DNA of 64,000 nt from an uncultured Cohaesibacter sp. (GTDB lineage: Bacteria; Pseudomonadota; Alphaproteobacteria; Rhizobiales; Cohaesibacteraceae). Location: assembly GCF_963676275.1 (NCBI RefSeq), contig NZ_OY781091.1, forward strand, positions 2,272,775 through 2,336,774. Reading direction: 5' to 3'. Positions 1 through 64,000 of this stretch are shown here, in pieces. Within the stretch, counting starts at the first letter, position 1. Each line of letters begins with the position of its first letter. Both the position numbers and the translations under genes were made by a program. The notes under the pieces are model-generated. The model searched no databases. It saw only the letters and a program-made list of their open reading frames with translations, and had not been told where the DNA came from.

Positions 1-1060
1 TAAGGCCCACAGCCTGATCCGCCATTTGCAAAGAGGCTGGAGCTTCCTGCGTGAAGAGCGAAACGAATTTCTCGATATCCTGCCCGCCTCTCAGCGCATG
101 AATGACGAGGCCTGGTATCAGGGCACATCGGATGCGATCTATCAGAATATCGACATCCTCGAAAGCTATGGCCCGAAATATATCGTGATCCTCGCTGGAG
201 ACCATATTTACAAGCAGGATTACGCCTTGATGGTGCGCCAGCATGTGGAGACCGGCGCCGATGTGACCGTCGGGTCCATCGAGGTTCCACTCGAAGAAGC
301 CAAGGCTTTTGGCGTCATGAAGGTGGACAAAAACGACCGCATTCTTGAATTTGTCGAGAAACCGGCCAACCCGCCTGCCATGCCGAATGATCCCGAACGT
401 GCGCTGGCATCGATGGGCATCTATGTTTTTGAGGCCAAGTTCCTCTATGACATCTTGCGCGAGGAGGCCTGCAATCCCGATACCCATCACGATTTCGGCA
501 AGGATATCATTCCCAAGCTGGTCAAGGGCGGCAAGGCGATCGCTCATCCTTTCAGTCGCTCCTGCATCAGATCCGGTCTGGAAACAAAGCCCTATTGGCG
601 CGATGTGGGCACCATTGACGCTTTCTGGGAAGCCAATATCGATCTGACGGACTTCATTCCGGAACTGGATATCTACGACAACGACTGGCCGATCTGGACC
701 CATCAGGAACTGACACCACCTGCCAAATTCATCCATGACGAAGAGGGCCGCCGTGGGCAGGCTGTTTCTTCCATGGTTTCGGGTGGCTGCATCATTTCGG
801 GGTCCTCGCTCAATCGATGCCTTCTGTTTACCGGCGTCAAGGCGCATTCCTTCTCCAAGATGAGCGGCGTTGTCGCGCTGCCCTATGCCGAGATCAACCG
901 CAAGGCACAGCTGAAGGATGTCGTCATCGACCGCGATGTGAAGATCCCGGCTGGCCTCGTTGTCGGCGAAGATCCCGAGTTGGACGCCAAGCGTTTCCGC
1001 CGCTCTGAAAAGGGCATTTGCCTGATAACCCAGTCCATGATCGACAAACTGGACCTGTAG
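1..1060 (+). CDS. glgC: Glucose-1-phosphate adenylyltransferase, 5' end outside window
   Basis: ADP-glucose pyrophosphorylase makes ADP-glucose from glucose-1-phosphate and ATP, the committed step of bacterial glycogen synthesis in the cytoplasm. The frame is open from base 2 and reads [13 protein letters not shown], a GlgC block that normally lies roughly 75-85 residues from the N-terminus, so the true start is upstream of the window. Visible family features are DILPASQR, the [12 protein letters not shown] sugar-nucleotide core, [13 protein letters not shown] and a C-terminal left-handed beta-helix region with allosteric function in the family. The TTG near base 26 is internal, not a start. 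The stop codon abuts the glgA ATG, which implies one transcript with glgA, glgX and malQ. Family assignment is secure; the missing N-terminus cannot be judged. Confidence 0.96.
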
Positions 1061-2494
1061 ATGAACATATTATTCGTTGCTTCCGAATGCTCACCATTCG
1101 TGAAAACCGGAGGCCTGGCTGATGTAATCGGTTCAGTGCCGAAGGCTCTTGAACAGCTTGATCACACGATCAAGATTTTGCTGCCAGCCTATCCCGAATT
1201 GAAGGGCTGGTTAAAGCACGGCGATGTTCTTCTGGAAATGGAAGAGCTCTTTGGTGGTCCCGCGCGCGTTCTGGCCGTGCGGGCCAAGGGGCTCAATCTC
1301 CTGCTGCTGGACGCCCCCCATCTTTACGACCGCAACGGCTCGATCTATCTCGATGAAGAGGGATTTGATTGGGAAGACAATCCCATTCGTTTCGGCGCTC
1401 TTTCGCTTATCGGTGCCAAGATTGGCCTTGATGGAATAGGCGGCTGGAAGCCCGACATTGTCCATGCCCATGACTGGCAGGCCGGTCTGGTTCCTGTTTA
1501 CATGAAGCAATCCGGCCGTCAGGCTCCGCCATCCATCATGACCATCCACAATATCGCCTTTCAGGGACTGTTTGACGGCAGTGTCGTGGAGACCCTTGGT
1601 CTGTCGCATGACATGTTCAATCCCGATGGGTTTGAATATTGGGGACATGCCGGCTTCCTCAAGGGTGGGCTGGCCTATGCAGACAAGATTACCACCGTCA
1701 GCCCCACTTATGCCCATGAGCTTCTGACCCCGGAATTCGGCATGGGGCTGGAAGGATTGCTCAAGAGCCGCAAAAGCGATCTGATCGGTATCCTCAACGG
1801 CATCGACCTGTCTGTCTGGGATCCGCAGGAAGACCCAGCCCTTAGCAAGACCTACAGCCCGAAAAGCCTGAAGAGAAAAGTCGCCAATCGTCAATGGCTG
1901 GAGCAGGAATTCGGTCTTGTCAGCAACCCCGAAGCACCGCTTTTCGGTCTGGTTTCCCGATTGACAACCCAGAAAGGAGTCGATCTTCTGCTGGAAATTC
2001 TCCCCACAATCATCGAAAGAGGCGCCCGTCTTGTGGTGCTTGGCGCGGGAGACAGGAAATTCGAGGAAGCCTTCACGCAGGCCGCCAACAGTTCGCCGGA
2101 TCATATTGGCGTCAAGATCGGCTATAGCGAAGATCTGGCGCACAGCATTCAGGGCGGAGCGGATGCCATTCTGGTGCCATCCCGTTTTGAACCTTGCGGG
2201 CTGACCCAGCTCTATGGTTTGCGTTATGGTACAATTCCGGTGGTCGCCCATACCGGCGGCTTGGCCGATACGGTTATTGATGCCAATGCGGCAGCTCTGG
2301 CAACGAAATGCGCTACCGGCATCCAGTTCGCCCCGACCACTGTGGAAGCTCTCGAACTGGCGATCCACCGCACATGTGATCTTTTCCTCGATAGCAAGAG
2401 ATGGAAGACCATGATGCGCCGCGCCATGACGCAGGAAGTCGGCTGGAATCTCTCCGCGGAACTTTATGCAGACCTTTATGAAGCTCTGGTCTGA
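1061..2494 (+). CDS. glgA: Glycogen synthase (ADP-glucose, GT5)
   Basis: Transfers glucose from ADP-glucose to the non-reducing end of a growing alpha-1,4-glucan. It is 477 aa, the usual length for bacterial GlgA. The N-terminal KTGGLADV motif (residues 16-23) is the ADP-glucose-binding signature of GT5 enzymes, followed by HAHDWQAGLVP and TIHNIAFQG. The C-terminal Rossmann domain carries PSRFEPCGLTQLYGLRYG and HTGGLADTV, the retaining GT-B active-site region. The ATG starts immediately after the glgC stop with no gap, so translation is probably coupled. Assignment is secure. Confidence 0.97.
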   Translation: MNILFVASECSPFVKTGGLADVIGSVPKALEQLDHTIKILLPAYPELKGWLKHGDVLLEMEELFGGPARVLAVRAKGLNLLLLDAPHLYDRNGSIYLDEEGFDWEDNPIRFGALSLIGAKIGLDGIGGWKPDIVHAHDWQAGLVPVYMKQSGRQAPPSIMTIHNIAFQGLFDGSVVETLGLSHDMFNPDGFEYWGHAGFLKGGLAYADKITTVSPTYAHELLTPEFGMGLEGLLKSRKSDLIGILNGIDLSVWDPQEDPALSKTYSPKSLKRKVANRQWLEQEFGLVSNPEAPLFGLVSRLTTQKGVDLLLEILPTIIERGARLVVLGAGDRKFEEAFTQAANSSPDHIGVKIGYSEDLAHSIQGGADAILVPSRFEPCGLTQLYGLRYGTIPVVAHTGGLADTVIDANAAALATKCATGIQFAPTTVEALELAIHRTCDLFLDSKRWKTMMRRAMTQEVGWNLSAELYADLYEALV

Positions 2495-2524
2495 AATGTT
2501 TGTGCCCTTTAGGACCGATCATTG

Positions 2525-4624
2525 ATGAAATATAAGATATCCAACGGAACACCTTACAGACTTGGTGCCTTTTATGACGGGGAGGGCACCAACTTTGCTG
2601 TCTTTTCCGCCAATGCCAGTCAGATTGACCTCTGTCTCTTTTCCGCAGACGGAAAGAAGGAAATCGACCGGATATCTTTGCCAGAAAGGACCGGTCCCGT
2701 ATGGCATGGCTATATGCATGGCCTAAAGCCCGGAACGCTTTATGGCTATCGGGCCCATGGTATCTATGCGCCTGAGCAGGGACATCGTTTCAATTCCAAT
2801 AAATTGTTGTTGGACCCCTACACCCGCGAGATTTTCGGCAAATGGACCCCATCGGCCACCCTGTTCGGATATCAGAAGGGAGCCAGCGGTGGCGACTTGA
2901 CATTCGGTGCAGCCGATAGCGCGGCCTGTGTGCCCAAATCCGTCGTATCGGACCCTTCACTGAATGATTTCCTTCAGACCGCGGCACCCGCTCTGGATGG
3001 CAGAGATCTGATTTATGAAGCCCATGCCAAGGGCTTGACCAAGCTCCACCCGGATGTGCCGGAAAATCTGCGCGGCACCTATGAGGGCTTGGCCAGCGAT
3101 GCCATGATCGATCATCTGCTCTCCCTCAATGTGCGCGCCGTAGAGCTGATGCCGGTGCATCATTTCCTTGATGACGAGTTTCTGCTCGACAAGAATCTTG
3201 TCAATTACTGGGGCTACAATTCCATCGGCTTCTTTGCTCTGGAACCCAGATATCTCGGGCCGGACGGGATTATCGGTTTCCGTGCCATGGTGCAGAAGCT
3301 GAAGGCAGCGGGCATTCAGGTTTATCTCGATGTGGTCTTCAACCACACCGCCGAAGGGGATCAGAATGGCCCCACGCTCTGTTTCCGCGGGCTTGACAAT
3401 GCCGTCTATTATCGCCTGATCTCCGGCCAGCCGCGCTATTATGTCAATGATACCGGCTGCGGCAATACGGTGAATGTGTCACACCCCTATGTCTTGCGCC
3501 TTGTGCTCGATTCCTTGCGCTATTGGGTGCTCTGCATGGGGGTAGACGGTTTCCGCTTCGATCTGGCCACCACGGTGTGTCGTGAAGATTACGGCTTTGA
3601 CCTTTACGGCGGTTTTCTCGATGCCATCCGGCAGGATCCTATCCTGTCCACCGTGCGCCTGATTGCCGAGCCATGGGATATCGGCCCCGGCGGTTATCGC
3701 CTTGGCGGCTTCCCGCCCGAATTCTCCGAGTGGAATGACAGCTATCGCGATACAACGCGCAAATATTGGAAAGGCGATCCGCAAACGACGCCTGATCTTG
3801 CTTCCCGTCTTCTGGGCTCGGCTGACAAGTTCGACCGGGCAGGGCGGCGGGCATGGTCTTCGGTCAATTTCATCTCTGCCCATGACGGTTTCACCATCGC
3901 CGATATCACGCGCTATAATAATCGCCATAATCAGGCCAATGGCGAGAATAACATGGACGGCCATGGCGCCAATTACAGCGACAATTGCGGCGCCGAGGGA
4001 GAAACCAGAGATCCGGTCATCCGCGCCCGACGCGCCCGGCGGCAACGCAATTTTTTAGCCACCCTGTTTCTCAGTCAGGGCACACCGATGCTGCTGGCTG
4101 GCGATGAAATCGGCAACAGCCAGAAGGGCAACAACAACGCCTATTGTCAGGACAATGAAATTGGTTGGGTGAACTGGGACAAGGGGGACAAGGTTCTCAA
4201 GGATTTTGTCGCCTATCTCAGTCAGTTCAGGCGAGATCACAAGGCCTTGCGGCAGGACCGTTTTCTGCATGGCGCCAAGCGGCAGCAGGATGACATGCGC
4301 GATGTTGAATGGACCGATTTCGGCGGTTTCCCGCTGCAATGGCGCGATCCGGGCCTCTCCAGCTTCTGTCTTACCTTGAGATGCTCGGCCGAAGCTCCGT
4401 CCTATGAAAAAGACAATGACGTGGTCTTTGTTGTTTTCAATCGAAGCAATGTTGCAGCCAGCGTTGTTCTGCCATCCTGTCCGGATGGCTATCGCTGGGT
4501 CAGGGCTTTGGATACGTCTCAGCAAACTCAATATCCAAGCCTGGAAACAAGTCAGGAATCGACCGAAGTTTCCGGTTCCTCCATCGTAGCCCTGATCCTA
4601 GAAGCGGATAATGCAAAGCCATGA
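2525..4624 (+). CDS. glgX: Glycogen debranching enzyme (GH13)
   Basis: Hydrolyses alpha-1,6 branch points of limit dextrin to release maltodextrins. About 699 aa: an N-terminal CBM48-type beta domain, a GH13 barrel and a C-terminal beta domain. Catalytic signatures are GVDGFRFDLATTV (nucleophile Asp), LIAEPWDIG (acid/base Glu) and SAHDGFTIAD (stabilising Asp); DVVFNHTAEG is conserved region I. The start is either ATG at 2525 or a TTG at 2522; an AGGA lies 7-10 bases upstream of both and I prefer ATG. The 3' end overlaps malQ by four bases (ATGA), which supports coupled translation. GlgX acting with MalQ turns over stored glycogen. Confidence 0.95.
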   Translation: MKYKISNGTPYRLGAFYDGEGTNFAVFSANASQIDLCLFSADGKKEIDRISLPERTGPVWHGYMHGLKPGTLYGYRAHGIYAPEQGHRFNSNKLLLDPYTREIFGKWTPSATLFGYQKGASGGDLTFGAADSAACVPKSVVSDPSLNDFLQTAAPALDGRDLIYEAHAKGLTKLHPDVPENLRGTYEGLASDAMIDHLLSLNVRAVELMPVHHFLDDEFLLDKNLVNYWGYNSIGFFALEPRYLGPDGIIGFRAMVQKLKAAGIQVYLDVVFNHTAEGDQNGPTLCFRGLDNAVYYRLISGQPRYYVNDTGCGNTVNVSHPYVLRLVLDSLRYWVLCMGVDGFRFDLATTVCREDYGFDLYGGFLDAIRQDPILSTVRLIAEPWDIGPGGYRLGGFPPEFSEWNDSYRDTTRKYWKGDPQTTPDLASRLLGSADKFDRAGRRAWSSVNFISAHDGFTIADITRYNNRHNQANGENNMDGHGANYSDNCGAEGETRDPVIRARRARRQRNFLATLFLSQGTPMLLAGDEIGNSQKGNNNAYCQDNEIGWVNWDKGDKVLKDFVAYLSQFRRDHKALRQDRFLHGAKRQQDDMRDVEWTDFGGFPLQWRDPGLSSFCLTLRCSAEAPSYEKDNDVVFVVFNRSNVAASVVLPSCPDGYRWVRALDTSQQTQYPSLETSQESTEVSGSSIVALILEADNAKP

Positions 4625-6696
4625 ACCAAGACAAGCTGAATGCACTTGCCGGTTATTTCGGAATACATGCTTCCTACAATGATTTCGATGGACATCTGGT
4701 TCAAACTTCAGTGGAAACACAGCTGGCCTTTCTGCGGGCCAATGGCTTGCATCTGGATAGCGAGGCGATGCTGGACGAGGCCGTCCGGTTTTATATAAAT
4801 GCCGAACAGGATCGCTGGTTCCCTCATGAATTGATAACTGGCACCGGCTTTGATTATCAATGCAATTTCGGTCTTGGTGCCCGTTGGCACATCCTGCTGG
4901 ATGAAGACCTTTCTGCCGATATCAGGGACAGGGTGCCTGCCGATAGTCTGAGCGGCATTGCTGATACCCATATTTCCTTGCCACCGCTACCATCGGGGAT
5001 CCATGAACTGGTCTGCGAGGTTGGCGGGCGTGTTGAGAAGGTGACCCTGATCACCGCCCCCTTGCGTGCGCCATCCATAGAGCAACTGACCGGCAAAGGC
5101 AGGGTGTGGGGCATCAATGCGCCGCTCTATGGTTTCCGCTCAAGGCGCAACTCGGGTATCGGCGACTTCGAAGATCTGGCCCGTTTTGCCGAATATGTTC
5201 ACCAACTGGGCGGAAGCTTTGTCGGCATCAATCCTGTTCATGCACTGGGCTTTTCCGATCACTATGCCATGAGCCCCTATTCGCCAACCCACAGGGGCTT
5301 TATCAATACCCAGCATATTGCTCTGGATCAGTTTACCGGTCTTGGTGATCTGCCCCAGTTGCGATCAATTCTGCAGGCGGTGGAACCGCAATGGACCGAA
5401 TTGCGCAATTCCGAGCAGGTTGAATATCAGAGCCATCGGGTTTGCCAGAATGCCGCCTTGCGGGATATCTATAATCTGTTTCTGCAACATGCCGAACCTG
5501 AAGCTCTTGAGGCCCTGAGTGCCTTCAGGGCTGCCAAAGGGGCGTATCTGGAACGTTTTGCGCTCTATGAGGCCTTGTCAGACCATTTCGGCTCCCATTG
5601 GCATAGCTGGCCAGCGCCATATCGTGATCGTCATGACAAGGCGATTACCGAAGCCCGTGGGCGTTTTGCCAATCGCATCGACTTCCATATCTGGCTTCAA
5701 TGGATTGCCAGCGTGCAACTGGGCCAAACCCAGAAGCGCGCCAGCCGCGCCGGTGGACTTGGTCTCTATCTCGACCTTGCCGTTGGTGCACGCAGGGGCG
5801 GCGGCGAAAGCTGGTGTGAGCATGACAGCATCGCACAAGGCATCTCTCTGGGGGCTCCGCCAGACCAATTGGGGCCTGATGGCCAGAATTGGGGGCTGGT
5901 TGCATATGCCCCGAAAAAGCTCGCCGAAAACAAATACAAGTCCTTGCGCAACATTTACCGCTCGGCAATGGAATATGCTGGCGTTCTGCGCATTGATCAT
6001 GTGCTCGGCCTTAATCGCAGCTTCTGGATTCCGGATGGCGGAATTCCGGGGGCATATATCTCCCAGCCGCTGGATATTTTCCTTTCCATCCTGTCGATCG
6101 AGGCCAATGCGTCAAAAACGGCGGTCATCGGCGAAGATCTGGGCCTCGTGCCGGACGGTTTCCGCGATTCCGTACAGGCGCACGGCATCTATGGCTATTC
6201 TGTTCTGCAATATGAAAAATGGCCCGACGGTCGCTTCAAGCATCCCAATGAGCTGCGGGAATTCAGCCTCGCCAGCTTCAGTACCCACGACACACCGACC
6301 CTGAAGGGCTTCATTACCGGCTGCGACATCAAATGGCGCGATCAGATCCGGGGAAGCGAACAACCATCATTCGATGCTCTGGAAGCACGCAGGCGCGACG
6401 TGGAAGCATTGGCAACGCTGGATCCCGACATGAGCAAGCATGGGGATGTCAGCTTTGAGCATCTGTTTCCGACCATTCATGGGGCTCTTGCCAATTCGCA
6501 AGTGGCCATGCTCGCCGTGCAGCTGGATGATATCCTCGGGCAAGAGGAAGCCCAGAATCTGCCCGGCACCATCGACCAGCATCCCAACTGGCGCAGGAAA
6601 TGCGTTCTGCTGAATGAAGAGATGCCCGACGAACCGGCGTTTGGTCAAGTCGCACAGATGATGAAGGAAAGCGGCCGCGGTCTGGAAGAGGAATAA
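4621..6696 (+). CDS. malQ: 4-alpha-glucanotransferase (amylomaltase, GH77)
   Basis: Disproportionates maltodextrins by moving glucan chains between acceptors, recycling short dextrins released by GlgX. At 691 aa it is the long enterobacterial-type MalQ, with an N-terminal extension of about 150 residues before the barrel. Visible motifs are NSGIGDFEDLARF, VLRIDHVLGL (nucleophile Asp), VIGEDLGLVPDG (acid/base Glu) and STHDTPTLKG (third carboxylate). It is the last gene of the glycogen operon: its ATG overlaps the glgX stop and a strong terminator follows within 60 bases. Confidence 0.95.
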   Translation: MNQDKLNALAGYFGIHASYNDFDGHLVQTSVETQLAFLRANGLHLDSEAMLDEAVRFYINAEQDRWFPHELITGTGFDYQCNFGLGARWHILLDEDLSADIRDRVPADSLSGIADTHISLPPLPSGIHELVCEVGGRVEKVTLITAPLRAPSIEQLTGKGRVWGINAPLYGFRSRRNSGIGDFEDLARFAEYVHQLGGSFVGINPVHALGFSDHYAMSPYSPTHRGFINTQHIALDQFTGLGDLPQLRSILQAVEPQWTELRNSEQVEYQSHRVCQNAALRDIYNLFLQHAEPEALEALSAFRAAKGAYLERFALYEALSDHFGSHWHSWPAPYRDRHDKAITEARGRFANRIDFHIWLQWIASVQLGQTQKRASRAGGLGLYLDLAVGARRGGGESWCEHDSIAQGISLGAPPDQLGPDGQNWGLVAYAPKKLAENKYKSLRNIYRSAMEYAGVLRIDHVLGLNRSFWIPDGGIPGAYISQPLDIFLSILSIEANASKTAVIGEDLGLVPDGFRDSVQAHGIYGYSVLQYEKWPDGRFKHPNELREFSLASFSTHDTPTLKGFITGCDIKWRDQIRGSEQPSFDALEARRRDVEALATLDPDMSKHGDVSFEHLFPTIHGALANSQVAMLAVQLDDILGQEEAQNLPGTIDQHPNWRRKCVLLNEEMPDEPAFGQVAQMMKESGRGLEEE

Positions 6697-6721
6697 GGGG
6701 CTAAATATTGGCCAAATGACA

Positions 6722-6756
6722 AAAGGCCCGACAGCATCTCGCTGCGGGCCTTTATT
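6722..6756 (+). terminator. Rho-independent terminator of the glg operon
   Basis: Nine-base arms AAAGGCCCG (6722-6730) and CGGGCCTTT (6745-6753) enclose a 14-base loop about 26 bases after the malQ stop. The arms end in AAA/TTT runs, so it may also work on the minus strand for the convergent gene at 6810. Confidence 0.8.
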
Positions 6757-6809
6757 GTCAATTGCAAAGCACCCCTATGAGAAAAGCGCCCCTTTGAAAA
6801 AAATAAAGT

Positions 6810-7118
6810 CTAGCGTCGACACCCGTAATAGCGTTCCCAATAGATGATCTGGTCAACGCGTCTTTGCTGCGCAGGTGTCAGCCGCCCCCAAGGCTCATAG
6901 CAACGAGGGCCGAAGACCTGTCTTGCTCGCACCGTTTTGAAACAATATCCCTGCCGGGCATAGATCGCATTACGCGCATACCATAACTCGCCGCAAGTCA
7001 TGTTGCGATAGGCCTGTGCCTTGGCCGGATTGCTGAAAGCCGATATGCCGAGCAGGGGAGCCATCAACAAGATGCCCGCTGCCAAAATCACGGTCCTGGT
7101 TTTCGAAGATTTTCTCAT
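6810..7118 (-). CDS. Small secreted YARHG-domain-like protein
   Basis: About 102 aa when started at the ATG at 7118. A longer in-frame start at 7172 exists, but 7118 places a basic-hydrophobic signal peptide (RKSSKTR, then ILAAGILLMAPLLGI, cleavage likely after NPAKAQA) at the N-terminus, with a G-rich ribosome site just upstream. The mature part is cysteine-rich and contains ARNAIYARQGYCF, a variant of the YARHG signature with Gln for His. Family members are periplasmic or surface proteins of unknown role. It ends in YYGCRR. It is monocistronic and convergent with the glycogen operon. No function can be assigned. Confidence 0.75.
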   Translation of the reverse strand: MRKSSKTRTVILAAGILLMAPLLGISAFSNPAKAQAYRNMTCGELWYARNAIYARQGYCFKTVRARQVFGPRCYEPWGRLTPAQQRRVDQIIYWERYYGCRR

Positions 7119-7245
7119 AGGAGCGTTCCCCCGCATTTCGTGGCCAATAGGCCATTTTGTGCCCGTCCTCATTTGGCACCATTATAGCCGGAAACAGAGA
7201 GAAATAAAATTAAACAGCTGTACTAACACAAAATAGTCCGCCAAC

Positions 7246-7273
7246 AAAAAAGCCAGCCTCGCGGGCTGGCTTA
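7246..7273 (-). terminator. Rho-independent terminator after the diflavin reductase
   Basis: Read on the minus strand, AGCCAGCC/GGCTGGCT arms (7251-7258 and 7264-7271) with a five-base loop are followed by a run of six T. It lies about 22 bases past the stop of the gene ending at 7295 and marks the end of the gltB-like/reductase operon. Confidence 0.85.
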
Positions 7274-7294
7274 TCTTGTGAGCGTGTGAGCTGA

Positions 7295-9049
7295 TCAATA
7301 AACGTCGCGCACGTAACGCTTTTCCTTTTTCATCAGGTTGACATAATCCATCGCCCCATCCTCGCTGAGGCCTGCCTGATCGGAAATGACCTGATGAAGA
7401 GCGCGATCAACATCCTTGGCCATGCGCGAAGCATCGCCGCAGACATAGAAATGCCCACCTTCCTGAAGAGCGCCATAGAGTTCCTTGGCAAATTCCTTCA
7501 TCCGAGTTTGAACATAGATCTTCTCTGCCTGATCGCGAGAAAAGGCCAGATCAAGACGGTTCAAAACGCCATCCGCCTGCATTTGTGCCAATTCATCCTT
7601 ATAGATGAAATCGGTCTTTGCATGCTGATCACCGAAGAACAGCCAGTTGAAGCCTTTGGCTCCGATGGCCTGACGCTCCTGCAGGAAGGCACGGAATGGC
7701 GCAATGCCCGTTCCCGGTCCGACCATGATCATCGGCACATCGTTATTTTCCGGCACCCGGAAGCTCTTGTTTGGAGAAACGAAGACCTTGGCCGCTTCGC
7801 TGCCGACACGATCTGCAAGGAAGCAGGAGGCAACACCGCCATGCTTGCGGCCATGGCTCTCATAGCGCACCGAAGCAATGGTCAGATGTACGCTTTTCTC
7901 ATGCATCTTCGAGCTGGACGAAATCGAATAGGCGCGATGCTGCAAGGGCTTGAACAGGGCGATCAATTCCTCAACAGAAAATTTCGCCTTGGGATGAAGC
8001 CTTGCGATATCCAAGGCATCCTTTGACCAGAGATAGGCCTCCATGGCTTCCTTGTCGTTGAAATCGACAATATGCTGGAGATGCTCGTCATCGGTGCGCT
8101 CGGCTATCGCCTTGATAAAGTCGCTCGACGGGGTGGAAATTTCAAGTTGGCTGAAGAGCAGCTCTTGAAGAGACACGTCCTTGCCAGCCACGCTTTTGTC
8201 GCCATCAACGCCCATATAGCCAAGCCACTCGGCAACCAGCGCCGGATCATTGGTCGGAATGACATTGAGCGCGTCACCCGCCACATAGCTTGGCCCGTCG
8301 TTGGACAAATCAAACTCGTAATGACGAATTTCCTTGGCGGAGCCTTCGCCCGAGAGCAGATGGTTGACCGTGACTGGCGCTTCGAACGGATTCTTGCGGG
8401 TCCATTTGGATTTCGCCGGTTTGGCGGCTGCAGCATCACTTGGCGAGATTGGACCGCCTGCATCATCGGGTTTGTGCTTGGCCAGTTCCTCGCGCGCTGA
8501 CGACATCCAGCCATCCGCGCTTTCCTCGAAATCGACATCGCAATCGACGCGCCCGGTCAGGCGCTTGGCGCCCAGTTGCTCGAAGCGCAGATCGAACTGC
8601 TTGCCAGCCTCGCAGAAGCCGTCATAGGCGGTGTCACCCAGCGCCAGTACCGAGAAATGCATATGTTCGAGGCGAGGGGCCTCCGATGATTTGAGCGCAT
8701 CCCAGAACAGCTGGGCATTGTCCGGCATTTCGCCTTCGCCATAGGTGGAGGTGATGAGGAAGACATAATTCATCTCGACCAGACTGTCGACTTCCACGTC
8801 ATCAAGGGAAGCCACGCTGGCATTGACACCTTCAGCGCGCAGGGTTGCTGCGAAATCTTCAGCAAGGCCTTCGGAATTGCCCGTCTGCGTGCCGTAGAGA
8901 ATATTGGCCGTGAGCGTGGATTTGGATTCAGCAGTCGCGGATTTCTTGCCAACGAGCATCTGGGTGTGCAAGCCGGCATAGAATCCGGCCAGCCAGGATT
9001 TCTGGTCTTCTGAGAATGGGGCGTCAGCAGGAAGGAAAGGTATGGTCAT
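7295..9049 (-). CDS. Diflavin (FMN/FAD) NADPH reductase, CysJ / sulfite-reductase-alpha type
   Basis: Transfers electrons from NADPH through FAD to FMN and on to a partner protein. About 584 aa from ATG 9049; a TTG 18 bases earlier is in frame. Order of domains: N-terminal segment, flavodoxin domain (YGTQTGNSEGLAEDF near residue 50; TSTYGEGEMPDN), FAD-binding domain (RAYSISSS), then the NADP-binding module (MVGPGTGIAPFRAFLQER, YVCGDASRMAKDVDRAL) ending with the CysJ-like RYVRDVY. It lies 57 bases downstream of the 1831-aa GltB-like gene, in the same direction, and a terminator follows. No sulfite reductase hemoprotein (CysI) gene is beside it, so its partner may be the GltB-like protein. That link is inference; the enzyme class is secure. 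Confidence 0.9.
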   Translation of the reverse strand: MTIPFLPADAPFSEDQKSWLAGFYAGLHTQMLVGKKSATAESKSTLTANILYGTQTGNSEGLAEDFAATLRAEGVNASVASLDDVEVDSLVEMNYVFLITSTYGEGEMPDNAQLFWDALKSSEAPRLEHMHFSVLALGDTAYDGFCEAGKQFDLRFEQLGAKRLTGRVDCDVDFEESADGWMSSAREELAKHKPDDAGGPISPSDAAAAKPAKSKWTRKNPFEAPVTVNHLLSGEGSAKEIRHYEFDLSNDGPSYVAGDALNVIPTNDPALVAEWLGYMGVDGDKSVAGKDVSLQELLFSQLEISTPSSDFIKAIAERTDDEHLQHIVDFNDKEAMEAYLWSKDALDIARLHPKAKFSVEELIALFKPLQHRAYSISSSSKMHEKSVHLTIASVRYESHGRKHGGVASCFLADRVGSEAAKVFVSPNKSFRVPENNDVPMIMVGPGTGIAPFRAFLQERQAIGAKGFNWLFFGDQHAKTDFIYKDELAQMQADGVLNRLDLAFSRDQAEKIYVQTRMKEFAKELYGALQEGGHFYVCGDASRMAKDVDRALHQVISDQAGLSEDGAMDYVNLMKKEKRYVRDVY

Positions 9050-9106
9050 CTCTCTTAGATCCGTCAATAGAAATTGATATCAAAAGGACGTTTTGCAAGC
9101 AGGTGC

Positions 9107-12100
9107 TCATGGCACCTGCTTGACCAGTTCCTGACTGGATGTCGCAGCAAACAAGCTTTCGAAATCCGGTAACTCGCCCATTGCCTTGCGGTTCTGCCGA
9201 TCCTGAAGCAGGATCCAGCCATATGTGCCGATAGAGTCCATCAGGCGCACATTGCGGTTTGACAAGGCAGTCTTGTAGTCTTTCATGCGCTTGTCCGAGA
9301 TCAGCACCGCCAATTCCATGTCGGAATAATCGGTCAGCGCCTGACGGGCTATGGCAGACAGCTTGGTCATCAGAGTGAAATCCTCGGTAAGGATCAGCTT
9401 GCGCACGCCGCTATTGAGCGTCTCTGCCGAAATTTCCTCGCCGCGATAGCGACCCTTGACGATCTGCTGAGCCATGTTGATCACGGTGAAATTATTGATC
9501 AACTCATACATCAGCTTGGTGTCGGTCTCACCCTGTTTGGGGATGATGCCGCCAGCAATGACCTTGCCGTCGCGATAGGCCAGTTTGAACTTGCGCAACT
9601 GATAGGAAACCAGCGCATTGGCCAGTTCTTCGGTCAGCTCCTTGCGCGGGTTGGCCTTCAGAATGGCTTCGTAATTCTGATAGGTTTCCAGCGCCAGAGG
9701 CGTTGCGAACTTGAAGTTGACGATTTCCGTGTCGAAATTGTCGAGCAGGAACTTGCCTTTCTTCGAGCCGGTGAATTTGACGTGATGACGCAGCAGACGC
9801 ATTACGGCAAGCTTGTGCAGTTTGGCGCGATCATTGTCGCCATCGAGCCGATGCAGCTTGACCGAGTCATGGCTGTAAAGCGCTTCGAGCTGATTATATG
9901 GATCATACTGATAGGCGACGCCACCGGACATACCGTTGCAGAAGCCCTTGCCGAAGACACCAAGATTCATGATGGCTCCGTTGGTCATATATTCACCGCA
10001 GAAGTCGCCGACGCCTTCGACAACCGCCGTGGCCCCGGAGTTGCGGACACCGAAGCGGTCGCCCGCGCCACCTTCAACAAACAGCGAAGATCCGGACGCA
10101 CCAAACAGGGCAAAGTTACCGATCAGCACGTTTTCCTCGGTTCCACCACCGGGCGAATGAACCGCGATATAGCCGCCGGACGCGCCTTTGCCGACGCCGT
10201 CATTGCAGGTGCCGACATGATGGAACACCATGCCCGAGTTACAGAAGGCCGCATAGGACTGACCCGCAGAACCATGGGTATGGATCTCCAGCGTTTCCGG
10301 CTTGAGCATGTTACGGCCGCGGTCATCGGTATAGACCATCGGCATGGATTTCACATGCTTCTCTGAAATCTCGTGCTGCAGCATCCGTTCGATATCGATG
10401 GAAAGCTGCCCGCCAACCGTCTTGTTGCGGTTGTCGAGTTTCTTCTCGACGACCAGCGTTGCTCGCTTGTGATGACGCTGAACGGCCTTGTTCTTGAATT
10501 CCTTCAAGAGCATGTCGTCGATTTCATAATGGGCTTCCAGATAGACCGGCTCCTTGATGTGAACTTCCGGCACCACTCTGAGCATGTTGCGCAGATCCAT
10601 CTGGCCGATCGCGCTGGGATGCTTGATCAGGTGCAGATAGTCTGAACGGCCACGGGCCTCGCGCATGCTCTTGAAACCAAGATTAGCGAGAATTTCGCGG
10701 CATTCATGGGCAATATTCATCAGATACTGACCAAGCGCACGCGGGTCGCCATCAAAGACTTCCGAGTTGGTCGTAAGACCGGCTGGGCATTTGATGTTGC
10801 AGTTCTTGGCCATGACGCATTTGAGCATCATCAGCGCAGTGGTACCAAATTCGAAGCTGTCGCCACCCAGCAGACAGGATTTGACAACGTCCGTTGCCGT
10901 CTGGTGAGCGCCGGAGCATCTGAGAATAACCTTGTCGCGCAGACCGTTGGCGCAGAGCGCCTGATGGACTTCCGCAAGGCCGATCTCGGCCGCACGGCCG
11001 GTATTCTTCAGCGAGGTTACGGCAGCCGCACCGGTACCGCCCGAGTTGCCCGCAATATTGATGACATCAGCGCCAGCCTTGGCTACACCGACGGCAATCG
11101 TGCCGATGCCTTCAGAGGAAACCAGCTTGACGATGACTCGAACACGCGCAGCCTTGGCGTCGTGGATCAGCTGTGCCAGATCCTCGATTGAGTAGGTGTC
11201 ATGGTGCGGCGGAGGGGAAATCAGCTCGACCCCCGGCGTGCCACCACGGGCGGCCGCAATCTCTACCGTTACTTTCTTGCCAGGCAACTGGCCACCTTCA
11301 CCGGGCTTGGCACCCTGAGCGATCTTGATTTCGATTTCTTCCAGAGTCGGGTCGGCCAGATAGCCGGTCCAGACACCGAAGCGACCGGAAGCGAGCTGCT
11401 TGATGCTCGAAGAACGGATCGTGCCATAGCGTGAATAATGTTCGCCACCTTCACCTGAGTTTGAGAAGGCCCCGACCATATTCGCACCATGCGCCACGGC
11501 TTCGTGAGCGGGGGCGACCAACGCACCATGAGACATGGCACCGGAAGCGAGCATCGCGGTGATTTCATGGGCAGGCTGAACCTTGTTCAGTGCCAGCTTG
11601 CCGTTTGGCCGCTTGTGGTTGGCCAGATAGAAATGCGCCAGCCCCTTGGCAGTGATGTGAATATTTTCACCCTCGGTTTCCATCGTAAGCAGTTCGTCGC
11701 CAAACTGGCTCTTGAGGGCAACTGACAGCGCAATCAGCCTTTCATGGCTAAACTTGCTGGCAAAGAAGACCGTGAAACTGTCATCCTTGTTGTGATGGAC
11801 ACGCAGGCCGCGAACAAAGAAATTGTTGTTGCCAACCAGATCGTGCCGGAACAGTTCGGTGCGGAATTCCTCCGCCGTCGCTGCCCAGCTGATATCCGTC
11901 GGGAAGCACAGAACGTCGCGTAGGGCCGCAGGGCGCGCTTCGCGTTCCTTGGCCAGTTCAAGCGCAAATTTGCGATAGTTCGGCGTGATCCGGAAGGAGT
12001 CGATCTCTTCCGGCGTGCGCCGTCCAAAGCTGGTGTTGCGATAGGAATCCGAGCCCTTGCCATAGGCATCCTTGAGCCTGTCGACGGGCAGCAGACGCAG

Positions 12101-14602
12101 ATCATTGACGTCGCCGTCACCCTTTTCAGGGGCAGACAGGTCCGACTGGATCGGCTCTTCGGTCATCTCCACGAAACCGCGCACAGCGAGCGTGCCATAG
12201 GTATGACCAGCCCCTTCAGAGCGCTCCTTGAACAGGCCCAGCAGCGGGATGTCATCTTCGTTTTTGACTTCGCAGGCTCTCTTGTGCCAGTTGACCACGC
12301 TCTTTGCGACAGAGGCAAAGTCAACACCACCAACCGTATTCTTCATGTTGGGGAAATAGCGCTTGAGAATAGGCTCATCGGTATCAAGGAAGTTCGGTTC
12401 AAAGAACTCGCCACCAATATAGCTCTCTGCCGTGCAGAGGCCGACCTTGCCCATGGTTTTCATCAGCGACTTGTTGGCCGCAGAGATGAACTGCGCGATA
12501 TTCTTCTTCGCTTCGTCCCTGTCACCCTTGGCAAATTCCATCGCGCGCGCTTCAACCGAAATCGGCATCACCGCAGAGGCACCAAAGCCCAGCGCCGTCG
12601 CGATCTGGTGGGCAGATGCGATCTGACCACTTTCAGCCACCAGCGAAACGCGGAACCGAAGTCCCTGTTCGATGAGGCGCTGGTTGGCTGCCGAGATCAT
12701 CAGCGGCAGAGGAATGGCCGCCATTTTCTCGTCGACCATCGCGTCGGAAAGAATGACGATTCCGCCCTTGTCGCGAGCTGCCTTTTCAACCTGATCACAA
12801 ACGCCGTCCACGGCAGCAATCAGATCGTCCTGAGCCTTCTTGCGATCGGCTTTGTGGTCCACTTCGAAGAACATTTCCACTTCGGTGATGGCCACATCGC
12901 TCTGGGCACGAATGGCCGCCAGATCATCAGGGGAGAGCACCGGCGTCTGCACGACCAACTGCTTGGTTTCGCCCTTGTTGAAGTGAGGCTTTGCGCCCAG
13001 TGCAACGCGCAGGGTCATGCCGTCGGCTTCACGCAAGCTGTCGAGTGGCGGGTTGGTCACCTGCGCAAAACGCTGCGAGAAATATTTCGACATGCCGCCT
13101 TCCTGATCGGTCAGCGAGTTGATGGCCACGCCATAACCCATGGCGGAAATCTTCTCCTTGCCCGTCTGCATCATCGGATCAAGCAGGAATTTGAAACTCT
13201 CCTGATTGAGGCCATAGGCAACGAAGCGCTGAACGTCGGTAAAGCTGCTGGCAACTTCCGTGACACCGTCGGCGCGCGGCAGATCATCGAGATTCTTGCG
13301 TGCGCTTTCCAACAGCGAGCGATAGTCCCGCTTGGAGGCGAGCATTTTGAGCGCCTGATCGGAGGTGTATGACTTCTTGGTTTCATGGTCAAAATAGAGC
13401 ATGCCACCGGCTTCAATGCGTCCACGGCGCAAGATGCTGGAGGGTTCGAAATCAACCTGACCGGCTTCCGACATGACGCAGAGATATTCATCGGTTTCAA
13501 CGGAGCGAAGCGGACGCAGACCAAGACGGTCAAGACGCGCACCGACCACGGTACCATTGCCGAAAATAAGCGCGGCGGGGCCGTCATTCTTCTCTTCATA
13601 AAGAGAGAAATATTCCAGCATCACCCGAACATCTTCGGGGAAGCGCGTATCATTTTCCCATGCCGGAGGCATCATGGCGACAACGGCGGTGATCAGATCA
13701 AGATCATCCTCAATCAGCCGACGCTCGAGCGTCTGGTCCAGACGGGCAGAGTCAGACTGTCCCGGAGGCGAATAGATCTGCTGATTTTTCATCTGCGCGA
13801 TCGTTGCTTCCGAGAGACGGTTTTTCTTGTCGGTGTTCAACTCGCCGTTATGCGCCATCAAGCGGAATGGTTGCGCCATGGAAGGCTGCGGCTCGGTGTT
13901 GGTCGAGAAACGGGTATGGAAGAACAGCGAATGAATTTTATGGTCTTCATCCGTCAGGTCATAGAAATAGGGGATGACCTCATTGGAGTTCAAACGTCCC
14001 TTGTAAACCTGGGTATGGGCAGACATCGAAAGAGGATAAAGCCCCTTCAGCGACGGCTCCAGATAGGCAACGGATTCGATATCCATCAGCGCGTCATGGA
14101 TCTTGCGATCAAATGCCTTGCCGTCCATCGACTTGTCCTTGACAAAGACAACCTGATGCACAGACAGCATATATTTCAGCGCCGCCGGACGAATGACGGA
14201 ATTGTTGACCGGAGCATCGCGCACGAGAACAATGCGCAGGCCGTTCTTCTCAAGGCTTTCCTTGATCAGTCTGTCGGCCGCGTCCCAGTTCTTTTTCAGC
14301 TCTGGCAGGAAGAAGTTGCCAACGCCGAACTCGCCCAGTTCCAGAGTGGGGATGCCGGTGATTTTTCGGAAGAAAGAAAGGGACAAATCCACGCAGACAC
14401 CGGCGCCATCGCCGACGCCTTCCGCGCTCATGCCGCCGCGATGGGGAACCGTGCAAAGTGCTTCGTTCGCCTTCAGCAACACGTCATGGGTTTGAACACC
14501 GGATTTGTAAGTCAAGAAGCCAACACCGCAGCTGCTTTTTTCAAAGCTATGGTCATACAGGCCGAATTGATTCTGAGACTGTTCCAAACCGCTAATCCTC
14601 AC
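9107..14602 (-). CDS. Long glutamate-synthase large-subunit-like protein (1831 aa)
   Basis: GltB makes two glutamates from glutamine, 2-oxoglutarate and reductant. Domains here: class II glutamine amidotransferase with candidate nucleophile Cys25 (SSCGVGFL) after a short propeptide, plus MSAEGVGDGAGV; a central domain; an extra segment around residues 905-1005; the FMN synthase domain (NIAGNSGGTGAAAV near 1180); cysteines 1262, 1268 and 1272; a GXGXG beta-helix (HGSAGQSYAAF to GMSGGVAYQYDP, about 1440-1570); then a tail well beyond the usual end. Canonical GltB is about 1500 aa, so this is some 300 longer. The cysteine spacing is C-x5-C-x3-C rather than C-x5-C-x4-C. The start is GTG 14602, overlapping the upstream small ORF as GTGA, or possibly TTG 14587 with GAGGA eight bases before it. 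No gltD is adjacent; a diflavin reductase is. Confidence 0.85.
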   Translation of the reverse strand: MRISGLEQSQNQFGLYDHSFEKSSCGVGFLTYKSGVQTHDVLLKANEALCTVPHRGGMSAEGVGDGAGVCVDLSLSFFRKITGIPTLELGEFGVGNFFLPELKKNWDAADRLIKESLEKNGLRIVLVRDAPVNNSVIRPAALKYMLSVHQVVFVKDKSMDGKAFDRKIHDALMDIESVAYLEPSLKGLYPLSMSAHTQVYKGRLNSNEVIPYFYDLTDEDHKIHSLFFHTRFSTNTEPQPSMAQPFRLMAHNGELNTDKKNRLSEATIAQMKNQQIYSPPGQSDSARLDQTLERRLIEDDLDLITAVVAMMPPAWENDTRFPEDVRVMLEYFSLYEEKNDGPAALIFGNGTVVGARLDRLGLRPLRSVETDEYLCVMSEAGQVDFEPSSILRRGRIEAGGMLYFDHETKKSYTSDQALKMLASKRDYRSLLESARKNLDDLPRADGVTEVASSFTDVQRFVAYGLNQESFKFLLDPMMQTGKEKISAMGYGVAINSLTDQEGGMSKYFSQRFAQVTNPPLDSLREADGMTLRVALGAKPHFNKGETKQLVVQTPVLSPDDLAAIRAQSDVAITEVEMFFEVDHKADRKKAQDDLIAAVDGVCDQVEKAARDKGGIVILSDAMVDEKMAAIPLPLMISAANQRLIEQGLRFRVSLVAESGQIASAHQIATALGFGASAVMPISVEARAMEFAKGDRDEAKKNIAQFISAANKSLMKTMGKVGLCTAESYIGGEFFEPNFLDTDEPILKRYFPNMKNTVGGVDFASVAKSVVNWHKRACEVKNEDDIPLLGLFKERSEGAGHTYGTLAVRGFVEMTEEPIQSDLSAPEKGDGDVNDLRLLPVDRLKDAYGKGSDSYRNTSFGRRTPEEIDSFRITPNYRKFALELAKEREARPAALRDVLCFPTDISWAATAEEFRTELFRHDLVGNNNFFVRGLRVHHNKDDSFTVFFASKFSHERLIALSVALKSQFGDELLTMETEGENIHITAKGLAHFYLANHKRPNGKLALNKVQPAHEITAMLASGAMSHGALVAPAHEAVAHGANMVGAFSNSGEGGEHYSRYGTIRSSSIKQLASGRFGVWTGYLADPTLEEIEIKIAQGAKPGEGGQLPGKKVTVEIAAARGGTPGVELISPPPHHDTYSIEDLAQLIHDAKAARVRVIVKLVSSEGIGTIAVGVAKAGADVINIAGNSGGTGAAAVTSLKNTGRAAEIGLAEVHQALCANGLRDKVILRCSGAHQTATDVVKSCLLGGDSFEFGTTALMMLKCVMAKNCNIKCPAGLTTNSEVFDGDPRALGQYLMNIAHECREILANLGFKSMREARGRSDYLHLIKHPSAIGQMDLRNMLRVVPEVHIKEPVYLEAHYEIDDMLLKEFKNKAVQRHHKRATLVVEKKLDNRNKTVGGQLSIDIERMLQHEISEKHVKSMPMVYTDDRGRNMLKPETLEIHTHGSAGQSYAAFCNSGMVFHHVGTCNDGVGKGASGGYIAVHSPGGGTEENVLIGNFALFGASGSSLFVEGGAGDRFGVRNSGATAVVEGVGDFCGEYMTNGAIMNLGVFGKGFCNGMSGGVAYQYDPYNQLEALYSHDSVKLHRLDGDNDRAKLHKLAVMRLLRHHVKFTGSKKGKFLLDNFDTEIVNFKFATPLALETYQNYEAILKANPRKELTEELANALVSYQLRKFKLAYRDGKVIAGGIIPKQGETDTKLMYELINNFTVINMAQQIVKGRYRGEEISAETLNSGVRKLILTEDFTLMTKLSAIARQALTDYSDMELAVLISDKRMKDYKTALSNRNVRLMDSIGTYGWILLQDRQNRKAMGELPDFESLFAATSSQELVKQVP

Positions 14603-14763
14603 TTTTTAAGGGCGCGACCTCCATGTTCGGCCCAGAAAATGGACCAAAATGCGAGATCGTCGTCTTTATCCGAAACCGGACCATTGCTGTGATCCGTAAT
14701 GACGACGAGCATACCGCTCGACGGCTCCGTTTTGCATTGCACCTTGAAGGGTGCCTGCGCCAT
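14599..14763 (-). CDS. Hypothetical 54-aa protein overlapping the gltB-like start
   Basis: An ATG at 14763 opens a 54-codon frame starting MAQAPFKVQCKTEP and ending GGRALKK. Its TGA overlaps the gltB-like GTG by four bases (GTGA), a typical translational-coupling junction. Codon choice resembles the neighbours. No domain is recognised; it is acidic in the middle (SDKDDD) with two Trp, and no signal peptide is visible. Upstream there is no strong ribosome site, and the frame can be extended to 14892 with less gene-like sequence. It could be a leader ORF that tunes expression of the large protein, or a genuine small partner. Confidence 0.45.
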   Translation of the reverse strand: MAQAPFKVQCKTEPSSGMLVVITDHSNGPVSDKDDDLAFWSIFWAEHGGRALKK

Positions 14764-15160
14764 TGAACTATCGCGTAATAAAATATTGTAAGACCAGGTC
14801 CATACAATCGATGATAGCTCAACTCTTGCAAAAAGAGGCGCAAAAAACCCGAACATCCGTCCTTCCCAAGAAAACAGATGCCGAGATTTCATGTCACAGA
14901 ACTAAGGCTGTGCGTAAATGGTATGGGGGAATGCGTCAAGCTCATAAAGGGTGAAAACGGACGATTTTTTCGTTTTGGTGCGATTTTTCCGTAGATTCTG
15001 CGCAAATGTTTCTTCGCCCGCGTGCATTAAATACAAACGTTCCAAAACCCTAAATATCTGACGAAGCGCGATAAAGCGTGATCATCTGCGACCATAGGCC
15101 TCATCAGAAATTGATGAGGCCGCAAGGTTAACAACATGTTGTCAAGCATCCTGTCCGTCG
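14764..15160. other. Gene-free region upstream of the gltB-like operon
   Basis: About 400 bases without a convincing gene. It should hold the promoter of the minus-strand operon; a TACAAT hexamer read on the minus strand near 14785 is a possible -10 box, but no good -35 is evident. A perfect stem-loop lies at 15097-15121. Confidence 0.5.
15097..15121. repeat. Perfect 10-bp inverted repeat, terminator-like stem-loop
   Basis: Arms GGCCTCATCA (15097-15106) and TGATGAGGCC (15112-15121) are separated by five bases. It lies 40 bases beyond the stop of the minus-strand gene ending at 15161, so it may protect or end that transcript. There is no T-run on either strand, so it is not a classical intrinsic terminator. 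Confidence 0.5.
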
Positions 15161-15652
15161 TTACGGACCAACGCGGGTTATGATCATTCTGCCCTTGCCG
15201 TCATTATAGGCCCGCAACACAAACGGACGGCCTCTCTGTATCGAAGTGGCAAGCGTTTGGATGCCGCGCGAATTGGTGCGCATGGAGCAGGAGCGGCTGC
15301 TGCAAACAGATTGTACCCATTTGCCATTGTCGCTGAAATAGAGTTTTGTCGGCTCATTGGGACGAAAGCCCCTGTCGACCCAGCTGCATTCGCCCGGTCG
15401 CGGCGCCTGCATAGCAGCGCCCACCCGGCCGGGTTTGAATGAAATGATTGCAAAGGCCTCTTGGGTTGAAACGCGCTGACCGGCGACGATTTCCATTTGC
15501 TGGGCAGGATTGCAGGTCAGAACATAATCATTGGCAGCTTTTGCCTCGCTGTCAAAGGCTGCAGAAGCAAAAATGGCCAGAAGGGCAAAAGCGGCATTAT
15601 CGAGGATGGAGGGGGCGGATTTCTTGAAGAATCGTGCAAGTTTGTTAGTCAT
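15161..15652 (-). CDS. Hypothetical secreted protein
   Basis: About 163 aa from the ATG at 15652, chosen because GGGAG sits six bases upstream and because it puts a signal peptide first (basic TNKLARFFKK, hydrophobic FALLAIFASAAF, likely cleavage after SEAKA). The frame can open upstream at 15727 but without a ribosome site. The mature protein has paired cysteines (LTCNP, GECSW, SVCSSRSC), suggesting disulfides in the periplasm. No family is recognised with confidence. It stands alone between the gltB-like operon and the ABC transporter genes. Confidence 0.7.
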   Translation of the reverse strand: MTNKLARFFKKSAPSILDNAAFALLAIFASAAFDSEAKAANDYVLTCNPAQQMEIVAGQRVSTQEAFAIISFKPGRVGAAMQAPRPGECSWVDRGFRPNEPTKLYFSDNGKWVQSVCSSRSCSMRTNSRGIQTLATSIQRGRPFVLRAYNDGKGRMIITRVGP

Positions 15653-15766
15653 GTCTGTCTCCCAAAAAGGCGTTTGATCGAGAATGAAAAAGGGCTCCTT
15701 GCCCGGCTTGCTTATCTGTCGCTTCAACCGCCATTTTGGTTCAAAGATATTTTCATTTCATTGCCA

Positions 15767-16819
15767 TCAGACAGCCCAGGCCCGATCAAACGAAAAGCGG
15801 ACCGACATGCCCAATGTCACGGGCTGATTGCTATAGGCGATAATGTCGGTCCCATCGCTCATCTCCAGTCCGAGGCGATAGCGCTCTCCCAGATAGGTTG
15901 AGGATATCACGCGTGCGGGCAATCCGTTTTCCTGATCCAGCGTCACATTCTCTGGCCGAATGCAAAGTCCCACAGGATGGGCCTCGGGCAGGGCTGCAAT
16001 ATGCTGGCTCTGGCGTGTTCTGAATTCCTGACCGTGGATCACGACATCGCGCCATTCGCCCTCGCTCCGGCCTTCAAGATAACCGGTCAGAATGGAACTT
16101 TGGCCAATGAAACGGGCCACCTGTTCGCTCTTGGGCTGATGATAGAGATTTTGTGGCTTGTCGATCTGCGCCACTTCACCATTGAACATGACCGCGATCC
16201 TGTCCGCCATGGCCATGGCTTCGGCCTGATCATGGGTGACATAAACCATCGTCGCGCCGGACCGTTTGTGAAACTCGACAAATGTGCGCTGCATCACTTC
16301 GCGCAAATGGGCGTCCAGATTGGCTAGAGGCTCATCGAGCAACACGGCATCAGGCTGCATGACCAGACAGCGGGCCAGGGCCACCCGCTGCCTTTGCCCG
16401 CCAGAAAGGGTGGCGGGTTCCGCATCAGCAAAGTCAATGAGGGAAACCGTTTCAAGGGCATTGAAAAGAATAGCGTCGATCTTTTCTTCCGGCAATTTTC
16501 TGATCTTGAGCGGATAGGCGACATTCTCCGCAACGGTCATGTTTGGCCAAAGGGCATAGGATTGGAAAACGATGCCCATATTGCGCTTTTCCGGGGCGAC
16601 ATGATGGATGGCATCCGACATCAGCTCTCCACCTTTATGGATGGTTCCGCAATCAGGTCGCTCGAAACCGGCGGTCAGGCGCAACATCGTGGTCTTGCCG
16701 CAGCCCGAAGGTCCGAGCAGAGCAACCAGCTCTCCATCTTCGATTTCAAGCGAGATGGATTTCAGCACATCGACCTGATCAAAGCTCTTGCAAATATTGT
16801 TATAGATCAGCTTCGCCAC
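15767..16819 (-). CDS. ABC importer ATPase, iron(III)/phosphonate type (FbpC-like)
   Basis: Energises uptake through the adjacent fused permease. 350 aa. Walker A is GPSGCGKTTMLRL, Q-loop VFQSYALWPN, signature LSGGQRQRVALARC, Walker B AVLLDEPLANLD, and switch His YVTHDQAEAMAMAD. The last 110 residues form a TOBE-type regulatory domain. This is the PotA/FbpC/CysA branch of importer ATPases. Its start overlaps the permease gene by 13 bases, so the three genes from 19499 downwards form one operon with order binding protein, permease, ATPase. The substrate cannot be read from the ATPase. Confidence 0.9.
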   Translation of the reverse strand: MAKLIYNNICKSFDQVDVLKSISLEIEDGELVALLGPSGCGKTTMLRLTAGFERPDCGTIHKGGELMSDAIHHVAPEKRNMGIVFQSYALWPNMTVAENVAYPLKIRKLPEEKIDAILFNALETVSLIDFADAEPATLSGGQRQRVALARCLVMQPDAVLLDEPLANLDAHLREVMQRTFVEFHKRSGATMVYVTHDQAEAMAMADRIAVMFNGEVAQIDKPQNLYHQPKSEQVARFIGQSSILTGYLEGRSEGEWRDVVIHGQEFRTRQSQHIAALPEAHPVGLCIRPENVTLDQENGLPARVISSTYLGERYRLGLEMSDGTDIIAYSNQPVTLGMSVRFSFDRAWAV

Positions 16820-18528
16820 GGAATGACTCCTTTGGGCAAATGGTTGCCCATGATTTCAATAATGCTCATCAACCCGATAACAACCAACACCACCAGAACC
16901 GCCACGGCCGAGGCGAGGACGCTCTCGCCGCTGTCATCGAGATTGAAAATGACAACACCTAGCGTTTCATTGCCTGAAGACCAGAGCAGGGCGGATACGG
17001 TCAGTTCATTGAAGGCTGTCAGAAAGACAAGCAGCGCACCGGCCGCCGCCGAAGGCGCTACCGCAGGCAGGAGAATGTCTGTCAGGCGGCGAAAGGGAGA
17101 AGCTCCACAGGCCTGAGCGGCTTCTTCAAGATTGGGTTCCATCTGCTGGAATGAACTGGATACGGGTTTGAGTGCAATGACAAAGAAGCGCGCCAGATAG
17201 GCGATGAATATGATCGCCAGCGTGCCATAGAGGCTGACATCAAGAATGGGGATGCGCTGGAATGTCAGGATGCAGGCAATCGCCAGAACAATGCCCGGCA
17301 TCGCATAGGGAATCTCGATCAGAATATCGAGGGTGCGGGATATCCAGCAAGACTGTTTCATCATGCCATAGGCAAGCGGTACGGCGAGCAAAAACAGCGT
17401 CCCGGCGGCACCAACAGAGAGCCCGAAACTGTTTACGAAAGCACGCATGGTGGCGGCCTGCCTGAAAAGCACTTCCCGATAGGCTTCAAGGCTGGCTGTG
17501 CTCCAGCTCAGCACCATGCCAAAGGCCGGAACCAGAGACGCAGAGATCAGCGCAATCAGGGGCACGACGAGAACGAAAAACAGTACGGCCCACATGCAAA
17601 TCTCTACCAGCAGCCGGTAACGCCCCAAAGAAATATCAAGAGGCCTGCCAACGATGCCATGCAAGCGATATTCACGCCCCTTCACCAGATGATGATGCAA
17701 AATCACGCCGCCTGCCGCGATCAGGCCAATCAATATGGCCAGAACGGCAACCTCGGCCAGCACCGAGGGGCCAAAGCTGGAAAGTTTCGAATAGATGAGC
17801 GTTGGCAGCATCTGAATATTGGCCGGAATACCCAACATCGCCGATATGCCGAAATTGCCAATTGCCGTAACAAACGTCATTGCGATGCCTGCAATCAGGG
17901 CAGGGCTGGTAATGGGCAGAATAATGTCCCGCCAGACCGCAAGCCCTCCGGCACCTGCCAGCCGGGCTGCCTCGACCTGCTCCCGCGGCACTTGCCTCAG
18001 CGCCGCACGCAGGGTGAGGAAGATCAGCGAAGCATGCTGAATGCCGAGCAATAACGCAATGCCGCCGACCGAATAGAGCGGCTGGGGGGAGCCCAATTTT
18101 GGCGCTATGCCGAGCATTTTGAGCAACGCACTGGTCGGGCCGAACATCTGCAACCAGGAAAGCGCCGTAATCTGCGGCGGAATCATCATCGGCAGCATGA
18201 AGCAGAAGACCAGAGCAGCCTTGGCGCGAATGTCCGTCAAGGCGACCAGAAAGGCAAAGGTTCCGCCGAACAGCAGGGAAATCAAAGTGCCCGATGCCGA
18301 GATGGAAACCGAATTCCACGTCGCCCCCCATGTTTGAGGTTCGGAAAGAATCCGCGTCAGATGGCTGGTGGAGAAGGCAGAATCCTGCAACAGCCCCTGC
18401 ATCATCAGACGCAAGACGGGCAGCAGACACAAAATGACGATGATCGGCGTGAGAATAGCAAGAAAAAGGCCAGACCGACCATCTGGCCGGCCTGACTTAC
18501 CACCATTCACCATGGTGATGAATGTCAT
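16807..18528 (-). CDS. ABC importer permease with two fused permease halves (FbpB-like)
   Basis: 573 aa, about twice a single permease, with two sets of six or so membrane helices, as in FbpB-type ferric and 2-aminoethylphosphonate importers. Coupling (EAA-like) loops are visible as EQVEAARLAGAGGLAVWRDI in the first half and EEAAQACGASPFRRLTDI in the second. The ATG at 18528 overlaps the stop of the binding-protein gene by one base (TAATG). A second ATG at 18513 is possible. Since both halves are in one chain, no second permease gene is needed. Confidence 0.9.
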   Translation of the reverse strand: MTFITMVNGGKSGRPDGRSGLFLAILTPIIVILCLLPVLRLMMQGLLQDSAFSTSHLTRILSEPQTWGATWNSVSISASGTLISLLFGGTFAFLVALTDIRAKAALVFCFMLPMMIPPQITALSWLQMFGPTSALLKMLGIAPKLGSPQPLYSVGGIALLLGIQHASLIFLTLRAALRQVPREQVEAARLAGAGGLAVWRDIILPITSPALIAGIAMTFVTAIGNFGISAMLGIPANIQMLPTLIYSKLSSFGPSVLAEVAVLAILIGLIAAGGVILHHHLVKGREYRLHGIVGRPLDISLGRYRLLVEICMWAVLFFVLVVPLIALISASLVPAFGMVLSWSTASLEAYREVLFRQAATMRAFVNSFGLSVGAAGTLFLLAVPLAYGMMKQSCWISRTLDILIEIPYAMPGIVLAIACILTFQRIPILDVSLYGTLAIIFIAYLARFFVIALKPVSSSFQQMEPNLEEAAQACGASPFRRLTDILLPAVAPSAAAGALLVFLTAFNELTVSALLWSSGNETLGVVIFNLDDSGESVLASAVAVLVVLVVIGLMSIIEIMGNHLPKGVIPWRS

Positions 18529-19499
18529 TATTGCGCCCCGAACATCTCGGCAAAGCGGCTCTTGTTTTCCTCGGCATTGGCAAGGGCCGAAGCCGGGTCA
18601 AAGGACATCAACTTGATCTTGCTGCGCTCCGGGAACCCTTCCGGAACTGCCGCGCCGTTTTTGGCCGGAATGTAGCCCTGAGACAGCACCAGATCCTGCC
18701 CCTTGTCCGACAGCAGAAAATCGACAAATTTATGTGCCGCATCGACATTCTTCGCTGTTTTCAGAATGGCCACCGGCTCAGTAACATAGGAAACGCCTTC
18801 CTCGGGGAAGACAAACTCCACCGGCGACCCCTTGGCCTTGCTGCGAATGGCCAGATAATCGACCACCACGCCATAAGGCTTCTCGCCCGAAGCAACAGCC
18901 TTGAAGGTGCCGCCATTGCCCCCTTGCGCCCGTGCTTCATTCTTTGCCAGAGCCTGATAATAATCCCAGCCCAATGCCTCATCGCCGGTCAGCGTTGCAA
19001 GATGGATCAGCGCAGCGCCAGAATAGAGCGGCGACGGCATCGCGATCATGCCCTTCATGTCTGGCTTTGCCAGATCTTGCCAACTGGTCGGCTTGAATTC
19101 AGCACCGGTGTTATAAACGATACCGGTCGTGATCAGCTTGGTGGAATAGTAATATCCTTCGCCATCATAAAGCGCCGGATCATAGGCGCTGGCAGCATCC
19201 GACTTGTAGGGCTGAAGCTGATCGCTCTGTTTGAGCCCTTCAAGGGTGACCATGTCAGCGATCAGCAGCAGATCAGGGCGCACATCACCTGCGGCGATTT
19301 CTGCCTGAAGCTTGGCCATGACCTTCGTTGTGCCATCGCGCACCCAGGTTACCTTCACATCCGGATATTCTGCCATAAAGGCGTCAACGGTCTGTTGAGC
19401 GTCGGCGTTGGGCTGACTGGTATAGAGCACCAGCTCTTCAGCCAGTGCAGGCGTTGCAGCAAAAGCCGCCAGTATGGAGGAGAGAATGAATTTACGCAT
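18528..19499 (-). CDS. ABC importer periplasmic binding protein (FbpA-like)
   Basis: 323 aa with signal peptide RKFILSSILAAFAATPALA. The mature start EELVLYTSQPNADAQQTVDAF is typical of the class II iron(III)/putrescine/phosphonate binding-protein fold. GYYYSTKLITTGIVYNT lies where FbpA proteins place iron-liganding tyrosines, but the same region occurs in paralogues that bind organic phosphates or phosphonates, so the ligand is open. It is first in the operon with permease and ATPase. The 291 bases between it and phaC hold its promoter region; I saw no Fur-like box I would defend. Confidence 0.85.
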   Translation of the reverse strand: MRKFILSSILAAFAATPALAEELVLYTSQPNADAQQTVDAFMAEYPDVKVTWVRDGTTKVMAKLQAEIAAGDVRPDLLLIADMVTLEGLKQSDQLQPYKSDAASAYDPALYDGEGYYYSTKLITTGIVYNTGAEFKPTSWQDLAKPDMKGMIAMPSPLYSGAALIHLATLTGDEALGWDYYQALAKNEARAQGGNGGTFKAVASGEKPYGVVVDYLAIRSKAKGSPVEFVFPEEGVSYVTEPVAILKTAKNVDAAHKFVDFLLSDKGQDLVLSQGYIPAKNGAAVPEGFPERSKIKLMSFDPASALANAEENKSRFAEMFGAQ

Positions 19500-19790
19500 G
19501 ATGTCGCTCGCATTGATTGTCTGGTTATCAGGCCCAAGCCTTTTGAGCCGACATTAAAAGCGCAGCGCATTACGGTTCGATGACGGTTAAATGAAACTAA
19601 TATTGCAGTTCAAAAACCCTTTTGCGACAATTTGGAATGACCGAAAAGACGCAACAAGCATTTGTTGTTGTGAAGAAAAATTTCCATTTAGAACCCAATG
19701 GCTGCGGCATCGCTCATGGGGCGAGATTGTTTCATTTGAAACGCAAGGATAGCGGAGCCATGCAAAGTGCACAGCAGCAGAAATGTCTGA

Positions 19791-21677
19791 TCAATAGCTC
19801 TTGCGAGCATAGCTTCCCGGCGCATCTTCAAGCGGCGGATATTGCTCGCTACCGACAGCTCTTGCTGCGACTTCTTCGTCACCTTGCGCCATGATCCATT
19901 GGTGCCAATCGGGCCACCAGGATCCGGCAGTGGATCGGGCCGTTTCCATCCAGTCAACCAGCTCGCCATCCAGAGGGCCACCGCGCCAGAACTGATATTT
20001 CCGTCTTTCCGGCGGATTGACCACACCGGCGACATGCCCCGATCCGCCAAGTATGAAATCGACCTTTCCTCCAAACAGCTTTGCTCCCTTGAAAACGGAG
20101 CGGGCAGGGGCAATATGGTCATCCTTCATGGCAAGGCAGTAGGTTGGTGTCGTGATGCGGGAAAGGTCCAGCGTTACGCCATCCAGTTCCATCAAGCCCT
20201 CGGCAAGGGCATTTTCCAGATAGCATTTACGCAAATATTGGGAATGGCAGGCCGCTGTCATGCGGGTTGAATCCTGATTCCAGTAAAGAAGGTCAAAGGG
20301 GAAGGGGTCGAGCCCTCGCATGTAATTATTGACGAAATAGGGCCAGATCAGATCATTCGGACGCAACATATTGAACACATTGGACATGGAGAGCCCATCG
20401 AGATAGCCCTGCGCATGCATGACCTTTTCTAGTTCCTCCATCTGCTCTTCGTCGACGAAAACCTTGAGATCCCCGGCCTCTGTGAAATCGACCTGCGCGG
20501 CGAAAAAGGTCGTGCTGTTGATCCAGTCCTTCTCCTTGGCCGCTAGAAAGGCTTGAGCTGCGGCAAGCAGAGTGCCCCCGACGCAATATCCAACTGCGTT
20601 GACTTTCTGTTGTCCGGTAATCTCGCGCACAAGCTCAATGGAAGAGACGACCCCTTCCAGCATAAAATCTTCAAAGCTCTTGTCCCTGAGGCTTTCATCC
20701 GGATTGACCCATGAGACGACAAAAACACTGTGGCCCTGATCGACACACCATTTGATGAAACTCTTTTGGGCGCTGAGATCGAGAATGTAGAATTTGTTGA
20801 TCCATGGCGGGAAGATAAGCAGCGGTGTCTTTAGCACTTTTGGGGTGCTGGCCTCATATTGGATGACCTGACAGATGTCATTCTGGGCTATCACCTTGCC
20901 CGCAGTTACCGCGAGATTTTCACCGAGCGTGAAAAAGGCGGTGTCGGTCTGACGAATGCGCAGTTTGCCGCCGCCCGCCAATATATCCTCTGCCAACATT
21001 TCCATGCCGCGAATGAGATTCTCGCCATCATTCTCCAACGTCTCGCGCAACAGGGCCGGATTGGTCATGACATAATTGGAAGGCGAGAGCGCATTGAAGA
21101 TCTGATTGACGTAAAACAGCGCCTTGTGGCGCGTATGCTCATCCAGCGCATCGGCTTCAACCACCATTTCATTGGCCCACTGGGAGGCGATCAGATAAAG
21201 CTGTTTGACAAAGGAAAAGAAGGGGTTGCTCGTCCACTCCGGATCATCAAAACGAAGGTCGCCATCATTTGGTTGAGCGATCTCGTCTTGGTCCTCTCCC
21301 AGCATGCGTCTGCTTGAAGCGCCCCAGAGATCAAGGCAGCGCCCCCAAAGACGCGTCTGGGCGTCAAGGGCGCGTTGCGGGTCAGACGTCCAATATTGGC
21401 CGACTTCGCCAAAGGTGCGCACCATCTGGTTGACATAGTCGAGCGAATGCTCCCCCATTCCATTTTCTCTTGGGCGGAGATAGGCAGCGGCCACCTTGCC
21501 AGCCTGTTCGACCACTTGCGCCAGATTGCGGGCAAACCTCTCCGGATCATGGATCATGAACTGGGCAATCCCGTCAATGCCAGGCGTCCCGCTCGATGCA
21601 TCCCCGGCATCCCTGCCATCACCGGCGTTGCCCGCAGCAGGGCTGTCCTGACCATCTTCTTCTTTCTTATTCACCAT
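19791..21677 (-). CDS. phaC: Class I poly(3-hydroxyalkanoate) synthase
   Basis: Polymerises (R)-3-hydroxyacyl-CoA into storage polyester on granules. 628 aa. The lipase-like box is VGYCVGG with catalytic Cys365; the catalytic Asp lies in YCLAMKDDHIAP and the His in GGSGHVAGVVNPP. Trp-rich ends (WWPDWHQWI) are normal. The first 35 residues are low-complexity (Gly, Asp, Ala) and precede the conserved region, making it a little longer than average. The start at 21677 lacks a clear ribosome site, so the exact N-terminus is uncertain. No phaA, phaB or phasin gene lies next to it. Confidence 0.95.
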   Translation of the reverse strand: MVNKKEEDGQDSPAAGNAGDGRDAGDASSGTPGIDGIAQFMIHDPERFARNLAQVVEQAGKVAAAYLRPRENGMGEHSLDYVNQMVRTFGEVGQYWTSDPQRALDAQTRLWGRCLDLWGASSRRMLGEDQDEIAQPNDGDLRFDDPEWTSNPFFSFVKQLYLIASQWANEMVVEADALDEHTRHKALFYVNQIFNALSPSNYVMTNPALLRETLENDGENLIRGMEMLAEDILAGGGKLRIRQTDTAFFTLGENLAVTAGKVIAQNDICQVIQYEASTPKVLKTPLLIFPPWINKFYILDLSAQKSFIKWCVDQGHSVFVVSWVNPDESLRDKSFEDFMLEGVVSSIELVREITGQQKVNAVGYCVGGTLLAAAQAFLAAKEKDWINSTTFFAAQVDFTEAGDLKVFVDEEQMEELEKVMHAQGYLDGLSMSNVFNMLRPNDLIWPYFVNNYMRGLDPFPFDLLYWNQDSTRMTAACHSQYLRKCYLENALAEGLMELDGVTLDLSRITTPTYCLAMKDDHIAPARSVFKGAKLFGGKVDFILGGSGHVAGVVNPPERRKYQFWRGGPLDGELVDWMETARSTAGSWWPDWHQWIMAQGDEEVAARAVGSEQYPPLEDAPGSYARKSY

Positions 21678-22060
21678 AGACTATCGCCAACTTGCCAGAA
21701 CCTGAAAGCAAACAACATGAATTCAATCAACGCCAGCGACTACTGGAAAATCGACTAAATTGCATAATATTCGTTCCCTCGTAATAAACAACAAGCCAAA
21801 GGTGGTTTAGATGGCGCTTTGTAGCCGGAAATCGGCCGATGAGACTTATCCTATCGGATTATATATTGCGACAGCGAGCAACGCACCCCTTGAATTTAAA
21901 GGACAATAACCTAAATACTCACCTTGACGCGGCAATAAGCAGCAGCTTGATTCTATTGACCAACCGCTGCTTCCGAGCCAGATTGTCGCACCGCAGACCC
22001 AAAATTGCATGCTCCGCTGCGGGCGAAAACAAAAGCAAAAATCATGAGGCAGGAATGGCA
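21678..22060. other. Divergent intergenic region, phaC / lipoprotein
   Basis: About 380 bases between the divergent phaC and lipoprotein genes. It must contain both promoters. It is AT-richer than the flanks (around 21760-21920). No repeat or conserved RNA was recognised. Confidence 0.45.
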
Positions 22061-22426
22061 ATGATGAGTAAGACGATGAATCGCTTTCTGAGCGCCTGTC
22101 TTCTTGTTTCGCTTGCGGGCTGTTCAGCGACCCATTCCGATCTGGCAGACAGCAGCCTGCCGCAAGCTCCCGTTTCAACGGCTCAAGCCCCCAGCGATGG
22201 CAATATTCAGAAAGACACTGCGGCTACGGCAGCAGGAGAGAATGAAACCTTGTTCATTCCCAGTCAGTTGGGATACTCGATTGACTTGCTGAACGAGAAT
22301 AACGATCAGAGCCAATATCCGGCGATTGTCGCTCTTTCAGAAAAAGATCCAGCCTTGCTGACCCCTGAAGAGCGCGACAAACTCGAAGCCGAACTGCTCA
22401 AGCTTAATGAGAATGCCAAGAAATAA
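22061..22426 (+). CDS. Small lipoprotein of unknown function
   Basis: About 121 aa. Several Met codons open the frame; ATG 22061 has AGGA six bases upstream, and an upstream-extended frame from 21839 is not gene-like. Signal peptide MNRFLSACLLVSLAGCSATH carries the lipobox LAGC, so the mature protein would start at the lipidated Cys in the envelope. The rest is polar, with an Ala/Gln/Pro-rich linker followed by a helical acidic C-terminus (TPEERDKLEAELLKL). No known domain was recognised. Confidence 0.7.
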   Translation: MMSKTMNRFLSACLLVSLAGCSATHSDLADSSLPQAPVSTAQAPSDGNIQKDTAATAAGENETLFIPSQLGYSIDLLNENNDQSQYPAIVALSEKDPALLTPEERDKLEAELLKLNENAKK

Positions 22427-22481
22427 CTCTGGCTTCCGCTTGCCATTTTCTGCGCTCTTTCCAACTTGTCACTTTCCCCAA

Positions 22482-22504
22482 TTCCCTTTCAGTTTGAGAG
22501 GGAA
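22482..22504 (+). terminator. Possible terminator stem-loop after the lipoprotein gene
   Basis: Nine-base arms (TTCCCTTTC and GAGAGGGAA, one G-T pair) around a five-base loop, about 55 bases after the stop. No T-run follows, so it is only terminator-like. Confidence 0.35.
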
Positions 22505-22643
22505 ACGCCATCTTATTGACTAATTCCCATGTGCAAAAACTGAATTAGAGGTGGCAAAACAGTCTTGTTAGCGCCATTTTCTGCAACACTTCACAAGGCT
22601 TTGCCTAACATTTGTTCCAGCCCCAATATCAAGGAGCCTAACT

Positions 22644-23822
22644 ATGGATGAGTTCCATAAAATACGCCGTCTCCCTCCTTATGTCTTTGAACCGGTCAAC
22701 CGGATTAAGGCGAAGGCGCGAGCGGCGGGCGCGGATATTATCGATCTGGGCATGGGCAACCCCGATTTGCCAACCCCGAAGCATATCGTGGACAAGCTGA
22801 CAGAAACCGTTCTGGATCCGCGCACCCATCGCTATTCGACCTCGCGCGGGATTCCCGGTCTGCGGCGGGCGCAGGCTGCCTATTATGAGCGACGCTTCGG
22901 CGTGAAGCTAAATCCGGAAACCGAGATCGTCGCCACTCTGGGCTCAAAAGAGGGCTTCGCTAACATGGCGCAGGCCATCACCAGCCCCGGCGATGTGGTG
23001 CTCGTTCCCAATCCGACCTATCCAATTCACTCCTTCGGTTTCATCATGTCCGGCGGCGTTGTCCGCTCCATGCCAGCTGAACCGAATGATGAATTTTTCC
23101 GCTCGATCGAACGCGCCGTGCGGCATTCCATTCCGAAGCCGATCGCGCTTATCGTCAACTATCCTGCAAACCCGACGGCTTACACAGTCGATCTGCATTT
23201 CTACAAGGAAGTCGTGCGCATCGCCAAGGAACATGACATCATGGTCCTGAGCGATTTGGCATATGCGGAAATCTATTTCGGCGAAACCCAGCCGCCTTCC
23301 ATTCTCGAGGTGGATGGCGCCAAGGATATCGCGGTTGAATTCACGTCGCTGTCAAAGACCTTCTCCATGCCCGGCTGGCGCATGGGATTTGCGGTTGGCA
23401 ACGAGCGGATGATCCGCGCCCTGACGCGCGTCAAATCCTATCTCGACTATGGTGCCTTCACCCCCGTACAGGTCGCAGCCGCTGCGGCGCTGAATGGCTC
23501 TGAGGAATGCATCAAGGAAGCCAGAGAAGTCTATAAATATCGTCGTGACGTCATGGTGGAGAGCTTTACCCGTGCGGGTTGGGCAATCCCGAGCCCGGAC
23601 GCGACCATGTTTGCATGGGTGCCGGTGCCGGAGAAATTCCGCTCCATAGGCTCTCTGGAATTCGCAAAGCGCCTTGTCGAGGAAGCTCATGTGGCTGTCG
23701 CCCCCGGCGTTGGCTTTGGTGAATATGGCGATGAATATGTCCGCCTTGCCTTCGTTGAAAACGAACAGCGCATTCGACAGGCGGCGCGCAATATTCGCCG
23801 CTTCCTCGCCTCTGCAGAGTAA
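22644..23822 (+). CDS. PLP aminotransferase, AlaC / LL-DAP aminotransferase-like
   Basis: Class I fold type I aminotransferase of 392 aa. Motifs: GSKEGFANMAQA (phosphate binding), NYPANPTAYTVD, DLAYAEIYFG and SLSKTFSMPGWRMGF with Schiff-base Lys238. It is closest in appearance to AlaC glutamate-pyruvate aminotransferase; alphaproteobacterial homologues are often labelled LL-diaminopimelate aminotransferase. AAGGAG sits seven bases before the ATG. It precedes homoserine dehydrogenase, a linkage familiar in Alphaproteobacteria, suggesting an amino-acid biosynthetic role. The 220 bases before hom are AT-rich and may carry a separate hom promoter. Confidence 0.88.
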   Translation: MDEFHKIRRLPPYVFEPVNRIKAKARAAGADIIDLGMGNPDLPTPKHIVDKLTETVLDPRTHRYSTSRGIPGLRRAQAAYYERRFGVKLNPETEIVATLGSKEGFANMAQAITSPGDVVLVPNPTYPIHSFGFIMSGGVVRSMPAEPNDEFFRSIERAVRHSIPKPIALIVNYPANPTAYTVDLHFYKEVVRIAKEHDIMVLSDLAYAEIYFGETQPPSILEVDGAKDIAVEFTSLSKTFSMPGWRMGFAVGNERMIRALTRVKSYLDYGAFTPVQVAAAAALNGSEECIKEAREVYKYRRDVMVESFTRAGWAIPSPDATMFAWVPVPEKFRSIGSLEFAKRLVEEAHVAVAPGVGFGEYGDEYVRLAFVENEQRIRQAARNIRRFLASAE

Positions 23823-24043
23823 AAAACTCGCTTTTCGCGTGTAGTTCGAAAACAGAACGGCCATCCACGAGCATTTATTAATCTTATAAAATAAAGATTA
23901 CGCTTGCGGATGGCTCTTGGCTTGCGTATCTATTTGCCACAACATCCGTTTTGCATTTGATTTTCTTGGATTTTTTTCTGTCCAAAATTAAATAGTCAAA
24001 ACCGCACGCCTCAAACAATATCACTTATCGGACTACATACTTG

Positions 24044-25372
24044 ATGAGCGCTCCTTTAAAGCTCGGTCTAGCGGGACTCGGCACCGTAGGCATATCAGCC
24101 CTAGAACGCCTTCTTTCCATGGAAAATGAACTGGCTGTCAAAACCAGCCGAGGCATCCGGGTGCAAGCCGTTTCTGCGCGAAACAGGAACAAGGACAGGG
24201 GTGTCGATCTTTCCGGTCTGGACTGGTATTCCGATCCGGTCGAAATGGCCACAAGCGACAAGATCGACGTTTTCGTCGAGTTGATTGGTGGCGACACCGG
24301 AGCGGCGGAAGATGCCGTTCGGGCTGCGATCATGGCAGGCAAACATGTCATCACGGCCAACAAGGCATTGCTTGCCAAACATGGCAATGAACTGGCCAGA
24401 CTTGCTGAAGAGCATAATGTCTCGATCAATTTTGAGGCGGCCGTCGCTGGTGGTATTCCCGTTATCAAGGCGATCCGCGAAAGCCTGACCAGCAACGAGA
24501 TTACCCGCGTTTACGGTATTCTGAACGGAACCTGCAATTATATCCTCACCCGTATGGAAGATGAGGGGCTGTCCTTTGAAGCCTGTCTCAAGGATGCTCA
24601 GGATCTCGGCTATGCCGAAGCTGACCCGAGCTTTGATATTGAAGGCAACGATACGGCCCACAAGCTGTCCATTCTTTCAAGCCTAGCCTTTGGCCATGAA
24701 ATCGACGCAGATTCCATCTTCCTTGAGGGCATCACCTCGATCACTTCGGCCGATATCTCCGCGGCCAGAGAACTTGGATATCGCATCAAGTTGCTTGGCG
24801 TGGCGCAAAAGACCGACACTGGCATCGAACAGCGTGTGCATCCGACCATGGTGCCGCTCGATTCAGCGATTGCCCAGATTGACGGCGTTACCAACGCCGT
24901 TGCCATTGAAGGCGATGCCATCGGCATGATCACCCTTTCGGGCCCGGGTGCTGGCGGTGAGGCGACGGCATCGGCCGTTCTTGCCGATATCGTTGATATC
25001 GCGCGCGGCCTCGAAGTCAAGCCACTGGGGCTCCCTGCCTCTCTGCTGGAACCCTACAGACCGGCAGCAATGCGTGCACATGAGGGTGGATATTATATCC
25101 GCCTTCGGGTCATCGACGAGCCTGGAGTCTTTGCCTCCATCGCAAATCGCATGGCACAACAGTGCATTTCACTCGAAAGTATAGTTCAAAGAAAAGCGAA
25201 GTATAAGGTAGAACAGAAAAGTGAAATGATTACAGCGAATAAGAAGCCTCAAGACCTGGTTCTTATTACCTATGAGACGACTGAATTTGCCATTCGCACC
25301 GCGATTGAATCGATCGTCAGTGACGGGCATGTGGTGGCATCTCCACAGGTTATCAGAATTGAGAGATTGTGA
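24044..25372 (+). CDS. hom: Homoserine dehydrogenase with ACT domain
   Basis: Reduces aspartate semialdehyde to homoserine, the branch towards threonine and methionine. 442 aa from ATG 24044 (a TTG directly before it is also in frame). N-terminal NAD(P)-binding LGLAGLGTVGISALERLL, then ITANKALLAKHG, the catalytic core GILNGTCNYILTRM and GYAEADPSFDIEGNDTAHKL. The last 90 residues form an ACT domain (IRLRVIDEPGVFASIANRMA), which in the family mediates threonine feedback. It is followed closely by glpX and recJ in the same direction. Confidence 0.95.
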   Translation: MSAPLKLGLAGLGTVGISALERLLSMENELAVKTSRGIRVQAVSARNRNKDRGVDLSGLDWYSDPVEMATSDKIDVFVELIGGDTGAAEDAVRAAIMAGKHVITANKALLAKHGNELARLAEEHNVSINFEAAVAGGIPVIKAIRESLTSNEITRVYGILNGTCNYILTRMEDEGLSFEACLKDAQDLGYAEADPSFDIEGNDTAHKLSILSSLAFGHEIDADSIFLEGITSITSADISAARELGYRIKLLGVAQKTDTGIEQRVHPTMVPLDSAIAQIDGVTNAVAIEGDAIGMITLSGPGAGGEATASAVLADIVDIARGLEVKPLGLPASLLEPYRPAAMRAHEGGYYIRLRVIDEPGVFASIANRMAQQCISLESIVQRKAKYKVEQKSEMITANKKPQDLVLITYETTEFAIRTAIESIVSDGHVVASPQVIRIERL

Positions 25373-25459
25373 ATTTGAAATTATTTCAATTCAATGATTG
25401 TACCAAGAATGCCGATTTCATTGAATATATCGCCCCGCGCGGGCAAAAGGGGAAGTTGA

Positions 25460-26449
25460 ATGAGTGAAATCAGAGAAGCTCCGGTCCTTGATCGAATCCT
25501 GACTTTGGAAATTGTGCGCGTCGTAGAGCGCGCCGCTGTATCGGCAGCACGCCTGAGAGGCAAAGGCAACGAGAAGGCCGCTGACCAGGCCGCCGTTGAC
25601 GCCATGCGCCGCGAGTTGAACCAGCTGCCCATCAAGGGCCGTGTTGTGATCGGTGAAGGCGAACGCGATGAAGCGCCCATGCTCTATATTGGCGAAGAAG
25701 TCGGCAACAAGCAGGGACCAAGAGTGGATATCGCTCTGGACCCGCTGGAAGGCACGACCCTGTGCGCCAAAAACCAGCCCAATTCTCTTGCTGTCATCTC
25801 CATTGCCGATGAAGGCAGCCTGCTCAATGCACCTGACGTTTACATGGACAAGATCGCGATTGGCCCGGGCTATCCCAAGGGCCTTGTTGATCTCGACCGG
25901 TCTCCGGCAGAAAATCTCAATGCACTGGCCAAAGCCAAAGGCGTCAATGTCGAGGATCTCAATGTCTGCATTCTTGACCGTCCGCGCCACGCAAAGCTGA
26001 TTGAAGATGTTCGGGCAACGGGTGCCGCCATTCGCCTCATCGGTGATGGTGACGTGCAGGGCATCATTCATATCACCGATCCTGACGAATCCGGCATGGA
26101 TATCTATATGGGCATTGGTGGCGCACCTGAAGGTGTGCTTGCCGCATCGGCTCTGCGCTGCATTGGCGGCCAGATGCAGGGACGCCTTGTCATCAACAAT
26201 GAAGAACAGCGCGAACGCGCCATTCGCATGGGCATCAAAGACCCTGACAAGAAGTTCGAAATGATCGAACTGGCCGGTGGTGACGTGACCTTCGCAGCAA
26301 CGGGTGTGACCGACGGCAACATGCTGTCCGGCGTCAAGTTCGGCCGCGATGTGATCAAGACACAGACCGTCGTCATGCGTTCATCCACCGGAACGGTCCG
26401 CTGGGTTGAAACCGAGCATCGCCAGTTTGAAAAATTCCATCTGGATTGA
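25460..26449 (+). CDS. glpX: Class II fructose-1,6-bisphosphatase
   Basis: Hydrolyses fructose-1,6-bisphosphate in gluconeogenesis. 329 aa, the normal GlpX length. Metal and substrate motifs: GRVVIGEGERDEAPML, DPLEGTTLCAKNQPNSLAV and IGGAPEGVLAASALRC. GGGGAA lies just before the ATG. It follows hom by 87 bases and ends at a strong terminator. The hom-glpX-recJ order is a conserved alphaproteobacterial arrangement without an evident biochemical link. Confidence 0.96.
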   Translation: MSEIREAPVLDRILTLEIVRVVERAAVSAARLRGKGNEKAADQAAVDAMRRELNQLPIKGRVVIGEGERDEAPMLYIGEEVGNKQGPRVDIALDPLEGTTLCAKNQPNSLAVISIADEGSLLNAPDVYMDKIAIGPGYPKGLVDLDRSPAENLNALAKAKGVNVEDLNVCILDRPRHAKLIEDVRATGAAIRLIGDGDVQGIIHITDPDESGMDIYMGIGGAPEGVLAASALRCIGGQMQGRLVINNEEQRERAIRMGIKDPDKKFEMIELAGGDVTFAATGVTDGNMLSGVKFGRDVIKTQTVVMRSSTGTVRWVETEHRQFEKFHLD

Positions 26450-26470
26450 TCCTTTTCAACTCCGGTTGCT

Positions 26471-26501
26471 AAAAGAGGCGGGTGATCAAGCCCGCCTTTT
26501 T
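26471..26501 (+). terminator. Rho-independent terminator after glpX
   Basis: GGCGGG (26477-26482) and CCCGCC (26491-26496) around an eight-base loop, followed by TTTTT. An upstream AAAA run extends the stem. Confidence 0.88.
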
Positions 26502-26576
26502 CGTGGCCAGAAGACACTGGCATGCTAGATTGGTGCCGTTGAAGCTGATTCCCGCAATCAAGAGAACTGATCCTCC

Positions 26577-28391
26577 ATGCTATCCGACTTAGAAGCCAGC
26601 AAAAGCTACCTTGGTGTTGACAAATCCGCAAAGGAACGGCGCTGGGTCGAAAGTCTGGATCTGCGCGGCGTGGAGATGGCCAGCGCCATAGCGCAAGGGC
26701 AGGACATTCCAGACATTGTCGCCCGTGTCATGGTTGCGCGCGGGCTGAATATGGAAAGTGCCGAGCATTATCTCGATCCATCCATCAAGCGCCTCATGCC
26801 CGACCCATCCTGCATGACCGACATGGACAAGGCTGCAGAACGGATTGCTCTGGCCGTCAGCAGGCGGGAAAAGATCGCCATTTTCGGCGATTATGACGTC
26901 GATGGAGCCACTTCCAGCGCCCTGATGGCGCTATTCCTGCGCCATTGTGGCTGCGAGGCGACCATTTACATTCCTGATCGTATTTTCGAAGGCTACGGCC
27001 CCAATCCCGACGCCATGGATCAATTGATCGATCAGGGCCATACCCTTATCCTAACCCTTGATTGCGGCTCGACATCCTTTGACGCCTTGCAGCATGCCCA
27101 TGAGCGCAAGACCGATGTTGTCGTCATCGACCACCATCAGGTGGGGGAGGAACTGCCCGTCTGCATCGCTCTGGTCAATCCTAACCGGCAGGATGATCTG
27201 AGCCAGTTGGGCCATCTCGCCGCTGTCGGCGTCACCTTCATGTCCCTTGTCGCAACCAATCGGACATTGAGGCAAAAGGGATTTTATCAGTCCGGCATTC
27301 GCCCGCCGGATTTGCTCGGCTGGCTCGATCTGGTTGCGCTGGGCACCGTCTGTGATGTGGTGCCGCTGATCGGCCTCAATCGCGCCTTCGTCGTCAAGGG
27401 TCTGATGGTCATCCGCTCCAACCACAATATCGGCCTCAATGCCTTGCTTGCGGTTTCAAGGGTTTCCGGCCCTGTCAGTCCCTATCATCTCGGCTTCATG
27501 CTCGGCCCCCGCATCAATGCCGGCGGACGCATCGGTGATGCTGCACTCGGCGCGCGCCTCCTGACCAGCTCCGATCCATCCGAAGCAGAGCATATCGCTT
27601 CGGAACTGGAACGGCTAAACCGGGAAAGGCAGGCGCTCGAGCAGATCATGCTCGAAGATGCGGTGGCTCAGGCCGAAAGACAATTGATGGAAGATCCCGA
27701 TTGTGCAGGGATCGTCACTTTCAGCTCAGACTGGCATGCCGGTATCGTTGGTCTTTTGGCCTCGCGTCTGAAGGAACGTTTCCGACGCCCGGCCTTCGCC
27801 ATAGCCATCGGGCCTGATGGCAAGGGAACAGGCTCGGGTCGCTCCATCTCCGGCTCGGATCTTGGCGCCGCCGTGCGGGCTGCCGTTGGCGAGGGGATGC
27901 TGGTCAAGGGTGGCGGCCATGCCATGGCAGCTGGCCTGACCATCGAGACAGACAAGATTAAAGAATTCCGCCATTATCTTCATGAGCGCCTGTGTCAGCA
28001 GGTTTCTCAGGCCAGAGCCAGTGAGGAATTGAAGATTGATGCCGCTCTGACGGCATCAGGAGCCAGCGAAGAGCTTGTCAAAACTCTTGAGAAGGCCGGT
28101 CCCTATGGTGCAGGCAACCCTGAGCCGGTATTTGTTTTTCCCTCCCATAAAATCGCATTTGCCGATGTCGTTGGGCAGGGGGGACATATCCGTTGCACCA
28201 TTTCAAACAGTTCAGGCGGCAAGCTGAAAGCCATCTGCTTCAGGGCATCTGAAGAACCGATCGGGAAATTGCTGCTCGATAACCGCGGCAGCAGTCTACA
28301 TATTGCCGGAAGCCTGTCGCTCGACTATTGGCAGGGCCGTCCCTCGGTGCAATTGCGCATCATCGATGCGTCCGAGGTCAAGGGGCCTTAG
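26577..28391 (+). CDS. recJ: Single-stranded-DNA-specific exonuclease RecJ
   Basis: 5'-3' single-strand exonuclease of recombination and mismatch repair. 604 aa. DHH-family motifs: IFGDYDVDGATSSALM (I), TLDCGSTSFDAL (II), VVIDHHQVGEELP (III), GPRINAGGRIGDA (DHHA1 region) and the C-terminal GGGHAMAAGLTIE. The Asp/His metal ligands are present. The ATG at 26577 has only a weak ribosome site. It is separated from glpX by a terminator and so probably has its own promoter. It converges on the MarR-GNAT gene. Confidence 0.95.
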   Translation: MLSDLEASKSYLGVDKSAKERRWVESLDLRGVEMASAIAQGQDIPDIVARVMVARGLNMESAEHYLDPSIKRLMPDPSCMTDMDKAAERIALAVSRREKIAIFGDYDVDGATSSALMALFLRHCGCEATIYIPDRIFEGYGPNPDAMDQLIDQGHTLILTLDCGSTSFDALQHAHERKTDVVVIDHHQVGEELPVCIALVNPNRQDDLSQLGHLAAVGVTFMSLVATNRTLRQKGFYQSGIRPPDLLGWLDLVALGTVCDVVPLIGLNRAFVVKGLMVIRSNHNIGLNALLAVSRVSGPVSPYHLGFMLGPRINAGGRIGDAALGARLLTSSDPSEAEHIASELERLNRERQALEQIMLEDAVAQAERQLMEDPDCAGIVTFSSDWHAGIVGLLASRLKERFRRPAFAIAIGPDGKGTGSGRSISGSDLGAAVRAAVGEGMLVKGGGHAMAAGLTIETDKIKEFRHYLHERLCQQVSQARASEELKIDAALTASGASEELVKTLEKAGPYGAGNPEPVFVFPSHKIAFADVVGQGGHIRCTISNSSGGKLKAICFRASEEPIGKLLLDNRGSSLHIAGSLSLDYWQGRPSVQLRIIDASEVKGP

Positions 28392-28410
28392 CTGACAATC
28401 TCAGCCCCTT
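28380..28410. terminator. Candidate bidirectional terminator between recJ and the MarR-GNAT gene
   Basis: AAGGGGC (28380-28386, inside the recJ end) can pair with GCCCCTT (28404-28410), with GCTGA/TCAGC nested inside. T-runs are short, so support is modest. Confidence 0.4.
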
Positions 28411-28437
28411 TGCGAGATGCTTTCCTTGCAAAGAAAA

Positions 28438-29382
28438 TCACGCACCTCTTTTTCTGACAAACTGCTGCTCGACAACCTCTTTGCCCCAGGTCGTATCGGC
28501 TTTTTCTTCCATCAGAACAAATCCATAGCTTTCATAAATATGCCGCGCCGCATCTAACCCCTTGAAGGTGGAGAGATGGGTCTCGACAAAGCCGGTTCGA
28601 TCGGCAAAGTCCAGCGCTGATCGCATCAGCTTGTGCCCGAACCCTTTGCCCCGCAAGCTGCCATCCACGATAAACCAGCGCAGATGCGCAATATTATTGC
28701 CCAGATCCTCGCCATCCAGCGCCAGACTGGCCAGGATTTTTCTGTTCTCACAGACATGCCAGAATTCATTGCATGGCTTGTCCAGTCGTCCCATGAACTC
28801 ACTCATGCCGCTGGCAACAATGCCCTCGAAAACGGAACCAAAACCGACCAGATCAAAATAAAACTGTGAATGGAGGTTAGAAATCTGCCCGATCAGACCC
28901 GGAATGTAACCCGTGCCGATGCTCAATTCGCAATCAGAAATCTGCGCCTTCTTGTGCCCCAACGCATCTGAATAGCGCCTCAGACCCTCGGCGATCTTGA
29001 AGATATCCTCTCTGTCCACGTCATCAAGCGCATCTCTTACCTGTTCGTTGGCATGTTTATTGATGTCGTCGAGCAGCGATTTTCCCTTGTCGGTGAGGGT
29101 CAGTCCCTGTTTTCTGCGATCGGCAGGGTCATCGATCTTGACCACCAGATCCTGCTCAACCAGACTTTTGACAAGGCGGCTGACGGTTGATTTTTCCAGA
29201 ATGAGCGCTTGAGCCAGATCCTTTGAATTGATACCGTCAAAGATGCCGATCTCGAGAATGGCGTGAACTGCGCTGAGCGAATAGTCCGTTCCGGCTACAT
29301 GCTTTGCCAAAACACCCCATTGGCGAACAAGCTGACGCGACGAAGCGCGGATGTCACTTATCAGATTGTCTTTGATATTCAC
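28438..29382 (-). CDS. MarR-type regulator fused to a GNAT acetyltransferase
   Basis: About 314 aa. Residues 1-145 form a winged-helix MarR module (GINSKDLAQALILEKSTVSR recognition region; DDPADRRKQGLTLTDKG wing). The C-terminal half is a GNAT fold with acetyl-CoA motif SLRGKGFGHKLMRSAL and the AARHIYESYGFVLMEEK end. Such fusions occur widely and are thought to couple DNA binding to acetylation of an unknown small molecule or protein. Of two in-frame GTG codons (29391 and 29382), the second has GAGG eight bases upstream. A 25-base inverted repeat 28 bases before the start suggests autoregulation. The target is unknown. Confidence 0.88.
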   Translation of the reverse strand: MNIKDNLISDIRASSRQLVRQWGVLAKHVAGTDYSLSAVHAILEIGIFDGINSKDLAQALILEKSTVSRLVKSLVEQDLVVKIDDPADRRKQGLTLTDKGKSLLDDINKHANEQVRDALDDVDREDIFKIAEGLRRYSDALGHKKAQISDCELSIGTGYIPGLIGQISNLHSQFYFDLVGFGSVFEGIVASGMSEFMGRLDKPCNEFWHVCENRKILASLALDGEDLGNNIAHLRWFIVDGSLRGKGFGHKLMRSALDFADRTGFVETHLSTFKGLDAARHIYESYGFVLMEEKADTTWGKEVVEQQFVRKRGA

Positions 29383-29409
29383 CTTGAACACCTCTGTGAT
29401 TTAAAGGAA

Positions 29410-29434
29410 ATTTAGTTTGGTTATACAACTAAAT
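29410..29434. promoter_or_regulatory. Candidate MarR operator (inverted repeat)
   Basis: Perfect arms ATTTAGTT (29410-29417) and AACTAAAT (29427-29434) around nine bases. The AACTAA-type half-site and the position just upstream of the MarR-GNAT gene fit a MarR-family operator. Confidence 0.55.
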
Positions 29435-29530
29435 ACGCCTTGCAGAAGCAAATTGGCAAGAGAAAATAAAAAGCCTTTGGACAAACTGTCATGGAAATGA
29501 AAAATTTGTCCCAAATGCAACAATAGAGGC

Positions 29531-29559
29531 TTGCGCTTTATCTCAAAGCTCCCTATAAA
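29531..29559 (+). promoter_or_regulatory. Sigma-70-type promoter of tRNA-Glu
   Basis: TTGCGC (29531-29536), a 17-base spacer and TATAAA (29554-29559), about 20 bases before the mature tRNA 5' end. Confidence 0.6.
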
Positions 29560-29578
29560 CCGGCTCACCGATTGATGA

Positions 29579-29653
29579 GCGCCCTTCGTCTAGCGGTTAG
29601 GACGCCGCCCTTTCACGGCGGTAACACGGGTTCGAGTCCCGTAGGGCGTACCA
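29579..29653 (+). tRNA. tRNA-Glu (anticodon TTC)
   Basis: Cloverleaf is complete: acceptor GCGCCCT (29579-29585) pairs with AGGGCGT (29643-29649, one G-T); anticodon stem CCGCC/GGCGG holds the loop CTTTCAC with TTC at 29612-29614; T-arm CGGGTTCGAGTCCCG. The CCA end is encoded (29651-29653). A promoter precedes it and a terminator follows. Confidence 0.97.
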
Positions 29654-29661
29654 ATCGCTTT

Positions 29662-29700
29662 AAAAAGCCCTCGCAGTTCATTGAATTGCGGGGGCTTTTT
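29662..29700 (+). terminator. Rho-independent terminator after tRNA-Glu
   Basis: AAAAAGCCC (29662-29670) pairs with GGGCTTTTT (29692-29700); the stem continues through CGCA/TGCG and a short A-T section. The A and T runs make it usable on both strands, also for the convergent GH43 gene. Confidence 0.88.
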
Positions 29701-29831
29701 GCTTTTGGAGAACGCTTGCGACGGGACACCGCGCTTGCTTGCTCGATTATTTCTCAGCCTTGGGCAACCAGAGCGCAATTTCGAATAGCGTCTGGCGCAA
29801 TTCAAGAAAATTTGCCCGTGCTGGCGACATA

Positions 29832-31394
29832 TTATGTGCCGGTATCCAGCGGCAGGGCGCGATAGACAAAATTGCGGAAAATGGCTCGGGTACCGTCACC
29901 GGTCGCATAAAGGGCCGGTTTGAGCATTTGGAACCCACCGCATACATTGTGGTGATAGCCGGAAACTTCCATGCCACGGTCAAAGCGTTTCCAGCTTTGG
30001 CCATCATGCGAGGTGAAGATACTGACAATATGACGCTGATTGCGCAGCCGGACAAACAGTCGCAGCCCATATTCATGCTGCAGTTTTGCCCGTTCCCGTC
30101 CATATTGATGGGTTACGAAATGATCCTCTCGCACACCAAGGCCGCAATAGAGATGATGGTCATAGAATAACAGCAGGCCAGCCCCGCCTTCCGGTTCGAT
30201 TTCTATCTCGCAATCCACCTGATAGGATTGATCTCCAACGATGCAGGACAGCGGGGATGAATTGCTTGGCGCCGAACCGCGGCCACTCAGGACCAGCGCA
30301 TTATTCTGGTAGCGCATGCGTTCCTTCTCATCCGGCGCCGGATTATAGAAGCACCACTGAATACCATATTTGTTGATCAGGAAATTATCAGACAGCGGAA
30401 AGCCATGAGCCCGTTCCATATGATCCGTTTCCAGACGAGGGATTGGAGCGGCAAGAGGCGAAGAGAGATCGTCGCCACCAAATTCCAGCCAGCCATCTTC
30501 TGTCCAGCGCACAGGTGCCAAAAGAGTCTGACGCCCGAGCGTCCAGAAGCCATTCTCATAACCATGCAGAACAGACCACCAATCACCATTGGGCAAATCA
30601 ATCAGCGTCGCATGCCCCCGCGACCACCATTTTTCCTCTTGCCTCTGCGTGCGCATAACGGGATTGCGCGGATGATTTTCCCATGGGCCATGAATGGATT
30701 TCGAACGTGCAACGATGACCATATGCCCGGTTGGTGGCCCTGCGGTGCCTCCAACGGCAGAAATCAGGTAGAAATAGTCTCCATGACGGGTTACCTTCGG
30801 GCCTTCCTGCGCATAGCCTTCCACCTCCCATTCCTCGGGATAGCGCCAGCCATCATAGACATGTTCGACTTGCCCGATGGTCGACAATCCGTCATCAGCC
30901 AGCCGGATGCGGTCGCCTCGGGAAAGAAACAGCCATCGCGATCCATCTTCTCCCACAGCGTGCCCCGGATCTATGTGGGTCGGCAAGTCAAGATCAATCG
31001 GCTCTGACCACGGCCCCTCGATATCATCAGACCAGATTACCCAGTTTGTCTTGCGACTGCTGGGAGAAGATGTCGGCTTTGTTGGAATATAGATATAATA
31101 GCGCCCCTCATGCTTGATCAATTCAGGTCCGCGCACCGAGCCGATATTGCTGTGCAGGGCAGACGTTAGCGGTCGCCAGTTGACGAGATCGCGCGAATGC
31201 CAGATCTGAAGCCCCGGATAGGTCTCGAAGGTGGAATAGGTGAGGTAAAAATCCTCGCCATCGCGCAGAATGGAAGGGTCCGGATGGTCACCTGACAAAA
31301 TGGGGTTGAGAAAGCTGCCATCGCCAAGATCAGCCTTGCGTTGACCTTCAAAGCCCCGTCCATAATCTGAAGGGCTGGCTCTATACACGATCAT
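29832..31394 (-). CDS. Glycoside hydrolase family 43 (xylosidase/arabinofuranosidase type)
   Basis: 520 aa. N-terminal five-bladed propeller typical of GH43: NPILSGDHPDPSIL carries the general-base Asp39, DLPTHIDPGHAVGEDG the second Asp, and EGYAQEGPKVTRHG the general-acid Glu (near residue 199). The C-terminal 180 residues form a beta-sandwich such as often follows GH43 domains. There is no signal peptide, so it should act in the cytoplasm on imported oligosaccharides. Known activities in the family are beta-xylosidase, alpha-arabinofuranosidase and related; the precise substrate is not readable. It lies downstream of the IclR-SMP-30 gene on the same strand and next to a uronate catabolic cluster. 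Confidence 0.9.
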   Translation of the reverse strand: MIVYRASPSDYGRGFEGQRKADLGDGSFLNPILSGDHPDPSILRDGEDFYLTYSTFETYPGLQIWHSRDLVNWRPLTSALHSNIGSVRGPELIKHEGRYYIYIPTKPTSSPSSRKTNWVIWSDDIEGPWSEPIDLDLPTHIDPGHAVGEDGSRWLFLSRGDRIRLADDGLSTIGQVEHVYDGWRYPEEWEVEGYAQEGPKVTRHGDYFYLISAVGGTAGPPTGHMVIVARSKSIHGPWENHPRNPVMRTQRQEEKWWSRGHATLIDLPNGDWWSVLHGYENGFWTLGRQTLLAPVRWTEDGWLEFGGDDLSSPLAAPIPRLETDHMERAHGFPLSDNFLINKYGIQWCFYNPAPDEKERMRYQNNALVLSGRGSAPSNSSPLSCIVGDQSYQVDCEIEIEPEGGAGLLLFYDHHLYCGLGVREDHFVTHQYGRERAKLQHEYGLRLFVRLRNQRHIVSIFTSHDGQSWKRFDRGMEVSGYHHNVCGGFQMLKPALYATGDGTRAIFRNFVYRALPLDTGT

Positions 31395-31612
31395 GCTCTC
31401 CCATAAAGGCTTGTGGTGTCATATCGGACTGGCTTGGGCGGGTAGGGGCGTATCTGGCCATGAAGCATGGTTCAACATCTTGTTTTGGACATGCTACTCC
31501 CTTTTGGACCGGAAGCAACAGTAAGACCTTGCCGCTTCTGCCAAAAGGATGGCTGCCTGATGATTGCGTGTTGACAACTATCAGTAGCTTCTCACGAAAA
31601 GACAAACAGCTT

Positions 31613-33277
31613 TTAGGGCTCATCCTTGGGAGACATCCTCACGCGCAGGGTAAAGCCAGAGAGTTTTGCATTCAGAATGACATCCCGACCAACCCCCAGC
31701 CGGGCGCAGGTGATATAGAGATCGTCGCCATCCGGTCCGCCGAAGGTCAGTCCGGTCGGATGAGGCACCGGCAAGGGTAGAACGCCCTCGACTTCTCCCG
31801 TATCGGACAGGCGGGCAGTACCCCAACCATCCTTCAGCGCCACCCAGACATTATTATCCTTGTCCATGGCCAGAGCGCAGGGATTGCCGGATCCTTTCGG
31901 TATCTTGCTGAGAACCAGCGCAGCCTCTCTTCCTTTGCGCATCTGGTAGATCAGCCCGTTATCCCGGCTGAGGGCATGCAGGATAGTGCCACTGTGGTTC
32001 CATGCCATGGCATCGATATCAAGGGAAACCGACCAGTGCATGGCGAAATCACCAAACTCCGAGAGGATGCCAATTTTGGTGTGTCCCTTCTGCTTGCGGC
32101 AGGCCCATAGGGTGCCATGAATGTCGGTGCAAAAGGAATGGAACTCTCTGGCATAGAAACGCTGTATTTCGTGGCAGCCTTCATGCAGTTGCGCATGGTA
32201 CCAGCGCCCTTCGCAAACAATGTCGATACCACCAATGAGCCCCGGCACAACCTCGTCGATCGGACCGGGCAAAATGGCGATCTTGCGAGGCTCTTCTCCC
32301 GGCTTCATGGCATAGACCGTAGGGGCCAGCCGATCGACCCAATACATACAACCTTCCTGCTTGAGCCAGAAGGGCTTGTCGCCGTAGAAAAGCGCTTCGC
32401 CGACCGCAGTTACCTCGACCTTGGAGCTATGCTCCATTTTTGACTTGTGGTTCTGCACCAGATGACTGATCGCCTTGCCGGTCTCGATGATTTCCGGTGC
32501 CAGTTGCTCCATGCGTTCCTTTGTCATGCGATAGGTCGGCCCTGAAACACTGATGGCGGCGACCGCATTGCCATTGGCATCCAGAATGGGCACGCCGATA
32601 CAGCGGGTACCCTTGACATATTCCTGATCATCAACCGCGAAGCCGCGCTGCCGAATGATATTCAGACTGAGTTTGAGGGCATATTTGTCGGTGATCGTAT
32701 GGTTGGTATAGGGCTCCAGCGCAAGGCTCGAGAGCAGATGATCAAGCTGCTGGGAGGGGAGAAAGGCAAGGAGGGCCTTGCCCTGACTTGTGCAATGAAC
32801 CGGCTTTGTCTCCCCCAGATCGCTTGTCGAGCTATTGGCGTGGGTTCCAAGGGAACGGGCAAGCGACACCATTTCATGGCCCATAAGGCCTCCCAGATAG
32901 GTGGTCTCACCGGTAATTTCCTTCAGTCGACGCAACTCTTCTGCTGCGATTGTTGCCAAATCCTGCTCAGCCCAGACATTCTGCGCCAGATCGAGGAAAT
33001 GAAAGCCAAGCAGCAATTTGGAACTGGTCTGAGATGTTCGCAGGAAGCCCCGAGCAGAGAGGGCCGCAACGATACGGTAGACCGTGGACTGGGGCAGGGC
33101 GGCCTTTTGCGCCAGTTCCTTGGCTGTCATCTGACCGGGCGCAGCGCCGACCAGATCCAATATGTCGCATGCCTTGGCCAGCAAAGCGGTGCCTTTGACA
33201 TCCTTGCCTTGCAAAATATGGTCCGATTTGGACAGGTCTGATGTCTCAGCCTCATGCGATGCTTTGTTCTCTGCCAT
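31613..33277 (-). CDS. IclR-family regulator fused to an SMP-30/gluconolactonase-like propeller
   Basis: About 554 aa from ATG 33277 (GGCGGG five bases upstream; the frame runs further to 33436 without support). Residues about 25-270 are an IclR regulator: winged helix (MTAKELAQKAALPQSTVYRI) and ligand-binding domain (GKALLAFLPS, RCIGVPILDANGNAVAAISV). Residues about 285-554 match the SMP-30 lactonase family (GEALFYGDKPFWL; LPVPHPTGLTFGGPDGDDLY). Of the metal ligands, Glu294 is kept, but the usual Asn is Asp422 (IDAMAW) and the usual Asp of PDG is Cys467 (NPCALAMD). The substrate RxND motif is also replaced (FHSFCTD). A sensor role for a sugar lactone is likely; catalysis is doubtful. It is divergent from the dehydratase and transporter operon it probably controls. 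Confidence 0.88.
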   Translation of the reverse strand: MAENKASHEAETSDLSKSDHILQGKDVKGTALLAKACDILDLVGAAPGQMTAKELAQKAALPQSTVYRIVAALSARGFLRTSQTSSKLLLGFHFLDLAQNVWAEQDLATIAAEELRRLKEITGETTYLGGLMGHEMVSLARSLGTHANSSTSDLGETKPVHCTSQGKALLAFLPSQQLDHLLSSLALEPYTNHTITDKYALKLSLNIIRQRGFAVDDQEYVKGTRCIGVPILDANGNAVAAISVSGPTYRMTKERMEQLAPEIIETGKAISHLVQNHKSKMEHSSKVEVTAVGEALFYGDKPFWLKQEGCMYWVDRLAPTVYAMKPGEEPRKIAILPGPIDEVVPGLIGGIDIVCEGRWYHAQLHEGCHEIQRFYAREFHSFCTDIHGTLWACRKQKGHTKIGILSEFGDFAMHWSVSLDIDAMAWNHSGTILHALSRDNGLIYQMRKGREAALVLSKIPKGSGNPCALAMDKDNNVWVALKDGWGTARLSDTGEVEGVLPLPVPHPTGLTFGGPDGDDLYITCARLGVGRDVILNAKLSGFTLRVRMSPKDEP

Positions 33278-33379
33278 GATCCCGCCTTTGCGATCCTCCG
33301 CCTTGGCACCATTTCGCTTGAGAATAGAACGCGGCTCTAGAGAACCATATTCGACAAATGCGCAATTTTTCAATCCTAT

Positions 33380-33394
33380 TCTCACATCGTGAGA
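33380..33394. promoter_or_regulatory. Candidate IclR operator in the divergent 323-base promoter region
   Basis: Perfect inverted repeat TCTCAC-ATC-GTGAGA. It sits between the regulator (start 33277) and the enolase-family gene (start 33601), in an otherwise gene-free region. The length suits an IclR-family palindrome. Nothing else was seen in the region beyond the GGGGGAG ribosome site before 33601. Confidence 0.45.
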
Positions 33395-33600
33395 TTGTGG
33401 GCGCAAATAATTCACTTCAGAAGCTGAAGAAGCCACTATGTGATTGACCGCTCTTGTTTCAGAGGCGGATGATATGGCGCAGATCGTTCATCTGGTGGAA
33501 TCCTTTCATCAGTAAATGCGAGAAGAAAAAAGCGCCGGATTGTCATTCGAACATCCATGACAATAAGCGGGGCAATAGGCAAAGGCCGGGGGAGAAACCA

Positions 33601-34749
33601 GTGAAGATCGCGCAAGTCAGGGTTACGCCATTTGTCTATCCGGCACAGGCAACGGCAGCAAAGACATCACAAGAGGCGGCGGCATCAACCCTCAAGACAG
33701 ATCGAGCGCTTCTGACCATCACCACCACAGACGGCCATGAGGGATTTGCCTTTCAAAGCCCGGATGTTATCAGGCCCTACATTCTGGAGACCTTTTTCAA
33801 GCCTGTTTTGCTGGGAGAGAATTGCTTTGCCCGCGAGAGAATCTGGCAGGCTCTGGTGCAGCGTCAACGGGGCAGTGCTGGTAACCTGACTGACAAGGCC
33901 ATCAGCTGCATTGATCAGGCTCTTTGGGATTTGGCCGGACGCATGACCAACCTGCCTGTCCATAAGCTCATCGGTCACTATCGCGACAGGATACCGGCCT
34001 ATGCCAGCATCACGGGCGGCGATAACATTCCCGGCTCTCTTGCGACACCTCAAGACTATGCGCGCTTTGCTTGCCAGTTGAAGAAGCGCGGCTATAAGGC
34101 AATCAAGCTGCATGGCTGGACCCCGGACCGGATTGGCGAGATTGATCCCGGCAAGGAAATAGCGGCCTGTGCTGCGGTCCGTGATGCGGTCGGCCCGGAA
34201 ATGACGCTGATGCTGGACGGCTATCACTGGTACAGCCGAAGGGACGCGCTTTATATCGGCAGGGCTCTTGAAGAGCTGGATTTCTATTGGTTTGAAGAAC
34301 CGATGAATGAAGCCAGCATGTCATCTTATGTCTGGCTGAGTGAGAATCTTTCCATTCCGGTCATCGGGCCGGAAACGATGGCCGGGAAATATCACACCCG
34401 GGCCGAATGGGCCAAGGCCAATGCCTGCGATATCCTGCGCACCGGTTTCCTGCGATCAGGAGGTCTGACACCAGCCCTTAAAACCGCACATCTGGCCGAA
34501 GCACATGGCATGAATTGCGAACCCCACGGCAGCGGAGCGGCGAGCGTTGCGCTCTGCATGACTGTGCCAAACTGCACTTTCTATGAGCGCGGCCTGCTTC
34601 ACCCCCACATGGACTATGAAACCCCTCCGGCCTATCTGAACGCCATTGCCGATCCGATGGACGACGAGGGCTTCATTCAAGCTTCAGAACGCCCCGGACT
34701 GGGGGAAGACATCAATCTGGACTTTATCAAACAGCATGAAATCAGATGA
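33601..34749 (+). CDS. Enolase-superfamily (mandelate racemase type) sugar-acid dehydratase
   Basis: 382 aa from GTG 33601, chosen for the GGGGGAG site just upstream and the standard N-terminus VKIAQVRVTPF; the frame is open earlier but is not gene-like. Residues 1-125 form the capping domain and the rest a barrel. Metal ligands are Asp206 (LMLDGYHW), Glu232 (WFEEP) and Glu258 (GPETMAG). His309 (NCEPHGSG) is the C-terminal catalytic base. The strand-two motif is K169-x-H171 (AIKLHGW) instead of the common KxK. Members dehydrate aldonates or aldarates to 2-keto-3-deoxy acids. The neighbouring uronate dehydrogenase and lactonase suggest an aldarate substrate; this is inference. Confidence 0.85.
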   Translation: MKIAQVRVTPFVYPAQATAAKTSQEAAASTLKTDRALLTITTTDGHEGFAFQSPDVIRPYILETFFKPVLLGENCFARERIWQALVQRQRGSAGNLTDKAISCIDQALWDLAGRMTNLPVHKLIGHYRDRIPAYASITGGDNIPGSLATPQDYARFACQLKKRGYKAIKLHGWTPDRIGEIDPGKEIAACAAVRDAVGPEMTLMLDGYHWYSRRDALYIGRALEELDFYWFEEPMNEASMSSYVWLSENLSIPVIGPETMAGKYHTRAEWAKANACDILRTGFLRSGGLTPALKTAHLAEAHGMNCEPHGSGAASVALCMTVPNCTFYERGLLHPHMDYETPPAYLNAIADPMDDEGFIQASERPGLGEDINLDFIKQHEIR

Positions 34750-34859
34750 ACCCTGATGAACTCACGGGAGGATGGATGAAAGAACGGCCACTTATAGCTC
34801 GAAAATCGTCATATGCAATTGAAATGCAATGATCTCTGGGAGGAGATCGGGAGGAAAAA

Positions 34860-36464
34860 ATGAAATTCAAAACACTGCTGCAGGCAGCAGGGTTGGCCAC
34901 AATGATGGCCTTTGCCCCGATGACGGGGCAAGCCGCCACACCGGACAATCAACTCGTGATCGGCGTTTCTCTGGTGACCATGGTATCACTGGATCCGGGT
35001 GCCATGAGCGGACGCCAGTCGGTCGAGGTCAACAGCAATGTCTATGACACCCTGATTACGGCAGACGCTTCACAAAAGGGGCTCTTTCATCCAAGCCTTG
35101 CCAAAAGCTGGGAACTGAATGAGGCCCGCGACCAAATCACTTTTCATCTGCGCGATGATGTAAAGTTCCATTCGGGCAATCCGCTGACATCGAAAGACTT
35201 TGTCTTTTCCATGAAACGCGCCATGGAACTGGGCATCGGCGGCTCCAACGTTCGCGTCTTTGGCTATAGCAAGGACAATATCGACGAAATGGTGCAGGCA
35301 CCCGATGACTATACCGTCATTGTCAAATTCCCCAAACCAACCGATCCGAACCTCATTCTGGGTGTCATCGCCGGCAAGGGCGTGGCCATGGTCATTGACA
35401 GCAAGCTGGCGATGGAAAACCAGAAGGACGGTGACTATGGACAGGCCTGGCTGACGACACATAGTGCCGGTTCTGGTGCGTTCAAACTGGACCGCTGGGA
35501 AGCGAACAATCTGGTCATCCTCACCCGCAATGACGATTATTGGGGTGGCAAGGCGGCGATGAAGCGGATCATCTACCGCCATATGCCCGAAAGCCAGACG
35601 CTGCGCCTTGCTCTTGAACAGCATGATATCGACATTGCATGGGGCATGGCCGTATCCGACCTGAAGGCACTTCAGGAAAATGATGATCTGGTCAAGGCCG
35701 AGGTTCCCAGTGGCCATGTCTTCTATCTCGCCATGAGCATGAAGGACGAAAAATACGCCAACAAGAAAGTGCGTGAAGCCGTTCGTCACCTGATCGATTA
35801 TGAAGGCATCAACAACACCATCCTGCCATTCACCGGTACGCTCTATCAGCGCCCCATTCCGGCGGGTTTGCCCGGCGCCCTGCCAAACCCGATGTATAAA
35901 TATGACCCGGATCTGGCCAAAAAACTGCTCTCTGAAGCTGGCTATCCGGATGGCTTCAAAACCTCGATCCGCGTGCTCTCAACGTCTCCTTTTGTCAATG
36001 TGGCGACCGCCCTTCAGGCATCGCTGGCCAAAGGCGGCATAGAGGTCGAGATTCTGACCGGCAACGGCGATCAGGTTTACGGTGCCATGAAGGCCCGTGA
36101 CTATGAGATGATCGTCGGACGTGGCGGCGACCGCACAGGCGCACATCCATATACCTCGCTTCTCTCCATCGTCTATAACCCCGACAATAGCGACGAGGCA
36201 AAGCTCTACACGCTTCAGGCATGGCGGACATCTTTCCAGGATACAGCCATCAATGAGCAACTGCAGGCAGCCTTGCTTGAGCCGGACGAAGGCAAGCAGA
36301 AAGACATGTATGCCGACATCCAGCGCCGTTTCGAGGAAGACGTTCCCGCCATGCAGATCATTTCCATGGCTTACGACACGGTCGTCTACCAAAAAGACAT
36401 CAAGCAATATGTCGGGCATCCCTATCAGAACACACAGTATCTTGCTGTGACCAAGCAACGCTAG
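34860..36464 (+). CDS. ABC importer substrate-binding protein (SBP family 5, Dpp/Opp type)
   Basis: 534 aa with signal peptide KFKTLLQAAGLATMMAFA and cleavage near GQAA; the next residues TPDNQLVIGVSLVTMVSLDP are typical of cluster C binding proteins. GGGAGGAAAA precedes the ATG. Family 5 proteins bind peptides, but many alphaproteobacterial members bind oligosaccharides or plant-derived sugars. With GH43, uronate dehydrogenase and lactonase nearby, an oligosaccharide ligand is more likely than a peptide. It is first of five transporter genes, and a stem-loop separates it from the permease genes. Confidence 0.9.
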   Translation: MKFKTLLQAAGLATMMAFAPMTGQAATPDNQLVIGVSLVTMVSLDPGAMSGRQSVEVNSNVYDTLITADASQKGLFHPSLAKSWELNEARDQITFHLRDDVKFHSGNPLTSKDFVFSMKRAMELGIGGSNVRVFGYSKDNIDEMVQAPDDYTVIVKFPKPTDPNLILGVIAGKGVAMVIDSKLAMENQKDGDYGQAWLTTHSAGSGAFKLDRWEANNLVILTRNDDYWGGKAAMKRIIYRHMPESQTLRLALEQHDIDIAWGMAVSDLKALQENDDLVKAEVPSGHVFYLAMSMKDEKYANKKVREAVRHLIDYEGINNTILPFTGTLYQRPIPAGLPGALPNPMYKYDPDLAKKLLSEAGYPDGFKTSIRVLSTSPFVNVATALQASLAKGGIEVEILTGNGDQVYGAMKARDYEMIVGRGGDRTGAHPYTSLLSIVYNPDNSDEAKLYTLQAWRTSFQDTAINEQLQAALLEPDEGKQKDMYADIQRRFEEDVPAMQIISMAYDTVVYQKDIKQYVGHPYQNTQYLAVTKQR

Positions 36465-36471
36465 ACAATCG

Positions 36472-36503
36472 ACCGGGTCGGGCCATCCCGCGTTTGACCC
36501 GGT
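36472..36503 (+). promoter_or_regulatory. Stem-loop between binding-protein and permease genes
   Basis: ACCGGGTC (36472-36479) pairs perfectly with GACCCGGT (36496-36503), with a smaller GGG/CCC hairpin inside. Without a T-run it is more likely an mRNA-stabilising or attenuating element, which would keep the binding protein in excess over the permeases. Confidence 0.55.
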
Positions 36504-36561
36504 TTCCAAGGCGTGATTGCAGCTTCGCCGTCAGGCCGGGTTTACCCTCTGGAGTGCCAAT

Positions 36562-37593
36562 ATGAAATTTCCCACATTGTCGGGGAGGATTGGGACAATA
36601 TTCAGGTTTGTCTCAACGACACTTGTGACCCTTCTCTTGCTCGCGACCCTGACCTTTTTTCTCGGGCAGGTGATGCCGGTTGATCCGGTTGCCCATCTGG
36701 TCGGGCCGGATGCCGACTATGAAACTTATCACGCCACCTATCTGCGCCTTGGGCTGGACCAGCCCATCTGGGTCCAGTTCAAACTCTATCTCGGTCGCAT
36801 CCTGAGCGGAGATTTCGGCACCGCATTCCTGACCGGAAATGCCGTTCGTGACGACATTATCCGGGTCTTTCCGGCGACTATCGAACTTGGCACGCTTGCC
36901 GTTATCATCGGTGCCGGTCTTGGCGTGCCGCTCGGCGTTCTGGCCGCCGTGCGTCGCGACAAGATCACCGATCACTTTATCCGAGTCCTGACGCTACTTG
37001 GCCATTCAGTCCCCATTTTCTGGCTCGGCATGATGAGCCTGTTGCTCTTCTATTCCTATCTGCATTGGGTTGGCGGATCCGGTCGCGTGGATATCTTCTA
37101 TGAAGGGATGGTCCCCACCAGAAGTGGGCTGCTGCTGATCGATTCCCTTTGGGAAGGAGACATGGAGGTCTTCTGGAGCGCAGTGCGCCATATCGTTCTG
37201 CCAGCCGCCGTTCTGGGTTATGCTTCAATGGCTTCTCTTTGCCGCATGACCCGTTCCTTCATGCTTGAGCAGCTTGGGCAGGAATATATCATCGCAGCCC
37301 GCGTCAAGGGTCTGTCCAACTGGCGCGTAATCTGGGGGCATGCTTTCCGCAATATCCGCGTGCAGTTGCTGACCATTGTCGCCCTGACATATGCCGCCAT
37401 GCTGGAAGGCGCGCTTCTCATTGAAACCATCTTCTCGTGGCCGGGTTTCGGCCAATATCTGACCCACAATTTGCTGATGGGTGACCTTAACGCGATGATG
37501 GTCTGCGTTCTGCTCGTCGGCATAATCTTTATCACGCTCAACATCATTACCGACCTCTTCTACAAGGTCTTTGATCCGAGGACGGCCAGATGA
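36562..37593 (+). CDS. ABC importer permease (DppB-like)
   Basis: 343 aa from ATG 36562 with GGAG eight bases upstream; an earlier in-frame start at 36517 has no such site. Six membrane helices expected, starting VTLLLLATLTFFLGQVMP. The DppB N-terminal block RLGLDQPIWVQF and LSGDFGTAF is present. The coupling loop is YIIAARVKGLSNWRVIWGHA. It ends in an ATGA overlap with the second permease. Confidence 0.93.
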   Translation: MKFPTLSGRIGTIFRFVSTTLVTLLLLATLTFFLGQVMPVDPVAHLVGPDADYETYHATYLRLGLDQPIWVQFKLYLGRILSGDFGTAFLTGNAVRDDIIRVFPATIELGTLAVIIGAGLGVPLGVLAAVRRDKITDHFIRVLTLLGHSVPIFWLGMMSLLLFYSYLHWVGGSGRVDIFYEGMVPTRSGLLLIDSLWEGDMEVFWSAVRHIVLPAAVLGYASMASLCRMTRSFMLEQLGQEYIIAARVKGLSNWRVIWGHAFRNIRVQLLTIVALTYAAMLEGALLIETIFSWPGFGQYLTHNLLMGDLNAMMVCVLLVGIIFITLNIITDLFYKVFDPRTAR

Positions 37594-38519
37594 CTTCTCA
37601 ATCCCTTTCAAAATCCGCAGAGCAAGGCAAAGAGGAAGAGAGCTTCCTGTTCCGCACCGCGCGTTCGCCCCGCGAGGCGATGTTGCAGCGTCTGGCGCTC
37701 GGCTTCATCGAATTTGTCGGCAACAGACTGGCACTTATCGGCGCACTCATTGTCATTGCGCTTATTCTGGTCGCCATCTTCGCGCCATTCATCGCTCCCT
37801 TCGATCCCAATGCGCAGGACCTCAAGACGGCCCTGCAGGCACCGTCTCATGATCACTGGTTCGGGACCGATGAATATGGACGCGACATCTTCAGTCGCAT
37901 TATCTATGGCTCGCGCATTACCCTTTATATCGTTACGCTGGTGACCATCACCGTCGGTCCGATCGGCCTTGCGATCGGCGCTTTCTCCGGCTTTTACGGC
38001 GGGGTCGTCGATCTTATCGTGATGCGGATAACCGATCTGTTTCTTTCCTTTCCCAGCCTTATTCTTACGCTGGCCTTCGTGGCCGTGCTTGGTCCGGGGC
38101 TGGAACAGGCCGTGTTGGCCATTGCGCTTACCGGCTGGCCGCAGATTGCACGCCTTGCCCGCGTCGAAGCCCTGACCATCCGAAAGACAGATTATGTTGC
38201 CGCTGCCCAGCTTCAGGGGGCTTCCAACGCTCGTATCATATTCAACGAAATCATCCCGATGTGTCTTCCGAGCGTCATCATCAGGATCACCCTCAATATG
38301 GCGAGTATCATCCTGACCGCTGCCGGGCTCGGCTTCCTCGGTCTTGGGGCGCAGCCTCCGTCTCCCGAATGGGGCGCCATGACCTCTACCGGCCGCCAAT
38401 ATATGCTCGACAGCTGGTGGGTCGTTACTTATCCCGGGCTGGCCATCATGGTCGTCAGCCTTGCATTCAACCTTTTCGGCGATGGATTACGTGATGTCCT
38501 TGATCCCAGAAGCAACTGA
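37590..38519 (+). CDS. ABC importer permease (DppC-like)
   Basis: 309 aa. The cytoplasmic N-terminus is followed by a first helix (LIGALIVIALILVAIFAPF) and then the DppC signature HDHWFGTDEYGRDIFSR-like block (HWFGTDEYGRDIFSRI). The coupling loop is DYVAAAQLQGASNARIIFNE. It pairs with the preceding DppB-like permease; its ATG overlaps that stop codon by four bases. The end overlaps the next ATPase gene by about 26 bases. Confidence 0.93.
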   Translation: MTSQSLSKSAEQGKEEESFLFRTARSPREAMLQRLALGFIEFVGNRLALIGALIVIALILVAIFAPFIAPFDPNAQDLKTALQAPSHDHWFGTDEYGRDIFSRIIYGSRITLYIVTLVTITVGPIGLAIGAFSGFYGGVVDLIVMRITDLFLSFPSLILTLAFVAVLGPGLEQAVLAIALTGWPQIARLARVEALTIRKTDYVAAAQLQGASNARIIFNEIIPMCLPSVIIRITLNMASIILTAAGLGFLGLGAQPPSPEWGAMTSTGRQYMLDSWWVVTYPGLAIMVVSLAFNLFGDGLRDVLDPRSN

Positions 38520-39372
38520 TACCAAGCCTCTGATCGAGGTAGAAAATCTATGGGTCCGCTATAAAATGCGCCATCTTTCGATGAATGCGGTGCGGGGTGT
38601 TTCCTTCACCCTTGGCCGTGAAAAGCTGGCGATCGTCGGGGAAAGCGGATCCGGCAAATCAACGGTAGGCCGAGCGCTTTTGCGCCTTCTGTCCGACAAT
38701 GCCGAGATCACAGCGAACAAAATGCGGTTTGGCGATCAGGATCTCCTGGCGGCAACGGAAAAGCAGATGCAGAAAATCCGGGGTGCTCATATCTCGATGA
38801 TCCTGCAAGACCCGAAATATTCGCTTAATCCGGTCATGACGGTCGGCGAGCAAATCGCCGAAGCCTATCGTGTCCATTCCAAAGCCGGACACAAGGAAGC
38901 CAAAGCGCGCAGCATAGAGATGATCAAGGCGGTACAGATCCGCTCTCCCGAGCGGGTCTATGATCTCTATCCGCATCAGGTTTCCGGCGGCATGGGACAA
39001 CGCATCATGATCGCCATGATGTTGATCGCCGAGCCTGACATCATCATCGCGGACGAGCCGACATCTGCGCTCGACGTTACCGTCCGCTTGCAAATCCTCG
39101 CCATTCTCGATGATCTGGTGCAAGAGCGCGGTATTGGCCTGATGTTCATCAGTCATGACCTCAATCTCGTGCGCTCCTTTTGCGACAGGGTCGTCATCAT
39201 GTATGGCGGCCAGATAGTCGAGACCATCGCTGCCGCGGATCTGGACAATGTCCAGCACCCCTATAGCAGGGGATTGCTCAATTCCCTGCCATCTTTGGAA
39301 AATCCGCGAGAGTTTCTGCCGGTTTTGCAAAGAGACCCTTGCTGGATGGATCAACTGGAGAAAGTGAAATGA
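38494..39372 (+). CDS. ABC importer ATPase (DppD-like)
   Basis: About 292 aa from ATG 38494; ATGs at 38461 and 38482 are alternatives, all lying inside the end of the permease gene. Walker A VGESGSGKSTVGRALL, Q-loop ILQDPKYSLNPV, signature VSGGMGQRIMIAMM (variant of LSGGQ), Walker B IIIADEPTSALD, switch FISHDLNLVRSF. The C-terminal oligopeptide-transporter extension is short (ends MDQLEKVK), about 30 residues less than usual. It is coupled to the next ATPase by an ATGA overlap. Confidence 0.92.
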   Translation: MSLIPEATDTKPLIEVENLWVRYKMRHLSMNAVRGVSFTLGREKLAIVGESGSGKSTVGRALLRLLSDNAEITANKMRFGDQDLLAATEKQMQKIRGAHISMILQDPKYSLNPVMTVGEQIAEAYRVHSKAGHKEAKARSIEMIKAVQIRSPERVYDLYPHQVSGGMGQRIMIAMMLIAEPDIIIADEPTSALDVTVRLQILAILDDLVQERGIGLMFISHDLNLVRSFCDRVVIMYGGQIVETIAAADLDNVQHPYSRGLLNSLPSLENPREFLPVLQRDPCWMDQLEKVK

Positions 39373-40142
39373 TCGAAATCAGTCACCTTGATCTCAGTTT
39401 CGGGGAGGGGCGCTCCGCCCAGCAGGTACTGAGCGATGTCACCTTCAAGGTAGATGAGAGGGAAGTTTTCGGGCTGGTGGGAGAATCCGGCTCTGGCAAA
39501 TCGACCGTTCTGAGATGCATCGCTGGTCTCTATGACCATTGGTCCGGGGCCATTTCCGTGGATGGCCAGCCGATCAACAATATGCTGAGCAAGGACCATT
39601 ATCGCAAAATCCAGATGGTTTTTCAGGACCCCTATGGTTCCCTTCATCCCAAGCACACGATCAATTCAACCCTGACCGCGCCGCTCAGGATCCACAAGAT
39701 CGATGATCAGGACAGGCGGATAAACGAGATACTCGATCAGGTAGGCTTGCCCCGATCCTGTCGTTTTCGCTACCCCCACCAGCTTTCCGGCGGTCAGCGG
39801 CAACGGGTGGCCATCGCAAGGGCCCTGATCCTTGAGCCGCAACTTTTGCTGCTCGACGAGCCGACCTCGGCCCTCGACGTGTCCGTTCAGGCCGAGATCC
39901 TCAACCTGCTTGTCCAGATCCGCAAGGAGCGGCAACTCAGCTATGTCATGGTCAGTCATGATCTGGCTGTCATTACCCATCTTTGCGACCGCTTGGCCGT
40001 GATGCGGGAAGGGCGGATAGAAGAGATCCTTGGTCGTGAGACGCTGCTCAACGGGGCGATGAGACAAGACTATACACGGACGCTTTATGAAGCCAGCAGG
40101 AACTATGACAGAGCCATGGCACGCAAACTGGAAACTGCGTGA
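39369..40142 (+). CDS. ABC importer ATPase (DppF-like)
   Basis: 257 aa from ATG 39369, which overlaps the upstream stop (ATGA) and has GGAGAAAG before it. Walker A VGESGSGKSTVLRCI, Q-loop VFQDPYGSLHPK, signature LSGGQRQRVAIARAL, Walker B LLLLDEPTSALD, switch VMVSHDLAVITHL. With the DppD-like protein it forms the ATPase pair of the importer. Shorter than many DppF proteins because the C-terminal extension is trimmed. Confidence 0.92.
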   Translation: MIEISHLDLSFGEGRSAQQVLSDVTFKVDEREVFGLVGESGSGKSTVLRCIAGLYDHWSGAISVDGQPINNMLSKDHYRKIQMVFQDPYGSLHPKHTINSTLTAPLRIHKIDDQDRRINEILDQVGLPRSCRFRYPHQLSGGQRQRVAIARALILEPQLLLLDEPTSALDVSVQAEILNLLVQIRKERQLSYVMVSHDLAVITHLCDRLAVMREGRIEEILGRETLLNGAMRQDYTRTLYEASRNYDRAMARKLETA

Positions 40143-40167
40143 ATATGAGACTGTTTAAGGAAAAATC

Positions 40168-41244
40168 ATGAAGGAAAAGACAAGAATTTTTGATCCCGGA
40201 ACCCTGCAAGACTTTGCCCGTCAGGCGTTCGAGGCAGTCGGCATGGCCTCTCACTTAAGCGACAGGGTCGCTTTGATCCTGCTGGAAGGTGATCTTATGG
40301 GCCATGACACCCATGGCCTTGCCTTGCTGCCTGCCTATTTGTCCTCTGCCGAGGCTGGGGGCATGACCCTTCAGGGAGAACCGGAAATCCTGAATGAAAA
40401 GCCTGCGGCAGCCCTCTGGGATGGCAAAATGCTGCCCGGCCCATGGCTGATCTCAGAAGGCTTCAAACTGGCGGTGAAACAGGCCAAAATCTACGGCACT
40501 TTTACGCTTTCTATCAAGCATAGTCACCATACGGCCGGCTTGATCTCTTATCTCAAGCCGGTGACCGATGCGGGCATGATCGCCATGCTTTCGGTTTCCG
40601 ATCCCACAGAGGCCTGCGTTGCGCCCTTTGGCGGCAAGGCTCCGGTTCTTTCAACCAACCCTGTAGCTTATGGCATTCCTACAGAAGATGGCGCGGTCAT
40701 GCTCGACATGAGCACCTCCCAAACCACCAACGGCATGGTCAACAGGCGCTATCGGCAACAGAGATATTTCGATCATGACTGGCTGATCAACGATAATGGC
40801 GAGCCCAGCCGCGATCCCGCCACCCGCTTTACGACACCACCCGGCGCCATTATGCCTCTGGGCGGTTTTTCGTCCGGCCATAAAGGCACCGGGCTTGGGA
40901 TTGTCGTGGAAGCCCTGACCCATGGCCTCTCGGGCAATGGCCGGGCACTTCAGCCGAAAGGCTGGGAGAATAATGTCTTTCTGCAAGTTATCGATCCCGA
41001 GGCCTTTGCCGGTCAAAACCACTTTGCAACAGAAACCGGTTTCCTTGGCCAACAGATCCGCAGTTGCCCTCCCGTTGATATCGCGCGACCTGTCCGTGTG
41101 CCGGGTGAACGCGCCCTGACATTGCGTGCACAACGATTGCGCGACGGCGTGCCACTGTCAGACGACATCCTCTCAGGCCTATATCCTTGGGCTGAAAAGT
41201 TCAACCTGCAACTGCCGGAGGCCAAGCAATCCAATGTGGGATGA
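40168..41244 (+). CDS. NAD(P)-dependent dehydrogenase of the type 2 malate/L-lactate family (Ldh_2)
   Basis: 358 aa. The family signature appears as GHDTHGLALLPAY near the N-terminus (usual form GHxSHG), with IKHSHHTAGLISYL, LSTNPVAYGIPTEDG and the nucleotide-site block SSGHKGTGLGIVVE. Relatives reduce 2-oxo acids, including malate, ureidoglycolate, 2,3-diketogulonate and cyclic imino acids. Within this cluster a 2-keto sugar-acid intermediate is a reasonable guess. It lies 25 bases after the transporter ATPase, in the same operon, and overlaps the hydrolase gene by 11 bases. Confidence 0.88.
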   Translation: MKEKTRIFDPGTLQDFARQAFEAVGMASHLSDRVALILLEGDLMGHDTHGLALLPAYLSSAEAGGMTLQGEPEILNEKPAAALWDGKMLPGPWLISEGFKLAVKQAKIYGTFTLSIKHSHHTAGLISYLKPVTDAGMIAMLSVSDPTEACVAPFGGKAPVLSTNPVAYGIPTEDGAVMLDMSTSQTTNGMVNRRYRQQRYFDHDWLINDNGEPSRDPATRFTTPPGAIMPLGGFSSGHKGTGLGIVVEALTHGLSGNGRALQPKGWENNVFLQVIDPEAFAGQNHFATETGFLGQQIRSCPPVDIARPVRVPGERALTLRAQRLRDGVPLSDDILSGLYPWAEKFNLQLPEAKQSNVG

Positions 41245-42067
41245 TGATAGTTATTTTGCAGCTTCCGATGGCGTTGCCATCCATTTTCAGGATGCCGGTG
41301 GCCCCGGTGTTCCGATCTTGTTTGTGCATGGCTTTACTGCCAGCATCGGCGGGCAGTGGGGCAGGCCGGGCCTAATCGCCGGTCTCAGAGAAAAGGGTTG
41401 GCGCACGATCGCCTACGATCTGCGCGGGCATGGCAAAAGCGATCGTCCCCATGGCTATGAAGCCTATGCCAAGGACAGGATGGGACGGGATGGCATCGAT
41501 TTACTCGACCATCTGAACATAGACAAAGCCCACATTGTTGCCTATTCGCTCGGCGCTCATATCATGGTGCATACCCTTCAAGGCCACAAGGACAGGGCCT
41601 TGAGCCTATGTCTGGGAGGATCTGCCGGTCGTTGGGACTGGACAGATAAGTTGACCCAAGCTGTCCATGCCGAGGCCGACGAGTTGGAAACCGGATCGAT
41701 CATCAAGCATATCCTTCGTCAATTGCCTCAACACAAGCCAAGGCCCTCAGACGATGAACTGCGGCAGCTTTCGATAAAGAAACTCGAAGGCATGGATGCG
41801 GTCGCACTGGCAGGTATCAAACGAGCCATGCCGGATCATGCCATAACGAAAGAGCTGATGATCTCTCTGGCCAGAACGATACCAATGCTCGGCTTCGTCG
41901 GCACCGAAGATCCGCAATTGCCGATTTTTCGAGACCTAGCCGGATTCTGCGAAACTCTGGAACTGGTTGAAATCGCCGGAGCGACCCATGGCAACTGCCC
42001 CGGTAGACAAGAAACGCTTTCAGCCGTTGACGGCTTTCTGAGAAAGCATGGCGAAAGGATGGGCTGA
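41234..42067 (+). CDS. Alpha/beta hydrolase, possible lactonase/esterase
   Basis: 277 aa from ATG 41234, inside the preceding gene end. Features: oxyanion-loop FVHGFTAS, IAYDLRGHGKSDRP, nucleophile elbow VAYSLGAHI (Ser, with Ala replacing the first Gly of GxSxG), acid Asp in VGTEDPQLP and His in GATHGNCPG. It resembles 3-oxoadipate enol-lactonase-like hydrolases. Situated between an oxidoreductase and uronate dehydrogenase, it may open a lactone or remove an ester from the imported sugar. The substrate is not established. Confidence 0.82.
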   Translation: MWDDDSYFAASDGVAIHFQDAGGPGVPILFVHGFTASIGGQWGRPGLIAGLREKGWRTIAYDLRGHGKSDRPHGYEAYAKDRMGRDGIDLLDHLNIDKAHIVAYSLGAHIMVHTLQGHKDRALSLCLGGSAGRWDWTDKLTQAVHAEADELETGSIIKHILRQLPQHKPRPSDDELRQLSIKKLEGMDAVALAGIKRAMPDHAITKELMISLARTIPMLGFVGTEDPQLPIFRDLAGFCETLELVEIAGATHGNCPGRQETLSAVDGFLRKHGERMG

Positions 42068-42071
42068 AGCA

Positions 42072-42899
42072 ATGCGGCGCATTTTATTGACGGGTGCAGC
42101 AGGCAGGATTGGCAGAACAATCGCCCAGATGGTACCCCAAAAAGGCGAAATCTGGCGCTTGTCCGATATCAAACCGCTCCCGGATCCTGTGTCAGACAAT
42201 GTCGAATGTTTCATCGGCGATTTGACGGACTTCGATTTTGCCATGCGACTTTGTGAAGATGTCGACGCCATCATACATTTGGCAGGCCAACCCAAGGAAG
42301 GGTCGTGGGACTGGCTGATGAAGCCCAATGTGATCTGTTCGGCCAACCTCTGGGAGGCCGCTTCCCGGCAGGGGGTACGGCAGATCATTTATGGCAGTTC
42401 CAATCATGTTTACGGCATGTATCCAACGTCTCATATCCTGCATGGAGATGAACCATTGCGACCGGATTCCCGCTATGGTGTCACCAAAATGTTCGGTGAG
42501 GGTCTGGCGAGCCATTATGCCGACAAGCATGATCTCAAGGTTTTCATTATCCGCATCGGCTCCTTCCAGCAAAAACCCCGTTCCTTAAGAGAGATCTACA
42601 CATGGATTTCGCCTCGCGACATGAGCGCCCTTGTGCGCCTTGGACTGGATGCCGATTATCGCTATGAAACCGTCTTCGGTATCTCGGGCAATAGCCGCTC
42701 CTGGTATGACAACAGCCGCGCCCTGCAATTGGGATACAGTCCTCAGGACAATGCCGAAGAGCATGCCGACGACATTGCCGACAGGCTCATCGATCCCGAC
42801 AATCCGGTCGACATGCTTCAGGGAGGAGGATCATCCGGCAAGGATTTCCGCGGTGATCTTCTCTATCTTCTCGGACGCACGGAAGCGGCGAAATCATGA
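42072..42899 (+). CDS. udh: Uronate dehydrogenase (NAD-dependent SDR)
   Basis: Oxidises glucuronate or galacturonate at C1 to the aldarolactone. About 275 aa from ATG 42072, four bases after the hydrolase stop (ATG 42048 is possible). Extended SDR: LLTGAAGRIGRTIAQM at the N-terminus, IHLAGQP, YGSSNHVYGMYP and catalytic YGVTKMFGEGLA (Tyr-x3-Lys). The SSNH, YGVxKxFGE and RIGS blocks and the end WYDNSRALQLGYSPQDNAEE match characterised bacterial Udh enzymes by eye. It is directly followed by a beta-propeller lactonase (ATGA overlap), a sensible next step. Confidence 0.88.
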   Translation: MRRILLTGAAGRIGRTIAQMVPQKGEIWRLSDIKPLPDPVSDNVECFIGDLTDFDFAMRLCEDVDAIIHLAGQPKEGSWDWLMKPNVICSANLWEAASRQGVRQIIYGSSNHVYGMYPTSHILHGDEPLRPDSRYGVTKMFGEGLASHYADKHDLKVFIIRIGSFQQKPRSLREIYTWISPRDMSALVRLGLDADYRYETVFGISGNSRSWYDNSRALQLGYSPQDNAEEHADDIADRLIDPDNPVDMLQGGGSSGKDFRGDLLYLLGRTEAAKS

Positions 42900-43885
42900 T
42901 AAAGCGTTTCATTTGCTGCAACTCGGTTTCGGCCGATCTGGGACTATATGAACTGGATACCCGGTATTGGACCGTGCGAGAGATACTGCGCCAGCCGATA
43001 GACGGCGTGGAGGGAAAGTCGGCAGCGATGCCCGCCGCCATTCTCTCTGACCGGCTATATCTGGGCTGGCGCGGCAATGAGCCCGCCATCCTGACTTTGA
43101 AAATTGAACCGGGCGAACGCGGTTTCTCCACGCTCGGCAGCTTGTCTGTTCCAGAAAGCTGCTGCTATCTGACGATCAGCCCGGAGCAAAAATTTCTACT
43201 CGCCGCAGGGGGCGAAAACGGCCTTGTGATCGATCTTGACGAGGATGGATGCGCCAAATCGGTCGTCAGCCGTGTTGCTGTTGGCTCCATGGCGCATTGT
43301 CTCATTTCTGATGGCACACACGCCTATGGTGCCGCATGCCGGGATGATCTGTTGCGCAAATTCTCATTTGATGCCGGCAATGGCGCTTTGAAGCCGCTGA
43401 CAGTTGCACACTTTCCGCCAAACAGCGGACCGCGTCACATCCTGCTCGATAAAATGAGGGAACAGATCCTTGTGATCACGCAGGAAAGCGGCACTATAAC
43501 CATTCTTTCCAATGCCGAAAGTAACGCCAAATTTGGCATTTGCAGCACGACCCCATTGGTCAATATCAGCAAGCCTCTCGCTGCCGATATCACCATGTCG
43601 AGAAATGGAAGATTTCTCTTCGCCTTGGAAAGAGCCACCCAATCCGTCATCTCGCTTGCCATGAATGAAGCAGGGGCCGCGCCCCGCATTCTTGACCGCG
43701 CAGATGCTCCATCAAATGCCCGCATGCTGCATCTATCCCAGAATGATGACTATCTCATCACCGTTGGTTTTCGCGATCATATCGGCCGCATCTATGCCAT
43801 TGGGGCGGATGGCTCCTTGTCGCCGAAAGTTGATTTTCCAACCGGCGCCAGACCGAGTTGGATATTGGGTATCCCGGACGGCTGA
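42896..43885 (+). CDS. Beta-propeller lactonase (6-phosphogluconolactonase-like family)
   Basis: 329 aa with repeated propeller blades. Family markers: CYLTISPEQKFLLAA, NSGPRHILLDK (GPRH block), DITMSRNGRFLFALERA and the end FPTGARPSWILGIPDG. There is no signal peptide. In other bacteria members open aldarolactones made by uronate dehydrogenase, and the coupled position after udh supports that role here. It is the last gene of the sugar-acid operon and converges on the DUF2848/TRAP operon. Confidence 0.85.
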   Translation: MIKRFICCNSVSADLGLYELDTRYWTVREILRQPIDGVEGKSAAMPAAILSDRLYLGWRGNEPAILTLKIEPGERGFSTLGSLSVPESCCYLTISPEQKFLLAAGGENGLVIDLDEDGCAKSVVSRVAVGSMAHCLISDGTHAYGAACRDDLLRKFSFDAGNGALKPLTVAHFPPNSGPRHILLDKMREQILVITQESGTITILSNAESNAKFGICSTTPLVNISKPLAADITMSRNGRFLFALERATQSVISLAMNEAGAAPRILDRADAPSNARMLHLSQNDDYLITVGFRDHIGRIYAIGADGSLSPKVDFPTGARPSWILGIPDG

Positions 43886-43967
43886 GCCAATAGGAAGGCC
43901 GATTTTCCCTACCTTTCAAGAAAAAAGAGATAATGCGCATAGCAAAAGTCCGGATACTGACCCCATG

Positions 43968-44002
43968 AAAAAGCCTTCCGCAATGAGTCAATTGCGGAAG
44001 GC
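43968..44002 (-). terminator. Rho-independent terminator of the TRAP operon
   Basis: GCCTTCCGCAA (43973-43983) and TTGCGGAAGGC (43992-44002) form an 11-bp perfect stem with an eight-base loop. Read on the minus strand it is followed by TTTTT, so it serves the operon ending at 44055. Confidence 0.85.
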
Positions 44003-44054
44003 CATATTATGTTGCTTACGGATCAATCAGATGCGGTTCACAAGCCGATTGGGA

Positions 44055-44708
44055 TCAACTGACCACATCCAGCAACTTCACGTCATAGCTGAGATTGATT
44101 TGCCGGGCCAAAACCGGGTCTTCCAGTTCGAGCTTGTATTTAAGGGCCGAGCGGACGCCGCCAATCGCGCTGAGCGTGCCACACAGCATCGCAGCATTGT
44201 CTGGAAGCTTGCCCCCCTCGATCAGTTCGCCAAGCGGTCGGATGGCAGACAAATCCCCTTGCTGATAGAGCGTCCATTCGCCCTTTTCCAAAATGAAACA
44301 GCGCAGGATCAGGCGATCAAGATGCGCGCGCACCTCATCCAGCGGCCAAAGCTCTCTGGAAATCGGTTTGGCGCAGATCTGCTTGGAAGCGGCAACGCTG
44401 GAAGCTTCAAGCTTGCGATCGGTATGATCTGAACCGAGCCCGAGATAAAATCTGTTGCCATCCTTGAGGATCAGCGGCTCGGCTTCACCCGAGCTGTCCT
44501 TGCCCAGCACCTCGATTTCCCGCTCTTGAGTAAAAGCGGCGCTGGATACCCGGTAATAGAGGGGAATGGTTGATGGCGGTGCCACACCCAATTCTGCCAA
44601 TTCATCGATATGATGCTGGACAGCTCCGATATCCCTGCCGGTCCATCCTGCCACCACTCCGTGGCTGATCGTCAGATCGAGCTCATTTCCCAAACAATTG
44701 AATTTCAT
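44055..44708 (-). CDS. DUF2848 family protein
   Basis: 217 aa. Recognisable DUF2848 blocks: AGWTGRDIGAVQHHIDELAELG, PLYYRVSS, EVLGKDSSGEAEPLIL, LGSDHTDRKLEASSVAASKQ-like segment (residues about 92-111) and the C-terminal CGTLSAIGG. The family has been linked by fold to fumarylacetoacetate hydrolase-type enzymes, but no reaction is proven to my knowledge. GGAA five bases before the ATG fits the start. It is last in an operon with DUF1445 and a TRAP transporter, suggesting that it acts on the imported carboxylate. Confidence 0.85.
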   Translation of the reverse strand: MKFNCLGNELDLTISHGVVAGWTGRDIGAVQHHIDELAELGVAPPSTIPLYYRVSSAAFTQEREIEVLGKDSSGEAEPLILKDGNRFYLGLGSDHTDRKLEASSVAASKQICAKPISRELWPLDEVRAHLDRLILRCFILEKGEWTLYQQGDLSAIRPLGELIEGGKLPDNAAMLCGTLSAIGGVRSALKYKLELEDPVLARQINLSYDVKLLDVVS

Positions 44709-44776
44709 GACATTCCTTTAAAAGTGAAACGCCATAAGCCATCCTTGCGGAAGACTTATGGCGCGTTTCATGATGG

Positions 44777-46060
44777 CTATTCCAGCATTCGTGGCAAGAT
44801 CAGAGCCAGATCCGGAAAGGCGATCAAAACACCCACCATCGCCAGCATCGTCAGCGCATAGGGCAGGGCACCGAGCATGACATCACCCATGCTTCCCGAT
44901 TTTCTGGCCCCTTGCACCACATAGAGATTGAGCCCCACCGGCGGCGTTATCAGTGCCATTTCCACCAACACGATCATCAGGATGCCGAACCAGATCGGAT
45001 CATAACCGAGCCCGACAACAATCGGCACCACAATCGGGATGGTAACCACCATCAGCGACAGGGTTTCGATGAAAAAGCCCAGCACGATATAAATCAGAAC
45101 AATGACAAATATCGTCATCAACTGGCTTAGTCCCATTCCCTCAAGAAAGCCCCTCATAACACCGCTCAGTCCGGCGGCTGAAAGGGTAAAGTTGAGGAAG
45201 GAAGCCCCGATAATCACCAGCATGATCATGCTGGTGATCTTGATCGTACCGATAATGCTTTCACCAATCATCTTGATCGAAATACCGCCGAACAATGCGG
45301 CAATGACCAATGCTCCACCGACGCCAACCGAGGCGGCCTCCGTCGGTGTTGCCCAACCGTGGTAAATCGATCCGATAATGGCGGTAAAAAGCAGAATGAT
45401 CGGCAACAGTTCCGCCAACCCACCGAACATTTCACGCATGCTGAATGTCCGCCTGCCACCACCAAGACTTGGCGAAATGGTGCATATGATGGCGGTAACC
45501 AGCATGAAGGACAGCGCGAGCAACAAGCCCGGAAGGAGCCCGGCCAGAAACAGCTGCGGGATAGAGGTCTGGGTTAGAAAACCATAGACAATCAGATTGA
45601 TCGAAGGCGGGATCATGATGCCCAATGTTCCCCCGGCAGCAATGGCTCCTGAGAAGAGCTTAGGATCATATCCCAGACGCTCGGCCTGTGGCATGGCAAC
45701 GGTCGATACGGTTGCAGCCGTCGCGACTGATGAGCCTGACGTTGCCGAAAACATGGTGGCGGTTGCCACATTGGCATGGATAAGTCCACCCGGCATCCAT
45801 GACACCCATTTATCGAGCGCGGAATAGGTGCGCTCGGCGATGCCGCTTCTGACCAGAATTTCACCCAGCAAAACGAAAAAGGGGATGGCAATCAGCGTGG
45901 CGCTGTTCGACGTGGACCAGACCATGTTGCCAAGCCCGCGCAGCAGGGGAAAGGCGCTGAAGAATTCATCAATCCCGAAGCCGAGCATAAACAGCACGAT
46001 GCCGACCGGAATGGACAAGCTCAAGAGACCAAGAAGGCCAACAGTAAGAAAGGCAATCAC
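44777..46060 (-). CDS. dctM: TRAP transporter large permease (DctM)
   Basis: 427 aa from GTG 46060, which overlaps the dctQ stop as GTGA and has AGGAGG seven bases upstream; an ATG at 46066 lies too close to that site. About 12 membrane helices. Conserved DctM segments: FVLLGEILVRSGIAERTY, ATSGSSVATAATVSTVAMP, GTLGIMIPPSINLIVYGFLT and ALITPPVGLNLYVVQG. Together with dctQ and dctP it forms a sodium-driven carboxylate uptake system. Confidence 0.94.
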   Translation of the reverse strand: MIAFLTVGLLGLLSLSIPVGIVLFMLGFGIDEFFSAFPLLRGLGNMVWSTSNSATLIAIPFFVLLGEILVRSGIAERTYSALDKWVSWMPGGLIHANVATATMFSATSGSSVATAATVSTVAMPQAERLGYDPKLFSGAIAAGGTLGIMIPPSINLIVYGFLTQTSIPQLFLAGLLPGLLLALSFMLVTAIICTISPSLGGGRRTFSMREMFGGLAELLPIILLFTAIIGSIYHGWATPTEAASVGVGGALVIAALFGGISIKMIGESIIGTIKITSMIMLVIIGASFLNFTLSAAGLSGVMRGFLEGMGLSQLMTIFVIVLIYIVLGFFIETLSLMVVTIPIVVPIVVGLGYDPIWFGILMIVLVEMALITPPVGLNLYVVQGARKSGSMGDVMLGALPYALTMLAMVGVLIAFPDLALILPRMLE

Positions 46061-46617
46061 AACCATTCCTCCTCGGCATTTGCTATGCCAATGGTCTGTT
46101 CGGTTCGGTTGAACTTGCCTTTGACGATGAGTGCCAACGCGGACACGAAAATGAGCCAGGACGAGATGGCAAACCACAGCCAGCCTGCAAACCACGGGAT
46201 CTGCACCAGTGCCAGTGGCGTTTCCAGCGGTGTGTTAGCAGTCGAAGAATTTTTGAGTGAGGTAGCGACCACGGGCCAGCATTGTTTGGCGATGATGCTG
46301 ACTGTGATAGCCAGCAACAACAGCGCAATGATATCCAGCAACGCGCGCCCTTTCTGCGGGGCGAGGCTCCGCAGAAAATCGATGCGGACATGAGACAGCT
46401 CAGTCAAGGCAAAGCTCATGCCCCAGGCGGTGGAAACAGCCATTACATAGCCGGTGATTTCATCCGTTCCGCCAAAAGAAGACCCGATCTGCCGCAGCGT
46501 GATATCCATCAGCACCAATGCAGCACAGGCGAAAAGAATTGCGCCGACAAGCAACGCAATCCATTTGTTCAACATGCGGACACCCCGAAGAGTGCTTTCC
46601 GCTCTTTGTTCAAGCAT
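46057..46617 (-). CDS. dctQ: TRAP transporter small permease (DctQ)
   Basis: 186 aa with four expected helices, including LLVGAILFACAALVLMDI and IIALLLLAITVSIIAK. The block RQIGSSFGGTDEITGYVM and the LSHVRIDFL segment match DctQ. GGGAAG lies five bases before the ATG. It is positioned between the binding protein and DctM, with a four-base overlap to the latter. Confidence 0.92.
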   Translation of the reverse strand: MLEQRAESTLRGVRMLNKWIALLVGAILFACAALVLMDITLRQIGSSFGGTDEITGYVMAVSTAWGMSFALTELSHVRIDFLRSLAPQKGRALLDIIALLLLAITVSIIAKQCWPVVATSLKNSSTANTPLETPLALVQIPWFAGWLWFAISSWLIFVSALALIVKGKFNRTEQTIGIANAEEEWL

Positions 46618-46641
46618 CGCAGCTTCCCTGTCCCGAGCCGA

Positions 46642-47679
46642 TCACTCAACAGGGATGGTAACATCGACGACTTTACCCACTGAATCATTCCAGCGTTTCG
46701 CCCAATCCTTGCCCGCACGCTCTGCCCATTCCGGCAGCACCTTGGTTTCAAGAATTTCGCGCGCCTTGGCGATGTCTGCATCAGACGCTTCTACAAGGGT
46801 CATGGAACGGGCTTCCCCCGATTTGCATTCGCCCTTGCCGGTCAGGCAGGCAATGTCATTGACCAGCACGCCTTGTGCGGATTCCCACACCGGAGCCTCG
46901 AATTTTTCAGCCACTTCTGTCGTGATCAGCTTCTGGGTATCTTCGTCCAGCGAATTCCATTTGTCCATATTCATAGCGGTGACAACATGGTCCCAGCCGC
47001 CCAGCGGAATGGTCAACAGATGAGTGGAAACTTCCCACCAACCGGCGCTATAGCCAGAACCAGCACCGGTTACGGCGCAATCGACAACGCCTTTTTGCAG
47101 GGCACCCGGCACTTCCGAGAATGCGACATTGACACCTTCAGCACCCAGCGCTTCGAGGAATTTCGCCGTCATGCGTCCCGAAGCGCGCACCTTGAGGCCC
47201 TTGAGATCATCAAGATTGGCGATTTCCTTGTTGCAGAAAACGACCTGCGGCGGATAAGGCGCGATGGCGAGCAATTTGGAATTGAAGCGATCCTTGAAAA
47301 TGTCTGCAACCATCGGGCGGGCAGCATCAACGGCGGCCTTTGCCTTGGCAGCATCCATGGCCACCAGCGGCACATCGAGGCCTTCAAGTTCTGGCGCGTC
47401 GGAAACGGCATAGTCCCCAACGGTCATGGCAACATCATAAACGCCCTGACCAAGCAGGCGGAATACGTCGGCAACACCCAAATTCATTTCGTTATGAGTG
47501 GTGACCTGTGTGGTGATTTTGCCACCGGAATCCTTGGGCAATGTCTCGCCCCAGAAAGGCGCTTCATAATCATTGTAAAGAGGCAGGCTTGACCAGCTGC
47601 CAACGACCGAAAGCTCTTCGGCAAGCGCTGGCATGGTCATGGTTATTGCTGCAGTGAAGGCAATGAGTGTCCGCTTCAT
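46642..47679 (-). CDS. dctP: TRAP transporter solute-binding protein (DctP)
   Basis: 345 aa with signal peptide KRTLIAFTAAITMTMPALA. DctP-type blocks: GLKVRASGRMTAKFLEALGA near the carboxylate-binding Arg, VPGALQKGVVDCAVTG and WWEVSTHLLTIPLGGWDHV. GGAGATTTTCC precedes the ATG. The ligand should be an organic or amino-acid-like carboxylate. It lies between DUF1445 and dctQ in the same operon. Confidence 0.93.
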   Translation of the reverse strand: MKRTLIAFTAAITMTMPALAEELSVVGSWSSLPLYNDYEAPFWGETLPKDSGGKITTQVTTHNEMNLGVADVFRLLGQGVYDVAMTVGDYAVSDAPELEGLDVPLVAMDAAKAKAAVDAARPMVADIFKDRFNSKLLAIAPYPPQVVFCNKEIANLDDLKGLKVRASGRMTAKFLEALGAEGVNVAFSEVPGALQKGVVDCAVTGAGSGYSAGWWEVSTHLLTIPLGGWDHVVTAMNMDKWNSLDEDTQKLITTEVAEKFEAPVWESAQGVLVNDIACLTGKGECKSGEARSMTLVEASDADIAKAREILETKVLPEWAERAGKDWAKRWNDSVGKVVDVTIPVE

Positions 47680-47705
47680 GGAAAATCTCCGTTTTGGCTG
47701 TAACC

Positions 47706-48524
47706 CTAATTGGAATTTGGAAGTTTTATTATTGGCACCTCCACATTATCCGGAATGTCTGTGACGAGCATATGCCCCGGCTTATGTGTGATGCAGATTG
47801 GTAATTTGGCATTTTGAATGGCGGCCTGCGGCGTTACACCGCAAGCCCAGAAAACCGGGACGCATCCTTCAAGAACGGGGGCCGCATCGCCCCAGTCTGG
47901 CTTGGATATATCACGGATACCGATCCCGGCAGGATCTCCGGCATAGACTGGCGCCCCATGCGCCAGCGGGAAATGGCTGGTAATGGCCTTTGCTTCCTCC
48001 ACCCGCTCTTCAGGGATCATGCGCATGGATACCACCAACGCACCGGAAAAGGGGCCTGCGGGGACTGTTTCAATATTGGTCTTGAACATGGGCACTGTCG
48101 TATCGTTGGTGATATGCCAGACATCAATACCAGCAGCCAGCAAGGCATGCTCGAAGGTGAAGGAGCACCCAAGCGCAAAGGCGACCATATCATCGTTCCA
48201 GAGCGAGGAAATGTCGCCCACTTCCTCAACCATCACCCCGTCCCGATAAATGTAATAGGCAGGGACGTCTTTTCTGATGTCAATATCCCGCCCGGCGGTA
48301 AACATGGCAGGATTACCGGTATCTGAAACCGCGATGAGCGGGCAGGGCTTGGGGTTGCGCTGACAAAAACGCATGAAATCCAATGCATCTGCCGCAGGCA
48401 TGATCACAATATTAGCCTGCAACACACCCTTGCCCAGACCAGCAGTATGAGACGCATATAATCCATCGCGAATAGCCAGACGGACGGATTCCGGGCTTTT
48501 TAATTTTAAGCTCTTATAGTCCAA
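47706..48524 (-). CDS. DUF1445 / D-glutamate cyclase-like putative hydro-lyase
   Basis: 272 aa. Starts with TTG at 48524 supported by GAGGGA five bases upstream. Family blocks: SPESVRLAIRDGLYASHTAG, VLQANIVIMPA, FTFEHALLAAGI, GPFSGALVVSMR and the C-terminal FWACGVTPQAAI with CITHKPGHMLVTD. The family includes mammalian D-glutamate cyclase (D-glutamate to 5-oxo-D-proline) and many bacterial proteins named putative hydro-lyase. First gene of the TRAP operon and divergent from a LysR regulator, so it probably processes the imported carboxylate. Confidence 0.88.
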   Translation of the reverse strand: MDYKSLKLKSPESVRLAIRDGLYASHTAGLGKGVLQANIVIMPAADALDFMRFCQRNPKPCPLIAVSDTGNPAMFTAGRDIDIRKDVPAYYIYRDGVMVEEVGDISSLWNDDMVAFALGCSFTFEHALLAAGIDVWHITNDTTVPMFKTNIETVPAGPFSGALVVSMRMIPEERVEEAKAITSHFPLAHGAPVYAGDPAGIGIRDISKPDWGDAAPVLEGCVPVFWACGVTPQAAIQNAKLPICITHKPGHMLVTDIPDNVEVPIIKLPNSN

Positions 48525-48602
48525 CTCGATCCCTCATTTCAGGTTTTTCTCAAAATCAAACTGATGCGGAACCAAAAATCAAATCGATATTTTTTGACGA
48601 AC

Positions 48603-48623
48603 TTGATAAAATAATTTTATCAA
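48603..48623. promoter_or_regulatory. Perfect palindrome between the LysR gene and the TRAP operon
   Basis: TTGATAAAAT (48603-48612) and ATTTTATCAA (48614-48623) around a single A, in the 150-base divergent promoter region, 53 bases before the LysR ATG. The AT-rich palindrome fits a LysR-type binding site for both directions. Confidence 0.6.
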
Positions 48624-48675
48624 ACGCAATATCCCGGTCTAACAGCGCAACCAAAAGAACGGCCAAGAGGGCAGC

Positions 48676-49584
48676 ATGAAGATCAGAAATCTCGATACTT
48701 TCTATTGGGTTACCACACTTGGCAGTTTCCGCGCCGCGGCCATGCATCTCAATCTCAGCCAGCCTGCCATCTCGGCCCGCATTCAGATGTTGGAACAGGA
48801 TTTGGGGGCATGGGTTTTTCTCAGAGACGTGAGAAATGCCGAATTGACCCCAGAAGGGCGCAAATTGCTACCCTATGCGGAAAGACTCATGGCGCTTGAT
48901 CAGCAAATCATTGACGCTTTTTCATCGACGACGAGATTTGTGCAGACCGTGCGGCTCGGATCTGCAGAGACGATCGTCACCAGCTGGCTGCCTGAATTCC
49001 TCACCCATGTCGGAGCCACGATACCGGGAATTGCATTCGAACTGTCAGTCGATACCAGCAACAATCTGCGCAATGCCCTGTTGGCGCGGGAAATTGATCT
49101 CGCCTTTCTTTTGGGGCCTGTCGCCGAAGCCAGCATCTCCAATCATCCGATCTGCGGTTACAAGATGGTGCTGGCCACCACACCGCAGATTGCCGCCCAG
49201 CACGAACACTGGAGCGCCGCCGATGTGGCCGCGAGCCGCATTCTGACCTTTTCACGCGAAACCCGCCCCACGAATGAAATCCGCGCCCTGCTGGCATCAT
49301 CGTCAGACACCCAGCTAGACATGACCACATCCTCATCCGTTGGCGCTTTGATTGAGCTGGCCTGTTCTGGTTATGGCATCTGCGCCTTGCCGCGCGCGAT
49401 CATCCAGCCGGAACTGGAAAGTGGAAAGCTGCTGGAGCTGAATACAAATCTGCGGCTCAAGGATCTTTCTTTCACCGCATCCTACGTGATGAGCTCGGTA
49501 ACCAGTGAGCGCGTGCGGATGATTACCGAAAGCCTAGCCGATTTTCTAAGGCCCAGATTGCGAGATGGAATTTATGTCACATGA
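48676..49584 (+). CDS. LysR-family transcriptional regulator
   Basis: 302 aa. N-terminal winged helix FYWVTTLGSFRAAAMHLNLS with recognition helix SQPAISARIQMLEQDLG; the remainder is the LysR effector domain (SVDTSNNLRNALLAREIDLAF, SYVMSS). GAGGGCAGC precedes the ATG. Transcribed away from the DUF1445-TRAP-DUF2848 operon, which it most likely controls, with the imported carboxylate as plausible effector. Confidence 0.92.
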   Translation: MKIRNLDTFYWVTTLGSFRAAAMHLNLSQPAISARIQMLEQDLGAWVFLRDVRNAELTPEGRKLLPYAERLMALDQQIIDAFSSTTRFVQTVRLGSAETIVTSWLPEFLTHVGATIPGIAFELSVDTSNNLRNALLAREIDLAFLLGPVAEASISNHPICGYKMVLATTPQIAAQHEHWSAADVAASRILTFSRETRPTNEIRALLASSSDTQLDMTTSSSVGALIELACSGYGICALPRAIIQPELESGKLLELNTNLRLKDLSFTASYVMSSVTSERVRMITESLADFLRPRLRDGIYVT

Positions 49585-49641
49585 ATGAGCTGACCGCGGG
49601 CAAAGGGGCGGGTGCCCAGCCGAAAGCAAAGCCCGGACAGC

Positions 49642-49668
49642 AAAAAACCCCGATGCAGGCACCAGGGT
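49642..49668 (-). terminator. Rho-independent terminator of the cold-shock gene
   Basis: On the minus strand, ACCCTGGTGC pairs with GCATCGGGGT (two G-T pairs) and TTTTTT follows. It lies about 40 bases beyond the csp stop. Confidence 0.75.
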
Positions 49669-49708
49669 CTCAAGATTGTTTAAGCCTTCAATGGACTGTT
49701 AGATCGCG

Positions 49709-49918
49709 CTATCCAAGTACCTTGATGCTATCGGCATTTTCCTTGCCGTTGCGACCTTCAACCATTTCATATTCAACCTTCTGACCTTCGGTAAGGGTTG
49801 TTAGGCCGGAACGTTCAACCGCTGAAATATGCACAAAAGCATCCTTGCCACCTTCAGCCGGCTCAATGAAGCCATAGCCCTTGGTTGGGTTGAACCACTT
49901 AACAGTTCCGGTTGCCAT
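49709..49918 (-). CDS. Cold-shock protein (CspA family)
   Basis: 69 aa single cold-shock domain that binds single-stranded nucleic acid. [16 protein letters not shown] contains the RNP1 motif KGYGFI, and [13 protein letters not shown] contains RNP2. Length and the end [10 protein letters not shown] are typical. AAGAGGAAA lies just before the ATG. It stands alone with its own terminator. Confidence 0.97.
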
Positions 49919-51352
49919 TTCAAAATTTCCTCTTGACTTAATGGTCTTGTCCCTGGGTACCTCATATACACCAAGGGGTAGTCATCCTCTTCGCGTGGCC
50001 CTGCACAGCCGTCATTCCAAACGTCAAACCAAACGCCTCAGACAAACCAACAACCCAAGATTACAACATTGAAAACAATTCTCAAAGATTAGATTTGTAT
50101 CTCTTTGGGGATTTCACATTATTGTTACAAGCTGTTATGTGAAACAAAATTTAAATTCTCTAAAATAATGATTTTACTTAAGAATTGGGGCCATTTGAAG
50201 TCTTTCAAGTTGTTTTGATCAAGAAAAACTAGATAATTTTTCCAATAATACCGGCATTGTCCAAAAAACCGATGGCAAAAAATTCACCACAGCAAATCCC
50301 GATTTGCGTGATTTGATTGCAGCCGCAAACCACATCGCGCCTTCCGGACAGGTTGCAACAATATGCGTAAGATTGGCTGCCAAATCAGTCGAAACCTTTC
50401 GCAAATAGCTTGCATCTCTCAGACCCGTTCCATTCTGTTTTTCGACATGAAGGATTAGGGAAAGGGAAAGGGGAGCGACCATGCTTCTGCAGGCAAGCTG
50501 CTACAACCACACCTTTGTGCGGAATTCATCCAGAGCATCCAAGATGACACATATTGCCAATGCTCATTCCCATTGCCAATACACACACCCAGTGCGCGGC
50601 AGAGCGCAGGATCTGCCCCCAGAAACTGCCCGGCAGCAACTGAGTGAAGAAGCCAACCTCAAAAAGCCGGCCTCATAAACCGAGCCAAGATTAGCTATTT
50701 GGGGAGGGATAAGTTTTAATTGTGGTACCTTTAAAAGAACTTGGTCAGTCACACCAAAACGATTCCAGCACATCAGTCACCATCTCGCCAAAGTCGGCAC
50801 GAGCAAGGGACTTCGCATAGCCTCAGAAAAAGCACCCTCAACGGAAATAGGCAAAAGACAGAACCGTCTCCAAGCTTTCGCCTGCTTTTAAAAATCCGAT
50901 TCCGTAAATGAAACGAACAGGAAATGAAGCACCAATCTACGGAATAACGTTTGAGGAACAGAGGAGGAAGAGGCCAAGAATGCAGAGTAAATTGCGCCCT
51001 GAACAGGCAGCAGTTAAATCTAAAACAAAGCGCAAATAGCCCGAATAAAATTTAGCACAAGTTAAAATAGGTGTATTAGATATAATGCAAATATTTAATA
51101 GCGGTATAATTGGTCACCCATTTCATACTTCGCCCATAACCATACCGGCAATTCGAAACACCAGATTTTATAACTGCTATCATTTTGTTGCCGAGGCCGA
51201 ACGAGCTTTATTCCTCAGGAACAGCATCAAGTCTGGGTTGATTTAACGCCGCCAGTCCGGTTCCATTGAACGATAGCGGCAAATACGATTCATTAGAGTT
51301 TTCTGAGAGCCATACATAAGCATCGTTTCAACACTGACCTTGAGGCATTGCA
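49919..51352. other. 1.4-kb region without a convincing gene
   Basis: Holds the csp leader and promoter (near end) and the sox operon promoter (far end). The stretches 50060-50230 and 50880-51200 are AT-rich. Short open stretches exist: an 87-codon minus-strand frame (50219-50482) without recognisable family, and minus-strand coding-like sequence around 50520-50700 (GFFTQLLPGSFWGQILRSAA) interrupted by frame changes and stops. These look like decayed remnants rather than genes. No regulator of soxBDAG and no structured RNA was recognised. Confidence 0.5.
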
Positions 51353-52600
51353 ATGCGTTTTTCCTTCGTCTCACTCGCTCGAAATGCAATGAATTACCAT
51401 CAGGACTGGCCGAGACAATGGCGCAGCCCCGCGCCTAAAAGTCACTATGATGTCATCATCATTGGCGGCGGAGGGCACGGATTGGCTACCGCCTATTATC
51501 TCGCCAAAAACCATGGAATTCAGAAGATTGCGGTTCTGGAAAAGGGCTGGATCGGCGGTGGCAATACCGGCCGAAATACCACCATTGTCCGCTCCAATTA
51601 TCTCTGGGATGAAGCGGCACATCTTTATGAAAAGTCTCTGCAGCTATATGAAGGCCTGTCGCAAGACCTCAATTACAACATCATGCTCAGCCAGCGCGGC
51701 GTACTCAGTCTTGCCCATACGCTTCAGGATATAAGAGACAGCAAAAGACGTATAAATGCCAACAAACTCAATGGAATAGATGCCGAGTGGCTCGAAGCCG
51801 ACGAAGTCCGGGCCTTTTGTCCGATTATCAGAACCGACAGGCAGGCTCGCTACCCGGTCCTGGGGGCCAGCTTGCAGAAACGCGCAGGCACCGCCCGCCA
51901 CGACGCCGTCGCCTGGGGCTTTGCCCGCGCAGCTGACATGCGCGGCGTTGACATCATTCAAAATTGTGAGGTGACCGGCATCCTGCGGCAGGGAGACAGG
52001 GTAACCGGGGTTGAAACGACGCGCGGCGCGATCACCGCCCAGAAGATCGGCATATGCACGGCAGGCCACAGCTCGCTACTGGCCGAAATGGCCGGCTTTC
52101 AGCTGCCGATCACAAGCCACCCCTTGCAGGCGATGGTATCCGAACCGATCAAGCCGGTGCTTGATACGGTTGTCATGTCCAATGCGGTCCATGTCTATGT
52201 CAGTCAGTCAGACAAAGGTGAGCTTGTGCTAGGAGCCGGAATAGATTCCTATCAATCCTATGCGCAGCGCGGATCCTTCCATATTGTCGAACATCAGATT
52301 GCCGCGCTGCTGGAGCTGTTCCCGATTTTCTCACGTCTCAAGCTGATGCGCCTCTGGGGCGGTATCGTGGATACCACGCCGGATGCTTGTCCGATCATAT
52401 CAACAACACCCCTCAAAAATCTTTTCCTCAATGCCGGTTGGGGTACAGGTGGCTTCAAAGCCATTCCCGGCTCCGGTTTTGTGTTCGCTCATACCATTGC
52501 CAACAACAGACCTCATGACCTCAACGCCGCCTTCACGCTGGATCGCTTTGCGAACGGTCGCCTGATCGACGAACATGGCGCCGCAGGCGTTGCGCATTAG
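51353..52600 (+). CDS. soxB: Sarcosine oxidase beta subunit
   Basis: FAD subunit of the heterotetrameric enzyme that demethylates sarcosine to glycine. 415 aa, normal length. The Rossmann motif is [20 protein letters not shown], with the covalent-FMN His expected in [10 protein letters not shown]. The C-terminal [10 protein letters not shown] is also typical. The start with [10 protein letters not shown] and GAGG eight bases upstream fit. It is first in the operon soxB-soxD-soxA-soxG. Confidence 0.96.
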
Positions 52601-52614
52601 CAAGGGAGGATCGG

Positions 52615-52926
52615 ATGTTCAAAATTGATTGCCCATATTGCGGGACCAGAGACGAAAGCGAATTCTCCTATGGCGGCGAAGCTCATATTGCCCGCCCGGA
52701 AAAGCCGGAAAGCCTTTCCGATGAGGCCTGGGGCGCCTTTCTTTTCACACGCGCCAACAAGAAAGGCCTTATACGAGAACGCTGGCTGCATGCTCACGGC
52801 TGCCGCCGCTGGTTCAACCTGCTCAGAGATAGTGCCAGCCATGAAATCATCGCTTCCTATCATGCCGGAGAGCAACCCTCGATCACGGGTCTGAAGAAAA
52901 TGGCACGGGGAGGGAAAGAAAAATGA
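52615..52926 (+). CDS. soxD: Sarcosine oxidase delta subunit
   Basis: 103 aa zinc-binding subunit. The N-terminal CPYCGTRDESEFSYGGEAH and the later HAHGCRRWFN supply the Cys/His ligands usual in SoxD. It lies 14 bases after soxB and overlaps soxA by four bases (ATGA). Confidence 0.95.
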   Translation: MFKIDCPYCGTRDESEFSYGGEAHIARPEKPESLSDEAWGAFLFTRANKKGLIRERWLHAHGCRRWFNLLRDSASHEIIASYHAGEQPSITGLKKMARGGKEK

Positions 52927-55900
52927 CTGACAACCGTTTGCCAATCGGCGGCAGGATCAACCGCGACATTCCGATCCGTTTTCGCTTCAATGGTTCCTAT
53001 TATATGGGCTATGAGGGCGACACGCTGGCTTCGGCCTTGCTGGCCAATGACATTCATCTCGTGGCCCGCTCCATCAAATATGCCCGCCCGCGCGGCATCA
53101 TGGCAGCAGGCCCCGAAGAGCCCAATGCCATCATGCAGATCAATGTCTCAAACCGGAGCGAGCCAAACCCCAAGGCAACAGAAACCTATCTGCATCCGGG
53201 CCTCATCGCGCATTCGGTCAATAGTTGGCCAAGCGTCAAGCATGATGCAAAAGGCTTGCTATCCTTTGGCCATCGCCTGATGACTGCGGGTTTTTACTAC
53301 AAGACCATGTTCGCTTCCAGCTTCCTTTGGCACCGTCTCTTCGAGCCGATCATTCGCCACACCGCCGGTTTGGGCAAGGCACCAACCGAGCCGGATCCTG
53401 ACTTTTATGATCACATGCACCGCCATGTCGATCTGCTCATCATTGGTGCCGGGCCTGCGGGGCTGGCTGCCGCTCAGGATGCAGCGCAAAGCGGGGCACG
53501 CGTCATGATCATGGACTCATTGCCCGAATTTGGCGGCAGACTCCTTTCACAAGAGCGCCAAATCAATGGCCAGAAAGGTATGGATTGGGTTGCCGGGGCA
53601 ATTGATGAAATCAAGGCGCAATCAGGCAGCATCCTGCTCCCCAACACGACGGCCATTGGATATTTTGACCAGAATTATATCGTGGCAGTCGAGCGTTGCC
53701 TTGATCATAAGGGCGAAGCCTCCAGCCCGGCCAATGTGCGCGAGCGGCTCTGGCATATAAGGGCTGAAAAGGTCATTCTCGCCACAGGAGCCCACGAGCG
53801 ACCGCTCGTCTTTGCAGACAATGACCGGCCGGGCATCATGCTCGCGAGCGCGGTGCAAAGCTACGTCAATCGCTTTGGAGTGCTGCCGGGCAAAAGGGCA
53901 ATCCTCTTTGCCAACAATGACGCCGCCTATGAAGCTGCACTGGATTACAAACAGGCTGGCGGCGATCTGATTGCGGTCATTGATACGCGACAGGATCCGC
54001 AAGGGCCGTTGGTCGAGGCTCTGTTTGCGACCGGCGTTCGCCTGTTCAAGGGGCATGTTGTAACAGGAACGCTGGGCAAAAAACGCTTTTCGGCGCTTGA
54101 TGTTGCCCCATGGGACGGGCATCACATAACGGGCAAGAGCGAAAGGCTGGAAGCCGATATTCTCATGATGTCAGGCGGCTGGAACCCGGTGGTTCATCTC
54201 TTCAGTCAGGCATCGGGCAAGCTCGCTTTTGACGACGCCAAAAGCTGTTTCGTGCCCGATCACTACGGACAGAAAAATCTGGTGGTCATCGGAGCTGCCA
54301 ACGGTGACTTCACTCTGTTAGAAGCCTTGCGTGCTGGCAGTCGTGAGGGCATCAAGACCGCGCTCGCCTCAGGCAAGAGCAAGCGAAAATCTGCGCGGCG
54401 CTTCACTGTTGTGGAGCCTGAAACGGGATTTCCCGAAGCCTGCTGGCTTGTGCCCCCAAGGAATGAGGCAGGCAAGGGCAGGGCCAAGCATTTCATCGAT
54501 TTCCAGAATGATACCACCGCAGCGGACATCGCCTTGGCCAAACGAGAAGGCTTTGATTCCGTTGAACATATGAAGCGCTACACCCTGAGCGGCTTTGGCA
54601 CGGATCAGGGCAAGACCGGCAACATCAATGCCCTTGCCATTCTCGCCGGAGAAACAGCAAAGACAATCGCGCAAACCGGCACAACGACATTCCGCCCGCC
54701 TTACACGCCAGTCTCTTTCGGCGCGCTCGCGGGGCGATATGTGGCAAATTTGTCTGCACCGGTGCGAGCCGCGCCCATGCATGAGGCCCATGTCAAGGCA
54801 GGTGCCGAATTCGAGAATGTCGGCCAATGGAAGCGCCCATGGTTCTATCCCTTAGGCAGCGAGGACATGGACACAGCGGTCCGGCGCGAATGCAAGGCCG
54901 TGCGCTCCCGTGTCGGCATGATGGATGCCTCGACGCTGGGCAAAATCGACATCCGGGGGCCGGACGCAACAGACTTTCTCAATCGCATCTATACAAACGC
55001 ATTTACGAACCTGACCATAGGCAAATGCCGCTATGCCATCATCTGCAAGGATGACGGCATGGTCATGGACGATGGCATCGTCACCCGTCTCGCGCCGGAT
55101 CATTTCATCGTCACGACAACAACGGGTGGTGCGCAGCAGGTCTTCCGGCACATGGAAGACTATCTGCAAACCGAATGGCCAAACCTCAAGGTCTATTGCA
55201 CATCGATAACCGAACAATGGGCGACCATCGCGGTCAATGGTCCAAAGGCGCGCGATGTGATGAAAGCCCTCAATCCGGATGCCGACTGGAGCAACGAAGC
55301 CTTCCCATTCCTGTCATTGAGGGAAATGGAAATCAGGGGCACCATGGCGCGCATCGCCCGCATTTCCTTTACCGGCGAACTGGCCTACGAGATTTCCGTT
55401 CCCTCACGCTACGGCTTGTCCTTGTGGCAAAGCATTGAGGAAGCGGGCAAGCCCTTTGGCATCACGCCCTACGGCACCGAAGCCATGCATGTCCTGCGCG
55501 CCGAGAAGGGGTATATCATAGTCGGGCAGGATACGGATGGCTCGCAAACGCCGCAGGATCTCGGCCTCAGCTGGATGGTTTCCGGCAAGAAACAGGATTT
55601 CATCGGCAAGCGCTCCTTTGCGCGACCAGATACAGCCCGCCCAGATCGCAAACATCTGGTTGGCCTTCTGACGGACAATCCCGAATTCATTCTTGAAGAA
55701 GGCGCGCAAATTCTCGCAGACCCCGATGCGCCAACACCGATCCCGATGCTCGGCCATGTAACATCAAGCTATTGGAGCGAAAAGCTGGGCCATTCCATCG
55801 CGTTGGCGCTGATAGAGAATGGCCGCAATCGCAAGGGCGAGCTGCTGCACAGCTATTCGTTTGGCAACTGGCACAAGGTGAGAATAGTCGACCCGATCTT

Positions 55901-55934
55901 CTATGACATGGAAGGAACCCGCCGCGATGGATAG
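52923..55934 (+). CDS. soxA: Sarcosine oxidase alpha subunit
   Basis: 1003 aa. The N-terminal domain (RFRFNGSYYMGYEGDTLASA) lacks Fe-S cysteines, as normal for SoxA. An NAD-binding Rossmann domain follows with LLIIGAGPAGLAAAQDAA near residue 170. The C-terminal 390 residues are a GcvT/THF-binding domain (VGMMDASTLGKIDIRGPDA; SFTGELAYEISVPSRYG), where the one-carbon unit becomes 5,10-methylene-THF. The start overlaps soxD. Confidence 0.96.
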   Translation: MTDNRLPIGGRINRDIPIRFRFNGSYYMGYEGDTLASALLANDIHLVARSIKYARPRGIMAAGPEEPNAIMQINVSNRSEPNPKATETYLHPGLIAHSVNSWPSVKHDAKGLLSFGHRLMTAGFYYKTMFASSFLWHRLFEPIIRHTAGLGKAPTEPDPDFYDHMHRHVDLLIIGAGPAGLAAAQDAAQSGARVMIMDSLPEFGGRLLSQERQINGQKGMDWVAGAIDEIKAQSGSILLPNTTAIGYFDQNYIVAVERCLDHKGEASSPANVRERLWHIRAEKVILATGAHERPLVFADNDRPGIMLASAVQSYVNRFGVLPGKRAILFANNDAAYEAALDYKQAGGDLIAVIDTRQDPQGPLVEALFATGVRLFKGHVVTGTLGKKRFSALDVAPWDGHHITGKSERLEADILMMSGGWNPVVHLFSQASGKLAFDDAKSCFVPDHYGQKNLVVIGAANGDFTLLEALRAGSREGIKTALASGKSKRKSARRFTVVEPETGFPEACWLVPPRNEAGKGRAKHFIDFQNDTTAADIALAKREGFDSVEHMKRYTLSGFGTDQGKTGNINALAILAGETAKTIAQTGTTTFRPPYTPVSFGALAGRYVANLSAPVRAAPMHEAHVKAGAEFENVGQWKRPWFYPLGSEDMDTAVRRECKAVRSRVGMMDASTLGKIDIRGPDATDFLNRIYTNAFTNLTIGKCRYAIICKDDGMVMDDGIVTRLAPDHFIVTTTTGGAQQVFRHMEDYLQTEWPNLKVYCTSITEQWATIAVNGPKARDVMKALNPDADWSNEAFPFLSLREMEIRGTMARIARISFTGELAYEISVPSRYGLSLWQSIEEAGKPFGITPYGTEAMHVLRAEKGYIIVGQDTDGSQTPQDLGLSWMVSGKKQDFIGKRSFARPDTARPDRKHLVGLLTDNPEFILEEGAQILADPDAPTPIPMLGHVTSSYWSEKLGHSIALALIENGRNRKGELLHSYSFGNWHKVRIVDPIFYDMEGTRRDG

Positions 55935-56523
55935 TCAGACCAGTCTCACAATGCAGCCTCCCTTGATGGCCAAAGGCGAAATGTTGGAGGCTACAAAGGA
56001 TCAGGCGATTTCCCTGCTGACAGTAGAAGGCATGCAAGTCTATTCCTTGCGTGGCGACCCAGCAAACAGGGCCTTTCTGTCTGCCGTCAAAAGCCTGTTC
56101 GGAGTGTCTCTGCCGCAAAAAAGCGGCACCTCTCAGGAAAAGGGAGGATGTTCCGTCTTGTGGATGGGGCCGGATGAATGGCTTGTCATTGCCAATGAAA
56201 CGGAGAGCCTGCCTGAGCCATCACAAATGAAAGAGGCTCTTGCCGGCTTTCATCATGCTCTGGTGGATCTGTCGCATAGCTTTGTTGTCTTTTCCCTTGC
56301 TGGTGCGCAAACCCGCGAAGCGCTCAGCAAGGGCTGCTCGCTGGATTTCTTCTCGTCTGACTGGAAAAAGGGCACCTGCGCCAATAGCCTGCTCGCCCGA
56401 TGCGATGTGACCATCTGGCAAAGATCGGCGCGTCCGGATTACATGCTGCTGGTGCGCAACTCGCTGGCCGATTATGTCAGCGAGTTTTTGCTCGATGCGA
56501 TCGCTGAATATAATGCCCTTTGA
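55927..56523 (+). CDS. soxG: Sarcosine oxidase gamma subunit
   Basis: 198 aa from ATG 55927, overlapping the soxA stop by eight bases. SoxG is the poorly conserved GcvT-like subunit; LWMGPDEWLVIA and VVDLSH-type (ALVDLSHSFVVFSL) blocks are diagnostic, with SLLARCDVTIWQ towards the end. Last gene of the operon and followed by a strong terminator. Confidence 0.92.
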   Translation: MDSQTSLTMQPPLMAKGEMLEATKDQAISLLTVEGMQVYSLRGDPANRAFLSAVKSLFGVSLPQKSGTSQEKGGCSVLWMGPDEWLVIANETESLPEPSQMKEALAGFHHALVDLSHSFVVFSLAGAQTREALSKGCSLDFFSSDWKKGTCANSLLARCDVTIWQRSARPDYMLLVRNSLADYVSEFLLDAIAEYNAL

Positions 56524-56581
56524 AGGGAGAGCCCGATAGCTCCGCGAAAGGCGCGATGCAATAGGCGCAAGGCAAAAGACA

Positions 56582-56615
56582 AAAAAAGACCCGCCTGACA
56601 AGAGGCGGGTTTTTC
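56582..56615. terminator. Bidirectional terminator after soxG
   Basis: ACCCGCCT (56589-56596) pairs with AGGCGGGT (56603-56610). T-runs follow on the plus strand and a seven-base run on the minus strand, so it ends both soxG and the minus-strand gene ending at 56644. Confidence 0.9.
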
Positions 56616-56643
56616 TTTTGCGCACCCGGATCGGGTATGTCGC

Positions 56644-56964
56644 TCATTCGGTGTAGAATTTGCGACGGGCATCCTGCTCAACGCCAAGCACCATTTGCAA
56701 CTCAGCGAGTTTGCGGAAATGCTCTTCCTTTTCCTCATCCGTCTTGGCTTCGGTCAGGCGTTCGAACTGCTCGGCGATGGCCTTCTTCAATTCGATTTCG
56801 CGAGGCATGGCGCCGGTTTCTTCCAGAATGCGATAGCCTGCTTTCAGGAAGGTATCGTCACTCTGTTCTGGCGGCTTGGGCTTGCGAGCGCGTTTATATC
56901 CCTCAAGCAGGCCTTCCGCCTTGACTTTGGCAATTAGATATTCGGTGACGTCTTTGTTAGGCAT
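56644..56964 (-). CDS. Small helical protein, DUF1992/DnaJC28-like C-terminal part
   Basis: About 106 aa from ATG 56964 (GGAG six bases upstream; ATG 56967 also possible). Highly charged and helical. The segment ILEETGAMPREIELKKAIAE, followed by TDEEKEEHFRKLAELQ, resembles the C-terminal part of DUF1992 proteins, but the FDNLPGKGKPL block typical of that family is missing, so the match is tentative. It lies 123 bases downstream of folD on the same strand and could be cotranscribed. No function is proposed. Confidence 0.65.
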   Translation of the reverse strand: MPNKDVTEYLIAKVKAEGLLEGYKRARKPKPPEQSDDTFLKAGYRILEETGAMPREIELKKAIAEQFERLTEAKTDEEKEEHFRKLAELQMVLGVEQDARRKFYTE

Positions 56965-57087
56965 CATTCACTCCATCAGACCGTTCAGGCCCTTTAAAGA
57001 TAAGGTCATATTTCAGACTATTCAATCAGTAGAAGGTGTTGTAGACGGCAAAAACTGCATCATTTACGCCGCCGGAAATTTGCTCTA

Positions 57088-58002
57088 TCAGCCCAGCAGT
57101 GCGGCATAATCCAGATCATCCAGCCCCGCCGAACGGCGCGCCGCTGTTAGGGTGTTGGCCATCAGCAGGGCGATGGTCATCGGGCCGACGCCACCCGGAA
57201 CAGGCGTGATGAAAGCGGCACGCTCGCAAGCGCTGTCATAATCGACATCTCCCACCAGACGGGTCTTGCCTTCACCGCGCTCCGGCGCAGCGATCCGGTT
57301 GATGCCAACATCAATCACGCAAGCGCCTTCCTTGATCCAGTCACCCTTGATCATTTGCGGACGGCCAACGGCGGCAACAACAATATCAGCGCCACGCACC
57401 ACATCCGGCAGATCTTTGGTGCGGCTGTGCGCGATGGTCACCGTGCAGCTTTCAGCCAGCAACAGGGCCGCCATTGGCTTGCCAACGATATTGGATCGCC
57501 CGACAACAACCGCGGACTTGCCGGAAAGATTGCCAAGGCTGCGCTTGGCAAGGATCAGCGAACCGGCGGGCGTGCAGGGAACCATCGCCTTGTCGCGCGC
57601 ACCCGCACTCAGCAGGCCAACATTAATCGGATGGAAACCGTCCACATCCTTGTCCGGGCGAATAAGCTCAAGAACCTTGGATTCGTCGATATGATCGGGC
57701 AGGGGGAGCTGCACCAATATGCCATGAATGCTCTTGTCTTCATTAAGCTCGGCAACAAGGGAAAGCAGCGCCTCTTCGCTGGTCTCGGCGGGCAGGGCAT
57801 GTTCGACGGATTTGAAATGGCACTCATTTGCCGCCTTGCCCTTGGATGCCACATAAACCTTGCTGGCCGGATCCTCGCCGACAATGACCACGGCAATGCC
57901 GGGCACCACACCCGTTTCATCGATCAGCTTCTTACCTTCAACGGCAATCTTCTCTCTCAGCGCGGCTGCGATCGCCTTGCCATCAATTCTTGTTGCGGTC
58001 AT
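57088..58002 (-). CDS. folD: Methylene-THF dehydrogenase / methenyl-THF cyclohydrolase
   Basis: Bifunctional enzyme interconverting 5,10-methylene-THF and 10-formyl-THF. 304 aa. Motifs: [20 protein letters not shown] with active-site YVxxK lysine, [23 protein letters not shown] and [17 protein letters not shown] (NADP site), ending in [16 protein letters not shown]. It follows fhs by 71 bases on the same strand, a sensible pathway pair next to the sarcosine oxidase operon. Confidence 0.96.
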
Positions 58003-58073
58003 ATGCTTCTCTCTTTTTTAGAGGTGTGATTCCCAGCCCTTGCGGCGATTGGTTGCCGACAGCTATAGACTCC

Positions 58074-59744
58074 TTAGAACAAGCCTTCAATCTCGCCTTT
58101 TTCATTAAGGTGGATAGACAGCGCCGCCGGATGGCGCGGCAAGCCCGGCATCGTCATGATTTCTCCGCAAATCACCACAACAAATCCCGCCCCAGCAGAA
58201 AGCCGAACCTCCCTGATGGGCACTTCAAAGCCTGTCGGTGCTCCGAGCAGGGCTGGATCCGTTGAAAAACTGAATTGCGTCTTGGCCATGCAAATGGGCA
58301 GGTCACCATAGCCACCATCCTGCCATTGCTGCAATTGCGCGCGGATTTTCTTATCCATGACAGTGCCTTGTGCGCCATATATTTCCTTGGCAATGATATT
58401 GATCTTCCCGGTAAGCGGCAGGTCATCGGCATAGAGCGGCTGAAATGCTGATGGCTCAGACCCCGTCATCTTGACAATGGCTTCAGCCAACTCGATTGCC
58501 CCTTCAGAACCATCTTCCCAGTGTGTGCAGAGGATTGCTTCACAGCCGCGCCCCTTCACATAGTCCATCACCGCTTGCGTCTCTTCCTTGCTGTCGGAAC
58601 TGAAATGATTGATGGCGACGACCACCGGCACGCCGAATTTGCGAACATTATCGAGATGGCGACCGAGATTTTCACATCCGGCCAATGTGGCGCTGACATC
58701 GGCGTTCCCAAGCTCGGATTTTGCCACACCGCCATTCATCTTGAGCGCTCTGATGGTGGCAACAATCACCGCCGCATCTGGTGTGATCCCGGCTTTGCGG
58801 CATTTGATATTGAAGAATTTCTCCGCCCCCAGATCCGCACCAAACCCGGCTTCCGTCACGACATAATCTGAAAGCTTCAACGCGGCCTTGGTGGAAACAA
58901 CTGAATTGCATCCATGGGCGATATTGGCAAAAGGGCCACCATGCACGAAGGCAGGATTGTTCTCGATTGTCTGCACCAGATTGGGCAATATCGCTTGCTT
59001 GAGCAAAACGCTCATGGCTCCATCAGCGCCCAGATCGCGACAGGTAACCGGTGACCGATCCTGCCGATAGGCAACGATAATGTCCCCCAGCCGCCGCTGA
59101 AGATCCTGCTGATTTTCGGCAAGGCAAAGAATGGCCATGACTTCGGACGCAACGGTAATGTCAAAGCCGGATTCTGCCGGATATCCATTAGCAACGCCGC
59201 CAAGCCCCGTCGTGATCTGCCTGAGCGCCCGGTCATTCAGATCGACAACACGGCGCCATTTGATCCGCCGTACATCAATGCCCAGCTCATTGCCCCAATA
59301 GATGTGATTGTCGATCATGGCCGCCAGAAGATTATGCGCCGTGGTGACCGCATGCAAATCGCCGGTGAAATGCAAATTCATGTCTTCCATCGGAACGACC
59401 TGCGCTCTGCCGCCACCAGCCGCGCCACCCTTGACGCCGAAACAGGGGCCAAGGGAGGCTTCCCTGATGCAAATGGTGGCCTTCTTGCCGATCGCATTTA
59501 GCGCATCCCCAAGCCCCACCGTAGTCGTGGTCTTGCCTTCGCCAGCCGGAGTAGGGCTGATGGCCGTCACCAAAATCAGCTTGCCATCAGGCCGCCCCTC
59601 AAGCTCATCCAGGCATTGTTGGGAAAGCTTGGCCTTGTCATGTCCAAAGGGAATGAGTTTCTCCGCCGGTATGGAGAGTGCCGCGCCAATTTCCGTAATC
59701 GGCTTGAGCTTGGCTGCGCGGGCAATATCAATATCACTTTGCAT
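58074..59744 (-). CDS. fhs: Formate-tetrahydrofolate ligase
   Basis: ATP-dependent ligation of formate to THF (or the reverse). 556 aa, normal length. P-loop [19 protein letters not shown], then [39 protein letters not shown] and [19 protein letters not shown]. Together with FolD it oxidises or supplies one-carbon units, matching methylene-THF output from SoxBDAG transcribed from the other side. Confidence 0.96.
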
Positions 59745-59947
59745 CGAAATTCGGTCTTTCTTCCAGTCGGGGCGTCATCTTGTGTTCTGATTTCGGTTCC
59801 GTTGGGATGATTTATTGCGAACGATGCATAAAAATCAAGCAAGACCAAAAACAATCGACATTCTATCGACAGACAGGCTTGCGATCGCTTGCAGCCAACA
59901 AAAGACTGGTATAGCAAAAGGAAACAAAACACGAGGGAAACAATATA

Positions 59948-61105
59948 ATGTCACATATTCATTGGCTTGGAGCCGGACTTTCTTCCGTACCAGGCATCCG
60001 GCGCCTTATTTCACGCAATCACCAAATCACACTTTGGAACCGCACCCTTTCCAAGGCGGAAGCCGCAACAAAAGGCCTAGAGGGCAATTTCGACGTCAAG
60101 GAATTTTCCTTTGATGCCCTACAAGCTGCCCTGAAGCCGGGCGATGTGGCGGTTTCCATGCTACCGGCCACCATGCATATGCAGGTTGCCGAGCTGTGTC
60201 TTGAAAAAGAAGCGCATTTTGTTTCCTCTTCCTATGTCAGCCCCGAGATGGCGGCGCTTGATGCAAAAGCCAAGGCCAAGGGCCTGACCTTTGTCAATGA
60301 AGTGGGGCTTGATCCGGGCCTTGACCATCTGCTCGCCCACCTGTTGATGAGCGACTATAAGGCAAGTGAGGCCTACGACCCCGCCAATAGCCACGAATTC
60401 CGCTCCTTCTGCGGCGGCTTTCCTGCCATTGCCAACGAATTTCGCTACAAATTCAGCTGGTCGCCGCTTGGAGTCCTCAAGGCGCTAAAAAGCCCTGCCA
60501 AGGCGATCATGGGTGGCGAGGAAGTCACAACGCAGAAACCATGGGACGCGATTGCAGACTATTCGGCCAATCTGCCCGGTGGGGCAGAGATTTTCCAATC
60601 CTACCCCAACCGCAATTCCTTGCCCTTCATGGAAAGCTACGGAATGGGCGCAGACTGGAATGTCGACACCTTCGTTCGCGGCACCTTGCGCCTTGACGGT
60701 TGGTCTGATGCCTGGGCCGACATATTCCATTTCGTTGAAAATGAACTGGACGGCCCGGACGGCGATGCAAAATTGACCGCCATGAGCGAAAAGCTCTGGA
60801 CCGATTATGCCTATGATGACAATGAACCGGATCGCGTCGTGCTGGTGGTTGAATTGAAGGCCAGCAAGGACGGCAAAATGGTCTGGCACAAGGACTATGC
60901 CCTTGATTCAAGGGGCGACAAGGAATTCTCGGCTATGGCCCGACTGGTATCAGTCACCGTCAGTCTGGCCGTGGAAAGCGTGCTTGAAGGCTCCCTGCCA
61001 GCCGGTGTGCTAGCCGCTCCCTCCGATCCGACGACTATCCATCGCTGGTTCGAAGAGATCAAGGCGCATGGTGACGAGTTCCACCTCACCGAACATGTCG
61101 GTTGA
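59948..61105 (+). CDS. Saccharopine dehydrogenase-like protein, copy 1 (Lys9 type)
   Basis: 385 aa. NAD(P)-binding start IHWLGAGLSSVPGIRRL; then SSSYVSPEMAALD, FVNEVGLDPGLDHLLAHL, CGGFPAIANEF, YKFSWSPLGVLKALK, SYPNRNS and VRGTLRLDGW, all closely paralleling fungal saccharopine reductase (glutamate-forming). The likely role is in the saccharopine branch of lysine metabolism, probably degradation. It is somewhat shorter than the fungal enzyme. A GAGGGA site precedes the ATG. A terminator separates it from its tandem paralogue. Substrate is inferred from family. Confidence 0.85.
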   Translation: MSHIHWLGAGLSSVPGIRRLISRNHQITLWNRTLSKAEAATKGLEGNFDVKEFSFDALQAALKPGDVAVSMLPATMHMQVAELCLEKEAHFVSSSYVSPEMAALDAKAKAKGLTFVNEVGLDPGLDHLLAHLLMSDYKASEAYDPANSHEFRSFCGGFPAIANEFRYKFSWSPLGVLKALKSPAKAIMGGEEVTTQKPWDAIADYSANLPGGAEIFQSYPNRNSLPFMESYGMGADWNVDTFVRGTLRLDGWSDAWADIFHFVENELDGPDGDAKLTAMSEKLWTDYAYDDNEPDRVVLVVELKASKDGKMVWHKDYALDSRGDKEFSAMARLVSVTVSLAVESVLEGSLPAGVLAAPSDPTTIHRWFEEIKAHGDEFHLTEHVG

Positions 61106-61130
61106 ATTCATCCGACTCTAAATGACGATC

Positions 61131-61157
61131 AAGCCCGGCAATAACCGGGCTTTTTCT
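61131..61157 (+). terminator. Rho-independent terminator between the two paralogues
   Basis: AAGCCCGG (61131-61138) and CCGGGCTT (61145-61152) with six-base loop and following T-rich tract. The remaining 260 bases up to the second copy presumably hold its promoter; a TTGATTTGATTTGA stretch near 61260 is only AT-rich context. Confidence 0.88.
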
Positions 61158-61417
61158 TTATGCCAATCAAGCATCAGAGACCGCGCGAGGGGAGTCTTTC
61201 CTTAAACGAAGGACTAATGCACAGTGCTTAAAAATTATGCACGCACAATTTGGCGGCAAATTGATTTGATTTGACCTCCGCCAAAGCAAAATGCCGAAAA
61301 GCTCCGTCAAATTGCCGAAGCGGCCAGCGCAGCCACTTGAAAGGCCCCAATTCAAGAGTAATGCTCATGCAAAAGGCGGCGTCGAACCGCTTGATTTCCT
61401 TCCTCCGGAGCAAGAAT

Positions 61418-62608
61418 ATGAGCGAAGCATCCAAGAAAATTCACTGGCTAGGCGCAGGACTTGCGTCAGTCCCCGGCATCCGCAGACTAGTCGCCAAGGA
61501 TTATCCTTTCCACCTCTGGGAACAGGATATGGCTAAGGCTGAAGCGGCAACGAAGGGACTGACCGGCAATTTCACATTGCATCAGGCCGATGATGCCGAT
61601 TTGGCTGCCGCTATTGCTCCGGGCGATATCGTCGTCTCCATGTTGCCCGCAAGCATGCATGCAAAAATCGCCAAACTGTGCATCGAAAAGGCTGCGAATT
61701 TCGTATCCTCATCCTATATCAGCCCGGAAATGGCCGCTCTTGATGAGGATGCCAAAAAGAAGGGGCTGGTCTTTATCAATGAGGTCGGGCTTGATCCGGG
61801 GATCGATCATCTGCTTTCCCATCTTCTGGTAGAAGACTATAAGGCCAGCCCGCAATTTGATGTCAGCAATGAGCATGACTATCAGTCCTATTGCGGCGGT
61901 TTTCCCGCAATCGCCAATGATTTTACATATAAATTCAGCTGGTCACCGCTGGGTGTACTCAAGGCTCTGAAAAATCCGGCCAAAGCCATTATTGGCGGAG
62001 AAGTCATCGACATCGCCAAGCCTTGGGAAGCCGTAAAGGACTATGATGTCGCCTTTGCGGAGCGGAGCGAGACCTTCCAGTCTTACCCCAACCGCAATTC
62101 GATCGTCTTTATGCCCCATTACGGTATTGCCGATGACTGGAACGTGAAGCGTTTCGTGCGCGGCACCTTGCGCCTTGCTGGCTGGAAAGAGGCATGGAAA
62201 GATATTTTCAATACCATTGAAACAACCGACAATGATCGTGTCGACGCCGAACTCGGCCCCTTGAGCGACAGACTATGGGCAGACTACAGCTATGAGGATG
62301 GCGAATTTGACCGTGTCGTTCTCACCGTTGAGCTGAAGGTCAGCCGCAACGGCCAGACCATCTGGCACAAGGCAAAAAGCATGGACAGCTTTGGCACCCG
62401 CCATGCCAGCGCCATGGCGCGCCTTGTGTCCAACACCGTCAGTCTGGCAACGGAAGCCGCCTTCAAGGGCAAGCTGCAACCCGGCGTTCAGGCCGCACCA
62501 GCCAACCCGGCCATCATCCGCGAATGGCTGGAAACCATCGCCGAGTTGGGCGACGCCGTGCATCACACCGACTATTGCGTCCAGTCGCGCATCATTGCCG
62601 CGGAATAG
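61418..62608 (+). CDS. Saccharopine dehydrogenase-like protein, copy 2 (Lys9 type)
   Basis: 396 aa from ATG 61418 (GGAG eight bases upstream; earlier in-frame codons from 61271 have no support). Same motif order as copy 1: IHWLGAGLASVPGIRRL, SSSYISPEMAALD, NEVGLDPGIDHLLSHLL, CGGFPAIAND, SWSPLGVLKALKNPAK, SYPNRNS, VRGTLRLAGW. By eye well over half the residues are identical to copy 1, so this is a tandem duplication that has diverged substantially. Each copy has its own terminator, so they may be differently expressed or act on different substrates. Confidence 0.85.
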   Translation: MSEASKKIHWLGAGLASVPGIRRLVAKDYPFHLWEQDMAKAEAATKGLTGNFTLHQADDADLAAAIAPGDIVVSMLPASMHAKIAKLCIEKAANFVSSSYISPEMAALDEDAKKKGLVFINEVGLDPGIDHLLSHLLVEDYKASPQFDVSNEHDYQSYCGGFPAIANDFTYKFSWSPLGVLKALKNPAKAIIGGEVIDIAKPWEAVKDYDVAFAERSETFQSYPNRNSIVFMPHYGIADDWNVKRFVRGTLRLAGWKEAWKDIFNTIETTDNDRVDAELGPLSDRLWADYSYEDGEFDRVVLTVELKVSRNGQTIWHKAKSMDSFGTRHASAMARLVSNTVSLATEAAFKGKLQPGVQAAPANPAIIREWLETIAELGDAVHHTDYCVQSRIIAAE

Positions 62609-62642
62609 GGCTCACCCATTATCAAAAAACAACCTAAATAAC

Positions 62643-62673
62643 AAAAGGGAGAGCGCCGGGCTCTCCCTTTTCA
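62643..62673. terminator. Terminator after copy 2, probably bidirectional
   Basis: AAAGGGAGAGC pairs with GCTCTCCCTTT (62644-62670), short loop, then TTTC. It lies between convergent genes and can serve both strands. Confidence 0.8.
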
Positions 62674-62677
62674 TTTG

Positions 62678-64000
62678 CTATGAAACCTTCTTGATGACTT
62701 CCTGCCGCGCCTGCTGCTTGGTGAGCAATTTACCTTGCTCATTCTTGGCCAGCAGCGCACGGGCCTTTTCATATTTCGGATCATTCCAGAAGATCGTGCA
62801 GCCATTGCAGCCACGACCGCAGCAGCCTTCGGTACCCAGGCGCGGGCTCTTGGTTGAGCGTTTGGTCTGATCGGCATCAATCGCATTCTGCAGCTTGGCA
62901 TTCTTGCGCTCATAAAGCCCCTGATCTCCGCTGCCCAGCTCCAACTCATGGGCCTCGGCATCATGCTTGAGACGCGCCCATTGCGCAGGCGTCAAGGCAC
63001 GCTCCTTGCGCACAACCGTCATCACCGGCACATGGCGGGCCAGCAACTCCGGATCCTCATGATCAAACAGCGAGAAGGGAATACGGATTTCAGGGTTGGT
63101 GCCCGGATTGACAACATCCGTTACCTTGCCCTTCTTGGCGTCCTCAAACTCATAAAGACGGATCGGAATGGGCGAGCGCAGGTGAGGGGAGACAAATTCG
63201 AAAACGTCACCGGCCTCAAGCTTGTTCTTGACCAGAACGATGAAGGCATCGTCTCGCACTTCTTTGACCATACCGGCAAATTCCCACTCGGCAAAGGTCG
63301 ATGTTTCCTCATAGCCATGGGCGTAATTGGTCAGGCGGCCTTCATGAAAAGCCAGCGTGTAACCCCGGTTTGGCACGGTCGCCAACTCTTCCATATAGGC
63401 TTCGGGGTCCCAGCTTTCCGGATCAGCATACCAGTCGTCGATCGCCATGCGATAAGCGCGGGCAACGAGCGCCACATAATAGGGACTCTTGCCGCGTCCT
63501 TCCACCTTCAGGCTGTCAACGCCGATTGAAAGCAGGTCGGGCAGCTTTGGCATGATGCAGAGATCGCGACTATTGAGAATGTAGGAGCCGCGCTCATCCT
63601 CGACAATCTGCATCAATTCGCCGGGCCGCTGTTCCTCTTCCAGAAAAAAGTCGAAAAGCTCCAGATTTTCTTCCGACAGCTTCAGCTCACGCACGGTGCC
63701 ATCGCGCATCTTCATATGCACCTTGTATTTCCAGCGGCAGCTGTTGGCGCATGAGCCCTGATTGGCACCGCGCTCGGCCATGAAATTCGATAGCAAGCAA
63801 CGGCCTGAATAGGTCATGCACATGGAGCCATGCACGAAGGCTTCCAGCTTCACATCCGGGCATTTCTGGCGCACCTCGGCCAGCTCCGGATAAGAAACCT
63901 CTCGCCCCATGACAACGAGGCTGGCGCCCTGCTGCTCCCAGAATTGAACCGACTGCCAAGAGCAGACATTGGCCTGCGTGGAAACATGCAATTCGAGTTC
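62678..64000 (-). CDS. U32-family protein (TrhP/YegQ-like), 5' end outside window
   Basis: The frame is open to base 64000 and reads ELELHVSTQANVCSW, so the N-terminal roughly 100 residues lie outside. U32 signature region: VHGSMCMTYSGRCLLSNF followed by NQGSCANSCRWKY, supplying cysteines typical of the family. VDSLKVEGRGKSPYYVA and the beta-barrel-like second half follow. The C-terminus has a cysteine cluster CCGRGCNGCTIFWNDP. Family members were first called collagenase-like peptidases; several are now known as tRNA or rRNA hydroxylation enzymes, which is the more likely class. The TTG at 63991 is internal. Confidence 0.88.
   Translation of the reverse strand, partial: ELELHVSTQANVCSWQSVQFWEQQGASLVVMGREVSYPELAEVRQKCPDVKLEAFVHGSMCMTYSGRCLLSNFMAERGANQGSCANSCRWKYKVHMKMRDGTVRELKLSEENLELFDFFLEEEQRPGELMQIVEDERGSYILNSRDLCIMPKLPDLLSIGVDSLKVEGRGKSPYYVALVARAYRMAIDDWYADPESWDPEAYMEELATVPNRGYTLAFHEGRLTNYAHGYEETSTFAEWEFAGMVKEVRDDAFIVLVKNKLEAGDVFEFVSPHLRSPIPIRLYEFEDAKKGKVTDVVNPGTNPEIRIPFSLFDHEDPELLARHVPVMTVVRKERALTPAQWARLKHDAEAHELELGSGDQGLYERKNAKLQNAIDADQTKRSTKSPRLGTEGCCGRGCNGCTIFWNDPKYEKARALLAKNEQGKLLTKQQARQEVIKKVS

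What the first reader, a model, noticed from the sequence alone, without database searches (positions are those of the whole stretch)
7295..14602. Long GltB-like protein paired with a diflavin reductase instead of GltD
Seen: an 1831-aa protein with amidotransferase, FMN synthase and GXGXG domains, about 300 aa longer than canonical GltB, with an extra segment near residues 905-1005 and a long C-terminal tail. It is followed after 57 bases by a CysJ-type FMN/FAD reductase and a terminator. No gltD and no cysI are adjacent. Known: bacterial NADPH-GOGAT takes electrons via GltD; plastid-type GOGAT uses ferredoxin. Inference: this could be a distinct glutamate synthase (or amidotransferase-coupled amination enzyme) fed by a diflavin reductase, a redox pairing not standard for GOGAT.
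Basis: partly seen in the sequence, partly recalled or inferred. Interest (0 to 1): 0.75.

Follow-up and report, generated by a model that had tools for sequence, protein, structure and literature searches.

The report
Glutamate synthase with a diflavin reductase
Some bacteria appear to make glutamate with an enlarged version of a central nitrogen-assimilating enzyme that draws its electrons from a flavin reductase, currently labelled as a sulfite reductase part, instead of from its usual iron-sulfur partner.

Summary
In detail: an 1831-aa GltB-like protein and, 57 bases downstream, a CysJ-type diflavin reductase and a terminator-like hairpin. The pair is fixed. In about 90 distinct genomes or records with this long GltB the reductase gene is directly downstream in all; one more could not be judged. 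Both proteins form their own clades, apart from canonical GltB and from CysI- or NirA-linked reductases. In 297 genomes of the order, reductases over 600 bits occur in 21 of the 22 long-form genomes, always beside the long form, and in none of the other 275.

Canonical GltD was not found in 18 of the 22 long-form genomes (five genera) but was in 262 of the other 275; where it is missing, the long form is the only full-length GltB. The glutaminase cysteine and four residues recalled as the 2-oxoglutarate site are invariant. Most likely this is a third kind of electron supply for glutamate synthase: NADPH to FAD to FMN to GltB, without the iron-sulfur protein GltD. Product, electron path and Fe-S cluster (cysteine spacing one residue shorter) are inferred. 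Many rhizobia keep canonical GltD as well, so a different product is not excluded.

The parts
9107..14602 (-). long GltB-like protein (1831 aa): class II glutamine amidotransferase, central, FMN synthase and GXGXG domains plus insert and tail
14528..14530 (-). catalytic Cys25 of the amidotransferase (residue 1 after removal of a 24-residue leader, by analogy)
   Evidence: invariant in 60 of 60 aligned rows (59 long, one canonical)
11183..11308 (-). K1099, Q1105, R1119, E1140: counterparts of K972, Q978, R992, E1013 of Synechocystis Fd-GOGAT, recalled as its 2-oxoglutarate site; residue types checked on the alignment
   Evidence: invariant in 60 of 60 rows and in the 27 rows of A3, divergent members included
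10787..10819 (-). C1262, C1268, C1272: Fe-S ligand cysteines with spacing C-x5-C-x3-C instead of C-x5-C-x4-C
   Evidence: 58 of 58 full-length long forms; 13 of 13 further long ORFs read in the right frame, one of them from a genome already counted
11600..11896 (-). inserted alpha/beta domain, residues about 903-1001, absent from canonical GltB; no Pfam, PDB-sequence or fold match
9110..9685 (-). helical C-terminal tail, residues about 1640-1831, hallmark of the long form
7295..9049 (-). diflavin (FMN/FAD/NADPH) reductase, 584 aa from the ATG; the listed ORF runs to 9067
7250..7272 (-). intrinsic-terminator-like hairpin behind the two genes

Best explanation
The two genes encode one enzyme, a glutamate synthase of a third kind. 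Shown: the pair is fixed, its parts form their own clades, and it is present where GltBD is missing in several genera. Inferred mechanism: the amidotransferase domain (Cys25) splits glutamine; ammonia passes to the synthase barrel where it meets 2-oxoglutarate; the imine is reduced by the FMN of the large protein. Electrons come from NADPH through FAD and FMN of the diflavin reductase, which docks in place of GltD or ferredoxin and delivers single electrons to the Fe-S cluster (cysteine spacing altered) and so to the synthase FMN. The clade-specific insert and helical tail are the best candidates for docking or assembly surfaces. A plausible advantage is iron economy: the two [4Fe-4S] clusters of GltD are not needed.
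For: Reductase directly downstream in 19 of 19, 64 of 64, 13 of 14 with the 14th cut by its contig end, and 3 of 3 annotated plasmid-collection records. In 297 genomes of the order, reductases over 600 bits to P0002 occur in 21, all beside the long form, none in the 275 genomes without it. GltB-linked reductases are one clade, 99/95, apart from 7 CysI-linked, one NirA-linked and E. coli CysJ; the long GltB is one clade, 100/100, against 12 canonical rows. GltD (E 1e-100) not found in 18 of 22 long-form genomes versus 13 of 275 others (Fisher p 4e-17, or 8e-8 with the window's genus counted once). In 23 of 23 GltD-less long-form genomes (18 of the order, 5) the long form is the only full-length GltB. 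Cys25 and K/Q/R/E invariant in 60 of 60 rows. In L132 the pair lies directly downstream of gltB-gltD.
Against: 30 of 35 non-Cohaesibacter long-form genomes also hold canonical GltD (35 of the 64 loci were tested), so a separate role is possible there. The FMN-phosphate loop (DGGLKTGRD-type to SGAHQT) and the Fe-S cysteine spacing differ. The large protein misses the GltB equivalog cut-off (1008 against 1047 bits). The window genome also has a glutamate dehydrogenase-like protein (PF00208 over cut-off; below the NCBIfam cut-offs), so GOGAT need not be its only glutamate source. No biochemical data, no model of the complex.
Confidence: 0.8

Rival explanations
1. The pair is a functional unit, but the product is not glutamate: a GltB-derived, glutamine-dependent reductive aminase acting on another 2-oxoacid.
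For: Coexistence with canonical GltD in 30 of 35 genomes and in 4 of 22 of the order; altered FMN-phosphate and Fe-S loops; long branch to canonical GltB, 41-44% identity of its synthase domain to P0001.
Against: Residues recalled as the 2-OG site are invariant; GltD not found in five long-form genera, with the long form the only full-length GltB left.
Confidence: 0.13
2. The reductase is an ordinary CysJ that serves a sulfite reductase encoded elsewhere; its place beside the long GltB is incidental.
For: An NCBI model names it sulfite reductase subunit alpha (PRK06214, 442 bits over a cut-off of 432), and the genome holds a sulfite/nitrite-reductase-like protein beside a frame that I read by eye as CysH. 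That this protein needs no diflavin partner was not tested.
Against: Adjacency in every judgeable case, co-occurrence in 21 of 22 genomes, separate clade from CysI-linked reductases. The genome's sulfite-reductase-like protein scores 107 bits against a CysI cut-off of 757 and is 21% identical to E. coli CysI.
Confidence: 0.04
3. The long GltB takes electrons from ferredoxin or another carrier; the reductase only recycles that carrier.
For: A GltB-type enzyme without GltD is otherwise known as ferredoxin-dependent (PMC8097209, passages).
Against: The stretch of about 19 residues that Fd-GOGAT (1llw) has between its two aligned pieces, recalled as the ferredoxin loop, is absent, and the region is even shorter than in NADPH-type GltB; the reductase carries its own FMN domain.
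Confidence: 0.1

Closest known systems
NADPH-glutamate synthase GltBD (Azospirillum brasilense, PDB 6s6s/2vdc/1ea0; B. subtilis 7mfm; E. coli)
   Same: Four domains of GltB, catalytic Cys, 2-OG residues, three Fe-S cysteines, NADPH as presumed donor
   Different: GltD replaced by a diflavin reductase; insert of about 100 aa and tail of about 190 aa; Fe-S cysteine spacing x5-x3 instead of x5-x4; altered FMN-phosphate loop
Ferredoxin-dependent glutamate synthase (Synechocystis, PDB 1llw/1ofd/1ofe)
   Same: GltB-type subunit working without GltD
   Different: Long form lacks the ferredoxin loop and has its own NADPH-linked reductase gene
CysJ, sulfite reductase flavoprotein (E. coli and CysI-linked relatives in the order)
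   Same: Domain order and cofactor motifs; about 39% identity to E. coli CysJ
   Different: Separate clade; partner gene is GltB-like, not CysI
NirA-associated diflavin reductase (same genome, L115)
   Same: An assimilatory enzyme of the ferredoxin-dependent type beside its own diflavin reductase
   Different: 39% identity, outside the GltB-linked clade, different partner

Membership tests
glutamate synthase (GOGAT) large subunit | GATase_2, central, FMN synthase and GXGXG domains in one chain | tested here: met
glutamate synthase (GOGAT) large subunit | catalytic N-terminal Cys and 2-oxoglutarate residues | tested here: met
   60 of 60 rows; the role of the four 2-OG residues is recalled
glutamate synthase (GOGAT) large subunit | three Fe-S cysteines spaced C-x5-C-x4-C | tested here: not met
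   all three cysteines present, but spacing x5-x3 in 58 of 58
glutamate synthase (GOGAT) large subunit | forms glutamate from glutamine and 2-oxoglutarate | not testable with these tools
   needs an assay
NADPH-GltBD | GltD partner encoded beside gltB | tested here: not met
   no GltD match in 64 loci; in the window genome none of three PF14691 proteins passes TIGR01317 or TIGR01318
NADPH-GltBD | NCBIfam equivalog cut-off for GltB (NF008730) | tested here: not met
   1008 bits against 1047
Fd-GOGAT | ferredoxin loop in the FMN domain (recalled) | tested here: not met
CysJ | FMN, FAD and NADPH domains | tested here: met
CysJ | CysI partner encoded beside it; TIGR01931 cut-off | tested here: not met
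   no CysI in 64 loci (query: the window genome's own CysI-like protein); 613 against 668 bits

The most novel reading that the evidence does not exclude
A third class of glutamate synthase, diflavin-dependent and iron-sparing, found patchily in Alphaproteobacteria, Methylobacillus, other genomes of the phylum and an actinobacterial record, that has taken over from GltBD in several lineages and passes electrons from a flavodoxin-like FMN domain straight to GltB.
Probability: 0.7. Interest if true: 0.8.

Novelty: new variant of a known kind. Interest (0 to 1): 0.73.

Why it matters
Glutamate synthase is a main entry of assimilated nitrogen into metabolism. The review passages read here describe two kinds of electron supply: GltD with NADPH, and ferredoxin. 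A third, with a CysJ-like reductase, would change the annotation of both genes, explain how genera without GltD could run the GS-GOGAT cycle, and give a two-component system for testing how a flavin-only donor feeds the Fe-S/FMN core.

Tried and rejected
Rejected: the reductase as a plain CysJ (separate clade, no CysI beside it). Rejected: a GltD elsewhere in the window genome (three PF14691 proteins: one passes the NfnL/GltA-type model TIGR01316, the other two score best with fused-type models; none passes TIGR01317 or TIGR01318). Led nowhere: Pfam, PDB-sequence and fold searches for insert and tail; weak hits such as phosphopantetheine adenylyltransferase E 0.22 and AcrIF14 E 0.6 are taken as chance. 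The AlphaFold model of residues 790-1831 was middling (mean pLDDT 74, under 50 in several stretches of the FMN domain), so nothing is claimed from it about docking. Literature: ten searches listed no paper on this pairing; the library lacks most subscription papers. Of all listed papers only PMC8097209 was opened, by passages. The distance comparison gave no number because some rows did not overlap; one search dropped 3 of 73 rows (L042, L073, L078) and gave r 0.95, expected for a co-inherited pair and not used as independent evidence. In one search the ORF picked for L125 was an antisense frame, so L125 is left out of the motif count; its reductase match is counted.

It showed an E. coli CysI match beside 9 of 9 second-tier reductases (I had read five by eye; two tree labels, L160 and L162, had been assumed) and the TGA at codon 5 in three relatives. 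In the 13 divergent long ORFs the pattern used for the methionine near the Fe-S cluster was not found in 5, so its invariance is claimed only for the 60-row alignment.

Full report
What is there. On the minus strand an 1831-aa GltB-like gene (9107-14602) is followed by a diflavin reductase gene, 57 bases on if the ATG at 9049 is its start, and a terminator-like hairpin. Domains are those of GltB and of CysJ. Compared with solved GltB chains the protein has an insert of about 100 residues before the FMN domain and a tail of about 190 residues after the GXGXG domain. The tail is conserved, 84% mean column identity in 14 close rows and 68% in 28 wider rows, and has no Pfam match.

Where the window comes from. 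The genome is one contig of 5.03 Mb.

The pair is fixed. All 18 genomes of the genus that were searched, own included, and G019 of the same family carry the long form, each with the reductase next to it (19 of 19). A scan of named genomes with the tail alone gave 64 loci, from Cohaesibacter, Pseudovibrio, a Rhodobacteraceae isolate, Methylobacillus, Hyphomicrobium, Agrobacterium/Rhizobium, Shinella, Ancylobacter, Azorhizobium, Methylopila and others. The reductase is downstream in 64 of 64, with gaps of -4 to 75 bases in 62 and of 143 and 427 in two, and no GltD or CysI match (E 1e-8) lies in these loci. Six of the 64 have a broken or cut large ORF. Three plasmid-collection records show the same order and name the genes glutamate synthase-related protein and sulfite reductase (flavoprotein) subunit alpha; one is from Tsukamurella (Actinomycetota). 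Removing repeats by equal contig length (7, 2) leaves 19 + 57 + 11 + 3 = 90 distinct genomes or records; this subtraction was done by hand.

How common. Tail matches occur in 22 of 297 genomes of the order, 11 of them of the window's genus, and in 6 of 398 of the phylum, own included. All 28 match rows lie in open frames of 1716-1891 aa.

Exclusive partnership. In the same 297 genomes P0002 finds 21 reductases over 600 bits (lowest 630), all next to a long form; the next best match has 465 bits and 45% identity. The 22nd long-form genome is G307, which has only a weaker reductase, in two pieces on another contig. Nine second-tier reductase loci were fetched (L158-L166) and all nine have an E. 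coli CysI relative (46-51% identity) directly after the reductase. A tree of 42 reductases puts the 33 GltB-linked ones in one clade, 99/95, apart from seven CysI-linked ones, E. coli CysJ and the NirA-linked copy of this genome; three outgroup rows have long branches, and two linked rows are cut at their 3' end. In a tree of the synthase domain the 27 long forms are one clade, 100/100, against 12 canonical rows. Neither tree holds cyanobacterial or archaeal enzymes, and neither is rooted.

GltD is missing where the pair is. Canonical GltD (TIGR01317, E up to 1e-100) is in 266 of the 297 genomes. Cross-reading the lists: long form without GltD 18, long form with GltD 4, GltD only 262, neither 13; Fisher p 4e-17, or 8e-8 with the window's genus counted once. 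GltD is missing in five of seven long-form genera (g1, g53, g59, g24, g61). Sampled members without the long form keep GltD in g24 (G040) and g61 (for example G117), and G018 in the window's own family has gltB-gltD side by side. Two of the 18 genomes are under 90% complete (G225, G307). Of 35 long-form genomes reached from 35 of the 64 named loci, 5 lack GltD over the cut-off: two Pseudovibrio, Rhodobacteraceae NBU2976 and two Methylobacillus. In all 23 GltD-less genomes the only full-length GltB is the long form; two have an extra short GltB-domain protein. Against this, 30 of the 35 keep GltD, so the two systems often coexist.

Active sites. [quoted passage not shown] PMC8097209, passages). 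The four residues are also invariant in the 27 rows of A3, which include divergent members; the methionine was not confirmed in five divergent members. The function of the four 2-OG residues is recalled; their residue types were checked. Deviations: the Fe-S cysteines are spaced x5-x3 in 58 of 58, x5-x4 in G018; the DGGLKTGRD-type loop reads SGAHQT. The extra stretch of 1llw, recalled as the ferredoxin loop, is absent. FMN, FAD and NADPH motifs of the reductase are conserved in more than 95% of 73 rows.

The rest of the genome. Own genome: one full-length GltB, three GltD-like oxidoreductases none of which is canonical GltD, one sulfite/nitrite-reductase-like protein by a frame that I read as CysH, one NirA with its own diflavin reductase, and a glutamate dehydrogenase-like protein plus a weak second match in a 1624-aa frame. 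Whether the sulfite reductase needs a diflavin reductase was not tested.

Conclusion. Shown: a fixed two-gene unit, its two proteins in clades of their own, present where GltD is absent in several lineages. Inferred: it makes glutamate, with electrons running NADPH-FAD-FMN-GltB. The iron-saving advantage is my inference, with one weak pointer: siderophore uptake genes about 2 kb behind the pair in Ketogulonicigenium.

Noticed in passing
L115 3635-7175 (own genome, C1 3203634-3207174): A NirA-type nitrite reductase is directly followed by a second diflavin reductase, 39% identical to P0002: the same logic of an assimilatory enzyme of ferredoxin-dependent type with its own diflavin partner.
   Followed up: partly
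   Followed up: partly
window 26-6696: Glycogen-metabolism-like genes on the plus strand: nucleotidyl transferase (GlgC-like), starch/glycogen synthase, isoamylase-like, 4-alpha-glucanotransferase.
   Followed up: no
window 14599-14892 (-): An ORF of 97 aa overlaps the GTG start of the long GltB by four bases, as in translational coupling; not tested for conservation.
   Followed up: no
L169 (NZ_LR134452.1): The Tsukamurella record called plasmid 10 carries oligoribonuclease and other housekeeping-looking genes, so it may be a piece of chromosome.
   Followed up: no
window 15767-19499 (-) and 19791-21677 (-): ABC transporter set (ATPase, permease, solute-binding protein) upstream of the pair, and a PhaC-type polyhydroxyalkanoate synthase.
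   Followed up: no
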